Positions 1 to 64,000 of a stretch of DNA of 64,000 nt are shown here, one piece after another. Below the pieces are notes generated by a model. The model saw only the letters and a list, made by a program, of their open reading frames with translations. It ran no database searches and had not been told where the DNA came from. This DNA comes from Aradus depressus. Taxonomy: Eukaryota > Arthropoda > Insecta > Hemiptera > Aradidae. The stretch lies in the NCBI GenBank assembly GCA_963662175.1, contig OY759214.1, forward strand, positions 103,502,115 to 103,566,114, written 5' to 3'. The translations under genes were made by a program, and so were the position numbers. Position 1 is the stretch's first letter, and the number at the start of each line of letters is the position of its first letter.

Positions 1-398
1 TGGGGTTTTCCCCGGATTTATTATCTGTTACCCTCGACCCTTCTGTACCCTTAGTTGAACGTAAGACCTCACAGTCTTCATGCCTTCTCCTCAACCATCT
101 ATATTCATAGTAAGTTTCCTTGTTGTTCATCAATGTGTATATGTATGTGAATGTATTAGGATGTATATATGTATTTATGTGGAGTTGTATGAGTGAATGT
201 ATATTTATGTACCTATATATAATTTTAATCGATCACCCATTATATTTTTCTAATCTTGATACCCCCATGTTTGTTAGGCCCTGATGATGATATGAAATAT
301 ATCGAAACGTTGGCATTTGAATAGTATTTTCTTCATTGACTGACCCTCAATACCCCCAGAATTTTGAATTCTACAGTCGCTAGCAAACATCTACATTG
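1..398 (+). repeat. left pseudo-LTR of PLE A (possibly cut by window edge)
   Basis: It matches 3122-3519 base for base over the stretches I compared. It ends at the shared word ctacattg, after which the copies diverge: the left one runs into the ORF leader, the right one into AT-rich flank. It holds a hammerhead core at 276-316. Confidence 0.9.
276..316 (+). ncRNA. hammerhead ribozyme core, PLE A left repeat
   Basis: The core box CTGATGA lies at 281-287. It is followed by a stem II hairpin (GATAT / ATATC) and GAAA at 304-307. After the core comes the self-complementary word ACGT, then a cleavable U, then GGC, which pairs with the GCC just before the core (stem I). This is the minimal type-I hammerhead known from Penelope-like elements, in which the tiny stem III is stable mainly in dimers. 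Cleavage activity is inferred. Confidence 0.75.
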
Positions 399-429
399 AA
401 TAGAGGTACACAGTCCACCAAATACAAAC

Positions 430-2865
430 ATGGGATTTTATCAAGATATCCACCGAACCTATGGTCTTCAGACTTTCCAACACCTGAAATCACTTGCCAC
501 AGACCTCAAGAAACTAGCGTGTGCCTACAACCAACGCATTTTCTTACTTAAATGCAGAAGACACCAGGTATTTCCACCCCATATTCAACAAAATTACAAT
601 TTTACCTTACAATTCTTGTGCAAGAAACCGAAATATTGTGATTTAGTACAAAAAGCAGTTCTCAAATTTAAAAAATCAATTTTAAATATCGAAATAGACG
701 CTTGTATATCTAACATTAAAGATATAGAGAATAGGATAACATCTCACAAAGATAGTTTAAGAACATTGTTACCAGTTGATATTTTTAATAACTTTGTAGA
801 GAGGCAGAATCGTGCATTCAGCAGAGTACATTCTGCTATCCGTGATTCCCAAACCCGTAAAATAGATAATATTATTCACCAACAACACCCCTTGCCGTCT
901 TTCAATTCTCATTGGTTTGTTAATTTAACAGGCACACCATTCCCAGTAGAAGTCAAAACGATTCTATCATTAGGACCTAAGTTTTCCATTCCCTATAAAC
1001 ACAATGACTTTCCCATACCAAAATTAATTGCAGATGTTGAATATATTATTAACTCTATGCCCAATAATGAAGAAAAAGATCCCATTAGAGCACGCTGTGT
1101 TAACGCGATTACTAATCACATTAATAAAAATAAACAAATAAATATTAATAAACCGAATGTCTTGGGTAGAGCCTTTGAATCGTCAAAAAAGTTTTTACGT
1201 AATAATCCTGACATTTTAATAATATCTGCAGACAAGTCCAAACAAACCGTCGCAATTAATAAAACAGAATATGAGAATAAGATGAGCTCGTTAATATCCG
1301 ACCCTGCTACTTACCTACCGCTGAACAAAGATCCCACTATTAAATTAAAAAACACTACTAATTCTTTGATTAAAGCTGCTCACTCATCAGGGTATATTGA
1401 TACGCACACCATGAAAAGATTAGTTAATTTCAGCCCCCAACCTCCTAAAATATATGGGTTGGTGAAGACTCACAAACCTGGTAACCCTCTACGTCCCATT
1501 ATTTCATTTGTTCAATCCCCCATGTATTCACTGGCCAAGTACTTAGCCAACATTCTAAAAAACATGTCTGATAGTCCATATAATGCTAAGGATTCATTCA
1601 ATTTCGTAGAATCAATCAAAAATCTCTCTGTCCCTCCTGGTTTTCAATTGATTTCATTGGATGTGGCCTCACTGTTCACCAATGTTCCCATCTCTGATGT
1701 CTTAAACATTATAAAAGACAACTGGTCAAAAATAGAATCATTTACTTCCCTTCCTAAATGTACATTTATTGAGTTAGTTGAACTTTGTTGCACTAATGGA
1801 TACTTCGTATATAATAATACATTTTACAAACAGATATTTGGCACTGCCATGGGGAGTAGTCTGGGTCCCATTCTGGCTGATCTCATTATGAATAAACTCT
1901 TAGACTCTATTATTCCTAAACTACCCTATAAAATTCCTTTTTTATTCAAATTTGTAGATGATATTTGTACCTGCATTCCATATAATCTTTTGACCCAGAC
2001 CCTTGACTTATTTAATTCCTTTCACCCCAGGTTAAAATTCACCTATGAGCTTGAAAATAATAATTGCCTCCCTTTCCTGGACACCCTAGTTATTAGAAAC
2101 GATGATGGCTCTATATCTACCAATTGGTATATCAATTCTATTAAATCTGACAGATACTTTCATTTTTATTCTCATCACCCCTTTTCCCAAAAAATCAATT
2201 TTGCCACTGCAATGATCAATAGAATGCAAAGACTCAGTTCTACAACTTACCATAACGATAATTTAAATAACATCAAAACTATTTTAAGAAAAAATGGCTA
2301 CCCATGCAAAACCATTGACAGAATAATATTAAACAACCCTATCACGCTCATTAATAACCCAGAACCCACCAATAATAATTTTAAATATTTTTCTATCCCT
2401 TATATTGTACAACTGACTGAAAGATTAATGAAAATACTAAAATTTGATAGTGTGAGGATTACTCCTAAAAATTTTAAAGTTGTCAAGTCACTATTCTCCC
2501 AAATTAAAGAACCTACCCCAAAAAACAACCAGTCTGACCTCATCTATCAGATACCCTGTTCAGATTGTTCATCATCTTATGTTGGCATGACATCTCAATA
2601 TTTAAAAAAGAGATTATACCAGCATGAGTATGATTGTAGAACAAAAACTGACTCCGATAATTGCAGCGCCCTAATCAAACACCATAGCCTGAACAAACAT
2701 AAGTTTGATTTCGCTAACACCAAAATTCTCGACAGAGAAATCAATTACTATAAAAGGCTGACACTGGAAATGGTGTACATTGCCAAAACCTCAAATACTG
2801 TCAATTTTCGCACTGATACCAATAACCTGAGCAACATTTATGCCAATTTGCTTCAAAACTGCTGA
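430..2865 (+). CDS. Penelope-like reverse transcriptase with C-terminal GIY-YIG endonuclease
   Basis: An uninterrupted 811-codon ORF that would drive target-primed reverse transcription of the element. The RT fingers motif (YGLVKTHKPGNPLRPI) lies near residue 342. Motif A (LISLDVASLFTNVP) is near 405, the GTAMGSSLGPILADL block near 470, the catalytic FVDD near 507 and an FLDT block near 546. The C-terminal GIY-YIG nuclease starts near 703 (IYQIP...SSYVGMTSQ), with the CxxC pair typical of PLE nucleases and a downstream KKRLYQH helix. The length fits complete PLE ORFs. The start was chosen as the first ATG after the left pseudo-LTR, in an AT-rich context. No frameshift or stop is present, so the protein could be functional. 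Confidence 0.93.
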   Translation: MGFYQDIHRTYGLQTFQHLKSLATDLKKLACAYNQRIFLLKCRRHQVFPPHIQQNYNFTLQFLCKKPKYCDLVQKAVLKFKKSILNIEIDACISNIKDIENRITSHKDSLRTLLPVDIFNNFVERQNRAFSRVHSAIRDSQTRKIDNIIHQQHPLPSFNSHWFVNLTGTPFPVEVKTILSLGPKFSIPYKHNDFPIPKLIADVEYIINSMPNNEEKDPIRARCVNAITNHINKNKQININKPNVLGRAFESSKKFLRNNPDILIISADKSKQTVAINKTEYENKMSSLISDPATYLPLNKDPTIKLKNTTNSLIKAAHSSGYIDTHTMKRLVNFSPQPPKIYGLVKTHKPGNPLRPIISFVQSPMYSLAKYLANILKNMSDSPYNAKDSFNFVESIKNLSVPPGFQLISLDVASLFTNVPISDVLNIIKDNWSKIESFTSLPKCTFIELVELCCTNGYFVYNNTFYKQIFGTAMGSSLGPILADLIMNKLLDSIIPKLPYKIPFLFKFVDDICTCIPYNLLTQTLDLFNSFHPRLKFTYELENNNCLPFLDTLVIRNDDGSISTNWYINSIKSDRYFHFYSHHPFSQKINFATAMINRMQRLSSTTYHNDNLNNIKTILRKNGYPCKTIDRIILNNPITLINNPEPTNNNFKYFSIPYIVQLTERLMKILKFDSVRITPKNFKVVKSLFSQIKEPTPKNNQSDLIYQIPCSDCSSSYVGMTSQYLKKRLYQHEYDCRTKTDSDNCSALIKHHSLNKHKFDFANTKILDREINYYKRLTLEMVYIAKTSNTVNFRTDTNNLSNIYANLLQNC

Positions 2866-3121
2866 ATCCATAGTTCTGTCTCCAATTATATTTAATATTT
2901 AAAATTTAGATTAATTTCATTGTGTCTATTTATTCTTTATTATATATTATTTCATTTTTGGTTAGTGTCACTTCTGTCTAAAATTCTTCATTTAATTAAT
3001 AAGTTAAATTATGTTACTATTTATATAATTATAGAGTTTTTATTTTATTTTATTTTTTCTCAACATAGTAAAATATCTGTTAGCCAGTAAGTAGTTCTCT
3101 TCAAATTTAAGTCCCGTTAAC

Positions 3122-3519
3122 TGGGGTTTTCCCCGGATTTATTATCTGTTACCCTCGACCCTTCTGTACCCTTAGTTGAACGTAAGACCTCACAGTCTTC
3201 ATGCCTTCTCCTCAACCATCTATATTCATAGTAAGTTTCCTTGTTGTTCATCAATGTGTATATGTATGTGAATGTATTAGGATGTATATATGTATTTATG
3301 TGGAGTTGTATGAGTGAATGTATATTTATGTACCTATATATAATTTTAATCGATCACCCATTATATTTTTCTAATCTTGATACCCCCATGTTTGTTAGGC
3401 CCTGATGATGATATGAAATATATCGAAACGTTGGCATTTGAATAGTATTTTCTTCATTGACTGACCCTCAATACCCCCAGAATTTTGAATTCTACAGTCG
3501 CTAGCAAACATCTACATTG
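3122..3519 (+). repeat. right pseudo-LTR of PLE A
   Basis: Direct copy of 1-398. Downstream (3520-3659) is plain AT-rich flank with no feature I can name. Confidence 0.9.
3397..3437 (+). ncRNA. hammerhead ribozyme core, PLE A right repeat
   Basis: Same structure as the copy at 276-316: CTGATGA at 3402-3408, stem II, GAAA and a self-complementary ACGT stem III. Two ribozymes about 3.1 kb apart would release a unit-length RNA from a transcript crossing both repeats. Confidence 0.75.
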
Positions 3520-3659
3520 TAATTATTAAAATATTATAAAATTAATTATATTTATTGGTATAAAATAAAAATAGTGAAGTAACTAAATTAGTAAATAAAT
3601 ATATGAAGTCGCTTTTGTTTTAAAAAGAACCAATGAGTGGAAAACAAAAGAAGACAATC

Positions 3660-3940
3660 AGCTGTTTTGATTAGTATAGAGCAGTCTAAGCCGAGTCTTT
3701 AGGATAGGCAAGGCAGACAGCCCACTGTGCCGGGTGTGTCGGGTGGAGGAGAACCCGGAGCACATTGTACTTACATGTACCAAATATCATACCCAGAGAG
3801 AACTTATGTTCAATGAACTGTATAAGCTAACCCAAGCCCCCTTTAACTATCCACAGCTTTTAATAACCCGCAAAATTTTTATTTACCAATCCATTTACAG
3901 ATTTATAATGCAAATTCAAAATCAGCCCCAGATTCCTTAG
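3660..3940 (+). pseudogene. 3' fragment of an I-like non-LTR retrotransposon
   Basis: A short reading frame contains SPLCRVCRVEENPEHIVLTC, the cysteine/histidine tail that follows RNase H in I-clade and related elements, and ends in a stop at 3940. Everything upstream (RT, RNase H) is missing, so it is a 5'-truncated insertion. Unlike its AT-rich flank, this piece is moderately GC-rich at its start. Confidence 0.6.
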
Positions 3941-4449
3941 CTATAAATTGAACCAATGTAAGCTCTGACTGGGGGGCGGGTTCCGGTGGGGGGCCTGGGC
4001 TTGGGGTTGCTGGTTTGGCTGGGGGTCTGTGGGGGGCACTGGTCTATAGACCCAGGAGCTCCGAGGGTCTGGACGGCCGGCACTACATGCAGACCTTCCT
4101 TCAGGAGCCTCCACTCCAGTCACTGGTCGGTGCTATGTATATTGTTTTGGGTGATGTGGTCCGGCGGTGCCTCCGGCTGTCCCCCGGCTTGGCTGGGGCC
4201 GCTTGCTTGGGCCCTCTGTCTGGGCTCCTCCCTCCAGTTTCCCGTCTTTGGCAGAATTATTTTTTATAGTGTAGTTTTAAGAATAGCAATGGCAAGTGTG
4301 GTGTCTGCCGAGGCCAAAAAGGAAAAAAAAAAAAAAAAAAAGCCGAGTTGTGGTATGGACGAGTCGAAGTTGGAAGGTGGAGGTGAGACGGTCTTGTTTA
4401 AGGTGTGGTGAACAAAGTAGGTGAGAATAAACAGTAAAATTGCGCAAAT
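3941..4449 (-). other. GC-rich 3' tail of unknown origin, fused to a retroelement
   Basis: About 300 bases of G-rich top strand (3960-4260), then an 18-base A run (4324-4341) and a purine-rich stretch. It joins the minus-strand retroelement at about 4450, where similarity to the sister copy at 59396 stops abruptly. It could be an alternative 3' UTR or a second insertion. No gene seen; the short ORFs here are low-complexity. Confidence 0.45.
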
Positions 4450-6870
4450 AGTTCCTTCCATTACCTGCTTCGGTTCTGTTATGGCAGACCCGAAGCAGTG
4501 GAAACGTCTGCTTTCTAGTGCCCCGCACCGGCTTAGAATATGAACCGGAGTCTCATTTTCCTCGCCACATTTCCTGCACAGAGGGCTTCTAGCGATGCCC
4601 ATATTGTATAGGTGTTTGTTCATATGACAGTGTCCTGTAATCAGCCCTGTCGTAGCTCTTAGATCCATTCTGCTCATATTCAGGAGTTCTCGGCTCCTTT
4701 TCTCTGAGGGTTCCGCTATAAAGAGTTTTGAATGCCTTTACTTTGGGACCCCTCTCCAGAACTGGATGTGATTCCTGGTCAGCCAACCATTTATTGCCGC
4801 CCTTGCGGTGCTCTTAGAGATCCCGCAGAAAGGTTCCGGTCCTATAGGTTTTCTGTCAGCTCCTGACCGGGCCAGTTGATCAGCCCTTTCGTTGCCCTCA
4901 AACCCCCGGTGCCCTGGCACCCATCTCAATTCCACTCTATTCTGGTCCATCAGGGACTCCAGTGCTTGAAGGCATTCTAGGACGATTTTGGAATCTATGA
5001 TGACAGCTCGCAGCGCTTGCAGCGCTGCTTGGCTGTCAGACAATATCAAGATTCGCCCTCCCCTGATGTTCCGTCTCTTAATGAGCCAGGCACACCCGAG
5101 GATGGCATATACTTCAGCTTGGAACACAGTAGGATACACACCTAGGGATATACTAGTATCTCCCCTGACTGTCCTCCCATGTATTCCAGCTCCAACTCCT
5201 CTCTCGGTTTTTGAGCCGTCTGTGAACCAGACCAGCTTATCCCGATCTTGGGTCTCGAGTTCCAGACAGTAGTTACTTCTGTCTGGTATTGATACTTTAA
5301 TTTTCCTATTAAAGTTGAAAACTGGTATCATTTTGTCTGAGCTCATGTTTAGTACAGGGTCTTCCAAAATGTCCCAGAAGATTACTGAATGCCCGGCTCT
5401 CGGTGTGTTGTCCGGTATTAGGTTATTTGTTTTCAGCCTATAGGCTCCCCTTCTTGCCTCCGCTTTCACCATCAAGAAGAGTGGGGGGAGGTTTAGAAGG
5501 GTTTCCATGGCTGCTGTTGGGGTGGTGCTCATGGCCCCAGTGATTCCCAAGCAGGCAAGTCTTTGGACTTTTTCCAGTTGTTTCCTCCTTTGTCCCGTAT
5601 CGGCTTTCTGCCACCAGACTAAGGAGTTGTAAGTTATTATGGGTCTCACTACCGTTGTGTACATCCAGTGTACCATTTTGGGATTGAGGCCCCATGTTTT
5701 GCCAAAGGAGCGCCTGCAGGCCCATAGAGCCCTGGTCGCTTTCTTTGTTATTTTCTCTACGTGTGGAGTCAACTTGGTATCTAGTAAAGTTCCCAAGTAT
5801 TTGGCCTCCCTCGATAGAGGTATAGCATGCCCTTGGAGGAAGGGACTTCTGATGTCCCTTATGTTCCTCTTTTGGGTGAAGTATGCACAGGTTACCTTTT
5901 GTGCATTTATTTTAAGGTTCTCCTTGGTGCACCATCTACTGACATGCTCCAATGCCGTGTTCATAATTTCAACCACGGTATTTGGGAACCTGCCACTGAT
6001 GAAGATCACAAGGTCATCAGCATAGCCTTGTGTATAATATCCATTGTTGCTGAGTTCCAGCAAGAGCTCGTCGACAACCAAGCACCACAATAGAGGTGAT
6101 AATACCCCTCCCTGCGGACACCCGGCTGCCGGCACTGCCCTTAACCTGCTCAGTCCCAAAGTTGTGTTTATAATGCTGCCTTTCAGCATGTTCTCGATCC
6201 ATCGTCATATGATGTCGTCGGTTCCACGCCTTCGGACAGAATTTATTATCGTTGATACCGAGGTATTGTCAAAAGCGCCCTCGATGTCAAGAAAGGCTCC
6301 CAAGGCAAATTCCTTGTTTAGTAGAGTCCTCTCTATTTTCTGTGTCAGCTCATGTAAAGCCAATTCACAGGATTTACCTTTTTGATAGGCAAACTGGTTT
6401 TGATGCAGAGGTGTTTCCTTCAACACCATGTCCCTGATATACCTATCTATCAGTTTCTCCATGGTTTTTAAGAGAAACGAGGTGAGACTAATGGGCCTAA
6501 ATGATTTTGCCTGGGCGTAGTTGTCTCGCCCTGGCTTTGGTATGAAAATCACTCTTACAGGTCTCCATTTGTCCGGAAGGAATCCCAGGGCCAGACTTGC
6601 CCTGAAGAGTCTGCACAGGGGACTTGCAAGTAGGTCCAGACCTTTCTGAAGAAGAATCGGTTGGACCTCATCCATCCCAGCTGATTTAAATGGTTTAAAC
6701 GACTTGATTGCCCATTCTACTTTACTCTGGTTTATGACTCGAGAGGCGAGCTGCCAGTCGTCTTTCTGAGCACTGTTTCTGGGTCTGCTTGCATAGCTCC
6801 ATCGATCATCCTCTGAGTCATCTAAGGTAGTGCACCTTGGGAAATGGGTCTGCACTAGTAAGTTTAGTGT
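4450..6870 (-). pseudogene. R1/LOA-like non-LTR element, RT and RNase H, 5'-truncated copy
   Basis: On the minus strand, from 6870 down, the reading frame encodes an RT (SFRPISLTSFLLKTMEKLID; FLDIEGAFDN motif A; GYADDLVIF catalytic box; CPQGGVLSPLLW). An RNase H follows (WFTDGSKTERGVGAG ... ILSDSQAALQAL ... WVPGHRGFEGNERADQLA), then a CxxC...H...C tail. It is the same family as 53105-59524. A TGA near 6205 breaks the frame within RT, and a TAA after VPK at 4738 separates RNase H from the Cys/His tail; the sister copy has the identical TAA. The 5' part (ORF1, endonuclease) is missing. Dead copy. Confidence 0.85.
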
Positions 6871-7780
6871 ATTACAATACATATACTGCCGACATTCCTA
6901 TCCATCCTCAGACATTACTGACGACTTACGCTGACGACACAGCAATCCTTTCCACCAATCCTGATCCTGCTGTAGCCTCACTCATCCTCCAGGAGCACCT
7001 CACTGAAATAGAGAGGTGGTGCAACCTCTGGAGAATTAAATTAAATGATGAATGTTCAAGTCACATTTACCCTACGCCGTCAATCCTGCCCTCCCGTCAT
7101 CATTAACAATATCCTCATTCCCTCTTCATACCAAGTTCGCTATCTCGGGTTTTACCTAGACAGTAGACTTACGTGGAACCCACATACACGACTTAAACGA
7201 CAAGAACTGAATCGAAGATACGGACTGTTACGTCGACTACTTGAACCAAAATCGAAACTGATGACTACCAACAAACTTACGATTCACAAGACCATTATAC
7301 GTCCAATTTGGACTTACGGACTCGAACTTTGGGGTACAGCTAAACAATCCAACATCAATCGTATCCAAGCATTCCAGTCCAAACTCCTCCGACGAATTGT
7401 CAACGCTCCTTTCTTTGTAACCAATAAAGTCCTACACAGAGATCTCAGTATTCCCACTGTAAATGAATTAATCAAATCCCGATTCCAATCATTCCACAGA
7501 ATCCTTTCTTCCCATTCAAATCCTCTCGCACAAGACCTTTCCTCTGATTCCCATCCTGACAATCCTCCCAGCCGCTTGAACAGGAGGTGGCCTCGCGATC
7601 TTCTCTCGGAGGATAGTGAATAATGACAATTAACTTTCGAGGGAGTGTCAGCGCTGGCTGGCTTCTCCCATCAAGTGATGTTACATTTTTCTTTTACCAC
7701 ATATTTGCTTATTTCGTATATATTGTATATAGATTGCAAATAGAATAAAAAAGAAAAAAAAAAAAAAGAAAAAATAAGAT
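6871..7780 (+). pseudogene. Jockey-like retrotransposon 3' fragment with A-rich tail
   Basis: Codes for the end of a Jockey RT. The catalytic TYADDTAIL box lies near 6930, followed by the thumb (VRYLGFYLDSRLTW ... IIRPIWTYGLELWG) and a C-terminal NRRWPRDLL ending at 7623. One frameshift near 7050-7100 splits it into two frames. An A-rich tail (7740-7780) closes the insertion. Its 5' end abuts the truncated 5' end of the opposite-strand element at 6870, so one inserted into the other or both were cut at the same point. Confidence 0.8.
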
Positions 7781-10225
7781 AAAACTGAATAATGGGATTA
7801 TTTTATAAAATAATGAAATGAAATTGTTCTTCACTGAACAGTTAGTTCCTTTTAAATAAGATAATACTGAACAGTTCATTCTTTTTAACTAAGATAATAC
7901 TGAATAATGGGATTATTTTATAAAATAATGAAATGAAATTGTTCTTCACTGAACAGTTCATTCCTTTTAAATAAGATAATACTGAACAGTTCATTCTTTT
8001 TAACTAAGATAATACTGAATAATGGAATTATTTTATAAAATAATGAAATGAAATTGTTCTTCACTGAACAGTTCATTCCTTTTAAATAAGATAATACTGA
8101 ATGATGGGATTATTTTATAAAATAATGAAATGAAATTGTTCTTCACTGAACAGTTTATTCTTTTTAAATAAGATAATACTGAATGATGGGATTATTTTAT
8201 AAAATAATGAAATGAAATTGTTCTTCACTGAACAGTTCATTCTTTTTAAATCAGATAATACTGAATGATGGGATTATTTTATAAAATAATGAAATGAAAT
8301 TGTTCTTCACTGAACAGTTCATTCTTTTTAAATAAGATAATACTGAATGATGGGATTATTTTATAAAATAATGAAATGAAATTGTTCTTCACTGAACAGT
8401 TCATTCTTTTTAAATAAGATAATACTGAATGATGGGATTATTTTATAAAATAATGAAATGAAATTGTTCTTCACTGAACAGTTCATTCCTTTTAAATAAG
8501 ATAATACTGAACGATGGGATTATTTTATAAAATAATGAAATGAAATTGTTCTTCACTGAACAGTTCATTCTTTTTAACTAAGATAATACTGAATGATGGG
8601 ATTATTTTATAAAATAATGAAATGAAATTGTTCTTCACTGAACAGTTCATTCTTTTTAAATAAGATAATACTGAACGATGGGATTATTTTATAAAATAAT
8701 GAAATGAAATTGTTCTTCACTGAACAGTTCATTCTTTTTAAATAAGATAATACTGAATGATGGGATTATTTTATAAAATAATGAAATGAAATTGTTCTTC
8801 ACTGAACAGTTCATTCTTTTTAAATAAGATAATACTGAATGATGGGATTATTTTATAAAATAATGAAATGAAATTGTTCTTCACTGAACAGTTCATTCGT
8901 TTTAAATAAGATAATACTGAACAGTTTATTCTTTTGAAATAAGATAATACTGAATAATGGGATTATTTTATAAAATAATGAAATGAAATTGTTCTTCACT
9001 GAACAGTTCATTCCTTTTAAATAAGATAATACTGAACAGTTCATTCTTTTTAACTAAGATAATACTGAATAATGGAATTATTTTATAAAATAATGAAATG
9101 AAATTGTTCTTCACTGAACAGTTCATTCCTTTTAAATAAGATAATACTGAATGATGGGATTATTTTATAAAATAATGAAATGAAATTGTTCTTCACTGAA
9201 CAGTTTATTCTTTTTAAATAAGATAATACTGAATGATGGGATTATTTTATAAAATAATGAAATGAAATTGTTCTTCACTGAACAGTTCATTCTTTTTAAA
9301 TCAGATAATACTGAATGATGGGATTATTTTATAAAATAATGAAATGAAATTGTTCTTCACTGAACAGTTCATTCTTTTTAAATAAGATAATACTGAATGA
9401 TGGGATTATTTTATAAAATAATGAAATGAAATTGTTCTTCACTGAACAGTTCATTCTTTTTAAATAAGATAATACTGAATGATGGGATTATTTTATAAAA
9501 TAATGAAATGAAATTGTTCTTCACTGAACAGTTCATTCCTTTTAAATAAGATAATACTGAACGATGGGATTATTTTATAAAATAATGAAATGAAATTGTT
9601 CTTCACTGAACAGTTCATTCTTTTTAACTAAGATAATACTGAATGATGGGATTATTTTATAAAATAATGAAATGAAATTGTTCTTCACTGAACAGTTCAT
9701 TCTTTTTAAATAAGATAATACTGAACGATGGGATTATTTTATAAAATAATGAAATGAAATTGTTCTTCACTGAACAGTTCATTCTTTTTAAATAAGATAA
9801 TACTGAATGATGGGATTATTTTATAAAATAATGAAATGAAATTGTTCTTCACTGAACAGTTCATTCTTTTTAAATAAGATAATACTGAATGATGGGATTA
9901 TTTTATAAAATAATGAAATGAAATTGTTCTTCACTGAACAGTTCATTCGTTTTAAATAAGATAATACTGAACAGTTTATTCTTTTGAAATAAGATAATAC
10001 TGAATAATGGGAGTATTTTATAAAATAATGAAATTAAATTGTTCTTCACTGAACAGTTCATTCCTTTTAAATAAGATAATACTGAACATTTCATTCTTTT
10101 TAAATAAGATAATACTGAATAATGGAATTATTTTATATAATAATGGAATTATTTTATAAAATAATAAAATTAACTTGTTCTTCACTGAACAGTTCATTCC
10201 TTTTAAATAAGGTAATACTGAATAA
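7772..10225 (+). repeat. 82-bp AT-rich satellite with 1050-bp higher-order repeat
   Basis: Tandem copies of an 82-base unit containing ggattattttataaaat, ttgttcttcactgaacag and a ttaaataagataatac linker. Some units are replaced by shorter ~30-base linker repeats. Variant units recur with a period of 1050: for example the attcgtttt variant at about 8895 and 9945, and the ataatggaatta variant at about 8020 and 9070. That implies block duplication on top of the monomer array. The small ORFs inside are by-products of the repeat. Confidence 0.95.
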
Positions 10226-10406
10226 GCAGAACTCCCATAGCAGAGTCAGGCTCATGTCCGCTCTGGTAATAGCCAATGTGACCTCGATGTTAAAGCCCGG
10301 GCATGAGTCACAATACTCAACTGTTAAGATGATCTAGTCATATAATTAGACCGGAGGATTTATCAATAATTAATAAATGTTTTAATTAATACAAATAAAA
10401 TATCTC

Positions 10407-10619
10407 TGCGAATCCATCAGAGATGACACGGTAGAGAGACTTCTGAAGCCGAGTCCATATTTGGTTCGTCAAAGAGCCAAGACCTGTCGAATAGAAGTAC
10501 ATGAAAATGAGCTCGTGGTGACGTTAGATCGCTTGAAACCCACCTTCTTTCCATGCGTAGGCGAGCCGTCGCCAGATCAATTCTATGAAGCCAAATGTCG
10601 CACTATGGATCAGCCATAA
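10407..10619 (+). pseudogene. Ty3/gypsy pol, integrase C-terminal end (fragment)
   Basis: A 71-codon open frame ending in TAA at 10617-10619 reads LLKPSPYLVRQRAKTCRIEV ... VTLDRLKPTFF. This matches the SH3-like end of gypsy integrases, whose signature is the final DRLKP box. The rest of pol is absent. Bases 10226-10406 before it and 10620-10886 after it contain no gene I recognise; the downstream part could be the element's 3' noncoding end or LTR, which I could not confirm. Confidence 0.6.
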
Positions 10620-10886
10620 CTATCTGAAGACCCACCAGCCTCAAAGTCAGCCAACATCTGCAAAAAACGTAATTTGGTTTTCCCTGAAGGCCGATCCGTT
10701 TAGGCCTGCCGTTGTGGCGCGCTTGGCGGTTCGCGACTGCACCTAAGGATGTCCCGAAACTAAAGTGACACTGCGGGGCCGTTATCGACCGCGTATAGCA
10801 CAAGCGTTGGCAGGCTGGTATGATCGTGGGTCCGTTTCTGTGATAGCATCGTTGTGTGGGAGTGACGTAGCGTTAGTACCTGAGAA

Positions 10887-11597
10887 ATGGTGACGCAGAA
10901 GCGGATACTTTACTCATTCTTCCATAGAGCTTACACAATACCACTAAACGTGACAGACAGAAACAAAGAAATAGATATAATCAACAACATAGCCATAAAA
11001 AACGGATACAAACAACATACAATAGAAAAAATTAGAAAAAAAGTAACCAACAAAATCAATTTAAAAGATATCTCCAAACTAGACATAATAAACACAACAG
11101 AAACAAAGAAATGGGTAAGCTTACCCTATTACGGGAAAATTTCTGAACAAATAGGCAATATTCTTAAAAAAGAAAACTTCAAAGTTAGTTTCAGAACAAA
11201 TAGGACACTTTACAAACACCTTAACAATACGAAAGACCGAATAAAAACAGAAGAAAAGAGTGGGGTTTATCAATTAAATTGCAACTCTTGCAACCTAATC
11301 TATACAGGACAAACTGGGAGACAATTCAAACAAAGACTCAAAGAACATATATCAGAAATAGATACTAACATGGACACAACACACAACATAACAAAATCAA
11401 CATTTGCACAACACATCAACCAACACAAACATACGTTTGATAAAGACACAGGCATAAAATACCTTAATTTCTGCGAAAAAAGCACATTGCTCAACTCATT
11501 AGAAATATTAGAAATAAACAGAACTTTAAAAAATGGAAATTGTATGAACGACCAAACCAATCTAAAATATTCCCCTTTACTGTCACCAATAATATGA
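10887..11597 (+). pseudogene. PLE B: RT thumb region and GIY-YIG endonuclease (truncated)
   Basis: 236 codons remain. PLE homology begins at ILYSFFHRAYTIPL (the block after the RT FLD motif) and continues through WVSLPYYGKISEQIG into the nuclease (GVYQLNCNSCNLIYTGQTG, then QFKQRLKEH and a conserved histidine region). The catalytic RT core is absent, so the apparent start codon is an accident of truncation. The frame is otherwise unbroken to a stop at 11597, and lysine/asparagine-rich codon use matches PLE C. Confidence 0.85.
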
Positions 11598-11985
11598 CCC
11601 TCCAGTCGATGTGCACAGGTACGTTACATAGAATTTACCAATATATATATATATATAGATATATGATTTATCTGAATCTTGCCAATAGATATATTTATAT
11701 AATTTACAGTATAATAATTTTAATTAAGTTGTAACTGGAACCAATTATTTTTGATTTGTTAATGTTATATTACTCGCCTGTTCATTGTTAATGCTTTATA
11801 CCTAGATCTTAGAAGGGGTCACACATTTGAAATATGGGGACCGCCTTGTCATAAAATATCTCACAGCTTGACAATTTAGCTTAGTTAGGAATGTCTGACG
11901 TCATGGGGAACACCAGTAGGGAGGGTAATGGGTTCCTCGAGAGGCTGACATTCTGAAAATTAACTTAGTCTTATCTCTTATGCTT

Positions 11986-12024
11986 TTGGCTGAGGATGGT
12001 AGAAATACCGAAAGTACTCCCATG
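11986..12024 (+). ncRNA. hammerhead ribozyme core, PLE B 3' end
   Basis: CTGAGGA at 11990-11996, then a perfect stem II hairpin GGTA-gaaa-TACC, and GAAA at 12010-12013. Next is the self-complementary AGTACT (stem III), a C at the cleavage position, and CCA pairing with the TGG just before the core. All invariant core positions are present. Confidence 0.8.
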
Positions 12025-12466
12025 TATATATAGTTAGTGAAATTAGACAACATATTAAATAAACCAGTTTTATTTTATTTTTCAAGTCCATTCAAGAACA
12101 AGTATGTGCGCCAAAATAGTGCTTAAGAATGATAAATAATTACAAATACAAATAAAAAAGTAATCAATTGATGAATAAACACTGCTTTTGGTTCACTATT
12201 TCTATCAAACCCTTAAAGAAAAGTATTAATATAATGAATAAATTAAAGCAAAAATAATATTAATTACTCTTAACCTTAGAATGTTTTTTTTAACATTAAT
12301 AAAAAAGGGGTGGGGGATAGAGAGAGAACTGAACTTGACGAAATATATATAGAGACATTTTCGATCCTGATCACGAACACATCTTTCCATAAAAAAAAGT
12401 ATTCCCCCCTCACCCCTATAATTATTGAATTATATTTATAATTAAACTTTTTTATATTTTTTCCAG

Positions 12467-12575
12467 ATACAAGACTATCTTTTCAGCGCTTCTTATCATT
12501 TGAAAAAACGACCATTCGACATTGAAGAATTAAAAGAACTAGAGACTACCTATGATACATTTACTCATAACCCAG
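12467..12575 (+). CDS. OBP-like gene, exon 1 of module 1 (internal)
   Basis: 109 nt after a strong acceptor (a T-rich tract ending ttttttccag) and before gtaatc. Only one frame is open: 36 codons, beginning IQDYLFSASYHLKKRP and ending THNP, with one base left over (phase 1). The other two frames contain stops. It corresponds in position and phase to the exon at 37014. Helical, charged, no cysteine. The codon split with the next exon gives valine. Satellite begins only 8 bases after the exon. Confidence 0.65.
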
Positions 12576-12583
12576 GTAATCCA

Positions 12584-13060
12584 GTATGAAGTGTTTGAAT
12601 GAGAGCGAGTGGTCCCAAGTCACTTATAGGGCCTGTTCCAATAACGACACAGAGATGAGGGGAGCTGTTACATATGAAGGCACACAGTATGAAGTGTTTG
12701 ATTGAGAGCGGGAGGTCTGGAGGCACTATCTGGCGAATAGAGAGTCAGTTATAGGGCCTGTTCCAATAACGACACAGAGATGGGGGAGCTGTTACAAGTT
12801 ACGGCACACAGTATGAAGTGTTTGATTGAGAGCGGGAGGTCTGGAGGCACTAGCTGGCGGAGGGACAGTCAGTTATAGGGCCTGTTCCAATAACGACACA
12901 GAGATGGGGGAGCTGTTACAAGTGATGGCACACAGTATGAAGTGTTTGATTGAGAGCGGGAGGTCTGGAGGCACTAGCTGGCGGAGGGACAGTCAGTTAT
13001 AGGGCCTGTTCCAATAACGACACAGAGATGGGGGAGCTGTTACAAGTGATGGCACACAGC
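12584..13060 (+). repeat. 124-bp tandem repeat, left block
   Basis: About four copies of a unit with the words gaagtgtttgattgagagcg, tatagggcctgttccaa and gggggagctgttacaag. The unit closely matches the end of the R1-like ORF1 at about 14300-14415, so it derives from coding sequence of that element. Confidence 0.9.
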
Positions 13061-14415
13061 TAGTCTGGGCAGTGACTGAGTACAGACCTCTCTCTAAGCG
13101 CTCCGTAGTCGGTTGGTGTAGTGCCGGGAAAAAGTTCGAAAAGTGAAATTCTGTCGCTGTAGAATCCGGTCAGGTGTTCACGGGGACAATCCCTGAAAAT
13201 TTCATCACTTTCGGACCAGCGGATCGGAATCCACAGGAAGGTAAATTTTCGAATTTTTAAGTTGAGCTTGGCTTGGGTCTGTCAAGTGAAAGTTGACGGA
13301 GTGGAGGGAGTGTAGATAGGCCCCCCCACTCCCCCCCCCCCCCCCCCACCACCCCAGTCAGAGCCAGCCAGGGTTCAGATGTCAGTGGACCCCACGTCGG
13401 CTGCCGGGCCATTTGGAAGGTCAGTGGAACACAGAGGAAATGTACCAGAGGAGTGCCAGAAGGACCCGATGGACGAGGCCCACGCCGTCCAGGCGGAGAT
13501 CTCGACCATCCTCCGGCGCAGTAAGGCCAGCATTAAGGACTGCGAGCGGGTGAACAGTAGGATCACCCGCCTCCTGGTCCTGATGTATGCGGCGCAGGAG
13601 GTGGCTGAGGCCAAAGTCCAGATGGCGAGGGAGATCACGGGGGGTCTGGCCGAATCGGTGGCGACTACAATCGCCGCTGGCTTGGCCGGCCTCCCCCAGC
13701 GGTTCCCTCCCATGGGACCAGTGGACCCCCACCCCCAGAACAGGACTCTGCCGGAAGAGGAGCCGGAGAGACAGGCGAAGAAGAAGAAGAGAGGAGCGGC
13801 GGAAAGGTCGCCTACAAGTGTTGCCCCCCTCCAAACCCCGCACCTGGTGCCACACCCCCACCCCGCCCCTCCCCACCCACGGCCCCCCCCTCCGCATCCA
13901 ACCAAAGGATGGAAATGATTGAGATCCCCCTCCCTTCCTCTCCCCCCCCACCCCTGGTCACGGACGCCGAGTACCCAGCTGTAGCGTGGACCACGGTGAC
14001 TAGCAGGAAACAGAAGAAGAAGAAAAAGAAGACGACTCCAGCAGCCCCACCCGCCGCCCCGAAGCCCCCACCCAGGACAGCGCCCCCCCAGAAGACGAAG
14101 GCGGATATCATCAGTCGGCTGAGGAAGGAGCTGACGGCCGAAGGGGTGGCCCGCCCAGCCACCAGCTATAGGGCTGTCGTTACCTTCCGGCAGGAGAACG
14201 ACGGCAGGAGGTTGGAGGCAGCTCTGGAGCAGGTGGACCCGAGTGAGCTCAGGATCAAGGTGTCTTCGGCTAAACCCGCCAGGAGAGGAGGGCTCCTCCT
14301 ACAGGAGCGGGAGGTCTGGAGGCACTATCTGGCGAATAGAGAGTCAGTTATAGGGCCTATTCCAATAACAACACAGAGATGGGGGAGCTGTTACATGTGT
14401 AGGCACACCGTATGA
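13061..14415 (+). pseudogene. R1-like retrotransposon 5' UTR and ORF1 (gag-like)
   Basis: A GC-rich leader (13061-13378) with a pure C/A tract precedes an ATG at 13379. The first frame (13379-13918, 179 codons) has an alpha-helical N-terminal half, then lysine- and proline-rich stretches. An overlapping frame (13909-14415, 168 codons) continues with a basic stretch (KQKKKKKK), then KADIISRLRKEL and a CxxC near the end. This is the layout of R1-clade ORF1 proteins, with one frameshift. Normal zinc knuckles and all of ORF2 are missing: the sequence runs straight into the 124-bp array. The high GC content contrasts with the surroundings. Confidence 0.6.
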
Positions 14416-15665
14416 AGTGTTTGATGGAGGCCCGGAGGCATTATCTGGTGGAGAGAGAGTTAGTTATAGGGCCTGTTCCAATATCATCACAGAGATGGGG
14501 GAGCTGTTACAAGTGATGGCACACAGTATGAAGTGTTTGATTGAGAGCGGGAGGTCTGGAGGCACTAGCTGGCGAAGGGACAGTCAGTTATAGGGCCTGT
14601 TCCTATAACGACATAGAGATGGGGGAGCTGTTACATGTGTAGGCACACCGTATGAAGTGTTTGATGGAGGCCCGGAGGCATTATCTGGTGAAGAGAGAGT
14701 TAGTTATAGGGCCTGTTGCAATAACGATACAGAGATGGGGGAGCTGTTACATGTGTAGGCACACCGTATGAAGTGTTTGATGGAGGCCCGGAGGCATTAT
14801 CTGGTGGAGAGAGAGTTAGTTATAGGGCCTGTTCCAATAACGACACAGAGATGGGGGAGCTGTTACATGTGTAGGCACACCGTATGAAGTGTTTGATGGA
14901 GGCCTGTTCCAATATCATCACAGAGATGGGGGAGCTGTTACAAGTTATGGCACACAGTATGAAGTGTTTGATTGAGAGCGGGAGGTCTGGAGGCACTAGC
15001 TGGCGGAGGGACAGTCAGTTATAGGGCCTGTTCCTATAACGACACAGAGATGGGGGAGCTGTTACATGTGTAGGCACACCGTATGCAGTGTTTGATGGAG
15101 GCCCGGAGGCATTATCTGTTGGAGAGAGTTAGTTATAGGGCCTGTTCCAATATCGTCACAGAGATGGGGGAGCTGTTACAAGTTATGGCACACAGTATGA
15201 AGTGTTTGATTGAGAGCGGGTGGTCTGGAGGCACTAGCTGGCGGAGGGACAGTCAGTTATAGGGCCTGTTCCTATAACGACACAGAGATGGGGAAGCTGT
15301 TACATGTGTAGGCACACCGTATGAAGTGTTTAATGGAGGCCCGGAGGCATTATCTGGTGGAGAGAGAGTTAGTTATAGGGCCTGTTCCAATCCCATCACA
15401 GAGATGGGGAAGCTGTTACCTGTGTAGGCACACCGTATGAAGTGTTTGATGGAGGCCCGGAGGCATTATCTGGTGGAGAGTTAGTTATAGGGCCTGCTCC
15501 TATAACATCACAGAGATGGGGGAGCTGTTACATGTGTAGGCACACCGTATGAAGTGTTTGATGGAGGTCCGGAGGCACTATCTGGTGGAGAGAGAGTTAG
15601 TTATAGGGCCTGTTCCTATAACATCACAGAGATGGGGGAGCTGTTACAAGTGAAGGCACACAGTT
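14290..15665 (+). repeat. 124-bp tandem repeat, right block
   Basis: About eleven units alternating between two variants, one with gattgagagcgggaggtctgg and one with gatggaggcccggaggcat. The first unit is in-frame with the end of ORF1 (EREVWRHYLANRESVIGPIP), showing where the array was born. It stops at about 15665. Confidence 0.9.
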
Positions 15666-16462
15666 ACACAGTTCAAAAGTTGCTTTTTTGTTCATTTTTT
15701 CTATTCCATAACAGTCTAGCTTTTTATACATATATCTTCTACTTACTTCTTTGTTCATCCGTCATTTCTTCATTCACAATGCGCATAATCTGATAACGTT
15801 TCCTCAAACTTTTTAATATTCCCAAACTATATTTTTTTTTCCAAGATAGCTAGCGGCTAATATCACTAGATTCGTAAAAAATAATTACCGTTAACTTGCT
15901 GAGGATTGATTACAGATATTATGTAATTATGAAAAACTTGTTAGTGATTGTCTTTGTATTAAATACGTCACTTCTCACATTTAGTCACTGTCGTTAATAA
16001 TATATTGTATTTACCTGTTACTGGACCAAGAGGGCCACATATTGTAGATAATCACAGACATTAGTACACAACTACGTAGGGCCCTTTACATCTCTATTTG
16101 TATGTAGCTTACCTGGACAGTATCCAATTCAAATTGGTACTCGAATACTCAACTATAGTCATGTGTACATTTCTTCTTCATTAAATGATAGTTCTCAAGG
16201 TTCAGTACAAAAAATGAAATTGAGTATTATTATGTAATGGGTATCCGAAAAGTGAGAATTCGATTACTTTTAAAATCTTTGCTTGTTTCTATATCTTCGT
16301 CAAAATAACGAGTAATAGCTTTGTCTAAACAATGTGACATTTTCTAGAAAACTGGATAAGTTGGGGTTGTTTTGTGGAGGGATTGGTAATAATAGCGACG
16401 TTAAGCGATGATGCCGAGCCTGTACGATGTCAGGTACTCGTTAAAACCTAGGGTAGGCCCTA
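15666..16462 (+). other. AT-rich intron sequence, no gene
   Basis: Roughly 800 bases between the satellite and the inverted-repeat transposon. I see no coding frame, RNA gene or repeat. A possible acceptor (gattacag near 15916) leads only to short frames with stops. Confidence 0.6.
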
Positions 16463-16464
16463 TA

Positions 16465-16769
16465 GTCCAGTCCGTAGGTACATTGTACCTTACAAAAACT
16501 GCGGGACACGATTTTTTTTATTTTTATTTTTGTATGTTGGTACCAAGATGGAAAAAACCGAATTTGCTAACAAAACCGACCTCGGGACAACTTTTGGCAT
16601 CCGAAAAACCACGAAATTTTTTAGTCTTTTTCGAAATATCTCAGAAACGCTCGACTTTAGCGACTCTTTTACCATTTAATATTTTAAAGAGGATTAAATT
16701 ATTTACAATATGCATTCCCACAACTTGTTTGTAGAATGAATAGTGAGCGCGCTACAGCTTGCCAAACAT
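16465..16769 (+). repeat. left terminal inverted repeat
   Basis: Reverse complement of 20061-20374 with a few substitutions and a small indel near the outer end. It contains a short open stretch on both strands, which is incidental. Confidence 0.85.
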
Positions 16770-16778
16770 CCGGCCAAA

Positions 16779-17268
16779 GGCCGCGTATTTGTAACTGGAA
16801 GGACAGTTAGAAGATGGGTGTATTACCGTGTCTGTTGTAGTCGGTTTTCTGTGAATGCTAAATTCGAATTTCTTGTTATTAATTTTGATCTCCAAGTCCA
16901 GAAAATTTATGGTTTGACCTCCTATTTCCAACGTGAATTTTATTTTGTTGTGGACTTTGTTGAAAAAATAAGTTAATTTGTCTTTCTGTTCCGTTAAAAA
17001 GTATCAAAATATCGTCCACGTACCGCTTCCAAAACATGATATTACTGATAAATGGAGACTTCTCTAGAATTTCCCTCTCAATTCTATCCATGAATATATC
17101 AGCTAACAGGGCAGACAGGCTGGACCCCATCGCTAGCCCCTCTTTCTGTTTATATAATTCACTATTGAAGAGGAAATAATTCTGTTCTACGCACGGTTCT
17201 AAAAGGTTGCAAAGTTCTATTTTTTCAAAAATGGACCTATTTGAATTGTTTATTAAAATTAATAACAT
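16779..17268 (-). pseudogene. PLE C inverted 5' part: RT core
   Basis: On the minus strand this encodes the PLE RT centre: KEGLAMGSSLSALLADIF, then WKRYVDDILILF (catalytic YVDD). After a frameshift near 16950 come the FLDLEIKI block and FSIHRKPTTTDTVI. It is in opposite orientation to the rest of the same element, which starts at 17265. The two share 91 bases as an inverted overlap (16779-16869 and 17267-17357). Both halves together make a nearly complete ORF, so this is one insertion whose 5' part was flipped. Confidence 0.85.
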
Positions 17269-18020
17269 TCGAATTTAGCATTCACAGAAAACCGACTACA
17301 ACAGACACGGTAATACACCCATCTTCTAACTGTCCTTCCAGTTACAAATACGCGGCCTTTTATTCCATGTTCCACAGAGCCTACTCCATTCCAATGACCC
17401 AACAATCAAAAGATAAAGAACTTAAGATTATTAAGGAAATAGCCAAAAACAATAGCTACCCACAAAAAACAATAAATAAAATTGAAATTAAGGTCAAAAA
17501 TCATAATTTTAGGAACAAACTGACAAAATTAGAAACAAAAAATAAAGTTTATAATAAATGGGTCAGCTTAACTTACCACGGAAAAATTTCTGAAAAAATA
17601 GGTAAAGAGTTGAAAAAAGAAGGTTTCAATATCGGGTTTAAAACTATCAATCCCATAAGCCAGTGCCTAGAGAGAGGTAGGGACAGAACAGATATTGAAA
17701 ATAGAAGCGGAGTTTATAGTCTAGAGTGTGCGATGTGCAGTCAATTATACATTGGACAGACAGGACGTCGTTTTAAGGAAAGAATTAAAGAACACACGGC
17801 CGAAATAAAGAACCGAGGAAACCGTTCTACATTCGCGACCCACATAATTGACAATAGCCACACTTTCGACCCATCTACAGGCATCAAATATCTCCACTAT
17901 TACTCAAAAAGCAGGCTACTTAATAGCTTAGAACAATTAGAAATAAATAAAGCTACCAAAAGGAACATTTGTATGAATGACCAAATTTATTTCAACTATT
18001 CCCCTTTGTTAACACCCTGA
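17265..18020 (+). pseudogene. PLE C: RT C-terminal region and GIY-YIG endonuclease
   Basis: The open frame starts at FEFSIHRKPTTTDTVI and runs through FYSMFHRAYSIPM and WVSLTYHGKISEKIG to the nuclease (GVYSLECAMCSQLYIGQTG, RFKERIKEH). It stops at 18020. The RT catalytic core lies in the inverted piece upstream, so the protein cannot be made intact. PLE C is close to PLE B in sequence but has a different hammerhead. Confidence 0.88.
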
Positions 18021-18343
18021 ACCAGTTCTGTTTCCAGATATATGTTTGTATTATCTGTTATTAATATTTGGTTCCACATATATGTTTCAATTTATCTAAA
18101 TCTTAATATTATTATTAATTTTATTTATATTTTTTATCATTTACTTGTATTTGTACTTATTTATTTGTTATTTTTCCACGTATTAGTCTAGTGATATTGT
18201 TTCATGTAAATTTAGAACTAGGTTTTGTTAAGGAATATTTCATGAGTTAGCTAACGGTACAGCCGGGGGACTCCCAAGTTTTAATAGCACCCTTTGACCT
18301 GAGATGTATTTGAAGGGTCGCTCTCTGCAAACTGACTTAGTTC

Positions 18344-18387
18344 ATAACTCGACCTGACGATGGTATAAAGCCGAAACCGGTAGTTAT
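18344..18387 (+). ncRNA. hammerhead ribozyme core, PLE C 3' end
   Basis: CTGACGA at 18354-18360, short stem II (GGT/GCC), GAAA at 18373-18376, self-complementary ACCGGT as stem III, then A at the cleavage site. GTTAT follows and pairs with ATAAC at 18344-18348 or, nearer the core, GTT pairs with GAC. Same type as the pair at 63072-63170. Confidence 0.75.
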
Positions 18388-19299
18388 ATATGTATATTGT
18401 TGCGATCGTTTTTACTCGGTTACATTTACATTTTAAATTTATATATAATTATACTCTAAGATGACCTGGTTATATTAATAAAAAAACTATACAAAAAAAT
18501 AAGTTGTTACATTTATATTTGAGATTCAAAAAACATATTTTTGAATATAAAATTTTTTTTTATAAAAGAAAGGGTTAGTTACACATTTTTACACACATGA
18601 AATTTTTATGACAGATAAAAACCTTGACTCTTTATTTTCTTTTCTTTTGTTGATGAGAGTGAATTTTCAAACAGAGTGATAGTTGAGCGATGGGCTGCAA
18701 GGATGTCTTCTAACTTCATCTTCTGACCTCGGGGCTTTATATTATACTAGACCATTTTAATTTCTTCAGGTTGGCTTTAACATCTTCTCTGATCCTACGT
18801 TCAATGTTCCAGAAACACTCCCTCCATGTCCTCTGCCTTCATACAGCCGGTTTCTTTTTTGTCACTGACTCACATACTTTTCTTTTCACGGCACTAACCA
18901 CTCCACTACACCTCCTCTGAACAGGCCTGATAAACGACTCCTCTCCCGAGGGGATAGACCACTTCTCCAATTTTTGATTGCGCTATGCCCATTGGCCACA
19001 ATTTTTACAGCCTTTAAACTACTAAACATCTGTTTTTTTTTTTTATATTCATAACAATTACATATTTCCGTATACAATTCTAGTTGCTTACATTTATTGT
19101 TAACACATTATTAGCTTATCATTTAATTTTATTACATAATTGAAATGAATGAATTGATCTATTTTGATACTATATCGACCCTGGTACAAATCGATTTGAT
19201 AACCCCCAGTAACCTTCCTTAGGTCTAATACAATGATTGCAACTAAGTACCTTATTTTCCATTTATTAAATATTCATGTAATGAACAATATGGGTCATT

Positions 19300-19410
19300 A
19301 CAATATATATGTTTAGTGGAAATGACAATATTTCAAAAAATAAGTTTGTTTTATTTATTTATTACAAGTTTCCACAATATGTCCGCGTTCCTCAACTTAG
19401 AAGTTGTTAA
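19300..19410 (+). repeat. detached PLE 3' tail
   Basis: The stretch around aataagtttgttttatttat, then ccacaatatgtccgcgttcc, is nearly identical to 63190-63270, the end of the palindromic hammerhead insert. It interrupts the minus-strand protein remnant that begins at 19420. Its own hammerhead is missing. Confidence 0.65.
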
Positions 19411-19419
19411 AAACTGTTG

Positions 19420-19910
19420 TTACAAGGTTACAACTTTGTCTTTCCTTTTAAACGCCATTTTCTTGAAATTACCATGATCGACCATTTGTGAAACCCTTTC
19501 CATGCCAACCTCTTGAGCCAAATGACAGATGACGTCTACTCCTCCAACAATACCACTGCTTAATGACCTTATGGCTGAAAAGGCGGGGTGTTGTAAAAGC
19601 CACTCCCGCAATTTATTGGAGTCACCAGCGTCTCGGTCTACACGAGAAGTTCGCATATCCACTTGTTGCTCTGATGTTTCATAATGTATACCACAGAAAT
19701 CTTCAAGTTCATCACAGACATTCTACATGAATACCATGGCCAGAGTCCATTTTGCCAAAACACTGTCTGAAATCCCTCTCCCACGTGACGTGTGACACCT
19801 CCACGGGCATTCATATTCTTCATTAGTGTTTGTTTGCTCAATGGTTTGAGATCAATACACTTGGAGCGTCTTATGGCGAGCGTCTTATTGCTTCTTTGTC
19901 GGTAAATCAT
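19420..19910 (-). pseudogene. remnant of an uncharacterised transposon protein
   Basis: Two minus-strand frames (19638-19910 and 19420-19662) read as one protein with a frameshift: IYRQRSNKTLAIRRSKC near the start, then VDRDAGDSNKLREWLLQHPA, ...SLSSGIVGG... and FKRKDKVVTL at the end. The style resembles a recurrent uncharacterised protein of invertebrate genomes that occurs in many copies, but I cannot name the family. It sits inside the long-TIR element and is probably that element's own gene, cut by the PLE tail at 19410. Confidence 0.4.
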
Positions 19911-20060
19911 GAGGATAGAATGTATAGTGAAGTTTAATAATTATCACTAGAACTGCAATAGTCAGGAGAGAATAGTGAGTGTGATGGTCAGGGGGGCGGA
20001 GGCAAGAGGGAAGGAGGCGGAGGAGGGGGTTGGGGGAACATGAATAGATTGAAATTGTCA

Positions 20061-20374
20061 ATGTTTGGGAAGCTGTAGCGCGCTCACTATTCATTCTACA
20101 AACAAGTTGTGGGAATGCATATTGTAGATAATTTAATCCTCTTTAAAATATTAAATGGTAAAAGAGTCGCTAAAGTCGAGCGTTTCTGAGATATTTCGAA
20201 AAAGACTAAAAAATTTCGTGGTTTTTCGGATGCCAAAAGTTGTCCCGAGGTCGGTTTTGTTAGCAAATTCTGTTTTTTCCATTTTGGTACCAACATACAA
20301 AAATCAAAAAAAAAAAAATCTTGTACCGCACCTTTTGTAAGGTACGCCCCTTTTTTCATACCTGCGGACTGGAC
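20061..20374 (-). repeat. right terminal inverted repeat
   Basis: Inverted partner of 16465-16769. The outer end CTGGAC is followed by TA. It contains a 13-base A run where the left copy has mixed T-rich sequence. Confidence 0.85.
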
Positions 20375-20424
20375 TACTAGGTGAATACAGATTTAGGGTG
20401 GCACAATTTAGGACTCGCTAAAAC

Positions 20425-20700
20425 TAACTAAAATCGTCGGTGAATCACCGGCTACTTTTCTCAGCATGAATTATTAAACAATTAAATTCTCTCTCTCTCC
20501 CTCCAAAACCATTTTGGCAAAAAATTAATATTCGACTCAAATAGGGACTTCTGAATTTTTATACAAAGCTTCCTGTCGATACATTCATTACATCGGCAGT
20601 TATTAGGGTATTTGAGTCGAGCCTCCGTTCTCTTATCTCCCACTTCCTTCGACCTATTTCGCGGAAAATTAATAAGTGTCATCCTTGTGGGTTATTATAA
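20425..20700. repeat. dispersed repeat fragment, copy 1
   Basis: Shares an ordered set of words with 36325-36740: cgtcggtRaatcaccggc, ccctccaaaacca, tcgataYattcatYacatcggcagtta, then a gagtYgagcc word and a final gcgctga/gaaaattYataag block. A looser match lies at 55930-56130. No coding frame is visible. Origin unknown. Confidence 0.6.
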
Positions 20701-20909
20701 GCTCTGGTAGTAGAAGAAGAAGAAGAACAGTACAAACTAACACTATTTCTTAAAAATTATTAAGACGAAGATATCCGAAAAGTAAAACTAAATAAGCAAC
20801 ATTAATTCTTCGAAAACTGACTGACATAATCTAATATTCTTGACATTATCTTGATCCATTTATTTTTTTGTCTTGTTCAATTTTTTCTTAAACATTTAAT
20901 ATGTTTCAG

Positions 20910-20938
20910 TTGGTCATTACGCAGTTTTCCATGACCAA
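20910..20938 (+). CDS. OBP-like gene, exon 2 of module 1 (micro-exon)
   Basis: 29 nt between taatatgtttcag and gtaagtac, an excellent donor. Two bases complete the codon left by the exon at 12467; the remainder reads GHYAVFHDQ and ends in phase 0. Counterpart of the 38-nt exon at 59730. Too short for ORF finding. It was accepted because splice signals and phase both fit. Confidence 0.55.
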
Positions 20939-21479
20939 GTAAGTACAATATGCTACATTATTAATAAGTATATTGTTATTTTTGATATACATACTTAAGT
21001 ACACAAATAGTTCCCAGATCCTATCTGTCACTCGTTCAGAAGTTATTAAATAACTTCTGAATTCTAATGAATAATTATAATAATGATGATTGTTAGGTAT
21101 AGGAACTTATCCGGTTTCCTAAGAACCGAATAATATGAAGAACTATGTTTGTGTGAGGCGGCACCTATGACCTCAATAGTTCCATAGGAGTGTATTTTAT
21201 GGGGTGAATTTGTATGTTAACAAGGAAGGAATGGTAGCATAGATAGAATACGTACCTTAGCTATTGTCTTGTAAGAAAACCGGTGCGGCACAGAATTTCA
21301 ATTCCATACCGTACAACGGGTCATAAGCAGGGACATCTACTTCGTCGGTCTAGCTTCAACGGATCCAGGCTTAATAGAGTCTCGTACACTTCATACAGTC
21401 ATGTAGGAGAGTTCCAATGTCGACATTGAGTCAGACTAAATCCAGACTCAAGACTATGTTAGTTCCTAACGCTAGAACA
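20939..21479 (+). other. intron, no feature recognised
   Basis: AT-rich sequence following the micro-exon. No gene or repeat seen. Confidence 0.5.
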
Positions 21480-21800
21480 GTCTGGTTCACATGTCTTGAC
21501 TCGGGAAGTTCTTCTTACTCTCTTCTTGACTCGGGAGGTTCTCCTTACACTTCTATTGACTCGGGGAGGTTCTTCTTACACTCTTCTTGACTCGGGGGAG
21601 TTCTTCTTACCCTCTTCTTGTCTCGAGAGGTTCTCCTTACACTCTTCTTAACTCGGGAGGTTCTCCTTACACTCTTTTTGACTCGGGAGGTTCTCGTTAC
21701 ACTCTTCTTGACTCGGGAGGTTCTTCTTACACTCTTCTTGACTCGGGAGGTTCTCCTTACACTCTTCTTGACTCGGGAGGCTCTCCTTACACACTGAAGC
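21480..21800 (+). repeat. 30-bp minisatellite
   Basis: About ten copies of a 30-base unit (actcgggaggttctccttac plus actcttcttg). Because 30 is divisible by three, both strands show false repetitive ORFs. Bases 21801-22139 after it show nothing recognisable. Confidence 0.92.
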
Positions 21801-22139
21801 CTAGTCGGTAAGGAGGGAGGAGTCCTTATCTCTGTAGGACGGCTACTTCGTATATTCACATACAAATTAAACAAATATTCTATCTTCTACCATTGAGAAG
21901 GGGGTAATCTATATGAAGTGAATTCAGTATGAAACATACCCCCCATCGTGAAATGCTCCATTTCACAAAATATCAATGAAAAAACCAATGGGGGTACCAA
22001 TAAAAGTGTCAAAAAAGAGAGAAAAATTATCAAAAGAGAGGGTGGGAAGGCTTTTCCTTAAAATGAATTAACTAGTTAAACAATTAGCTTCAAAATATCT
22101 CTGAAATATTTACAATAAACTTATGTATAAAAATCCTAT

Positions 22140-23700
22140 GAGAAGTTCCTTTCCTCAGGAAGAGCTACTATCTTGTGCACAGATCGCACAAGAGAAGTGT
22201 TGGCTTCAGCCTTACTACCCGTACAACTCCGTCAGGCGCAGCACCGACTTTTTGAAAAGGTCGTGCTTGTGTCCCTTTGTAGAAGGGTAAGTCTGTCATA
22301 ATAGGAGCTTGATTTATAACAGTTTCATCTTTGATTTATAACAGTAATGCAGTAGAAGATTCTCTTACGAAGTAGGTTTCTCAGAGAAGGTATCCAGTAG
22401 CGTCGCTCAACAAGAGATTGTACACGCTGGGGACCACCATGAAGGGAATAAAAATGATAAAAGTCACATAAAAGAGAAACTAATCGCGATTATTTAGGTA
22501 TCAAAATCGGAAGCTTCGAATGGTGAGGAATAGAAGAATGCTTCTGACGACCCCTTGCGAAATGAAGGGACAACGTTTCCTTAAATTGCTCTGACAAGGT
22601 TTCCCTTTGTTGAGGTTATAGAAAACATCTGAGAAATACTCTTCCTGGGTTAATCGAATATATACTAAAAGAGCATTCTGGAGTTTTGCAGAAGATAATG
22701 GATCAGTCACAGAAGAAGATTTGGCCTCGGGACGTTCAAAAAACCTAAGACAAATGCCATGACCCTTTGAAGTCTCACAAGAGAAGAGTATTTGTGGAAG
22801 TGCTCCAACAAATCATTAGGGCATCTCCTAGAGATGAGAGAGATAGACTTCAGTTCCAGTAGTTCCGCCGGAGGATCAAAGGTAGAGGCAGGCCAATCTG
22901 GAAGAGGTGACAACAAAAATTCTGGGCCATTCCTATATAGAGAATGTGAAATCAACTGTAGAGAAGTCAGTCCTCGAGATAAACAGTCTGCAGGATTGCT
23001 CTTAGAGGGAATGTAGTTCCACCAAGAAAGGTCGGTATACTCGAGAATTTGAACTACTCGATTAGCTATGTAGATCTTGAGAAGATGGGGTGGCTTTTGT
23101 AGCCAACGTAGCACATTACGAGAATCTGAAAAACAAAATATCTTGTCAATGTTAAGTTGTGCTATTAGTTCAACAGCAAACATACGAGCGGCCAGGGAGA
23201 GAATACCACGTTTTGTAAAGCGGGTTCATCGACTTTGACTGAATAACAAAGACAATCTGTCTGAGAGTTCCACTGAAGCCCGAGTACCTTGATGGTAGGA
23301 GTGTATCATCAAAGAGTAGAGGCATCTCTTGATGTTCTTCAGGGATCTGAGACAGATATTACACATTTTTCTAGAGAAGAATCTTTATGATTACTTGCCT
23401 TAGGTTCACCTCGCTGGCTATAATTATCATTACCAGGAGAGACATTTCTACGTAAGAGTGTTATGATTTTTCTTAGAACAAATTTGACAAGCACCATTTG
23501 ATTTATAAACATCTAATAAATTTTCTTAATATGTTATCTCGCCCATTGATGTCATTATCAAGAAATTTAGGACACTTAACAATTTTATGAGAGGTTTTAC
23601 ATATTGGACATCGAGGTGAGATTACCTTTTGATTTAGAAAATAACACTTTGTTATTGTATTCAGAAAATAAAGATCTATTCTTCTTATTGACATAAACAT
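22140..23700 (-). pseudogene. BEL/Pao LTR retrotransposon remnant (gag zinc knuckle, RNase H, integrase end)
   Basis: On the minus strand, 23503-23700 carries a gag-type knuckle (CPICKTSHKIVKCPKFL). Bases 22707-23183 carry the BEL RNase H region (CFSDSRNVLRWLQKPP ... IPSKSNPADCLSRG). Bases 22501-22710 continue towards the integrase, and about 22150-22260 has the integrase end (GVVRVVRLK ... LVRSVHKIVALPEE). Protease, RT and most of the integrase core are deleted, and frameshifts separate the parts. The gene order matches BEL/Pao pol. No LTRs were recognised at either side. Confidence 0.75.
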
Positions 23701-25384
23701 TGGTAGAAATCATTTCTATGGTTTCTTTAAAAAGTTCCGCAACGCTATGTTGCGTTTTGATAATTTATTGTTCTGTTTCTATATTATATTTAGGTTAGGC
23801 CCATAGTTTTAGGATATTTTATTGTATTTTAAATTTCGATGATAAATCATTTGCTTAATTGTAATGCCACGCATATAATTACACTCCGGACATAACAACA
23901 AATCATGTACATAGCTTCGCCAATCATAGATCGATGAGATGCATAGGGTTTGGCAAACTCGATTTTAGTGCAGGGTCTATGTGGCATAGTCAGGTCGGAT
24001 GTGTACCAAAACCATGACTGCTAAATTTAACAGTAGCCCTTGGGTGAAAACCTTCTACAATTTGTAAATAATCATTGGAATAAGAAATTAAAATTAAATT
24101 AGCTCCATATACCATTTTAATATTTTTTTGTTTTTTGTTAAATATTAATATATACTATTTTATATTCGTGTAATTCTGCATACATTCTGTATTTGAAATC
24201 ATGGATAAACTTCCGCATACATTATAATTCTGCTGTATCCTGGGATACACCAAACATGCATTCATTATCCATACCACATACCATGGCACATATTTTTTTT
24301 GTAGTTATATAATTTGTGATTCCGTAAATGGCGGCAATCCACAATTTTAAGGAGTATGATCGTGAATAATGGATCTGTGGTATATAGGCTTTTTATCAGT
24401 ACTCCTTATCGGTAGTGAAATGAGATGGACACCTTCATCGTTGGTACGATGTACATACGCATCTGGCTGTATGTGTACCCGTATTTATATTTGTATTTGT
24501 ATTTGTATTATTTTAGTAAGGTATGGTCTCTAATATTTTGAGTTTTAATATGAAACAATGTAAGCCCCATGTAATTGATGGCAATGTATGACCAAGAGGA
24601 ACATTTAGAAGTAGCAGTCAGAATTGAAATTGAGTTATAGAAGCTAGGAAATGCCACTCCACTGTCGTAGAGTCTGGGAATTCATTTAAAGGGACAGGGA
24701 AACTTTGATATTGATGTATTTTCTTTTTTTATGCCATTTGAATTGATTGTTTGAGGAGATGAGAGGGCGGATTCTTGATGATTATGGATGCCGGGGTTAA
24801 CATAAGTTTGTGATACTGAGATAACATTTGGGGTGGGCTAATTTTATTATTCTTTATTATGAGGAAATCGTCGAATACCGGTAAGCCTGGTCAGCTACCG
24901 AAGGCCTAAGGAGGTATATGGGAAATGGGAAATGTTAGGGCTTTGTCAACCCAAATCGAATCAAGGTAGAATGGATTTATGGGGATCCAGTTGAAGTTTT
25001 TGTTGGGATTTCGTGCGTTCTGATCCTGAGGCGGTCAGGCAAATGTTTTGCATACTGTAGAGCCATGAAAATAAGGTCAATGAAGAGGGCATTGTCCCGA
25101 GTATTATCGAATACTGTTGAGTAAAATCATGCCTTGGTCACGCATGAAATCATGAGACATTGGGTACATGTCAATGTTGTAATATTAATTATGAGATTTG
25201 GGCAATCTCCGTAAAAGTGATAATATGGTTCTTGTCGGGCAATAATTTGTAAGTGCAGCCAAAGTAAGTGTTATGTGAAAGTGCAACGATAAGCATGTGC
25301 GATTAATAGACAATATCACAATAAAATATGTGATTTCCAACCTTGTTTAGTCACCATATTTTATTTAACCGGGAAGGAGGGTAT
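23701..25384 (+). other. no gene recognised; possible internal remnant of an LTR element
   Basis: 1.7 kb of mixed AT content without a sizeable ORF on either strand. A purine run (cgggaaggaggg, 25370-25381) just before the putative LTR looks like a polypurine tract, so the last part may be the decayed 3' internal region of that element. Confidence 0.35.
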
Positions 25385-25962
25385 TGTAGCATTACCAAGA
25401 TACCACCGAGGATTTATAAAAAAAAATGGGTTTATAATAAATAAATGATGTTGCGCGAAGCGGCCACCAGAGGCAATAGCAGCACTTTCCAGAGATTCTA
25501 CTTGGCCAGGAGAGAAATAGTTCAACTTTTAGCGGATGCTTTATAATTGGAGACGTCCGGCAGGTGCAGCTTGTTTAAACAATATCAAAAGGCAAGAAAA
25601 TTCTGGAAAAGGAAGCTCGAAGCTCCGACCAATATGACGTAGATAAACAACGTGAGCCAATGAACAGCCAGATGCTACCGGTTTTCCCCCACCTAAGGCG
25701 CGAGGAGAGCTCTGAAAAAGACACGTTCACATCGTCACTCTTCAACCAGGCCCCGGGCAATATCCACGTCAGTCTGAGTGCCGAATTTTATAGAAAATTA
25801 TTCTAAGTCCAAATGTAGTTTCCCAAGTGCTCCTATATAGGAATAGGGAGTCATCAATCCCTTTCCTACACTTCAATGATGAACGTAGTTTGATGACATC
25901 CGGACAATTGCACCAATTTAGTGTCGGAGTCAGCCGCCCTAAGGAAAATGTGGAATTCTACA
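25385..25962 (+). repeat. probable LTR (578 bp, TGTAG...CTACA)
   Basis: Starts TGTAG directly after a polypurine-like run and ends CTACA, a perfect 5-base terminal inversion of the kind found at LTR ends. Preceded by a polypurine tract, it would be a 3' LTR. No partner LTR was found in the window, so this is tentative. Confidence 0.4.
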
Positions 25963-26380
25963 ATACAGGTTTCATTTCTTAACTGTTTAATTATTGCCAA
26001 TAGATCCATTTAAAAGAACAGGGATGCCCTTCAGACCGATTCTAATTGTCATTATTTCGCCCATCAGGCTTCAATACTAAAGCAATTCATTTAATATGTT
26101 ACTATTAACGATTGAGTGATGAGATCAGTCGTGGATCGGAGAGACTAGACATTGACTTCCAAACATCGGACACCATCCATCGATTGATTCCAGCACAGCC
26201 GCCCTAAGGAAAATGTGGAATTCTACAATACAGGTTTCATTTCTTAACTGTTTAATTATTGCCAATAGATCCATTTAAAAGAACAGGGATGCCCTTCAGA
26301 CCGATTCTAATTGTCATTATTTCGCCCATCAGGCTTCAATACTTAAGCAATTCATTTAATATGTTACTATTAACGATTGA
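25931..26380 (+). repeat. 185-bp direct duplication (25931-26115 and 26196-26380)
   Basis: Offset 265 and almost identical (one change seen: ctaaag versus cttaag). It spans the putative LTR end and its flank, so it arose by duplication after insertion. Confidence 0.9.
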
Positions 26381-27847
26381 CTTCTGTTATTTATCATTTA
26401 ATCAATTGTAGCATGTCTACCCTATAGACAATATTTATCGTTATTATAAGGCTCAGAACTAGCGATGCCTGCGAGGGAATCGCGATCGCTAGGAGCAAAG
26501 TATGGGTTGTGGGGTATTGAATTAAAGAGAATTGCATTTGGAAGAGCATGCTCGAAACCAGCGATGTCTGCGAGGGAATCGTGATCGCTGGGAGCGAAAA
26601 CAAAGAACTATAAAGATACAATGGAAAGGAAGCCAAGATAATTGTCTACATCCGGTGTATGATGGACAGTGGTGCAGGTTTTCACACAACTAGAAGCGGT
26701 TATAATTGGTAATATGTGATTGGCTGGAAATGAAATGGGCAGAGACCAACAACCAATCATACCTCAAGAACCGTCCCCTACCACGGTCAGGTCCCACAGA
26801 CCACACCCAACTTTATTCATTCCTCGTTCATGTCTCGGGTGATCACCACGTATATTATCTGTTTTAATATCAGTTTGAATATGTGAAAGTACTATTTCCT
26901 CGTTCATGTCTTGGGTGATCACCACGTATCTTTTCTATAAGTAATATTAGTTTGAATATGTGAAATTACTACTTCCTCGTTCATATCTCAGTCGAGCTCC
27001 ACGTATCTTTTCTGTTTTAATATCAGTTTGAATATGTGAAATAGTCAGTGAGATACACATTTTGAATTCGGACGCGCCAGGTCAGTGAGGGGCGTGAGTT
27101 CTGTCGTGACGTCGAGACTACGCGGATCTACAAGGACTGTGTGAGTAGATGATGTCTACGGGAAGTCCAGAAAGGATGATCACGCCGTCATTCGCCATGG
27201 ATATCATATCGAGGTACCTCGTAATTGAGTTATAAAGTCCTTCAGACATATGGCCAAAACGTATTAAATTATTTTATTTTCTGTTGTAAATATTTAATGT
27301 TCTTTTAATTAATAAATATGTTAACTTTCTAGAGTTGGTTCATTCCATTTCCCCCTCCCATGCTTCTTCTGGTTGGCAGCAGTAATTAATTATTGTTAAT
27401 TACTGATGGCAACTGCCCGTTAGGAACTTGTAACCGTCCTTCCCGTGGGAGTGCCCTTAGCTATCCAGGCATTGTTTTGATTAAAGTCGCGATTTAAAAA
27501 ATTTTCAATTTTAATAATTTTTTCGGTATTAATTATATTTTATTTATATTTACTAATTACGTAAATTGCACTCATTTTTTGTTTTGTTTCATTGTTGTTC
27601 AATTTTTGTGTTACAATAAATATGCTTTCATTCTAAGTTTCGTTTACTTCCCCAGACGTTATGCATGCTACGCCAGGGTGGTCAAGTGTAATTAACAAAG
27701 AGTTAATTACAAGTGGTCACCATTTAATATCTTAAAGCTCTTCTGATACTGAGGAGGTGGAAGGCTATCCAGAGCAATATTTCGTTTTAAAGTCGCGATA
27801 TATTTTAATATTCATTCAATTAACTTTTGCTCCGATAAATTAATGTT
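26381..27847 (+). other. intergenic/intronic, two small tandem duplications
   Basis: A two-copy repeat lies at about 26460-26600 (ctgcgagggaatcg, gatcgctRggagc). A three-copy ~76-base repeat lies at 26820-27045 (ttcctcgttcatRtct, ccacgtat, agtttgaatatgtgaaa). The remainder is AT-rich with no gene seen. Confidence 0.6.
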
Positions 27848-30020
27848 TTAATTTTTTTTATAACTTACTAATATTCCACTTCCCCAGTAGCAGAGTGTTT
27901 TAATAAAAAATACAAATAAAAGTAGATCGCGAGGCCAACGCCGCCTCAGCCTTCTTGGAGGATTATGCGGATGGGATTGTGATGATAAGGATTTGGCAAG
28001 AGGATTATTGTGGAAGGAGAGGTTGGTGTGGAACTTGGAAAAACGGGATTTGATGAGGTCTTGGACAAAAGGAACTTTGAGGTCATTATGGAGTGTAAGG
28101 TTGGAAACAAAAAAGGGAGCATCTACAATGATTCTAAGGACTTTGGATCCGCTTGATGTTTGATGGCTTGGCTGAGCCCCATAGCTCAAGTCCATACGTT
28201 CATATCGGTCGTATAATTGTCTTGTATATTGTAAGTTTGTTCTGTTAAGAAGTCTGTATAGTTGTCCAAATCGTCTGTTCAGTTCTTGGCGTTTCAGTCG
28301 AATATGGGGGATCCAAGTTAGTCGGCTGTCCAGGTAGAACCCAAGACTTGGTTCGAAATGGGAATTGGTACATTGTTGAACAGGACTGGAGGACATAATT
28401 GCCGTCTGGGGGTGAAGGTGATGTGGACACATTTCTCCTCATTGACTTTTATTCTCCCCAAACTACACCAGCTTTCCATATCGTGGAGATGCTTTTGCAG
28501 ATTTTGGGAGACAATGATAGGATCAGGATTGGTGGAGAGAATAGCGGTATCATCCGCGAAGGTAGCTAGAAGAGTATTAGGGTTGGTGGGAATATCAGCA
28601 GTGTACACTGTGTAAAGGACCGGTCCCAGGACCCTTCGGGACCGGGGAACACCGGCCTTTACAGGTTTATAGTCAGAATGTTAGCAACCCTGACGCACCC
28701 AGAAGAAGCGACCAGAGAGGTAGGATCTCAGGACAAGGTGTGGGGAAGCAGGTGCTTCAGCTTGAAGAGTAGGCCAGGGTGCCAAACCCGGTCGAAGGCT
28801 TGCGCCACGTCCAGAAAAGCACCTGTACAAAAACTTTTGTTTTCCAAAGCTGAAGAAATGCGATCCGCAAGGCGAAGACCCTGCTGGACAGTAGAGTGAC
28901 TAGATCTGAAGCAGAACTGGTGGTTAGGGATTATGTTTTGCGATTCTAGGATGGGGTATACTCTTTTGAGGATTAATCTCTCGAGGATTTTGGGCAGGAT
29001 GGGAAGTAGGCTGATTGGTCGATAGGATGCTGGGGAATTAGGTGGTTTGCCGGGTTTCAGGATTAGGATAATGTCAGAGAACTTCCAGACAGTAGGGAAA
29101 TAGGTGATTCTAAAGACGCTATTGTAAATGTATGTTAGGAAAAGGATGGCTTTTTTAGGAAGGTGGTTGAGGATGTTTCCTGGAATGAGGTCATAACCGG
29201 GGGACTTTTTGGAGGAAAGTGACTTTATGAAATGGATGACTTCTGAAGGATGAACTGGTTTCGGAGGTAGCGAAAGTTGTAGGGGAGAGTTTAGGAACTC
29301 TTGAACTTGTGAAGAAAGGGACAGAGGATCAGGATGTGGGGTGAATGTTTTTTGGAGATGGGATGCAAAAATATCGGATTTGTCCCTATCCGATGCAGCC
29401 CAAGAGCCATCATCTCGGCGTATTGGAGGGGAAGGGGTGTGATACTTCAGGATTTTTTTTGTAGTGGACCAGAGAGATTTATCATGAGTTGACAGGGAAG
29501 CTAGGTAGGAGTTGTAATTTTCGGAACGGTAGGATGACAACTTTTGTTTGAGGAGTCGAGTGAGGCGGGTATAGTTTGAGCGGTCAGAAGCATAACGCGT
29601 ACTTTGCCAGGTGGCTCGGGCACGGCGTTTGGAGGAGATAAGGTTGAGGATGTCGGTGGGGAGGGGGAGGGGGTGATTTCTGGGAGGAGCTCTGCGAGCT
29701 AACTGAATGGAAGCTTTCCATACGCTCTCCTGGATAGAAGTGGTGAGGTGTTGGACTGCATCATCTAGGTCTTCCGGGATTTTTAGAGAGATTTGTAGGT
29801 CTATGGAATTTTCTAAGGTTGTTCGAAAAAGGTGCCAGTCGATTGGGCCTTGGATTAAGGAGGGGGAAAGAGGTTTTGGGATGGGTTGCAGACTGAGAGT
29901 AAGAAGAACAGGACTGTGGTCGGATGAAAGGTCATCGAGACGGGAGATCGTAGAGTATAGGGCTCCCAGATTCTGAGAAACGAAAAAATCCAGCAGATCT
30001 ATTAAGCATTGTAGTTGCAT
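27848..30020 (-). pseudogene. Jockey-like retrotransposon, endonuclease end and RT, minus strand
   Basis: The main frame (28728-30020, 430 codons) starts inside the endonuclease tail (SSDHSPVLLTL). It runs through the RT fingers (SSKKSPGYDLIPGNIL, SYRPISLLPILPKILERLI) and motif A (GAFLDVAQAFDRVWH). After a break near 28700 it continues with FADDTAILSTNPDP (28318-28608), the catalytic box, and then the thumb (27848-28432) ending RRRWPRDLL. It is the same clade as 6871-7780 with similar wording, and is 5'-truncated. Two frameshifts or deletions make it dead. No RNase H, as expected for Jockey. Confidence 0.85.
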
Positions 30021-30138
30021 AACATATTATGTTAAATAAATAGTTGATCTTGGATAGCCATAATGAACTTTCTGTCTCTAATTATGGTAGTTATTATTAT
30101 TTTAATTAATTTATTTTTGTTACTATTATTTTTTCCAG

Positions 30139-30174
30139 TATACCTTATTAATATTGATGGAGGCTTCCGGGATT
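30139..30174 (+). CDS. OBP-like gene, exon 3 of module 1 (36-nt micro-exon)
   Basis: Acceptor attattttttccag, donor gtaagaat, exactly 36 nt, phase 0 to 0, reading YTLLILMEASGI. It aligns with the 36-nt exon at 60446 (L.I.LM...G). I looked for it because the second module predicted such an exon between 20938 and 34287. It sits in the 217 bases left between two Jockey insertions. Confidence 0.65.
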
Positions 30175-30237
30175 GTAAGAATATAGCTTTCATATTTTTA
30201 ATCAAAAAAATTAATACATTTAATATATAAGTCAGAA

Positions 30238-33200
30238 TAGGAGATCGACACCAATGAAACAAACACAATCACCAAACCGAAAGTTCCTCCAATATTTCTC
30301 ATTCAGGCTGACAATTATCAAGAAATTATTACTGATATAAAAAAAGTAGTAACTTCACCTTTCGAAACAAAATTATACAATAAAAAAATTAGAATATCCC
30401 TGACTTCCATAGACGACTTTCGAAAACTTACAAAATTCTACGACAGCTCAGACGTGAAATATTACACATTCATTAATCCTGAAGATAGGAAACTTTCAGT
30501 GATAATTCGCGGAGTGCCTTATTCTTTATCCGATAAAGAAATATTTGAGGAACTTTCGTTAATTTATCTAGTGGTCAGAGCAACGAGACTTCTCAATCGA
30601 GAGCACAACCCAACTCCATTAGTAGCTCTAGAATTGGAAAACAATGACACCGGGAAAGCTATTTTCCAATTAACTCGTATGTTCTATACAGTGGTACAGG
30701 TGGAGCCTCGACGGAAGTCCCACAACATCCCTCAGTGTACCAACTGTCAGCTTTACGGTCACACCAAGAATTTCTGCCATTTAGATCCCAGATGCGTCAA
30801 ATGCGCTCAGGACCATCATTTCACCAACTGTCCCTTAAAAATCACCCCGACCCCAAAGTGCGTAAATTGCCAGGGAAATCATACCGCGAATTACCGAGGC
30901 TGTATAATTCGCCAGAAACTGCTAACTGCAAGGCAGCCTGCCAAACGACCAACAGTGGAGTCAGTTGGCCAAACCCGGACAGGGGCAGCCCCACCCCCTC
31001 CCGATAATCCCTGGTTCACCAAGAATCAGAACCGGCCCTTTTCGAGACCCAAAACCCTGGAACATTCTCACACCGCTCCACATAACACCCAGTCCGACCC
31101 CACTCTCACCATGTTCACTGACATCATTTTTAACATAATAAAACCATTTATTCCACAAATTCAATCATTCTTCACAACATTTCTAACTTCACTCTTCAAT
31201 CAACCACCTCTCATAATGCTTCCCCATAGAAAATACATCTCCAATATCAAAATACTAAATTGGAATGCGGACGGTCTGAAACGTCAACGTTCGGTTCTAA
31301 TCGAATTTCTACGCAGACATGAGATTGATGTTGCATGCAACACGGAGACTGCCCTCGACCCCTCCGAGAGTCTTAGAATCACAGGTTACAAGTTCTACAG
31401 AAAGGACAACAACTCTCGTTCTGGAGGCGTTGGCATTCTTGTCAAGAAGAATATTTCCCATTCCGAACTGTTATTGGGACGGATGCTGCATTGGGAGGCT
31501 ACGGGTATTAGTGTTATTAAGGGCAACAACACTCGATTGAAAGTTGTAGCTGTAGCATACAAGGCCCCCCATCATCTACTGGTTCAGACTGACCTGGAGC
31601 AACTCTTCACAGGACATCTTACCATCATAGCAGGCGACCTAAACAGCAAGAACCAGATCTGGAGATGCAGGCTGAGCAACACAAACGGACGGCATCTTAT
31701 GGACATTTGCGGCTTACTTGGGATCCTCGTTTCGGCACCTTCTGAACCAACACACTTTCCATCACAACATCGCTATTTACCAGACATACTCGACATTACA
31801 CTAATTCAAGACTTCAACTCACCTCTTTTTCACACAACAGTTCCCGAACTTGACTCCGATCATGTACCCGTTATCATCACAATTGATAACAAAATACAGA
31901 CAACTCCAACTCTCCCTCAACTAATCAATGGCAAAATAGACTGGGATACATTTCGATATGAACTTGACAAGTCTCTACACATACCAACAGATTACAACTT
32001 GACAGACAAAATTGAAAAATCTATAACTGACTTTACGCAGCATATCAAATCATCCATAGCCAGTGCAACAGTCAAGAAAAATCGTGACATGAGACGACGA
32101 CCACATCATCCCATTCCGAACTACATACTAAAACTAATTCAAGACAAAAACAGATTACGACCTAACTGGCAACGTACCAGAGAACCAAACACTAAATTAC
32201 AACTGAACCGACTGACACGTCAAGTGAAATGGGAACTGGATTATCTACGAATTGACAACAATCGCCAGCACTTACAGGACATAACTCCATGAGACCCAAA
32301 TCTGTGGCGAGAGACGAAACGGATACTAAGACAGACCAACTCCATTCCTCCATTAAAACGGACTGACGGCATCGCTGTGACTGACGACGAAAAATGTAAT
32401 GTTATAGCGCGACATCTCGAAAACACGTTTACATCCACCATCATCAGCAATTACTACACGCCGGAAATCACATACTTCAAGACACATCTCCCACACACAG
32501 CAGAGTCAACTTTTCAATTTACAACACCTTCAGAAATCGAACAATTACTTCACAAATTACCTCTTCGGAAGGCGCCAGGCGATGACCTGATTCCAAATCT
32601 GGTTCTCAAGAATCTGTCTTCAAAGGCTGTAGCGTATCTGACCAGCGTTTTGAATGGTTGTCTTCAATGCTGGTACTTCCCACGACAGTGGAAGAATGCC
32701 ATTGTCACTGTATTTCACAAGAGCGGCAAGCCCAAGGACGAAGCATCTAGCTACCGACCTATAAGTCTCCTTAAAACTCTCTCAAAGTTGTTCGAGAGGG
32801 TCATCTACCGTCGGCTGTTATGCTTCCTCCAAGACACCAACGTATTCCCCACCACCAATTTGGATTCAAGCCGAAACACTCGACCGTTCACCAGCTGCAG
32901 AGAGTCACAGAATACATTGTCACCGGCTTCGAGAGGAAGGAGTACTCTGTAGGACTCTTCCTCGATGTGGCTGCTGCATTCGACAGCGTATGGCACGACG
33001 GCCTTATCTTCAAGCTTTGGAGGACGGGAGTTCCTCTATACCTCCAACGGATCATCTTGGGGTTCCTTTCTGAACGGACGTTTCAGGTCAGAGTGAACTC
33101 CTCCATCAGTGGGAAGACGTCCATACATTCCGGAGTACCACGGGGGGCAATTCTAAGTCCGATACTGTTCAACCTCTACTGTTACGACATGCCAGACTCT

Positions 33201-33880
33201 CCATCTACGCTGTTGGATACTTATGCCGACGATACGATGCTTGTGTCTCAGCACAGGGATCTCTCTTTGGCCGCAGTGTCCCTTCGACGGAGTGTGGAGA
33301 GTGTGACAGTGTGGTTCGACAGGTGGAACTTGAAGCTCAATACTGCCAAGACGGAGGCCCAAGTTTTCTCACTTCGTAAAATTAACACTAACACCACTCA
33401 AAGTCAATAATACAGATATACATTGGACACCCAATGACCAAACAGTCAGATATCTCGGCGTACACTTCGACACTAAACTTACTTGGACTCAACACATAAA
33501 CGAACCACTCACACGAGCATACCACTGGGGGCCAGCAAAACAAACATTAACAAATTGAGGAAGTTTGAAAACAAGTTTCTCCGACTTGCATAAAGGCTCC
33601 TTTGTTCGTCCGTAACAGTCAAATCCGGCGTGAGTTGGGAGTGCCGGAAGTTGCAGACCATATCACCCAGGTTACACAGCAGTTCCACGATGGTCTTGTC
33701 GATGTGCCGGCCGCTACCTTCTTCACCCTCGGTCGGACCACCACCAACAGGATACTCAAACCTCGGCTATACCAGGACATTATATAACCCTTGTATATAA
33801 CGTGATTTGTTTCTCTTTTAATGTGTAGAGCACTAAGTGTGCTGAGCCAATAAAAATGTTTTTTTTTTTTTTTAATTATA
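30238..33880 (+). mobile_element. Jockey-like element, gag-EN-RT, 5'-truncated
   Basis: Spans a gag frame to an A/T tail (33858-33873). Both borders show the word aatatataagtcagaat (30221-30237 and 33904-33920), with related bases further out, consistent with a target duplication of at least 17 bases. No ATG starts the frame, which is open from 30241, so the gag N-terminus is lost. Confidence 0.75.
30241..33410 (+). pseudogene. fused gag, AP endonuclease and RT frame of the Jockey-like element
   Basis: One frame runs 30241-32292. It has a gag PRE/C2HC-type region (SVIIRGVPYSLSDKEIFEEL), then three CCHC knuckles (CTNCQLYGHTKNFC, CVKCAQDHHFTNC, CVNCQGNHTANYRGC). The endonuclease follows (ILNWNADGLKRQR near 31255, TETALDPSE, AGDLNSKNQIW, SDHVPVIITI). 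A single TGA at 32290 interrupts, after which the same frame continues into RT (RKAPGDDLIPNLV, SYRPISLLKTLSKLFERVI). A frameshift near 32850 moves to another frame with LDVAAAFDSVWHDG and TYADDTMLV (the catalytic YADD). Another near 33390 precedes the thumb (RYLGVHFDTKLTW). Gag and EN normally sit in separate ORFs. Confidence 0.82.
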
Positions 33881-34286
33881 TCAATTATTAAATAAATACA
33901 TTCAATATATAAGTCAGAATGAGGGATTGAGATCGAATGGGGTATTGAGAATGGGGGATCAAGATTATTAATATCAATTAAATAAATACACTTAATATAG
34001 TCAGATTGGGGATTGATTCTAGTGCAGGGATCACCCGAAAACGGTTGAATACTAGCAGTGGTGTCCGGCATTGCCAGGAGATAACTAGATTTTATGCATC
34101 TCGAGGTCTCTACCAAGTCTAATTTATCTTTCAAATATATGACAGTATTATGGTTGTAAATGAATGTTAGTAAAAGTATCGAAATGGCAAGAAAATACTG
34201 CGGTAGTAATATTCTAGTAATAAAGTAGTAATATTCTAACGTAAAAAATTAATAATAGTGATTTTTAAACATTTCTTATTCCTCAG

Positions 34287-34398
34287 CTACTTCCGAACGG
34301 TGAAATAAACTTGAAGAAGTACGAACGTATAGTGAAAAAAAGATTTGAACATATACCGGAGGATTGGTTAAAAAGAATCAAGAGGGACTGCGAGAATT
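34287..34398 (+). CDS. OBP-like gene, exon 4 of module 1
   Basis: 112 nt, acceptor cttattcctcag, donor gtaagtag. The only sensible frame starts in phase 0 (LLPNGEINLKKYERI) and ends RIKRDCEN with one base over. The NGEI turn and the C-terminal cysteine match the alpha4-alpha5 part of insect odorant-binding proteins, where this cysteine is C4. Paralogous to the exon at 61022. Confidence 0.75.
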
Positions 34399-34439
34399 GT
34401 AAGTAGAATACGGTGGTTCCTTCATTTTACCATAGGTGA

Positions 34440-35620
34440 GAGTGGGGTCCGCGCACATTAGAGTAGTGGTCCACAACAAGAAAGAGGAGGTCCGCAGAAG
34501 GTGTGCGGGGGTCTGCAGACACCTGAGTGGTGGTCCGCAGACAGGTCAGTTGTGATCGGTAGAAACATGAGTGGTGGTCCGCAGACAGGTCAGTTGTAGT
34601 CGGTAGACACATGAGTGGTGGTCCGCAGACAGGTCTGTTGTAGTCGGTAGACACATGAGTGGTGGTCCGCAGAAAGGTCTGTTGTAGTCGGTAGACCCTT
34701 GAGTGGTGGTCCGCAGACAGGTCAGTTGTGGTCGGTAGACACATGAGTGGTGGTCCGCAGATAGTCAGTTGTGGTCGGCAGACATGTCTGTAGTGGTCCG
34801 ATGACAGGTCAATTGTGGTCGGGATATTTCTGTAGTGGTTCGCAAACACCTGAGTGGTGAACCGCAGACAGGTCAGTTGTGGTCGGCCGACACATGAGTG
34901 GTGGTCCGCAGAGAGAGGTCAGTTGTAGTCGGTAGACACTTGAGTGGTGGTCCGCAGACAGGTCTGTGGTGGTTCGCAGACATGTTAGTAGTGGTCCACA
35001 GACAGGGCTGTGGTGATCCGCAGACAAGACAGTGGTGATCCGCAGACATGTCTGTAGTGTTTCGCAGACTGGTCTGTAGTGTTTCGCAAACAGGTCTGTG
35101 GTGGTCCGCAGACACCTTAGTGGTGAACCGCAGACAGGTCAGTTGTGGTCGGCAGACACATGAGTGGTGGTCCGATGACAGGTCAGTTGTGGTCGGAACA
35201 TTTCTGTAGTGGTTCGCAGACACCTGAGTGGTGAACCGCAGACAGGTCTGTGGTGATCCATGTCTGTGTGGTCCGCAAATAGGCAGGTCAGTTGTGGTCG
35301 GCAAACACATGAGTGGTGGTCCACAGAAAGGTCTGTTGTAGTCAACAGACACGTCTGTGGTGGTTCGCAGACATGATAGTAGTGGTCAGCAGACCAGGCT
35401 GTGTTGATCTACATACAGGGCTGTAGTGGTTTGCAAATAGGCATGTGGTGATCGGCAGACACATGAGTGGTGGTCCGCAGACACATGAGTGAGTGGTGAT
35501 CCGCAAGTAGGTCTGGTGTGGTCGGCAAGACACATGAATGGTGGTCCGAAGACAGGTCAGTTGTGGTCGGGAGCTATGTCTGTATTGGTTCGCATACACG
35601 TCGGTGGTGCTCCGCAGAGT
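34440..35620 (-). repeat. ~44-bp minisatellite of two 22-bp half-units
   Basis: Alternating half-units gtggtccgcagacaggtcag and tgtRgtcggYagacacatga, about 27 copies with drift and inserted variants. It starts 40 bases after the donor of the exon at 34287. The minus-strand ORFs across it (rich in T, H and P) are repeat artefacts. Confidence 0.92.
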
Positions 35621-36000
35621 GGTAAATATAATAAATATAAAGTAAATATAAAGTATCGAATTTTATGCTGATGTTGCCTACTATTGTCAATGCAACATAA
35701 AATTCGACACCTTATATTATGTCAGGATATATTTTTTTAATGTCAATTATTCATATTCCCACCTAATACCGATCGCTTCCTGAAAGAAAATGTTTACTTT
35801 CAACTCTCTACTTTTTGTAAACTATAATTTAATAAACTTATTTAAAGTTAGTATATGTACTCGTATATATTTCAAAATTTGTTTTTTATATAATGTTTTT
35901 CTATAAATTTTAAATAAACATTTTTAAGAGGTGGTCAGTAGAAATGTTGAGAAAAACGAATGTTTATTATTATTTTTCAAGCCTAGTAATATTTTTGTAG
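35621..36000 (+). other. intron, no feature besides the acceptor at 36000
   Basis: AT-rich. A hairpin-like word pair (gaattttatgctgatgttgc / gcaacataaaattc at about 35658-35710) is the only structure noticed. Confidence 0.5.
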
Positions 36001-36083
36001 ATTTGAAACCAGATAAATTCGATAGAAAAATTGATATAGCGATGGCGGCCTTCTACTGCCTCGAGATAGGCACTTCTGTACTG
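36001..36083 (+). CDS. OBP-like gene, exon 5 of module 1
   Basis: 83 nt after atatttttgtag and before gtacgtat. Two bases complete a tyrosine codon with the previous exon; then LKPDKFDRKIDIAMAAFYCL ... SVL, ending in phase 0. The lone cysteine lies 21 residues after that of the previous exon, matching the C4-C6 spacing of odorant-binding proteins; the position of C5 is an isoleucine. Reading on past the donor reaches a stop at about 36131, so use as a terminal exon is possible but less likely. Confidence 0.7.
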
Positions 36084-36324
36084 GTACGTATTCATAAATT
36101 ACTTTTTTTAAATGCTCTTCGAATTTTGTAAATTTGAAAGTTTGAAATTGTAAATTTGTAAATTCGAAAGCGGATATGGCAGAGGGACCTGCTCCAGGAC
36201 TAGCATCACGTACCTCAGCAGTACAGCCACGCATTTGACACTGCACTAGTTTTCGCTATTGCTAATGGCAAATGTTATGCCGTTGTAAATATATAAATAC
36301 AATTTAAAAAACAGCACCTTTTAA

Positions 36325-36740
36325 AAAAAGTCGTCGGTAAATCACCGGCGATCTACTACCCCAGAAAGAATTAATTAAATGTTCGCTCCCCCTCCAAAAC
36401 CAGTCAATCGTTTGCGTTAATATTTAACAGTTGACTTACATATGGGCCCCTAAATCCTCATACTAAATTTTGTGTCGATATATTCATCACATCGGCAGTT
36501 ACTGAGGTTTCTGAGTTGAGCCCCCCTTCTGATCCCCTTCCTTTTCGCTGAATCAGCTGAAAATTTATAAGTTTCGTTCTCATGAGCTTTTGGAATTCAC
36601 ATATGAAATTATGTGTCGATACATTCCTCTTTCGGCAGTTATTCGAGTTTTTATGTTAAGCCTCAACCTAATCCCTCTCTTTCCTTTGGTCGATTTGGCT
36701 GAAATACAATAAGCGTCATCGCTAGAGGGTTCTGGGTTGA
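36325..36740. repeat. dispersed repeat fragment, copy 2
   Basis: Longer copy of the family at 20425-20700, with two or three internal repeats of the tcgatacattc...cggcagtta block, each followed by a gagttgagcc-like word. No gene. The rest of 36084-37013 is AT-rich intron. Confidence 0.6.
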
Positions 36741-37013
36741 CATATAATATTTCATGTTTATAAATTTATTCTATCGAGAATTATCGTATCAACAGACAAA
36801 TAGAAATTTGTTTATTAATAATATTCAGGACCTAGTGGTCGGAAAAAACAGAAATTCCGATGAAAACTCCGAATTGAAATTTTGATTGATTACATAACTT
36901 CCCCTATACTTCGTTACCTGGGGAAGTAAACCTGATGGTATCACATGAAGGTAACAGGTATAAATAACAATATTTGTATATTATTATTATTAACTTTATT
37001 TTTGTTTCTTTAG

Positions 37014-37116
37014 CATAGCTTCCATGACGTTCAGCCAATCACACCCCCGGCACCAGAAAAAGTATTAAATGACAAAATTGTACATGCATTAAATTTGGCC
37101 ATTTCAAAAGAAAAAG
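37014..37116 (+). CDS. OBP-like gene, exon 1 of module 2
   Basis: 103 nt, acceptor tttgtttctttag, donor gtattatg. Open in phase 0: HSFHDVQPITPPAPEK, then VLNDKIVHALNLAISKEK, leaving one base. A proline-rich start suggests a linker between two domains, followed by a helix. It matches the exon at 12467 in size class and phase. The 22.6-kb intron after it contains satellite, the giant palindrome and a whole retrotransposon. Confidence 0.7.
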
Positions 37117-37179
37117 GTATTATGACACTTTTCTTTTTTTCTCTTTCTCTTTTTTGTATCTTAATATTTCAATATATAA

Positions 37180-40100
37180 TTATATTTATTTCCGTTAAAC
37201 TGTAGCATGATAGATAGACGACCCCTTGGCCACCACCCTCTCCTCCCTGAACAGTTGAAAGAATAATATTATTTATTTCCGTTAAACTGTAAGATGATGG
37301 ATAGATGACCCCTCGGCCACCACCTTCTCCTCCCTGAACAGTTGAAAGAATAATACTATTTATTTCCGTTAAACTGTAAGATGATGGATAGACGACTCCT
37401 CGGCCACCACCTTCTCCTCCTTGAACAGTTGGAGGAATAATACTATTTATTTCCGTTAAACTGTAAGATGATGGATAGACGACTCCTCGGCCACCACCTT
37501 CTCCTCCCTGAACAGTTGAAAGAATAATACTATTTATTTCCGTTAAACTGTAAGATGATGGATAGACGACCCCTCGGCCACCACCTTCTCCTCCCTGAAC
37601 AGTTGAAAGAATAATGCTATTTATTTCCGTTAAACTGTAAGATGATGGATAGACGACCCCTCGGCCACCAACTTCTCCTCCCTGAACAGTTGAAAGAATA
37701 ATACTATTTATTTCCGTTAAACTGTAAGATGATGGATAGACGACCCCTCGGCCACCACCTTCTCCTCCCTGAACAGTTGAAAGAATAATACTATTTATTT
37801 CCGTTAAACTGTAAGATGATGGATAGACGACTCCTCGGCCACCACCTTCTCCTCCCTGAACAGTTGAAAGAATAATACTATTTATTTCCGTTAAACTGTA
37901 AGATGATGGATAGACAACCCTCGGCCACCACCTTCTCCTCCCTGAACAGTTGAAAGAATAATACTATTTATTTCCGTTAAACTGTAAGATGATGGATAGA
38001 CGACTCCTCGGCCACCACCTTCTCCTCCCTGAACAGTTGAAAGAATAATACTATTTATTTCCGTTAAACTGTAAGATGATGGATAGACGACCCCTCGGCA
38101 TCCACCTTCTCCTCCCTGAACAGTTGAAAGAATAATGCTATTTATTTCCGTTAAACTGTAAGATGATGGATAGACGACCCCTCGGCCACCACCTTCTCCT
38201 CCCTGAATAGTTGAAAGAATAATACTATTTATTTCCGTTAAACTGTAAGATGATGGATAGACGACCCCTTGGCCACCACCTTCTCCTCAACGAACAGTTG
38301 AAAGAATAATACTATTTATTTCCGTTAAACTGTAAGATGATGGATAGACGATTCCTCGGCCACCACCTTCTCCTCCCTGAACAGTTGAAAGAATAATACT
38401 ATTTATTTCCGTTAAACTGTAAGATGATGGATAGACGACCCCTCGGCCACCACCTTCTCCTCCACCTTCTCCTCCCTGAACAGTTGAAAGAATAATATTA
38501 TTTATTTCCGTTAAACTGTAAGATGATGGATAGACGACTCCTCGGCCACCACCTTCTCCTCCCTGAACAGTTGAAAGAATAATACTATTTATTTCCGTTA
38601 AACTGTAAGATGATGGATAGACGACCCCTCGGCCACCACATTCTCCTCCCTGAACAGTTGAAAGAATAATATTATTTATTTTCCGTAAAACTGTAAGATG
38701 ATGGATAGACGACTCCTCGGCCACCACCTTCTCCTCCCTGAACAGTTGAAAGAATAATACTATTTATTTCCGTTAAACTGTAAGATGATGGACAGACGAC
38801 CCCTCGGCCACCACCTTCTCCTCCCTGAACATTTGAAAGAATAATACTATTTATTTCCGTTAAACTGTAAGATGATGGATGGACGACTCCTCGGCCACCA
38901 CCTTCTCCTCCCTGAACAGTTGAAAGAATAATACTATTTATTTCCGTTAAACTGTAAGATGATGGATAGACGACTCCTCGGCCACCACCTTCTCCTCCCT
39001 GAACAGTTGAAAGAATAATACTATTTATTTCCGTTAAACTGTAAGATGATGGACAGACGACCCCTCGGCCACCACCTTCTCCTCCCTGAACATTTGAAAG
39101 AATAATACTATTTATTTCCGTTAAACTGTAAGATGATGGATAGACGACTCCTCGGCCACCACCTTCTCCTCCCTGAACAGTTGAAAGAATAATACTATTT
39201 ATTTCCGTTAAACTGTAAGATGATGGACAGACGACCCCTCGGCCACCACCTTCTCCTCCCTGAACAGTTGAAAGAATAATACTATTTATTTCCGTTAAAC
39301 TGTAAGATGATGGATAGACGACTCCTCGGCCACCACCTTCTCCTCCCTGAACAGTTGAAAGAATAATACTATTTATTTCCGTTAAACTGTAAGATGATGG
39401 ATAGACGACTCCTCGGCCACCACCTTCTCCTCAATGAACAGTTGAAAGAATAATACTATTTATTTCCGTTAAACTGTAAGATGATGGATAGACGACTCCT
39501 CGGCCACCACCTTCTCCTCCCTGAACAGTTGAAAGAATAATACTATTTATTTCCGTTAAACTGTAAGATGATGGACAGACGACCCCTCGGCCACCACCTT
39601 CGCCTACCTGAACATTTGAAAGAATAATACTATTTATTTCCGTTAAACTGTAAGATGATGGATAGACGACTCCTCGGCCACCACCTTCTCCTCCCTGAAC
39701 AGTTGAAAGAATAATACTATTTATTTCCGTTAAACTGTAAGATGATGGACAGACGACCCCTCGGCCACCACCTTCTCCTACCTGAACATTTGAAAGAATA
39801 ATACTATTTATTTCCGTTAAACTGTAAGATGATGGATAGACGACTCCTCGGCCACCACCTTCTCCTCCCTGAACAGTTGAAAGAATAATACTATTTATTT
39901 CCGTTAAACTGTAAGATGATGGATAGACGACTCCTCGGCCACCACCTTCTCCTCCCTGAACAGTTGAAAGAATAATACTATTTATTTCCGTTAAACTGTA
40001 AGATGATGGACAGACGACCCCTCGGCCACCACCTTCTCCTCCCTGAACATTTGAAAGAATAATACTATTCATTTCCGTTAAACTGTAAGATGATGGATAG

Positions 40101-40215
40101 ACGACTCCTCGGCCACCACCTTCTCCCTGAACAGTTGAAAGAATAATACTATTTATTTCCGTTAAACTGTCACATGATAGATAGACGACCCCTCGGCCAC
40201 CACCTTCGCCTCCCT
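37180..40215 (-). repeat. 87-bp satellite array
   Basis: About 35 copies of an 87-base unit (ttatttccgttaaactgtaa, gatgatggatagacgac, cctcggccaccaccttct, cctccctgaacagttgaaag). Variants ggacagacgacccc and gaacatttg alternate in the right half, giving a two-unit higher-order pattern. The unit is 29 codons long, so the minus strand is open for hundreds of bases without being a gene. Confidence 0.95.
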
Positions 40216-40550
40216 GAAAGGAAGGAAGGGAGCAGAAAATGGAGAAAGGTGGCAGAAATTATGTTTCAGTTTAAAATATTGCGGAATGTTATTATAATAG
40301 ATCTATTATAATAACATTCCGCAATATTTTAAACTGAAACATAATTTCTGCCACCTTTCTCTCTTTTCTGCTCCCTTCCTTCCTTTCAGGGAGGCGAAGG
40401 TGGTGGCCGAGGGGTCGTCTATCTATCATGTGACAGTTTAACGGAAATAAATAGTATTATTCTTTCAACTGTTCAGGGAGAAGGTGGTGGCCGAGGAGTC
40501 GTCTATCCATCATCTTACAGTTTAACGGAAATAAATAGTATTATTCTTTC
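40053..40550. repeat. ~500-bp palindrome ending the 87-bp array
   Basis: Inverted arms meet at AGATCT (40299-40304). Each arm has about 105 bases of unique sequence next to the centre (aacattccgcaatattttaa on the right side), then about 1.7 satellite units. Even private variants are mirrored (cacatgatag, and a 3-base deletion in cttctccctga), so the inversion copied this very end of the array. A few differences exist near gagaaagg. Bases 40551-40742 after it are short unique sequence with a cccggcgttgcccgg word. Confidence 0.92.
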
Positions 40551-43500
40551 ATCTATGTTAGTAAACCCCTTTTGGTCCGCTTCGCTCGCTCGTTGAGTAG
40601 AAACATTTGTATTATGTTGGGACAATATTGGCGCGCTCCTCGTCTCTCGTTTTTTTTATAAAATCACTAGCAGTAATACCCGGCGTTGCCCGGGGAACTA
40701 TGTATGTTGGTCCCACCCAATCTGACTAAATAAATTGATGAGAGTAGAAGGGAAATGGGGACTTTGGATCAGTTGCCCCTCATGACCTTTGACCCCACGG
40801 GGTCACGTGACCTTCACCCCCCGCCACCGCCACTCCCCCCATCCTTCCCAGCTCCGAATCACCCACCATCGTACATCCCCAGCTCAATAAGTTTCCACTC
40901 TCCCTCTAAACCTCAATAAGTTTCCGCTCTCCCTCTAAACCTCGATAAGCCCCCCCCCCCTCCCCTAATTTTTTCATCTCAATTTTTGTCCTTTGAATCA
41001 CTACCAATCTACTTCCTCATCGTTTTTGCATGCATTATACATGTTCAAACATGTCGAGACCTGTTGTTGCAGGCATACTTCACCAATTTTTATTTCATGA
41101 TTTAATCTTACATCCCCACGTCAATTAACACATCCAATGTGCTTCCCCATCTCAATACCCCCGCTCTCCCTCCGATTCACTACTCTCTATCTTCAGTATA
41201 GCGGCGTAGCCAATCCATCTCAATTTTCTCACTTATACTTCCCCACCTAATTCTCCCTTTAAACCTTTTACTCAGACACACATCCAAGCAATTTTCTTTA
41301 GATTTCATCATAGTCCACTACTCTTAGCACCATCATGCTTCGCCCCTGTTCAACACCTACAACCTCTCTAGATCGTCTGACATTTTCATCATAACCCGGT
41401 CAACCCATACATAAACCTACATTCTACGTCCATTAGCCTTTCCCTCTGAGTCAGTCAAACTTACCCACCTCAAATCATCTTCAATGCACATACCCACATC
41501 AATTATTCTAAAACATAATCTTTAATTATAATAGTTCTACTTCCTGAGACCTATTAGACTTCTTCCAACCGGCAGAGACTTTGCAACCCACACCTAATCC
41601 TCAGGTCTTTCTCCTAATTTTTATGACTCACTTCTACTTCCCCACATCAATCGTCTAATTGTTTTTTCTCAACTTGTCCTTACCAATTTTCTGTTCTCTA
41701 CTTCTAAAACCTTTTACTCATACATACCCGCCCATACACGCGGAGTAATCTTTAGATCTAGATGTACCTTTCCATGGATACATTCTTAGGCTAACATGCA
41801 GTATATTCAACTTACGTTATGTTACATACTACTTCTCATCTCCAGCACTTAACTTACTTAGCACCTCTACTGTATTCCAATCCTCGTTTATAGCGGTCAA
41901 AACAATTTCTTTTTCCTTCCACCAACCGTCCTCTACTGTAATTGCTCTCCTAACCTTCTTAAACCCCCGCACAATTCTGACAACGACCAATCCATCCCAA
42001 TATTCTGCTCTCCACTTCTACTTCCCCAACATCATATCAAGTTAGAACCCTACAAGTGTAGACTACTCCCCCGTCAACATTTCTTTCTCATTCAAACCAC
42101 TTCTATCCCACCTCTCACTCAGACATACCTGCACACTTGCATCACATGCAGAAAATCAAATTTAAATGCTTCTCCCTACCTAAACCGCCAGGTCAACACC
42201 CCCACAGTTCTCGTCGATATTTAGATTCGCGTTTCCAATATTACTTTACCATCACTATTTTTACGACTAATAACCTACAATCTAGCAGGAACTTAAATTA
42301 TCCCCCTGCACAACACTACTCCGGATATATTCAGAACCCACTCCCACACATCTGAGCACCAATAGAACTCTAACCTAGGACCCCTGCTGTGTAGGCTCAC
42401 TCACATTGGTACCTGTCAACCCATCTTTATAACTGCAAAAGCCGGGGGTAATTTCATATTCAAGTATTTTTCCTAAGATTTCATACTGATGAAGGCTCTA
42501 GACCCCTTCATCACCAACGAGATCAGTTAAAGAACTATTTTATAACACAGCCCCAACGTACATATAAGGTGTGTCCAATACAATAGGAACTCTTCTTATA
42601 TAGCTATCCTAAGAAGAAGTCATTGAAAACTTTACCCACTGAGCCGGATAATTATTTATAGTAGAGATACTAATATTTTTTGAATGGGTAGGCGGCCTTG
42701 TGTAACATTTCATTATCAGAAATTAGCTGTGATGTACTTTTCTACAAATCAGAGACTATGCAGAGACAATAGAATCCTTCCGAGAGATCCAATATATCGT
42801 CACGACACAACACTTCACAAAAATACGGAATTGTTCACCTATCCCTATAAACATCACTCAACTGCAACTTCCCCAAATCTAAAAAACTTAGAAGTCGCTC
42901 GGACACATTTTAAAAACCCCACCACTCTTCTATATACTTCCTCAGCTAAATTCTTTCCCTGGTTCCCCTCTATAGTATATCTTAAACTCTAAAGTAACCC
43001 CAACCCGAACACCATTCCTATCAATCTAAACTTTTATTTCTCAGTCATGCACCATAGATAGGGTTTTCTATAGGTGCTATCACCAATCTCCTACATGCAT
43101 ATATATATATATAATATATTTTCTATAGTTCCCCCGACATTTTTCTACAACTAACACTCAACCGTTCCTCAATTAATATTATAACGCAGCCCTCACACCC
43201 ATACTCCATTGTATTTATTTTTCAAGTCCCAAGCTCTTCGTCTAATATACATCACAGTTCCCACCGGTATTTGAGAACCCATATAGTATTATTGTTCCAT
43301 CCTCACCCACATCTCATGGACCCCACAATTCACCCCTCCTTCCCCGCATATATGGTATTGAGAGCCAAAACTCTTACGATGACCCAATACAACAGTTATT
43401 TTACCGATTCATCTTCATAGCCACAAAACCCGGGATTATTTAATATTTTAGTATATTTCTTTTTTCATTATTTGTCACAGTTTTTTTTTCCCCACATACA

Positions 43501-43902
43501 ACGCCTACTCCACTCAACTGTTTTTTCTTAAAGTCCTATACATATCTTACATCCTTTCATATATTTATTTTTTATTTAGTCATATTATTTTATATTTTAT
43601 GCGATTAATATTTATTTACATTTTCGAAAATTTACGTAAATTATGAAAATTTTGTAGCATATTCAGGAACATTTTTTGTGATGAATGTGACTGCGTAATA
43701 ACTATCGTGATTATAAGAAAAATTGGTGAGTACAAGCTGGTCAGTATTAAGAAATAAAAATCGTATATAGGTTCCATATCATAGGCAGTTTCTTATTGTT
43801 GTTGGGGCTAGGTGTATTGCTGGAAACCCATTAATGATCGGCTCTTCTCGGCTCGTCTCGGATTTTATCGGCTCCTTTCGTTGCATGTAGGATGAAAAAA
43901 AC

Positions 43903-43927
43903 TATAAATACGTTCTGTTTGGTCAGT
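43903..43927 (+). promoter_or_regulatory. candidate TATA box and initiator for the left-arm ORF pair
   Basis: TATAAATA at 43903-43910, followed by TCAGT at 43923-43927, is the only core-promoter-like combination upstream of the ATG at 44096. The spacing (about 22) is shorter than the usual 30. A second TATA-poor copy of the same words (aaatacggtctgtttggt) follows at about 44027. The mirrored site exists at 48832-48857 on the minus strand. Confidence 0.3.
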
Positions 43928-44095
43928 AGTTATCTGTTTTCATTGTGAACGTGTTAACAACTTTGAGATAAATACAATCTGATCATTCACTATTTATTGA
44001 ACCGAAGTTGTCAACCCTGCTACAATAAATACGGTCTGTTTGGTGATTATTAGGCAGACTTCATTGATCTAGTAATCCACAGCAGGTTAGATACC

Positions 44096-44626
44096 ATGGG
44101 GGTCAAACGAAACGCTCTCACTATAGAAAATAAAATAAAAATAATTAAACTTTTTGATGAAGGAGAAAAGGTTGGAGAAATATCGAAACATTTCAAGATT
44201 CCTCAATCCACGATTTCTTCAATTTTAAAGAGGCGAGCAACCATTTTTCAATTAGATACATGTGGTAAAAGACATATTAAACGAATTAGAACTAATGGTG
44301 GAACACACTCCCAGAATACACCCCCACTTGCCTTCAACGGAGAGAATTACACACAACAACACACAGACTCTTCAGAGGACGATGTGGGTGAACACTCCAG
44401 TTCATCACAACAGCAAACGGTCTCTTCACAGCATGATTCGGGTGAAGACGGAAGTGAACGAATTCATTCAACAGAACACCGAAGAGTAGTATATGGTGAT
44501 AAAAAACCAACAAAAAAGTTCAACCTTCCTAAACCCGTAAAAGGCTTAATACCTCTGTCTAAGGAAAATATGACGTTTTTACGTTTGGTCGGGTATAAAG
44601 TTCTGTCATCAACGTATAGATGTTAG
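44096..44626 (+). CDS. HTH (CENP-B/pogo-type N-terminal) protein, left arm
   Basis: 176 codons with a good initiation context (taccATGG). Residues about 3-50 (KRNALTIENKIKIIKLFDEG ... VGEISKHFKIPQSTISSILKRR) form a helix-turn-helix of the CENP-B N-terminal/pogo-transposase type, which binds DNA. The rest is a low-complexity S/Q/D/H-rich linker (about 95-130) and a basic C-terminus (KKPTKKFNLPKPVKGLIPL). The DDE catalytic domain that follows this HTH in pogo/Tigger transposases is absent. Probably a terminal-repeat-binding or regulatory protein of the element. It overlaps the next ORF by 7 bases, and an identical gene lies in the other arm at 48133-48663. Confidence 0.75.
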   Translation: MGVKRNALTIENKIKIIKLFDEGEKVGEISKHFKIPQSTISSILKRRATIFQLDTCGKRHIKRIRTNGGTHSQNTPPLAFNGENYTQQHTDSSEDDVGEHSSSSQQQTVSSQHDSGEDGSERIHSTEHRRVVYGDKKPTKKFNLPKPVKGLIPLSKENMTFLRLVGYKVLSSTYRC

Positions 44627-44940
44627 ATTTGGATAGTTCAAAGAGGGGTTCGGGTATCATTTTCATTACCGAAGCCATCGGGGGTATAGATGGAATAAGA
44701 AAATCTGTTCGACATGAAAACACTCACACTTTGCCATCATATAGGTTTATCTATTTAAAAGGTAGATTTTTTCAAGGAGAATGGGACAACGACAGTTGCA
44801 ACATTCTAAAAGCGGGTTTTGTTCAATTCCAGTGCTTCCTGGGTAATAACTCGGACTATATTTTGAAGGATATATCAATAATGGGCATTAACTTTATTGG
44901 GAATAGGTACACAGCATATCACAAACGAAAAGATTATTAA
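44620..44940 (+). CDS. unknown 106-residue protein, overlapping the HTH ORF, left arm
   Basis: Starts at an ATG inside the last codons of the HTH ORF (ATGTTAG overlap) in the -1 frame. This suggests termination-reinitiation, a -1 frameshift producing a fusion, or a one-base indel in a once single ORF. The protein contains GSGIIFITEAIGGIDGIRKS, a beta-rich YRFIYLKGRFFQGEWDND stretch and two cysteines. No family recognised. Because the frame is preserved identically in both arms, it may be real. Confidence 0.5.
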   Translation: MLDLDSSKRGSGIIFITEAIGGIDGIRKSVRHENTHTLPSYRFIYLKGRFFQGEWDNDSCNILKAGFVQFQCFLGNNSDYILKDISIMGINFIGNRYTAYHKRKDY

Positions 44941-45396
44941 AAAGAATCAAATCGAATGCTGTGAGGTTGAAGGCTTGGAGAGGCTATAAACGCACGCAGG
45001 TCGTATGAGTGAAGGTTTGGAGAGGATATAGATGCCCGCAGACCAGTGTGATCACCAGCAGTTCTAAATGTTGAAAACACTGATTTGAGGAAAAGTAGGA
45101 GAGTACAATCGTGTTAATATGCCTGTATTTTTGATTTGCAGGAAAGGGCCTTGCCCCTTTTTATTCATGCTTTGTATCCAAAAGTATATATATTTCAGTT
45201 TTCATTTGACTATATGCTTATATCATCTCTTTGTGAGAGCGGTTCTAAATCTGCTGGGTAAGTTTCGTTCTTGATCAGTGTATACATGTACCCCCAAAAT
45301 CCTGTTCCTTTGAACCAAATTCAACTCAGTCAAATCGATTCAAATCCCTATATTATACTGCAATATTCTCGCTCAAACATCACTACACTCTCCTTC

Positions 45397-47362
45397 TAGT
45401 TATAACGATATCGCTATATTTATAACGATATTACTGTAGTTATAACGATATCGCTATATTTATAACGATATTACTGTAGTTATAACAATATCGCTATATT
45501 TATAACGATATCACAGTAGTTATAACGATATCCCTATATTTATAACGATATCACAGTAGTTATAACGATATCGCTATATTTATAACGATATTACTGTAGT
45601 TATAACGATATCGCTATATTTATAACGATATCACAGTAGTTATAACGATATCGCTATATTTATAACGATATCACAGTAGTTATAACGATATCGCTATATT
45701 TATAACGATATTACTGTAGTTATAACGATATCGCTATATTTATAACGATATCGCTATATTTATAACGATATCGTTATAAATATAACGATATCACAGTAGT
45801 TATAACGATATCACTGTAGTTATAACGATATCGCTATATTTATAACGATATTACTGTAGTTATAACGATATCGCTATATTTATAACGATATTACTGTAGT
45901 TATAACAATATCGCTATATTTATAACGATATCACAGGAGTTATAACGATATCGCTATATTTATAACGATATCACAGGAGTTATAACGATATCGCTATATT
46001 TTTAACGATATCACAGTAGTTATAACGATATCGCTATATTTATAACGATATCACAGTAGTTATAACGATATCGCTATATTTATAACGATATTACTTTAGT
46101 TATAACGATATCGCTATATTTATAACGATATTACTGTAGTTATAACGATATCGCTATATTTATAACGATATCACAGGAGTTATAACGATATCGCTATATT
46201 TATAACGATATTACTGTAGTTATAACGATATCACTATATTTATAACGATATCACAGGAGTTATAACGATATCGCTATATTTATAACGATATCACAGTAGT
46301 TATAACGATATCGCTATATTTATAACGATATCACAGTAGTTATAACGATATCGCTATATTTATAACGATATCACAGTAGTTATAACGATATCGCTATATT
46401 TATAACGATATTACTGTAGTTATAAAGATATCGCTATATTTATAACGATATCAAAGGAGTTATAACGATATCGCTATATTTACAACGATATCACAGTAGT
46501 TATAACGATATCGCTATATTTATAACGATATCACAGGAGTTATAACGATATCGCTATATTTATAACGATATCACAGGAGTTATAACGATATCGCTATATT
46601 TTTAACGATATCACAGTAGTTATAACGATATCGCTATATTTATAACGATATCACAGTAGTTATAACGATATCGCTATATTTATAACGATATTACTTTAGT
46701 TATAACGATATCGCTATATTTATAACGATATTACTGTAGTTATAACGATATCGCTATATTTATAACGATATCACAGGAGTTATAACGATATCGCTATATT
46801 TATAACGATATTACTGTAGTTATAACGATATCGCTATATTTATAACAATATCACAGTAGTTATAACGATATCACTATATTTATAACGATATCACAGGAGT
46901 TATAACGATATCGCTATATTTATAACGATATCACAGGAGTTATAACGATATCGCTATATTTATAACGATATCACAGTAGTTATAACGATATCGCTATATT
47001 TATAACGATATCACAGTAGTTATAACGATATCGCTATATTTATAACGATATTACTTTAGTTATAACGATATCGCTATATTTATAACGATATTACTGTAGT
47101 TATAACGATATCGCTATATTTATAACGATATCACAGGAGTTATAACGATATCGCTATATTTATAACGATATTACTGTAGTTATAACGATATCGCTATATT
47201 TATAACGATATCACAGTAGTTATAACGATATCGCTATATTTATAACGTTATTACTGTAGTTATAACGATATCACAGTAGTTATAACGATATCGTTATAAA
47301 TATAGCGATATCGTTATAACTACAGTAATATCGTTATAAATATAGCGATATCGTTATAACTA
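45397..47362 (+). repeat. 20/40-bp GATATC satellite forming the palindrome loop
   Basis: Alternating 20-mers tataacgatatcgctatatt and tataacgatatcacagtagt (or ...attactgtagt), about 98 units. Each contains GATATC inside a near-perfect dyad ATAACGATATCGTTAT. The array points one way from 45397 to about 47287, then the last ~75 bases are inverted and mirror its beginning. The loop proper is therefore 45472-47287, and the array predates the inversion. Confidence 0.95.
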
Positions 47363-47818
47363 GAAGGAGAGTGTAGTGATGTTTGAGCGAGAATATTGCA
47401 GTATAATATAGGGATTTGAATCGATTTGACTGAGTTGAATTTGGTTCAAAGGAACAGGATTTTGGGGGTACATGTATACACTGATCAAGAACGAAACTTA
47501 CCCAGCAGATTTAGAACCGCTCTCACAAAGAGATGATATAAGCATATAGTCAAATGAAAACTGAAATATATATACTTTTGGATACAAAGCATGAATAAAA
47601 AGGGGCAAGGCCCTTTCCTGCAAATCAAAAATACAGGCATATTAACACGATTGTACTCTCCTACTTTTCCTCAAATCAGTGTTTTCAACATTTAGAACTG
47701 CTGGTGATCACACTGGTCTGCGGGCATCTATATCCTCTCCAAACCTTCACTCATACGACCTGCGTGCGTTTATAGCCTCTCCAAGCCTTCAACCTCACAG
47801 CATTCGATTTGATTCTTT

Positions 47819-48139
47819 TTAATAATCTTTTCGTTTGTGATATGCTGTGTACCTATTCCCAATAAAGTTAATGCCCATTATTGATATATCCTTCAAAATA
47901 TAGTCCGAGTTATTACCCAGGAAGCACTGGAATTGAACAAAACCCGCTTTTAGAATGTTGCAACTGTCGTTGTCCCATTCTCCTTGAAAAAATCTACCTT
48001 TTAAATAGATAAACCTATATGATGGCAAAGTGTGAGTGTTTTCATGTCGAACAGATTTTCTTATTCCATCTATACCCCCGATGGCTTCGGTAATGAAAAT
48101 GATACCCGAACCCCTCTTTGAACTATCCAAATCTAACAT
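47819..48139 (-). CDS. unknown 106-residue protein, right arm copy
   Basis: Identical in translation to the left-arm ORF at 44620-44940, with the same 7-base overlap with its upstream neighbour. Maintained by arm-to-arm identity. Function unknown. Confidence 0.5.
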   Translation of the reverse strand: MLDLDSSKRGSGIIFITEAIGGIDGIRKSVRHENTHTLPSYRFIYLKGRFFQGEWDNDSCNILKAGFVQFQCFLGNNSDYILKDISIMGINFIGNRYTAYHKRKDY

Positions 48140-48663
48140 CTATACGTTGATGACAGAACTTTATACCCGACCAAACGTAAAAACGTCATATTTTCCTTAG
48201 ACAGAGGTATTAAGCCTTTTACGGGTTTAGGAAGGTTGAACTTTTTTGTTGGTTTTTTATCACCATATACTACTCTTCGGTGTTCTGTTGAATGAATTCG
48301 TTCACTTCCGTCTTCACCCGAATCATGCTGTGAAGAGACCGTTTGCTGTTGTGATGAACTGGAGTGTTCACCCACATCGTCCTCTGAAGAGTCTGTGTGT
48401 TGTTGTGTGTAATTCTCTCCGTTGAAGGCAAGTGGGGGTGTATTCTGGGAGTGTGTTCCACCATTAGTTCTAATTCGTTTAATATGTCTTTTACCACATG
48501 TATCTAATTGAAAAATGGTTGCTCGCCTCTTTAAAATTGAAGAAATCGTGGATTGAGGAATCTTGAAATGTTTCGATATTTCTCCAACCTTTTCTCCTTC
48601 ATCAAAAAGTTTAATTATTTTTATTTTATTTTCTATAGTGAGAGCGTTTCGTTTGACCCCCAT
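48133..48663 (-). CDS. HTH (CENP-B/pogo-type N-terminal) protein, right arm copy
   Basis: Identical in translation to 44096-44626 and transcribed towards the central satellite, so the two gene pairs converge on the loop. The start ATG (catgg on the + strand at 48661) keeps the same context. See the left-arm copy for domains. Confidence 0.75.
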   Translation of the reverse strand: MGVKRNALTIENKIKIIKLFDEGEKVGEISKHFKIPQSTISSILKRRATIFQLDTCGKRHIKRIRTNGGTHSQNTPPLAFNGENYTQQHTDSSEDDVGEHSSSSQQQTVSSQHDSGEDGSERIHSTEHRRVVYGDKKPTKKFNLPKPVKGLIPLSKENMTFLRLVGYKVLSSTYRC

Positions 48664-51600
48664 GGTATCTAACCTGCTGTGGATTACTAGATCAATGAAG
48701 TCTGCCTAATAATCACCAAACAGACCGTATTTATTGTAGCAGGGTTGACAACTTCGGTTCAATAAATAGTGAATGATCAGATTGTATTTATCTCAAAGTT
48801 GTTAACACGTTCACAATGAAAACAGATAACTACTGACCAAACAGAACGTATTTATAGTTTTTTTCATCCTACATGCAACGAAAGGAGCCGATAAAATCCG
48901 AGACGAGCCGAGAAGAGCCGATCATTAATGGGTTTCCAGCAATACACCTAGCCCCAACAACAATAAGAAACTGCCTATGATATGGAACCTATATACGATT
49001 TTTATTTCTTAATACTGACCAGCTTGTACTCACCAATTTTTCTTATAATCACGATAGTTATTACGCAGTCACATTCATCACAAAAAATGTTCCTGAATAT
49101 GCTACAAAATTTTCATAATTTACGTAAATTTTCGAAAATGTAAATAAATATTAATCGCATAAAATATAAAATAATATGACTAAATAAAAAATAAATATAT
49201 GAAAGGATGTAAGATATGTATAGGACTTTAAGAAAAAACAGTTGAGTGGAGTAGGCGTTGTATGTGGGGAAAAAAAAACTGTGACAAATAATGAAAAAAG
49301 AAATATACTAAAATATTAAATAATCCCGGGTTTTGTGGCTATGAAGATGAATCGGTAAAATAACTGTTGTATTGGGTCATCGTAAGAGTTTTGGCTCTCA
49401 ATACCATATATGCGGGGAAGGAGGGGTGAATTGTGGGGTCCATGAGATGTGGGTGAGGATGGAACAATAATACTATATGGGTTCTCAAATACCGGTGGGA
49501 ACTGTGATGTATATTAGACGAAGAGCTTGGGACTTGAAAAATAAATACAATGGAGTATGGGTGTGAGGGCTGCGTTATAATATTAATTGAGGAACGGTTG
49601 AGTGTTAGTTGTAGAAAAATGTCGGGGGAACTATAGAAAATATATTATATATATATATATGCATGTAGGAGATTGGTGATAGCACCTATAGAAAACCCTA
49701 TCTATGGTGCATGACTGAGAAATAAAAGTTTAGATTGATAGGAATGGTGTTCGGGTTGGGGTTACTTTAGAGTTTAAGATATACTATAGAGGGGAACCAG
49801 GGAAAGAATTTAGCTGAGGAAGTATATAGAAGAGTGGTGGGGTTTTTAAAATGTGTCCGAGCGACTTCTAAGTTTTTTAGATTTGGGGAAGTTGCAGTTG
49901 AGTGATGTTTATAGGGATAGGTGAACAATTCCGTATTTTTGTGAAGTGTTGTGTCGTGACGATATATTGGATCTCTCGGAAGGATTCTATTGTCTCTGCA
50001 TAGTCTCTGATTTGTAGAAAAGTACATCACAGCTAATCTCTGATAATGAAATGTTACACAAGGCCGCCTACCCATTCAAAAAATATTAGTATCTCTACTA
50101 TAAATAATTATCCGGCTCAGTGGGTAAAGTTTTCAATGACTTCTTCTTAGGATAGCTATATAAGAAGAGTTCCTATTGTATTGGACACACCTTATATGTA
50201 CGTTGGGGCTGTGTTATAAAATAGTTCTTTAACTGATCTCGTTGGTGATGAAGGGGTCTAGAGCCTTCATCAGTATGAAATCTTAGGAAAAATACTTGAA
50301 TATGAAATTACCCCCGGCTTTTGCAGTTATAAAGATGGGTTGACAGGTACCAATGTGAGTGAGCCTACACAGCAGGGGTCCTAGGTTAGAGTTCTATTGG
50401 TGCTCAGATGTGTGGGAGTGGGTTCTGAATATATCCGGAGTAGTGTTGTGCAGGGGGATAATTTAAGTTCCTGCTAGATTGTAGGTTATTAGTCGTAAAA
50501 ATAGTGATGGTAAAGTAATATTGGAAATGCGAATCTAAATATCGACGAGAACTGTGGGGGTGTTGACCTGGCGGTTTAGGTAGGGAGAAGCATTTAAATT
50601 TGATTTTCTGCATGTGATGCAAGTGTGCAGGTATGTCTGAGTGAGAGGTGGGATAGAAGTGGTTTGAATGAGAAAGAAATGTTGACGGGGGAGTAGTCTA
50701 CACTTGTAGGGTTCTAACTTGATATGATGTTGGGGAAGTAGAAGTGGAGAGCAGAATATTGGGATGGATTGGTCGTTGTCAGAATTGTGCGGGGGTTTAA
50801 GAAGGTTAGGAGAGCAATTACAGTAGAGGACGGTTGGTGGAAGGAAAAAGAAATTGTTTTGACCACTATAAACGAGGATTGGAATACAGTAGAGGTGCTA
50901 AGTAAGTTAAGTGCTGGAGATGAGAAGTAGTATGTAACATAACGTAAGTTGAATATACTGCATGTTAGCCTAAGAATGTATCCATGGAAAGGTACATCTA
51001 GATCTAAAGATTACTCCGCGTGTATGGGCGGGTATGTATGAGTAAAAGGTTTTAGAAGTAGAGAACAGAAAATTGGTAAGGACAAGTTGAGAAAAAACAA
51101 TTAGACGATTGATGTGGGGAAGTAGAAGTGAGTCATAAAAATTAGGAGAAAGACCTGAGGATTAGGTGTGGGTTGCAAAGTCTCTGCCGGTTGGAAGAAG
51201 TCTAATAGGTCTCAGGAAGTAGAACTATTATAATTAAAGATTATGTTTTAGAATAATTGATGTGGGTATGTGCATTGAAGATGATTTGAGGTGGGTAAGT
51301 TTGACTGACTCAGAGGGAAAGGCTAATGGACGTAGAATGTAGGTTTATGTATGGGTTGACCGGGTTATGATGAAAATGTCAGACGATCTAGAGAGGTTGT
51401 AGGTGTTGAACAGGGGCGAAGCATGATGGTGCTAAGAGTAATGGACTATGATGAAATCTAAAGAAAATTGCTTGGATGTGTGTCTGAGTAAAAGGTTTAA
51501 AGGGAGAATTAGGTGGGGAAGTATAAGTGAGAAAATTGAGATGGATTGGCTACGCCGCTATACTGAAGATAGAGAGTAGTGAATCGGAGGGAGAGCGGGG

Positions 51601-51827
51601 GTATTGAGATGGGGAAGCACATTGGATGTGTTAATTGACGTGGGGATGTAAGATTAAATCATGAAATAAAAATTGGTGAAGTATGCCTGCAACAACAGGT
51701 CTCGACATGTTTGAACATGTATAATGCATGCAAAAACCATTTCAAGGTCTAGGATGTCTTCAGATTGGAGAAAACGCAAAATTACTAATAAATGATTGTT
51801 GAAATAAAAAAAACAAGAATTCACAAA

Positions 51828-52285
51828 TAACACCAAAGGACAGCGTGCTCGGAATTGAAGATAAATGCTTTTTTTTCCATCATATTACTCCAGTTTAAAA
51901 TAATACTGAATATGACGAGCTTTGAATTATATTTTTAAATGCAATACTTTTCAAGGCACCGAAGGACGGCATGCTCAAAAGTGTAGGTAGGCGATTTTTC
52001 CATCATATTACTCCAATCGGACAACATACTCAATATGACGAGCTTTGAATTATATTTTTAAATGCAATACTTTTCAAGGCACCGAAGGACGGCATGCTCA
52101 AAAGTGTAGGTAGGCGATTTTTCCATCATATTACTCCAATCGGACAACATACTCAATATGACGAGCTTTGAGTTATATTTTTAAATGCAATACTTTTCAA
52201 GGCACCGAAGGACGGCATGCTCAAAATTGTAGGTAGGCGATTATTCCATCATTATACTTCAGTTTAAAATAATACTGAATACAAT
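51828..52285 (-). repeat. ~122-bp tandem repeat inside the right arm only
   Basis: About 3.5 copies with caaggcaccgaaggacggca, tgctcaaaagtgtaggtagg and actcaatatgacgagctttg. It lies in the 51738-52440 segment that the left arm lacks, so it was gained by the right arm or lost by the left. No coding content. Confidence 0.88.
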
Positions 52286-52969
52286 GATCATGCTAGGACA
52301 TGATATGGTAGGCTACACGAATGCAGGGTTCGACATGTTAGATCACGAAAGTGCCTGTTCAAGGTCACGAAATCAGTCTTTAAAAATATAAAAATTGTTA
52401 CTAGTGGGCTAATTAAAAAAAAAAAATAGGGGCACAGGCGAGGGGTGAGATAAAAATGTAAAGCAGGGTTTAGAGGGAGAGCGGAAACTTATTGAGGTTT
52501 AGAGAGAGAGCTGAAACTTATTGAGGTTTAGAGGGAGAGCGGAAACTTATTAAGGTTTAGGGAGAGAGCTGAAATTTATTGAGGTTTAGAGGGAGAGCGG
52601 AAACTTATTGAGGTTTAGAGGGAGAGCGGAAACTTATTGAGGTTTAGAGGGAGAGTAGAAACTTATTGAGCTGGGGATGTACGATGGTGGGTGATTCGGA
52701 GCTGGGAAGGGTGGGGGGGAGTGGTGGTGGTGGGGGGTGATGGGTCACGTGACCCCGTGGGGTCAAAGGTCATGAGGGGCAACTGATCCAAAGTCCCCAT
52801 TTCCCTTCTACTGATGAGCAGAAATATAATGAGAAACGTTTTTTTCGTAGTAGGTAATTTCACGAAAAAAGAAGCATGCATCTGAAAAAAAATTAGAATT
52901 TATCAATTTTTATTTACACTTCCAATCAACTATAAACTCCAAAGCCGTTATAGATGATAACTGAAGACT

Positions 52970-53104
52970 ATTAGGATTTAATACAGACACATACAGTATA
53001 TTTTATTCATCTAGACACTAGGTGATTTAATACACGTACATACACTATATTTTATTAATCTAGACACTAGGTGATTTAATACACGCACATAAACTATATT
53101 GTAT
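52970..53104 (+). repeat. 49-bp minisatellite, left part
   Basis: Units of taatctagacactaggtg, atttaatacacg and catacactatattgta. The same units resume at 59525-59715, so the retrotransposon between them inserted into this array. 52819-52969 is AT-rich flank. Confidence 0.9.
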
Positions 53105-53426
53105 CGTGATCCCGCAGGGGGAAGTGGAATAGCTGCTTCTTGGGGACCGACGACTCCACGGGGGCCTAGTCAGCACACACACGCACATACATATACACAT
53201 ACGTGTGCACACACACACAATACACACATAAACAACGCACAAAACTATACACAAACATTAGAATAGACACCCAAGCTAAGGACGGGAGTCGTGCCGAGGG
53301 CTGAATGGTACAGGGTGGGGAAACATGTGTGCCTCTAAACGATCACCATGGGGCACCGGGCGACACCCCATTGTAACTGCACGTATGGGGCTCTGCGTGT
53401 GGTGACCATTTAATCCCCCATTACTC

Positions 53427-54803
53427 GTGGGAACAATTATGGAAACCAATTCAAAAAATTATAAAAAACCATCCCCCGGCAGGGACTCAACAGAGAACCT
53501 GCCGGAAACCTTACCGGACAGAGACTCGCTGGAGAATCTGTCTGCAACACCTCCCGACAGAGGCTCTATAGAAAATCTGTTGGCACTCACCATGGACATA
53601 GATCACGAAGAGCCAGCGTCTACCCCGGCGGACCCTCAGTCAACCCCCGCTGTGTCTGATGTTCGCGAGACCGAGGGGACCTCGGTTCCCTTGGGCCCGC
53701 CATCCGGACAGGCGAGTGAGGTTGATGAGGTAGTTGGAAAGCTGCACCTGATGAGAGTTAAATTGTCAGGGGCAGCTAGACGAAAGCTCAAAAGAGCCAG
53801 GCGAGCTGCAGAATCAGGTTCGGGACAAAATGTACCGATACCTGCTTTGCCGATATCGCCAGCAGCGGGAAGACAGGGGACCAAAATAAAAGGAACCCAA
53901 GGCCAAAACCGCAACACCCAAGGTGCCCCCAAGGGTCCCATTTCCTCTACGCCTGCAGGACGCGGGGTTCAGGGCACCTACAAGGTACCTGTCTCGACCG
54001 TGTCAGCGGGTTGTGGGGTTAAGGGCACCTCTGTGGGGCAATCCCCATCCACGTCAACGGGACGTGGGATTTAGGGCATCCTCAGGGAACCTACCCCATC
54101 CACGTCGGCGGGACATGATAGAAAAGAGTCTCCGAAGAGGAATCTTTCTGACATGACCACGCCATCTCCAAAGGCGCCTTACAAAAAGCCGAGAACCCAG
54201 ATGGCTCGAGAGAAGGGTCAATCGACTTTTTGCGAGGCAGTAAACCAGCAGAGGGTGGCCATCATTCAGGATGGCTACCCAAATATAGCTATCTCCGAGG
54301 AACAAATGGGACAAATTGTGGACCACATCCTAGGAGAGATAGATAGTCTAAAACCTGGGCCGGGTCAGCCGACACCAGGATTTGATGGCTACAACCTCCG
54401 AAATGGGGCACTGCGCATAACGTGCTTGGACAGGGACACCAGGACCTGGCTCGAGGGCGTGGTGTCAAGGTGCAACCCGTGGCAAGGAGCTTGCCTTCGG
54501 ATAGTAGACGCATCGGAGCTCAGCAGGCCGGTGAGGGAAAGGGTATTGATACCGGGTCCTGTACACAAACCGGCCACCGTGCTTCACCACCTCGAGGTCC
54601 AGAACGGCGACCTCTCCACCTCCGGGTGGAGAGTTGTCAGAGCCACTGCTGACTCAAAAGGTCAGCATTTGGTAATTGTCATGGGCGAGCCATCATGGCT
54701 GGATCCTTCAAGATTCCAGTATCGCCTATCGCTTGGCCTACACCGGGTGACATTTGTCCGCCTGGGAAGGAAGGAACCGGAGAGGAAGGAAAAGGACCAG
54801 TAG
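53427..54803 (+). pseudogene. ORF1 of the R1/LOA-like element, DUF4780-like C-terminal half
   Basis: Two frames: 53427-54074 (repeats of DRDSLENL/DRGSIENL, then acidic and proline-rich) and 54153-54803. The second contains STFCEAVNQQRVAIIQDGYP, then ALRITCLDRDTRTWLEGVV and the FVRLGRKEPERKEKD end, a layout like the DUF4780 domain found in insect retroelements. Three repeats of a ~57-base unit (gcgggacRtgg..ttYagggcacct) lie at the frame change, where an indel probably caused the shift. No zinc knuckle. It likely binds element RNA. Confidence 0.6.
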
Positions 54804-55410
54804 AAGGGTAACGGTCCACCCTATTAAATGTTAAAAGTATGATCAGGGTCCTCCAAATAAATCTCCACCACTGCAGGGCAGCAACTGCTGCCCTAGGAAT
54901 GTATGTGGTGAACAAAAATATTGATATTGTACTAATTCAAGAACCTTACGTTTACAAAGGGGGAATTGGGGGCTGGGAGGACTTGGGGCGTTCACGATCT
55001 GTGGCAACGACCAAAATCCACCTAGAACTTGCATTTTAGCAAGAAGACACATACAGCTTATGCCACTTCGGGGCTTCTGTTCCAGAGACCTAGTGGCGGC
55101 CAAGCTGACCTGTACCTGGGAAGGTACCACAAAAGATCTTGTTATAGCCTCTGTATACCTTCCGTACGACCAACCTGGGGACCCACCATCTAATCAGAGA
55201 GAAACCTTGTGACCTTCTGCGAGAGACAACGATCGCACGTGATACTCGCCTGTGATGCTAATGCACACCACATTTTGTGGGGGAGCAGCAACACTAACAA
55301 AAGGGGCGAGGCACTCCTAGATTTCATTGCTTCAACTAATCTAGAAATGAACTTGAAAGAAATAAAACTTGTTTATTTATGATATTGTCTAATTTCACCA
55401 ACTATATTTA

Positions 55411-55449
55411 CATGGGAGTACTTTCGGTATTTCTACCATCCTCAGCCAA
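55411..55449 (-). ncRNA. hammerhead ribozyme core, left end of insert
   Basis: On the minus strand: CTGAGGA, stem II GGTA-gaaa-TACC, GAAA, self-complementary AGTACT, C, CCA. Same as PLE B and the opposite copy at 56167. Confidence 0.8.
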
Positions 55450-55522
55450 AGAGCCAATAAGAGTCTTATAATTTATCCAATTTCAGTTTCATTTTTTGAC
55501 GCTTTAACTACTTTGGTTAGGA

Positions 55523-55592
55523 GCCGTGTGGACTAGAGTGAAGGGCTTTAGCCGCATGGTCTTACTGCGGATTCAAATCCCGTCCGGAAGAG
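55523..55592 (+). other. tRNA-like segment (possible SINE head)
   Basis: Contains ggattcaaatcc, a good pol III B box, about 45 bases after an A-box-like ggactagagtgaag. A related segment at 60765-60835 has the A-box region but a damaged B box. Both lie next to PLE hammerhead ends. No acceptor-stem pairing was verified, so this is a relic or SINE rather than a tRNA gene. Confidence 0.4.
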
Positions 55593-56166
55593 AGTTTTAT
55601 TTCTATAGATTTTCAAATCGGCCAAAGGGAAGGGGGGATTAGGAGGAAAGCTTAACACAATAACTGTAATAACTGTCGTTGTAATGAATGTATTGACACG
55701 AAATTTCTTATGTAAAATCAAAACACTATAAAGTCGACACGCATTAATTCTCAGCGGAATCAGCCGAATGAGAAAAGCTATCTCGTCTGAGTACACCAGA
55801 TCTATCTCCAAGTCAAGGAATGAATACTCCGAGTTATATATAAAACTAGGCCATGTTGAAGGGAGTGTCTCACCAGATCAGCTTCAAGGATAGTCCCAGC
55901 CATTGTCGAAACGTCTCATATCCACATGTCCCCTGTGAAATGCCCTAAGCGACAAATTGTCTATACAGGCTGATTCGAGTTTTCATTGACATTGTATTCC
56001 CTCAGGAATTATTTGTAAAACAATTAGGTCTCCCTCTTCTTTTGGTAGCCTTCTCCTCTTCGGTCGACATGGCTGAAATCAATATAAGTCTTACTCAGGG
56101 CCAACTCAATTTTCAAACAAAAATTTCTTGTTCTTCTTATAAGACTCAGTCTTATCTCTTATGCTT

Positions 56167-56205
56167 TTGGCTGAGGATGGTAGAAATACCGAAAGTACTC
56201 CCATG
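56167..56205 (+). ncRNA. hammerhead ribozyme core, right end of insert
   Basis: CTGAGGA at 56171-56177, stem II GGTA-gaaa-TACC, GAAA at 56191-56194, AGTACT, C at the cleavage site, then CCATG. Identical core to 11986-12024. Confidence 0.8.
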
Positions 56206-59200
56206 TAAATATAGTTGGTGAAATCAGACAATATCATAAATAAACAAGTTTTATTTCTTTCAAGTTCATTTGAATTATTTCACAATATCTCTGCAATAAT
56301 GTCAGTTTTCATAATCTAGAAATAATGAATCGCGGTAACAAACCCACCTTTGTGACACAAAATAGGAGGGAGGTTATCGACATCACACTGGGCTCACACT
56401 ATATATATACCAGGATCAAAAATTGGCATGTGTCTGAGGAAACAACTGTATCATATCACAGATACATTAGATTCGACATTCCAAATGTTGAACTTCAAAC
56501 ATTTGAGTTCAGGAATCCAAGAAATACGGACTGGGAAGGCTATAATAGCCGACTGGAAAAAATTCTGGGAGGAGACTCAAATGAACCGAAATCGTTTGAG
56601 GACATAGACTGCTTAAACGAAAACATTACATTGGCGGTGGGCCAGCATTCGAGGAAAATTGCCCTCTGAAAGCTAAAAAAGTGCAGAGGGAGGTTCCATG
56701 GTGGAACTCGAATCTAAGCGATCTAAGGGCAAAAACCCGGAAACTTTTCAACGCCGCCAAGCCTACAGGACAGTGGGGTACTTACAAAAGTTCCCTCACT
56801 GAATACAATCTAGCCTTGAGGAAGGCAAAGATAGATACATGGAGGAGGATGTGTCAGGAAGTAGAAAACATACCTGCCGGATCCAAACTCCATAAAATAC
56901 TTTCAAGGGGACCGTTGGAAAAAATCGGAACCTTGGAAACTCCTGAAGGAAGTCAAACAACTTCGGAAAGGGATACACTAAACTTACAAGTGCAGACCCA
57001 TTTCCCGAGGTGCACTACCTTAGGTGACTCAGAGGAAGATCCAGGGAGCTATGCAAGCAGACCCAGAAACAGGGCTCATAAAGACGACTGGCAGCTCACC
57101 TCTCGAGTCATAAACCAGAGTTAAATAGAATGGGCAATCAAGTCGTTTAAACCATTTAAATCAGCTGGGATGGATGAGGTCCAACCGATTCTTCTTCAGA
57201 AAGTTCTGGACCTACTTGCAAGTCCCCTGTGCAGACTTTTCAGGGCAAGTCTGGCCCTGGGACTTCTTCCGGACAAATCGAGACCTGTAAGAGTGATTTT
57301 CATACCAAAGCCAGGGCGAGATAACTACGCCCAGGCAAAATCATTTAGGCCCATTAGTCTCACCTCGTTTCTCTTAAAAACCATGGAGAAACTGATAGAT
57401 AGGTATATCAGGGAAATGGTGTTGAAGGAAACACCTCTGCATCAGAACCAGTTTGCCTATCAAAAAGGTAAATCCTGTGAATTGGCTTTACATGAGCTGA
57501 CACAGAAAATAGAGAGGACTCTACTAAACAAGGAATTTGCCTTGGGAGCCTTTCTTGACATCGAGGGCGCTTTTGATAATACCTCGGTATCAACGATAAT
57601 AAATTCTGTCCGAAGGCGTGGAACCGACGACATCATATGCAGATGGATCGAGAACATGCTGAAAGGCAGAATTATAAACACAACTTTGGGACTAAATAGG
57701 TTAAGCAGTGCCGGCAGCCGGGTGTCCGCAGGGAGGGGTATTATCCCCTCTATTGTGGTGCTTGATTGTCGACGAGCTCTTGCTGGAACTCAGCAACAAT
57801 GGATTTTATACACAAGGCTATGCTGATGACCTTGTGATCTTCATCAGTGGCAGGTTATCAAATACCGTGGTTGAAATTATGAACAAGGCATTGGAGCATG
57901 TCAGTAGATGGTGCACCAGGGAGAACCTTAAAATAAATGCAAAAAAGGTAACCTGTGCATACTTCACCCAAAAGAGGAACATAAGGGACATCAGAAGTCC
58001 CTTCCTCCAAGGGCATGGTATACCTCTGTCGAGGGAGGCCAAATACTTGGGAACTGTACTAGATACCAAGCTGACCTGGACTCCACACGTAGAGAAAATA
58101 ACAAAGAAAGCAACCAGGGCTCTATGGGCCTGCAGGCGCTCCTTTGGCAAAACATGGGGCCTCAATCCCAAAATGGTACACTGGATGTACACAACGGTAG
58201 TGAGACCCATAATAACGTACAACTCCTTAGTCTAGTGGCAGAAAGCCGATACGGGACAAAGGAGGAAACAACTGGAAAAAGTCCAAAGACTTGCCTGCTT
58301 AGGAATCACTGGGGCCATGAGCACCACCCCAACAGCAGCCATGGAAACCCTTCTAAACCTCCCCCCACTCTTCTTGATGGTGAAAGCGGAGGCAAGAAGG
58401 GGAGCCTATAGGCTGAAAACAAATAACCTAATACCGGACAACACACCGAGAGCCGGGCATTCAGTAATCTTCTGGGACATTTTGGAGGAACCTGTACTAA
58501 ACATGAGCTCAGACAAAATGATACCAGTTTTCAACTTTAATAGGAAAATTAAAGTATCAATACCAGACAGAAGTAACTACTGTCTGGAACTCGAGACCCA
58601 AGATCGGTATAAGCTGGTCTGGTTCACAGACGGCTCAAAAACCGAGAGAGGAGTTGGAGCTGGAATACATGGGAGGACAGTCAAGGGAGATACTAGTATA
58701 ACCCTAGGGGTGTATCCTACTGTGTTCCAAGCTGAAGTATATGCCATCCTCGGGTGTGCCTGGCTCATTAAGAGACGGAACATCAGGGGAGGGTGAATCT
58801 TGATATTGTCTGACAGCCAAGCAGCGCTGCAAGCGTTGCGAGCTGTCATCATAGATTCCAAAATCGTCCTAGAATGCCTTCAAGCACTGGAGTCCCTGAC
58901 GGATCAGAATAGAGTGGAATTGAGATGGGTGCCAGGGCACCGGGGGTTTGAGGGCAACGAAAGGGCTGATCAACTGGCCCGATCAGGAGCTGACGGTAAA
59001 CCTATAGGACCGGAACCCTTCTGCGGGATCTCTAAGAGCACCGCAAGGGCGGCAATAAATGGTTGGCTGACCAGGAATCACATCCAGTTCTGGAGAGGGG
59101 TCCCAAAGTAAAGGCATTCAAAACTCTTTATAGCGGAACCCTCAGAGAAAAGGAGCCGAGAACTCCTGAATATGAGCAGAATGGATCTAAGAGCTACGAC

Positions 59201-59524
59201 AGGGCTGATTACAGGACACTGTCATATGAACAAACACCTATACAATATGGGCATCGCTAGAAGCCCTCTGTGCAGGAAATGTGTCGAGGAAAATGAGACT
59301 CCGGTTCATATTCTAAGCCGGTGCGGGGCACTAGAAAGCAGACGTTTCCACTGCTTCGGGTCTGCCATAACAGAACCGAAGCAGGTAATGGAAGGAACCT
59401 GCAGAAGAATCCTGGACTATATCAAAAATGCAGGGCTGCTGTAGGGACCAACACACACAGTGCACACAATAGGCCTACTCTGGCCGTGGTGACACAAATC
59501 AGCCCTCGGAGAAAAAAAAAAATA

Positions 59525-59715
59525 ATAATAATATTGTATTAATCTAGACACTAGGTGATTTAATACACGCACATACACTATATTGTATTAATCTAGACAC
59601 TAGGTGATTTAATAAACGCACATACACTATATTGTATTAATCTAGACACTAGGTGATTTAATACACGCTCATACACTATATTGTATTAATCTAGACACTA
59701 GGTGATTTAATTTTC
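59525..59715 (+). repeat. 49-bp minisatellite, right part
   Basis: About 3.8 units continuing the array at 52970-53104 after the retrotransposon. It runs up to the acceptor of the next exon. Confidence 0.9.
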
Positions 59716-59729
59716 AATTTTTTTTACAG

Positions 59730-59767
59730 ATGAGTGGTTAGGACTCGAAGGTTATTGTGACGATGAT
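59730..59767 (+). CDS. OBP-like gene, exon 2 of module 2 (micro-exon)
   Basis: 38 nt, acceptor caattttttttacag, donor gtaagttt. Two bases complete an aspartate codon with the exon at 37014; then EWLGLEGYCDDD in phase 0. Counterpart of the 29-nt exon at 20910. Its cysteine is near the C2 position of odorant-binding proteins, but the spacing to the next helix is not canonical. Confidence 0.7.
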
Positions 59768-60445
59768 GTAAGTTTTTTTTAAAATACTGCATCAATATTA
59801 ACGCAATGTTCAGAGGACAGAGAAAATGTTGATACAACATCGAGATGACGATGTTAGGCAGTATTCAGAGGACAGAAAAAATGTTGAAACAAGAGCGAGA
59901 TGACGATGTTAGGCCGTATTTAGAGAACGGAGACAAATGAAGGTTCTGATGAAAGGTATTGTGCAGATTTCAGGTCCGACCTCAAGTTGCCACTTGAGAT
60001 CAATTTTTTTTCTTTCGATCGCTGTTCGAAAACTTAGTTGTCAACAAAGAAAATGAGAATCAATATTTTTCCACTCCTCAAGATGCGTTCAAAAAGCTAA
60101 ATTAAGAACGTATTGTGAGTATTTTGCCCACGGGGTTGATAGTTATACATATTCAGTTATAAATATGTACAATGTTGGTGATACGATTTTACTTTTATCA
60201 GTAGCGTGTTGTGTTTCTACAAACCTTATTCAATATTTTAGATGGTTTTCCTAATTCTAATTTTCAAGGGGGCTTTTACAGTATTTCCATCCTTGCCCGG
60301 AGTATATTACAATATATATATTTTTTTTTGTTTGACATTTGCCATGTTAAATCAAGATTGTACTCATCTCTTGTTTCTCATAAAAAAATAAAATTGAGAA
60401 ATCACAATTTGTTTTCACAATTACCTTTCAATAATTTATTTTCAG
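59768..60445 (+). other. intron with short tandem duplication
   Basis: About 2.5 copies of a ~58-base unit (cagaggacagaRaaaatgtt, gatgacgatgttaggc) at 59805-59935. The rest is AT-rich with no other feature. Confidence 0.7.
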
Positions 60446-60481
60446 GTATTTCTTGGAATCTACTTGATGCATATGGGATAT
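60446..60481 (+). CDS. OBP-like gene, exon 3 of module 2 (36-nt micro-exon)
   Basis: 36 nt, acceptor atttattttcag, donor gtaagtat, phase 0 to 0, reading VFLGIYLMHMGY. Same length, phase and pattern as the exon at 30139; in odorant-binding proteins this helix precedes the N-G-x-I turn, which the next exon supplies. Confidence 0.72.
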
Positions 60482-60504
60482 GTAAGTATATAACTAAGCA
60501 ACAT

Positions 60505-60900
60505 AAATAAAAATGAAGAACTTGTTTAACTTTCATATTGTCTTATTTCCATAATATTATATACATGTAGTGTCCCGATATCGGCTGACCAAGTTTTAAA
60601 CCGAAACCGGTATTTGTATAAAATTTTGTGAAACTATACAATATACTTAAAAGGTGAATAAGTTTGTTGTTTTTATTTATTTTTATTAGCTTTCCACTAT
60701 ATCGACACAGATAGAAAAAAGGATGCATACACATAACTATACAACAATAAAATAAAATGGGGTCGTGCGGGCTAGAGTATAGGGCATTGCCCGCATAGTC
60801 TTACCCGTATAGAATGCCGTCCGAGAGAGTTTTATTTCGTAGATAGAACTCCCTCCGATGGGATGTTTTGTTAATAACCAGGTCGCTCATGAGGACAATA
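60505..60900 (+). repeat. degenerate PLE end plus tRNA-like relic
   Basis: At 60585 a hammerhead-like word CTGACCA is followed by a short hairpin and GAAACCGG, but the invariant core G is replaced, so it should not cleave. The tRNA-like relative of 55523-55592 follows at 60765-60835, then A-rich sequence. Layout parallels the insert at 55349. Confidence 0.5.
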
Positions 60901-61021
60901 AAAAAACAAGAAAAAAAAAACCTAAGTCTTGTAACGAGGAGAACTAGTAACTACCCTTTTGGAGACAGGGAAACCCAACTGAAGAGCTATGATACTCACA
61001 CTTGTATATTTGTTACAACAG

Positions 61022-61136
61022 ATCAGTGAAAACATGGAGATAGATTTGGAAAAATTACGAGGAGACCTGGAAGTGTACTATTCAAAAGAGGCTGCAGAAT
61101 TGGAGATAGTTCATCTTAAATATGAATGTAATGAAG
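61022..61136 (+). CDS. OBP-like gene, exon 4 of module 2
   Basis: 115 nt, acceptor tttgttacaacag, donor gtaagctg. Phase 0 frame ISENMEIDLEKLRGDLEVYY ... KYECNE with one base over. Paralogous to the exon at 34287, sharing N.EI.L.K and the C-terminal C followed by E/N. The next exon, expected to be about 80 nt and to carry the last cysteine, was not found before the window end. Confidence 0.75.
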
Positions 61137-61272
61137 GTAAGCTGCCATACTCGATACTGCGCTGTGTGCTATTTGAAGGGTATATGATTAGGATTAGGTT
61201 TAGGATTATAGATGCTCAACAGCTAGGTCACAAGCATCTTAGTGTCAAGCTGTTTCTTTAAGATGGAGACGT

Positions 61273-61349
61273 GATTTTTTTTTTCTTTCTATAGTTCGTC
61301 TATTAATTTCAAATCTTTAAAGAAATCTATTTTTTTTTTTTTTTTCCCT
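61273..61349 (-). repeat. tandem extra copy of a retroelement 3' end with poly-T
   Basis: tatagttcgtctattaattt plus aaatctttaaagaaatctat occurs at about 61293-61331 and again at about 61352-61391, each preceded on the + strand by a T run. The first is a ~40-base severely truncated copy or slippage product of the I-like element that follows. Confidence 0.7.
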
Positions 61350-63071
61350 CTATAGTTCGTCTATTAATTTAAGATCTTTAAAGAAATCTATTGTTCTCTG
61401 AAGTGGCTCTGGACGGTTGCCCAGTGCTGTTGGAAGTGAACTGGTGATGCCTCTCCTGGCCAGCTCCTCCTGGTAGAGCGCACATTCCTCTAGGATGTGT
61501 CGGATCGACATCTCCTCCTCACACAGTTCGCATTTCCTCGCTTCATCTCTGCTCATCAAGTGACTGTGACTCAACCGACTGTGTCCTATTCTTAGCCTCA
61601 TCAGGGCAACCTCTTCCCTTCCATCATCTCTTATAGATGTCTTCCAAGGTTCCACTCCTTCTTTTATGTATTTCAATTTGTTGCTACAGTCTATTTCCTT
61701 CCACATGTCGATCCAACCCTGTTTAACTCTGCTATGAAGCAGCTGTTTCAGATCTGATTTTGTAAAAATTCTCTTACAATCGGTAGCGGAGGTAGAAGCT
61801 TCTTTTGCGGCGGTGTCTGCTCTTTCGTTACCTTCTATCCCAATATGTGATGGGATCCACATAAGAGTAACCGTTTTTCCTTGTGATATGATATTGTCTG
61901 AGTATCTGTGTATTTTACTAACCCCAGGATTATCGGTAAACAATATTTGGGTTGCTTTTAGTGCAGCTATTGAGTCGGAGCAGACGATGAAGGATTGTCC
62001 TTTCATGGTAATTATGTGGTAAAGTGCTGCAGAGAGGGCGCACAGCTCTGCAGTGTATCTGCTGGTCCAAGGTGTTAGTCTGCATTTTATTGTGGTGTCC
62101 ATAGCAACTAGAGCAAAGCCAGCGCTCTCAGAGCTCTGGAAGCCATCAGTGTACAAAAAATTATTTTTGTAGCGTATGCTTTTAATTTTATTAAATTCTG
62201 CTCTAAATGTGCAATCACTAGTTGTAGACTTCTTCAGTCGATGCAGATCCAGATGGAGCAATGTGTGGAGTCTCATGTGTCTATGGTGGTTCTTCCGGAG
62301 GGTCACTTCGTGGTTGCTCGTCCATGAGGTCTACTATGAATTGCCTTGCTCTTATTGCCAGGGGAGCGGACGTATTCGGTATCCCTTCATTTAATCGGCG
62401 GTATTTGGGTTTGAAGATATAGTTGTAGGCAGAGTTATTTTCATTTAATGACAGAGCAGCAATATAGCTGGAGGTTAACCAATGTCGGCGGAACAGAAGA
62501 GGGGGAATCCCAGTTTCGGCACAAAGGCTGACAACGGGACTTGACCTGAAGGCTCCGGTAGCAAGTCGAAGGCCAGCGTGGTGCACAGGATCTAATTTGC
62601 TCAGGTAGCTCTTTGGAGCCGAAGCATAAATAAAACTTCCATAGTCCAATTTCGATCTCACAACACTCTGATATACTCTTAGAAGAGATGTCCTGTCGGC
62701 TCCCTATTGCGTATTGGCCAACATTTTCAATAAACTAAGTCTTCTGGAGCTTTCTTTCTTCAAGTATTTGATATGGCTGGACCAGTTTAGTTTCTTGTCC
62801 ACGATCATACCAAGAAATGTTGCTTCATCTTTGAAGACGACGGGTTCTCCGTCTAGTACGAGTGCAGGGTCGGGGCTAGGCCGCCTTTTGCGAGAGAAGT
62901 GCACACAGCAAGTTTTCTCCTTTGAAAACTTTAATCCTGTTTTACTAGACAATTCTTTGAGGTTGTTGAGGAGTCTCTGTAATAAATGATTAAAACAAAC
63001 TTATTTTTAATATATTATGAAATATTAATATATATGAAATATTGTCTATTCCACTAAAGATATAAATATAT

Positions 63072-63115
63072 ATAACTACCGGTTTCGGTCTTGCACCATC
63101 GTCAGGTCTAGTTAT
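63072..63115 (-). ncRNA. hammerhead ribozyme core, left arm of palindromic insert
   Basis: On the minus strand: ATAAC, GAC, CTGACGA, stem II GGTgcaagACC, GAAA, ACCGGT, A, GTTAT. All core positions intact. Confidence 0.78.
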
Positions 63116-63126
63116 AACCTCAGTTC

Positions 63127-63170
63127 ATAACTAGACCTGACGATGGTGTAAGGCCGAAACCGGTAGTTAT
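63127..63170 (+). ncRNA. hammerhead ribozyme core, right arm of palindromic insert
   Basis: CTGACGA at 63137-63143, stem II GGT/GCC, GAAA at 63156-63159, self-complementary ACCGGT, A at the cleavage site, GTTAT pairing with ATAAC at 63127-63131. Same as PLE C. Confidence 0.78.
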
Positions 63171-63664
63171 ATATATTTATATCTTTAGTGGAATACACAA
63201 TATTTCAAAAATAAGTTTGTTTTATTTATTTATTACAAGTTTCCACAATATGTCCGCGTTCCTCTACTTAGGAGTCTCTATAAGTCATCTTGGACCTTAT
63301 GGGTGTCACGATACCTGCACAGAACGGCGAGATCATCTACAAAAAGAAAAGCCTTCATCATTTTAGGGATAGCAGCCGCAACACTGTCCATCGCAATTGC
63401 GAAGATTGTGCAACTAAGAACGCTTCCCTGTGGGATACCATTGTTCACCTGCCTTCTTGCTGATAAACTGCTTCCTATTCTTACTCTAACCCACCTATTA
63501 GTTAGAAAATTGCTTATGAATATGGGTCAGTTTCCACGTAGTCCCCAATCGTAAATTTGATGTAGGATTGCGGTGTCTCTAACAGTGTCATAGGCCTTGT
63601 CTATGTCGAAAAATATCCTTATACTCTCTTCTTTATTGATGAAGATGTTCACCAGTTCAGCCTC

Positions 63665-64000
63665 TTAAGCTACGCGCGCACTAAGGGGGCACGGTACGGA
63701 CGGGCGGCCGTCACGGCAATTTAAAAAAAATAATATCATTGAATCAAATGTGTATGCGCTCACTTGGTCGGTACGGCCGGCCGGACTGGGTTTCCGCACC
63801 TTCCGCCGTTTTAAAAAGTCAGCGAGGAAGAACTTCAGGACATTTCCGAAAGGCCCTGACTCATCGGCATTTCTGGGGTAGTGAGCGCGCCTCTCCGGCG
63901 GGCGCCTTGGAATTGTTGTCACGTCATCCTCATAACAGATTGACAGTCAGTTGAGTCTACCCTTCTACAAAAAGAGATGGATGTGTCCAAATTGATTATA
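63665..64000 (+). mobile_element. 5' end of a DNA transposon, cut by the window edge
   Basis: An abrupt switch from retroelement coding sequence to a GC-rich end (ctacgcgcgcactaaggggg, then cacggtacggacgggcggcc) directly after TTA. At 63977 an ATG opens MDVSKLII at the window end, resembling the start of MADF/Myb-SANT-like accessory proteins of PIF/Harbinger elements; too short to be sure. The GC-rich palindromic motifs (ggccggccgg) may be subterminal binding sites. Confidence 0.4.

Follow-up and report, generated by a model that had tools for sequence, protein, structure and literature searches.

Tetris, Tm1, and Galileo, the foldback-type elements closest in structure to the one analyzed here, share with it internally repetitive termini with unequal numbers of repeats, a middle domain or internal sequence that is partly captured or tandem, and a predominance of non-autonomous copies, as far as the available parts of their descriptions show (PMC4079207, PMC3169594, and PMC3573991, respectively). 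According to the accessible portion of PMC4079207, Tetris possesses terminal repeats of up to 1,735 bp and target duplications of 8–10 bp, conserved ORFs are absent from its copies, and it ties foldback-type elements to satellites. The target duplication of Tm1 is commonly 9 bp (PMC3169594, available text). Intact vertebrate Mavericks were reported to span 12,723–24,620 bp with terminal repeats of 46–1,447 bp, and the Mavericks of vertebrates to have a 6-bp duplication and the end motifs (AG)3 and (AGT)2 (PMC8097293, part of the text). For Ginger, the passages available in PMC2836005 give TGTNR ends and a duplication of 4–5 bp. Outside mobile elements, a spacer was present in all of the 21 junctions sequenced from inverted duplications of human chromosomes (766–70,466 bp, median 3,428), and in three of the 21 the orientation flipped inside homologous LINEs or SINEs, yielding a hybrid repeat (PMC3907307, as excerpted).

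We analyzed a window of 64,000 nucleotides of Aradus depressus (contig OY759214.1, positions 103,502,115–103,566,114; coordinates below are those of the window) and found a transposon-like insertion of 12,070 bp at 40743–52812. The borders are those proposed in an earlier sequence-only reading, and both the target duplication and the terminal repeats agree with them. GATGAG flanks the element as an exact direct duplication of 6 bp (40737–40742 on the left and 52813–52818 on the right), a match at two fixed places for which the base composition gives a chance expectation of approximately 1 in 3,278. The ends are of the AG...CT type as had been claimed (AGTAGA...TCTACT), and the sequences at the two ends are AGTAGAAGGG on the left and CCCTTCTACT on the right. 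The terminal inverted repeats of approximately 208 bp (207 bp at 40743–40949, forward strand; 209 bp at 52604–52812, reverse strand) were 96% identical, with 201 identities, six mismatches, and two gap columns in 209 alignment columns, and their outermost 70 bp matched perfectly. Both repeats contain a 29-bp tandem unit, of which approximately 2.3 copies were found on the left (40883–40949) and, in an array that continues inwards, approximately 7 on the right. Within the perfectly matching part (40783–40812 and 52743–52772), there are GGGTCAAAGGTCA and GGTCACGTGACC, which we take to look like a nuclear-receptor direct repeat and an E-box. A terminal stem-loop was rejected, as 156 of 200 shuffles folded at least as well (z 0.85). 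The rest of the window held one weak 82-bp match to the element (3529–3607; 76%, E 1e-4). Neither the exact terminal 20-mer in viral contigs nor a terminal 23-mer in prokaryote contigs had any match, an arthropod family being unexpected in both.

Inside the terminal repeats lies a separate inverted repeat, and the element thus comprises two, namely the terminal repeat and an inner palindrome. The left arm (41022–45471, forward strand), the last 72 bp of which are satellite, and the right arm (47288–51737, reverse strand) are 4,450 bp each, and position x from 41022 to 45471 mirrors position 92759-x. The two arms are 99.9% identical, with four mismatches and no indel; all of the four differences are transitions and two of them are at CpG sites. 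The mirror identity has abrupt limits at 41022 and 51737 and does not extend to the terminal repeats; stretches of 72 bp on the left (40950–41021) and 866 bp on the right (51738–52603) are unmirrored. The near-identical inverted arms noticed earlier are therefore real, albeit the single pair of approximately 4.7 kb assumed at that time merged two distinct inverted repeats. The repeats were also taken for nearly the whole element, and this overstates their share, as mirrored bases account for 9,316 of 12,070 (77%). The right stretch contains a 123-bp tandem repeat (51872–52252) and extra copies of the 29-bp repeat (from 52467), and it resembles the left stretch weakly and collinearly, the best match covering 35 bp (69%, E 0.02). 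CTCATC, the reverse complement of GATGAG, is at 41016–41021, immediately outside the left arm; it may have arisen by chance in this C-rich stretch. We also observed a GC skew of approximately -0.4 to -0.6 in eight of the nine 300-bp windows of the outer left arm (40743–43442), mirrored on the right.

The frequency of mismatches differs between the arms (four in 4,450) and the terminal repeats (six in 207; Fisher p 1.3e-6), and the two inverted repeats therefore have different histories. Either the arms postdate the divergence of the terminal repeats, or gene conversion maintains the similarity of the two arms. The four arm differences all fall within the outermost 38% (chance 0.02, for a division chosen post hoc), and 2,750 bp covering ORF1 and ORF2 (42722–45471; see below) are free of any difference, a clustering that hints at gene conversion of the inner part rather than mere youth. 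Two other origins of the palindrome and its outer arm were considered and rejected. For a nested insertion, the sequences compared at the two outer borders of the inner palindrome showed no matching direct repeats. For an outer arm made of degenerate 29-bp terminal repeats, the partial matches exceeded the shuffle mean, yet stayed within the range of 40 shuffles; at two of the five thresholds, it was the reverse-strand control that scored higher than every shuffle, and the test thus lends this origin no support.

The arms enclose an array of a 40-bp satellite (45400–47318, forward strand; 48 copies by TRF), whose unit consists of two 20-bp halves. The satellite keeps a single orientation from 45400 to approximately 47290 (approximately 1.9 kb) and then flips; the unmirrored spacer amounts to 1,816 bp (45472–47287, forward strand). 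A satellite loop had been proposed from the letters of the sequence, and a loop of tandem repeats is indeed present, but it is lopsided, as the inverted satellite next to the right arm measures no more than 72 bp. The flip is located inside a self-complementary satellite unit, a hybrid unit with the core CGATATCG and a 20-bp perfect palindrome (47280–47299). Past these 20 bp, the flanks of the dyad are not mirror images of each other, and the flip therefore joins two distinct units, which is not the structure of a zero-loop hairpin. At 45755–45784, the same variant unit yields a 30-bp perfect palindrome without any flip of orientation. A 27-mer of the satellite had no match in viral contigs, where an arthropod family is not expected.

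Each arm was said to carry the same pair of ORFs, and the DNA at 44096–44940 is indeed identical to its mirror copy in the right arm. Only ORF1 exceeds chance length and has a known domain. ORF1 (44096–44626, forward strand; right copy with identical DNA at 48133–48663, reverse strand) encodes 176 aa from ATG within an open frame of 190 and surpasses the longest frame of all of 500 shuffles of the region (maximum 180). A CENP-B-type N-terminal DNA-binding domain was detected at residues 4–50 (Pfam E 6.2e-12), and the protein matched the CENP-B chains 1bw6 (E 1.3e-5) and 1hlv (E 7.4e-5). A structure model from the single sequence was confident and helical at approximately residues 11–40 and poor elsewhere (mean pLDDT 54.6). 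Profiles of phage proteins matched ORF1 at the level of the helix-turn-helix only (best E 2.4e-5). None of 49 word-sharing candidates was a homologue of ORF1 at E 1e-3, and no relative was found in viral or prokaryote contigs, in which an arthropod family is not expected. ORF1 would be a captured gene. Upstream of it, a 20-bp sequence starting with ATAAATACG occurs twice with one difference, 121 bp apart (43903–43927 and 44025–44044). The first copy has TATAAATA and then TCAGT, which we presume to resemble an arthropod core promoter.

ORF2 (106 aa; 44620–44940, forward strand; right copy at 47819–48139, reverse strand) overlaps ORF1 by 7 bp. A frame at least as long was present in 75 of 500 shuffles, neither a Pfam family nor any of the phage-protein profiles matched, and the best PDB rows were at E 0.75 and 0.84. 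No homologue was found at E 1e-3 among three word-sharing candidates, nor in viral contigs, where an arthropod family is not expected; the predicted fold was discarded as unusable (mean pLDDT 32.8). With the open frame as its sole support, ORF2 might be no more than a chance frame. In the outer arm, no frame exceeds 120 aa, a length attained in 172 of 500 shuffles.

We scanned 22 frames against Pfam, namely 20 of at least 55 aa in the left half and two of at least 50 aa in the right stretch; ORF1 was taken from ATG, and the frames of the right arm were represented by those of the left arm, since the arms are mirror copies. None of the 22 frames contained a transposase catalytic domain, and the element is therefore likely non-autonomous. 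Likewise, polB, integrase, ATPase, protease, and capsid families were matched by none of the 22 frames at E 1 or better, in agreement with the absence of Polinton genes noted earlier, and the element is thus not a Polinton by content. Beyond the helix-turn-helix families of ORF1, Pfam returned three weak rows (E 0.15–0.17) below the cut-off. The ORF region matched no phage record, and neither tRNA genes nor Rfam families were found in the window. ORF1 has its CENP-B-type N-terminal DNA-binding domain in common with CENP-B proteins and with pogo/Tigger transposons, which encode a DDE transposase and generate a TA target duplication. We rejected membership in pogo/Tigger, as only the N-terminal domain was matched, with no DDE domain, and the duplication is GATGAG, not TA. 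Ginger is ruled out by the AGTAG ends and the 6-bp duplication.

The neighbourhood of the element contains further repeats. A second palindrome (40052–40551) lies 191 bp outside the element, with arms of 250 nt, three mismatches, and no spacer, and borders an 87-bp satellite whose array extends over 3 kb. It suggests a tendency to fold back, on the part of either the region or its assembly. A LINE-like stretch is present on both sides of the element (4451–6872 and 56973–59398), in copies of opposite orientation that are 96–99% alike and approximately 50 kb apart. At 400–2865 there is an open reverse-transcriptase frame of 821 aa with a weak GIY-YIG match, which we take to be Penelope-element-like. 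The named relatives of this protein are mostly of insects (Coccinella, mosquitoes, Diabrotica, Sitophilus, and ants), with springtails and flukes ranking lower, and the best identities are approximately 40%; such relatives point to an arthropod host. Further GIY-YIG pieces were found at 10884 and 17169, and the proteins of the neighbourhood altogether comprise reverse transcriptase, GIY-YIG, RNase H, and one DUF4780 protein. A satellite at 7775–10172 shows nested periods of 33, 82, 115, and 164 bp, seemingly repeating at approximately 1,050 bp.

We propose, with confidence that is evenly balanced, that the element is a non-autonomous DNA transposon-like element rebuilt by internal fold-back repair rather than a new Polinton. 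A strand may have broken inside the satellite, and the broken end would have paired with an earlier self-complementary satellite unit through the core CGATATCG. The folded end would then have primed synthesis, copying the left arm back outwards, and a join between the copied arm and the element's right end would have been the last step; this order of break, folding, and join is itself a reconstruction. In favour of fold-back are the different histories of the two inverted repeats, the abrupt ends of the mirror identity, the lack of a transposase catalytic domain in the 22 frames, and a satellite that runs one way for approximately 1.9 kb and flips inside a self-complementary unit, as a fold-back loop would leave it. 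The one-copy spacer of 1,816 bp and the hybrid satellite unit at the flip, together with the inverted copies, are common to this locus and the human fold-back duplications, in which, as far as the available part of PMC3907307 describes them, the events are large and chromosomal; here the scale is of kilobases, the rearrangement is inside a mobile element, and its far side adjoins the right end of that same element, unlike the human cases. A head-to-head join of two broken copies within the satellite would produce an identical sequence. Against fold-back, a single copy was analyzed and no single-arm progenitor was seen, the confinement of the arm differences to the outer 38% hints at gene conversion, and the CTCATC adjoining the left arm has no explanation under it. 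The one copy is compatible with a rearrangement either before or after insertion. From the GATGAG duplication, it follows that an element bearing these ends has been mobile, but not that the palindromic form has. The element probably lacks its own transposase and would be moved by a transposase encoded elsewhere.

Other origins of the arms have to be weighed against fold-back repair. The arms could be extended terminal repeats: repair of a break close to one terminus would have used the other terminus as template, with copying extended into internal sequence, as suggested for Galileo (TIR1-F1-F1-TIR2), and the 72- and 866-bp stretches would be later deletions or insertions. Such a mechanism was proposed for Galileo (PMC3573991, in the part available), the unequal tandem numbers in the two terminal repeats recall that element, and the weak match between the left and right stretches allows a once longer common terminus. 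Nevertheless, extra events are required to interrupt the mirror between terminus and arm while the arms stay so alike and free of indels, and a one-way satellite spacer flipping in a self-complementary unit is not predicted, so that we regard this extension as unlikely. We consider it a little less likely still that the element is a non-autonomous derivative or relative of Polinton/Maverick using a Polinton-type integrase, its palindrome being due to snap-back copying in linear protein-primed replication. The likeness is in the 6-bp duplication, the AGTAG end, and terminal repeats (207 and 209 bp) within the range of vertebrate Mavericks, and an expansion of inverted repeats reported for Polintons is mentioned in the available text of the Galileo paper (PMC3573991). 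Of the Polinton-like termini in the sequence-only reading, the 6-bp duplication stands, and the first hexamer AGTAGA shares five of six letters with (AGT)2, a motif reported for vertebrates that may not hold for arthropods. On the other hand, the core gene families are unmatched in all of the 22 frames, the element is shorter than intact vertebrate Mavericks and has a nested palindrome, and ORF1, ORF2, and the terminal 20-mer have no relatives in viral contigs. The hairpin or protein-primed intermediate suggested earlier fails on the same point as snap-back copying, which predicts one unbroken mirror of terminus plus arm, whereas 72 bp on the left and 866 bp on the right interrupt the mirror between arm and terminal repeat. 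A Polinton-type integrase may nonetheless move the element.

An error of assembly, in which a folded-back or chimaeric read caused the left half to appear in the contig once more in inverted orientation, is distinctly improbable in our view. The position of the flip within a satellite and the nearby second palindrome without spacer are what such an error might leave. However, the element has two different outer flanks with one and the same 6-bp duplication, and an error would thus require false joins both near 47289 and at 51737, and four transitions without an indel, half of them at CpG sites, resemble mutation and not read error. We find it highly improbable that the element represents a new class of arthropod elements with the palindrome as its working form, in which an integrase supplied from elsewhere would insert the Polinton-like ends and the CENP-B-like protein, encoded next to the satellite, would bind the self-complementary satellite units, these acting as a hairpin origin from which a single arm is copied to give two.

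Should the fold-back origin hold, the element would be an unusually large fold-back transposon. It has long inverted repeats around a middle domain, with the 4,450-bp arms enclosing the satellite and separate from the terminal repeat, and the 29-bp unit makes its termini internally repetitive. Unlike in Tetris, the arms are of 4,450 bp, end short of the termini, and hold an open frame, and the duplication is of 6 bp, as opposed to the 8–10 bp of Tetris and the usual 9 bp of Tm1; foldback is a structural class, and its lineages need not all share one length. Among the matches listed in the open-licence PMC literature, no title or opening of an abstract described a comparable element. If our proposal is true, very long inverted arms can be gained by fold-back at an internal satellite, not by the stretching of terminal repeats. 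Likewise, a frame for a CENP-B-type DNA-binding domain beside a satellite within a mobile element would bear on how satellites spread.
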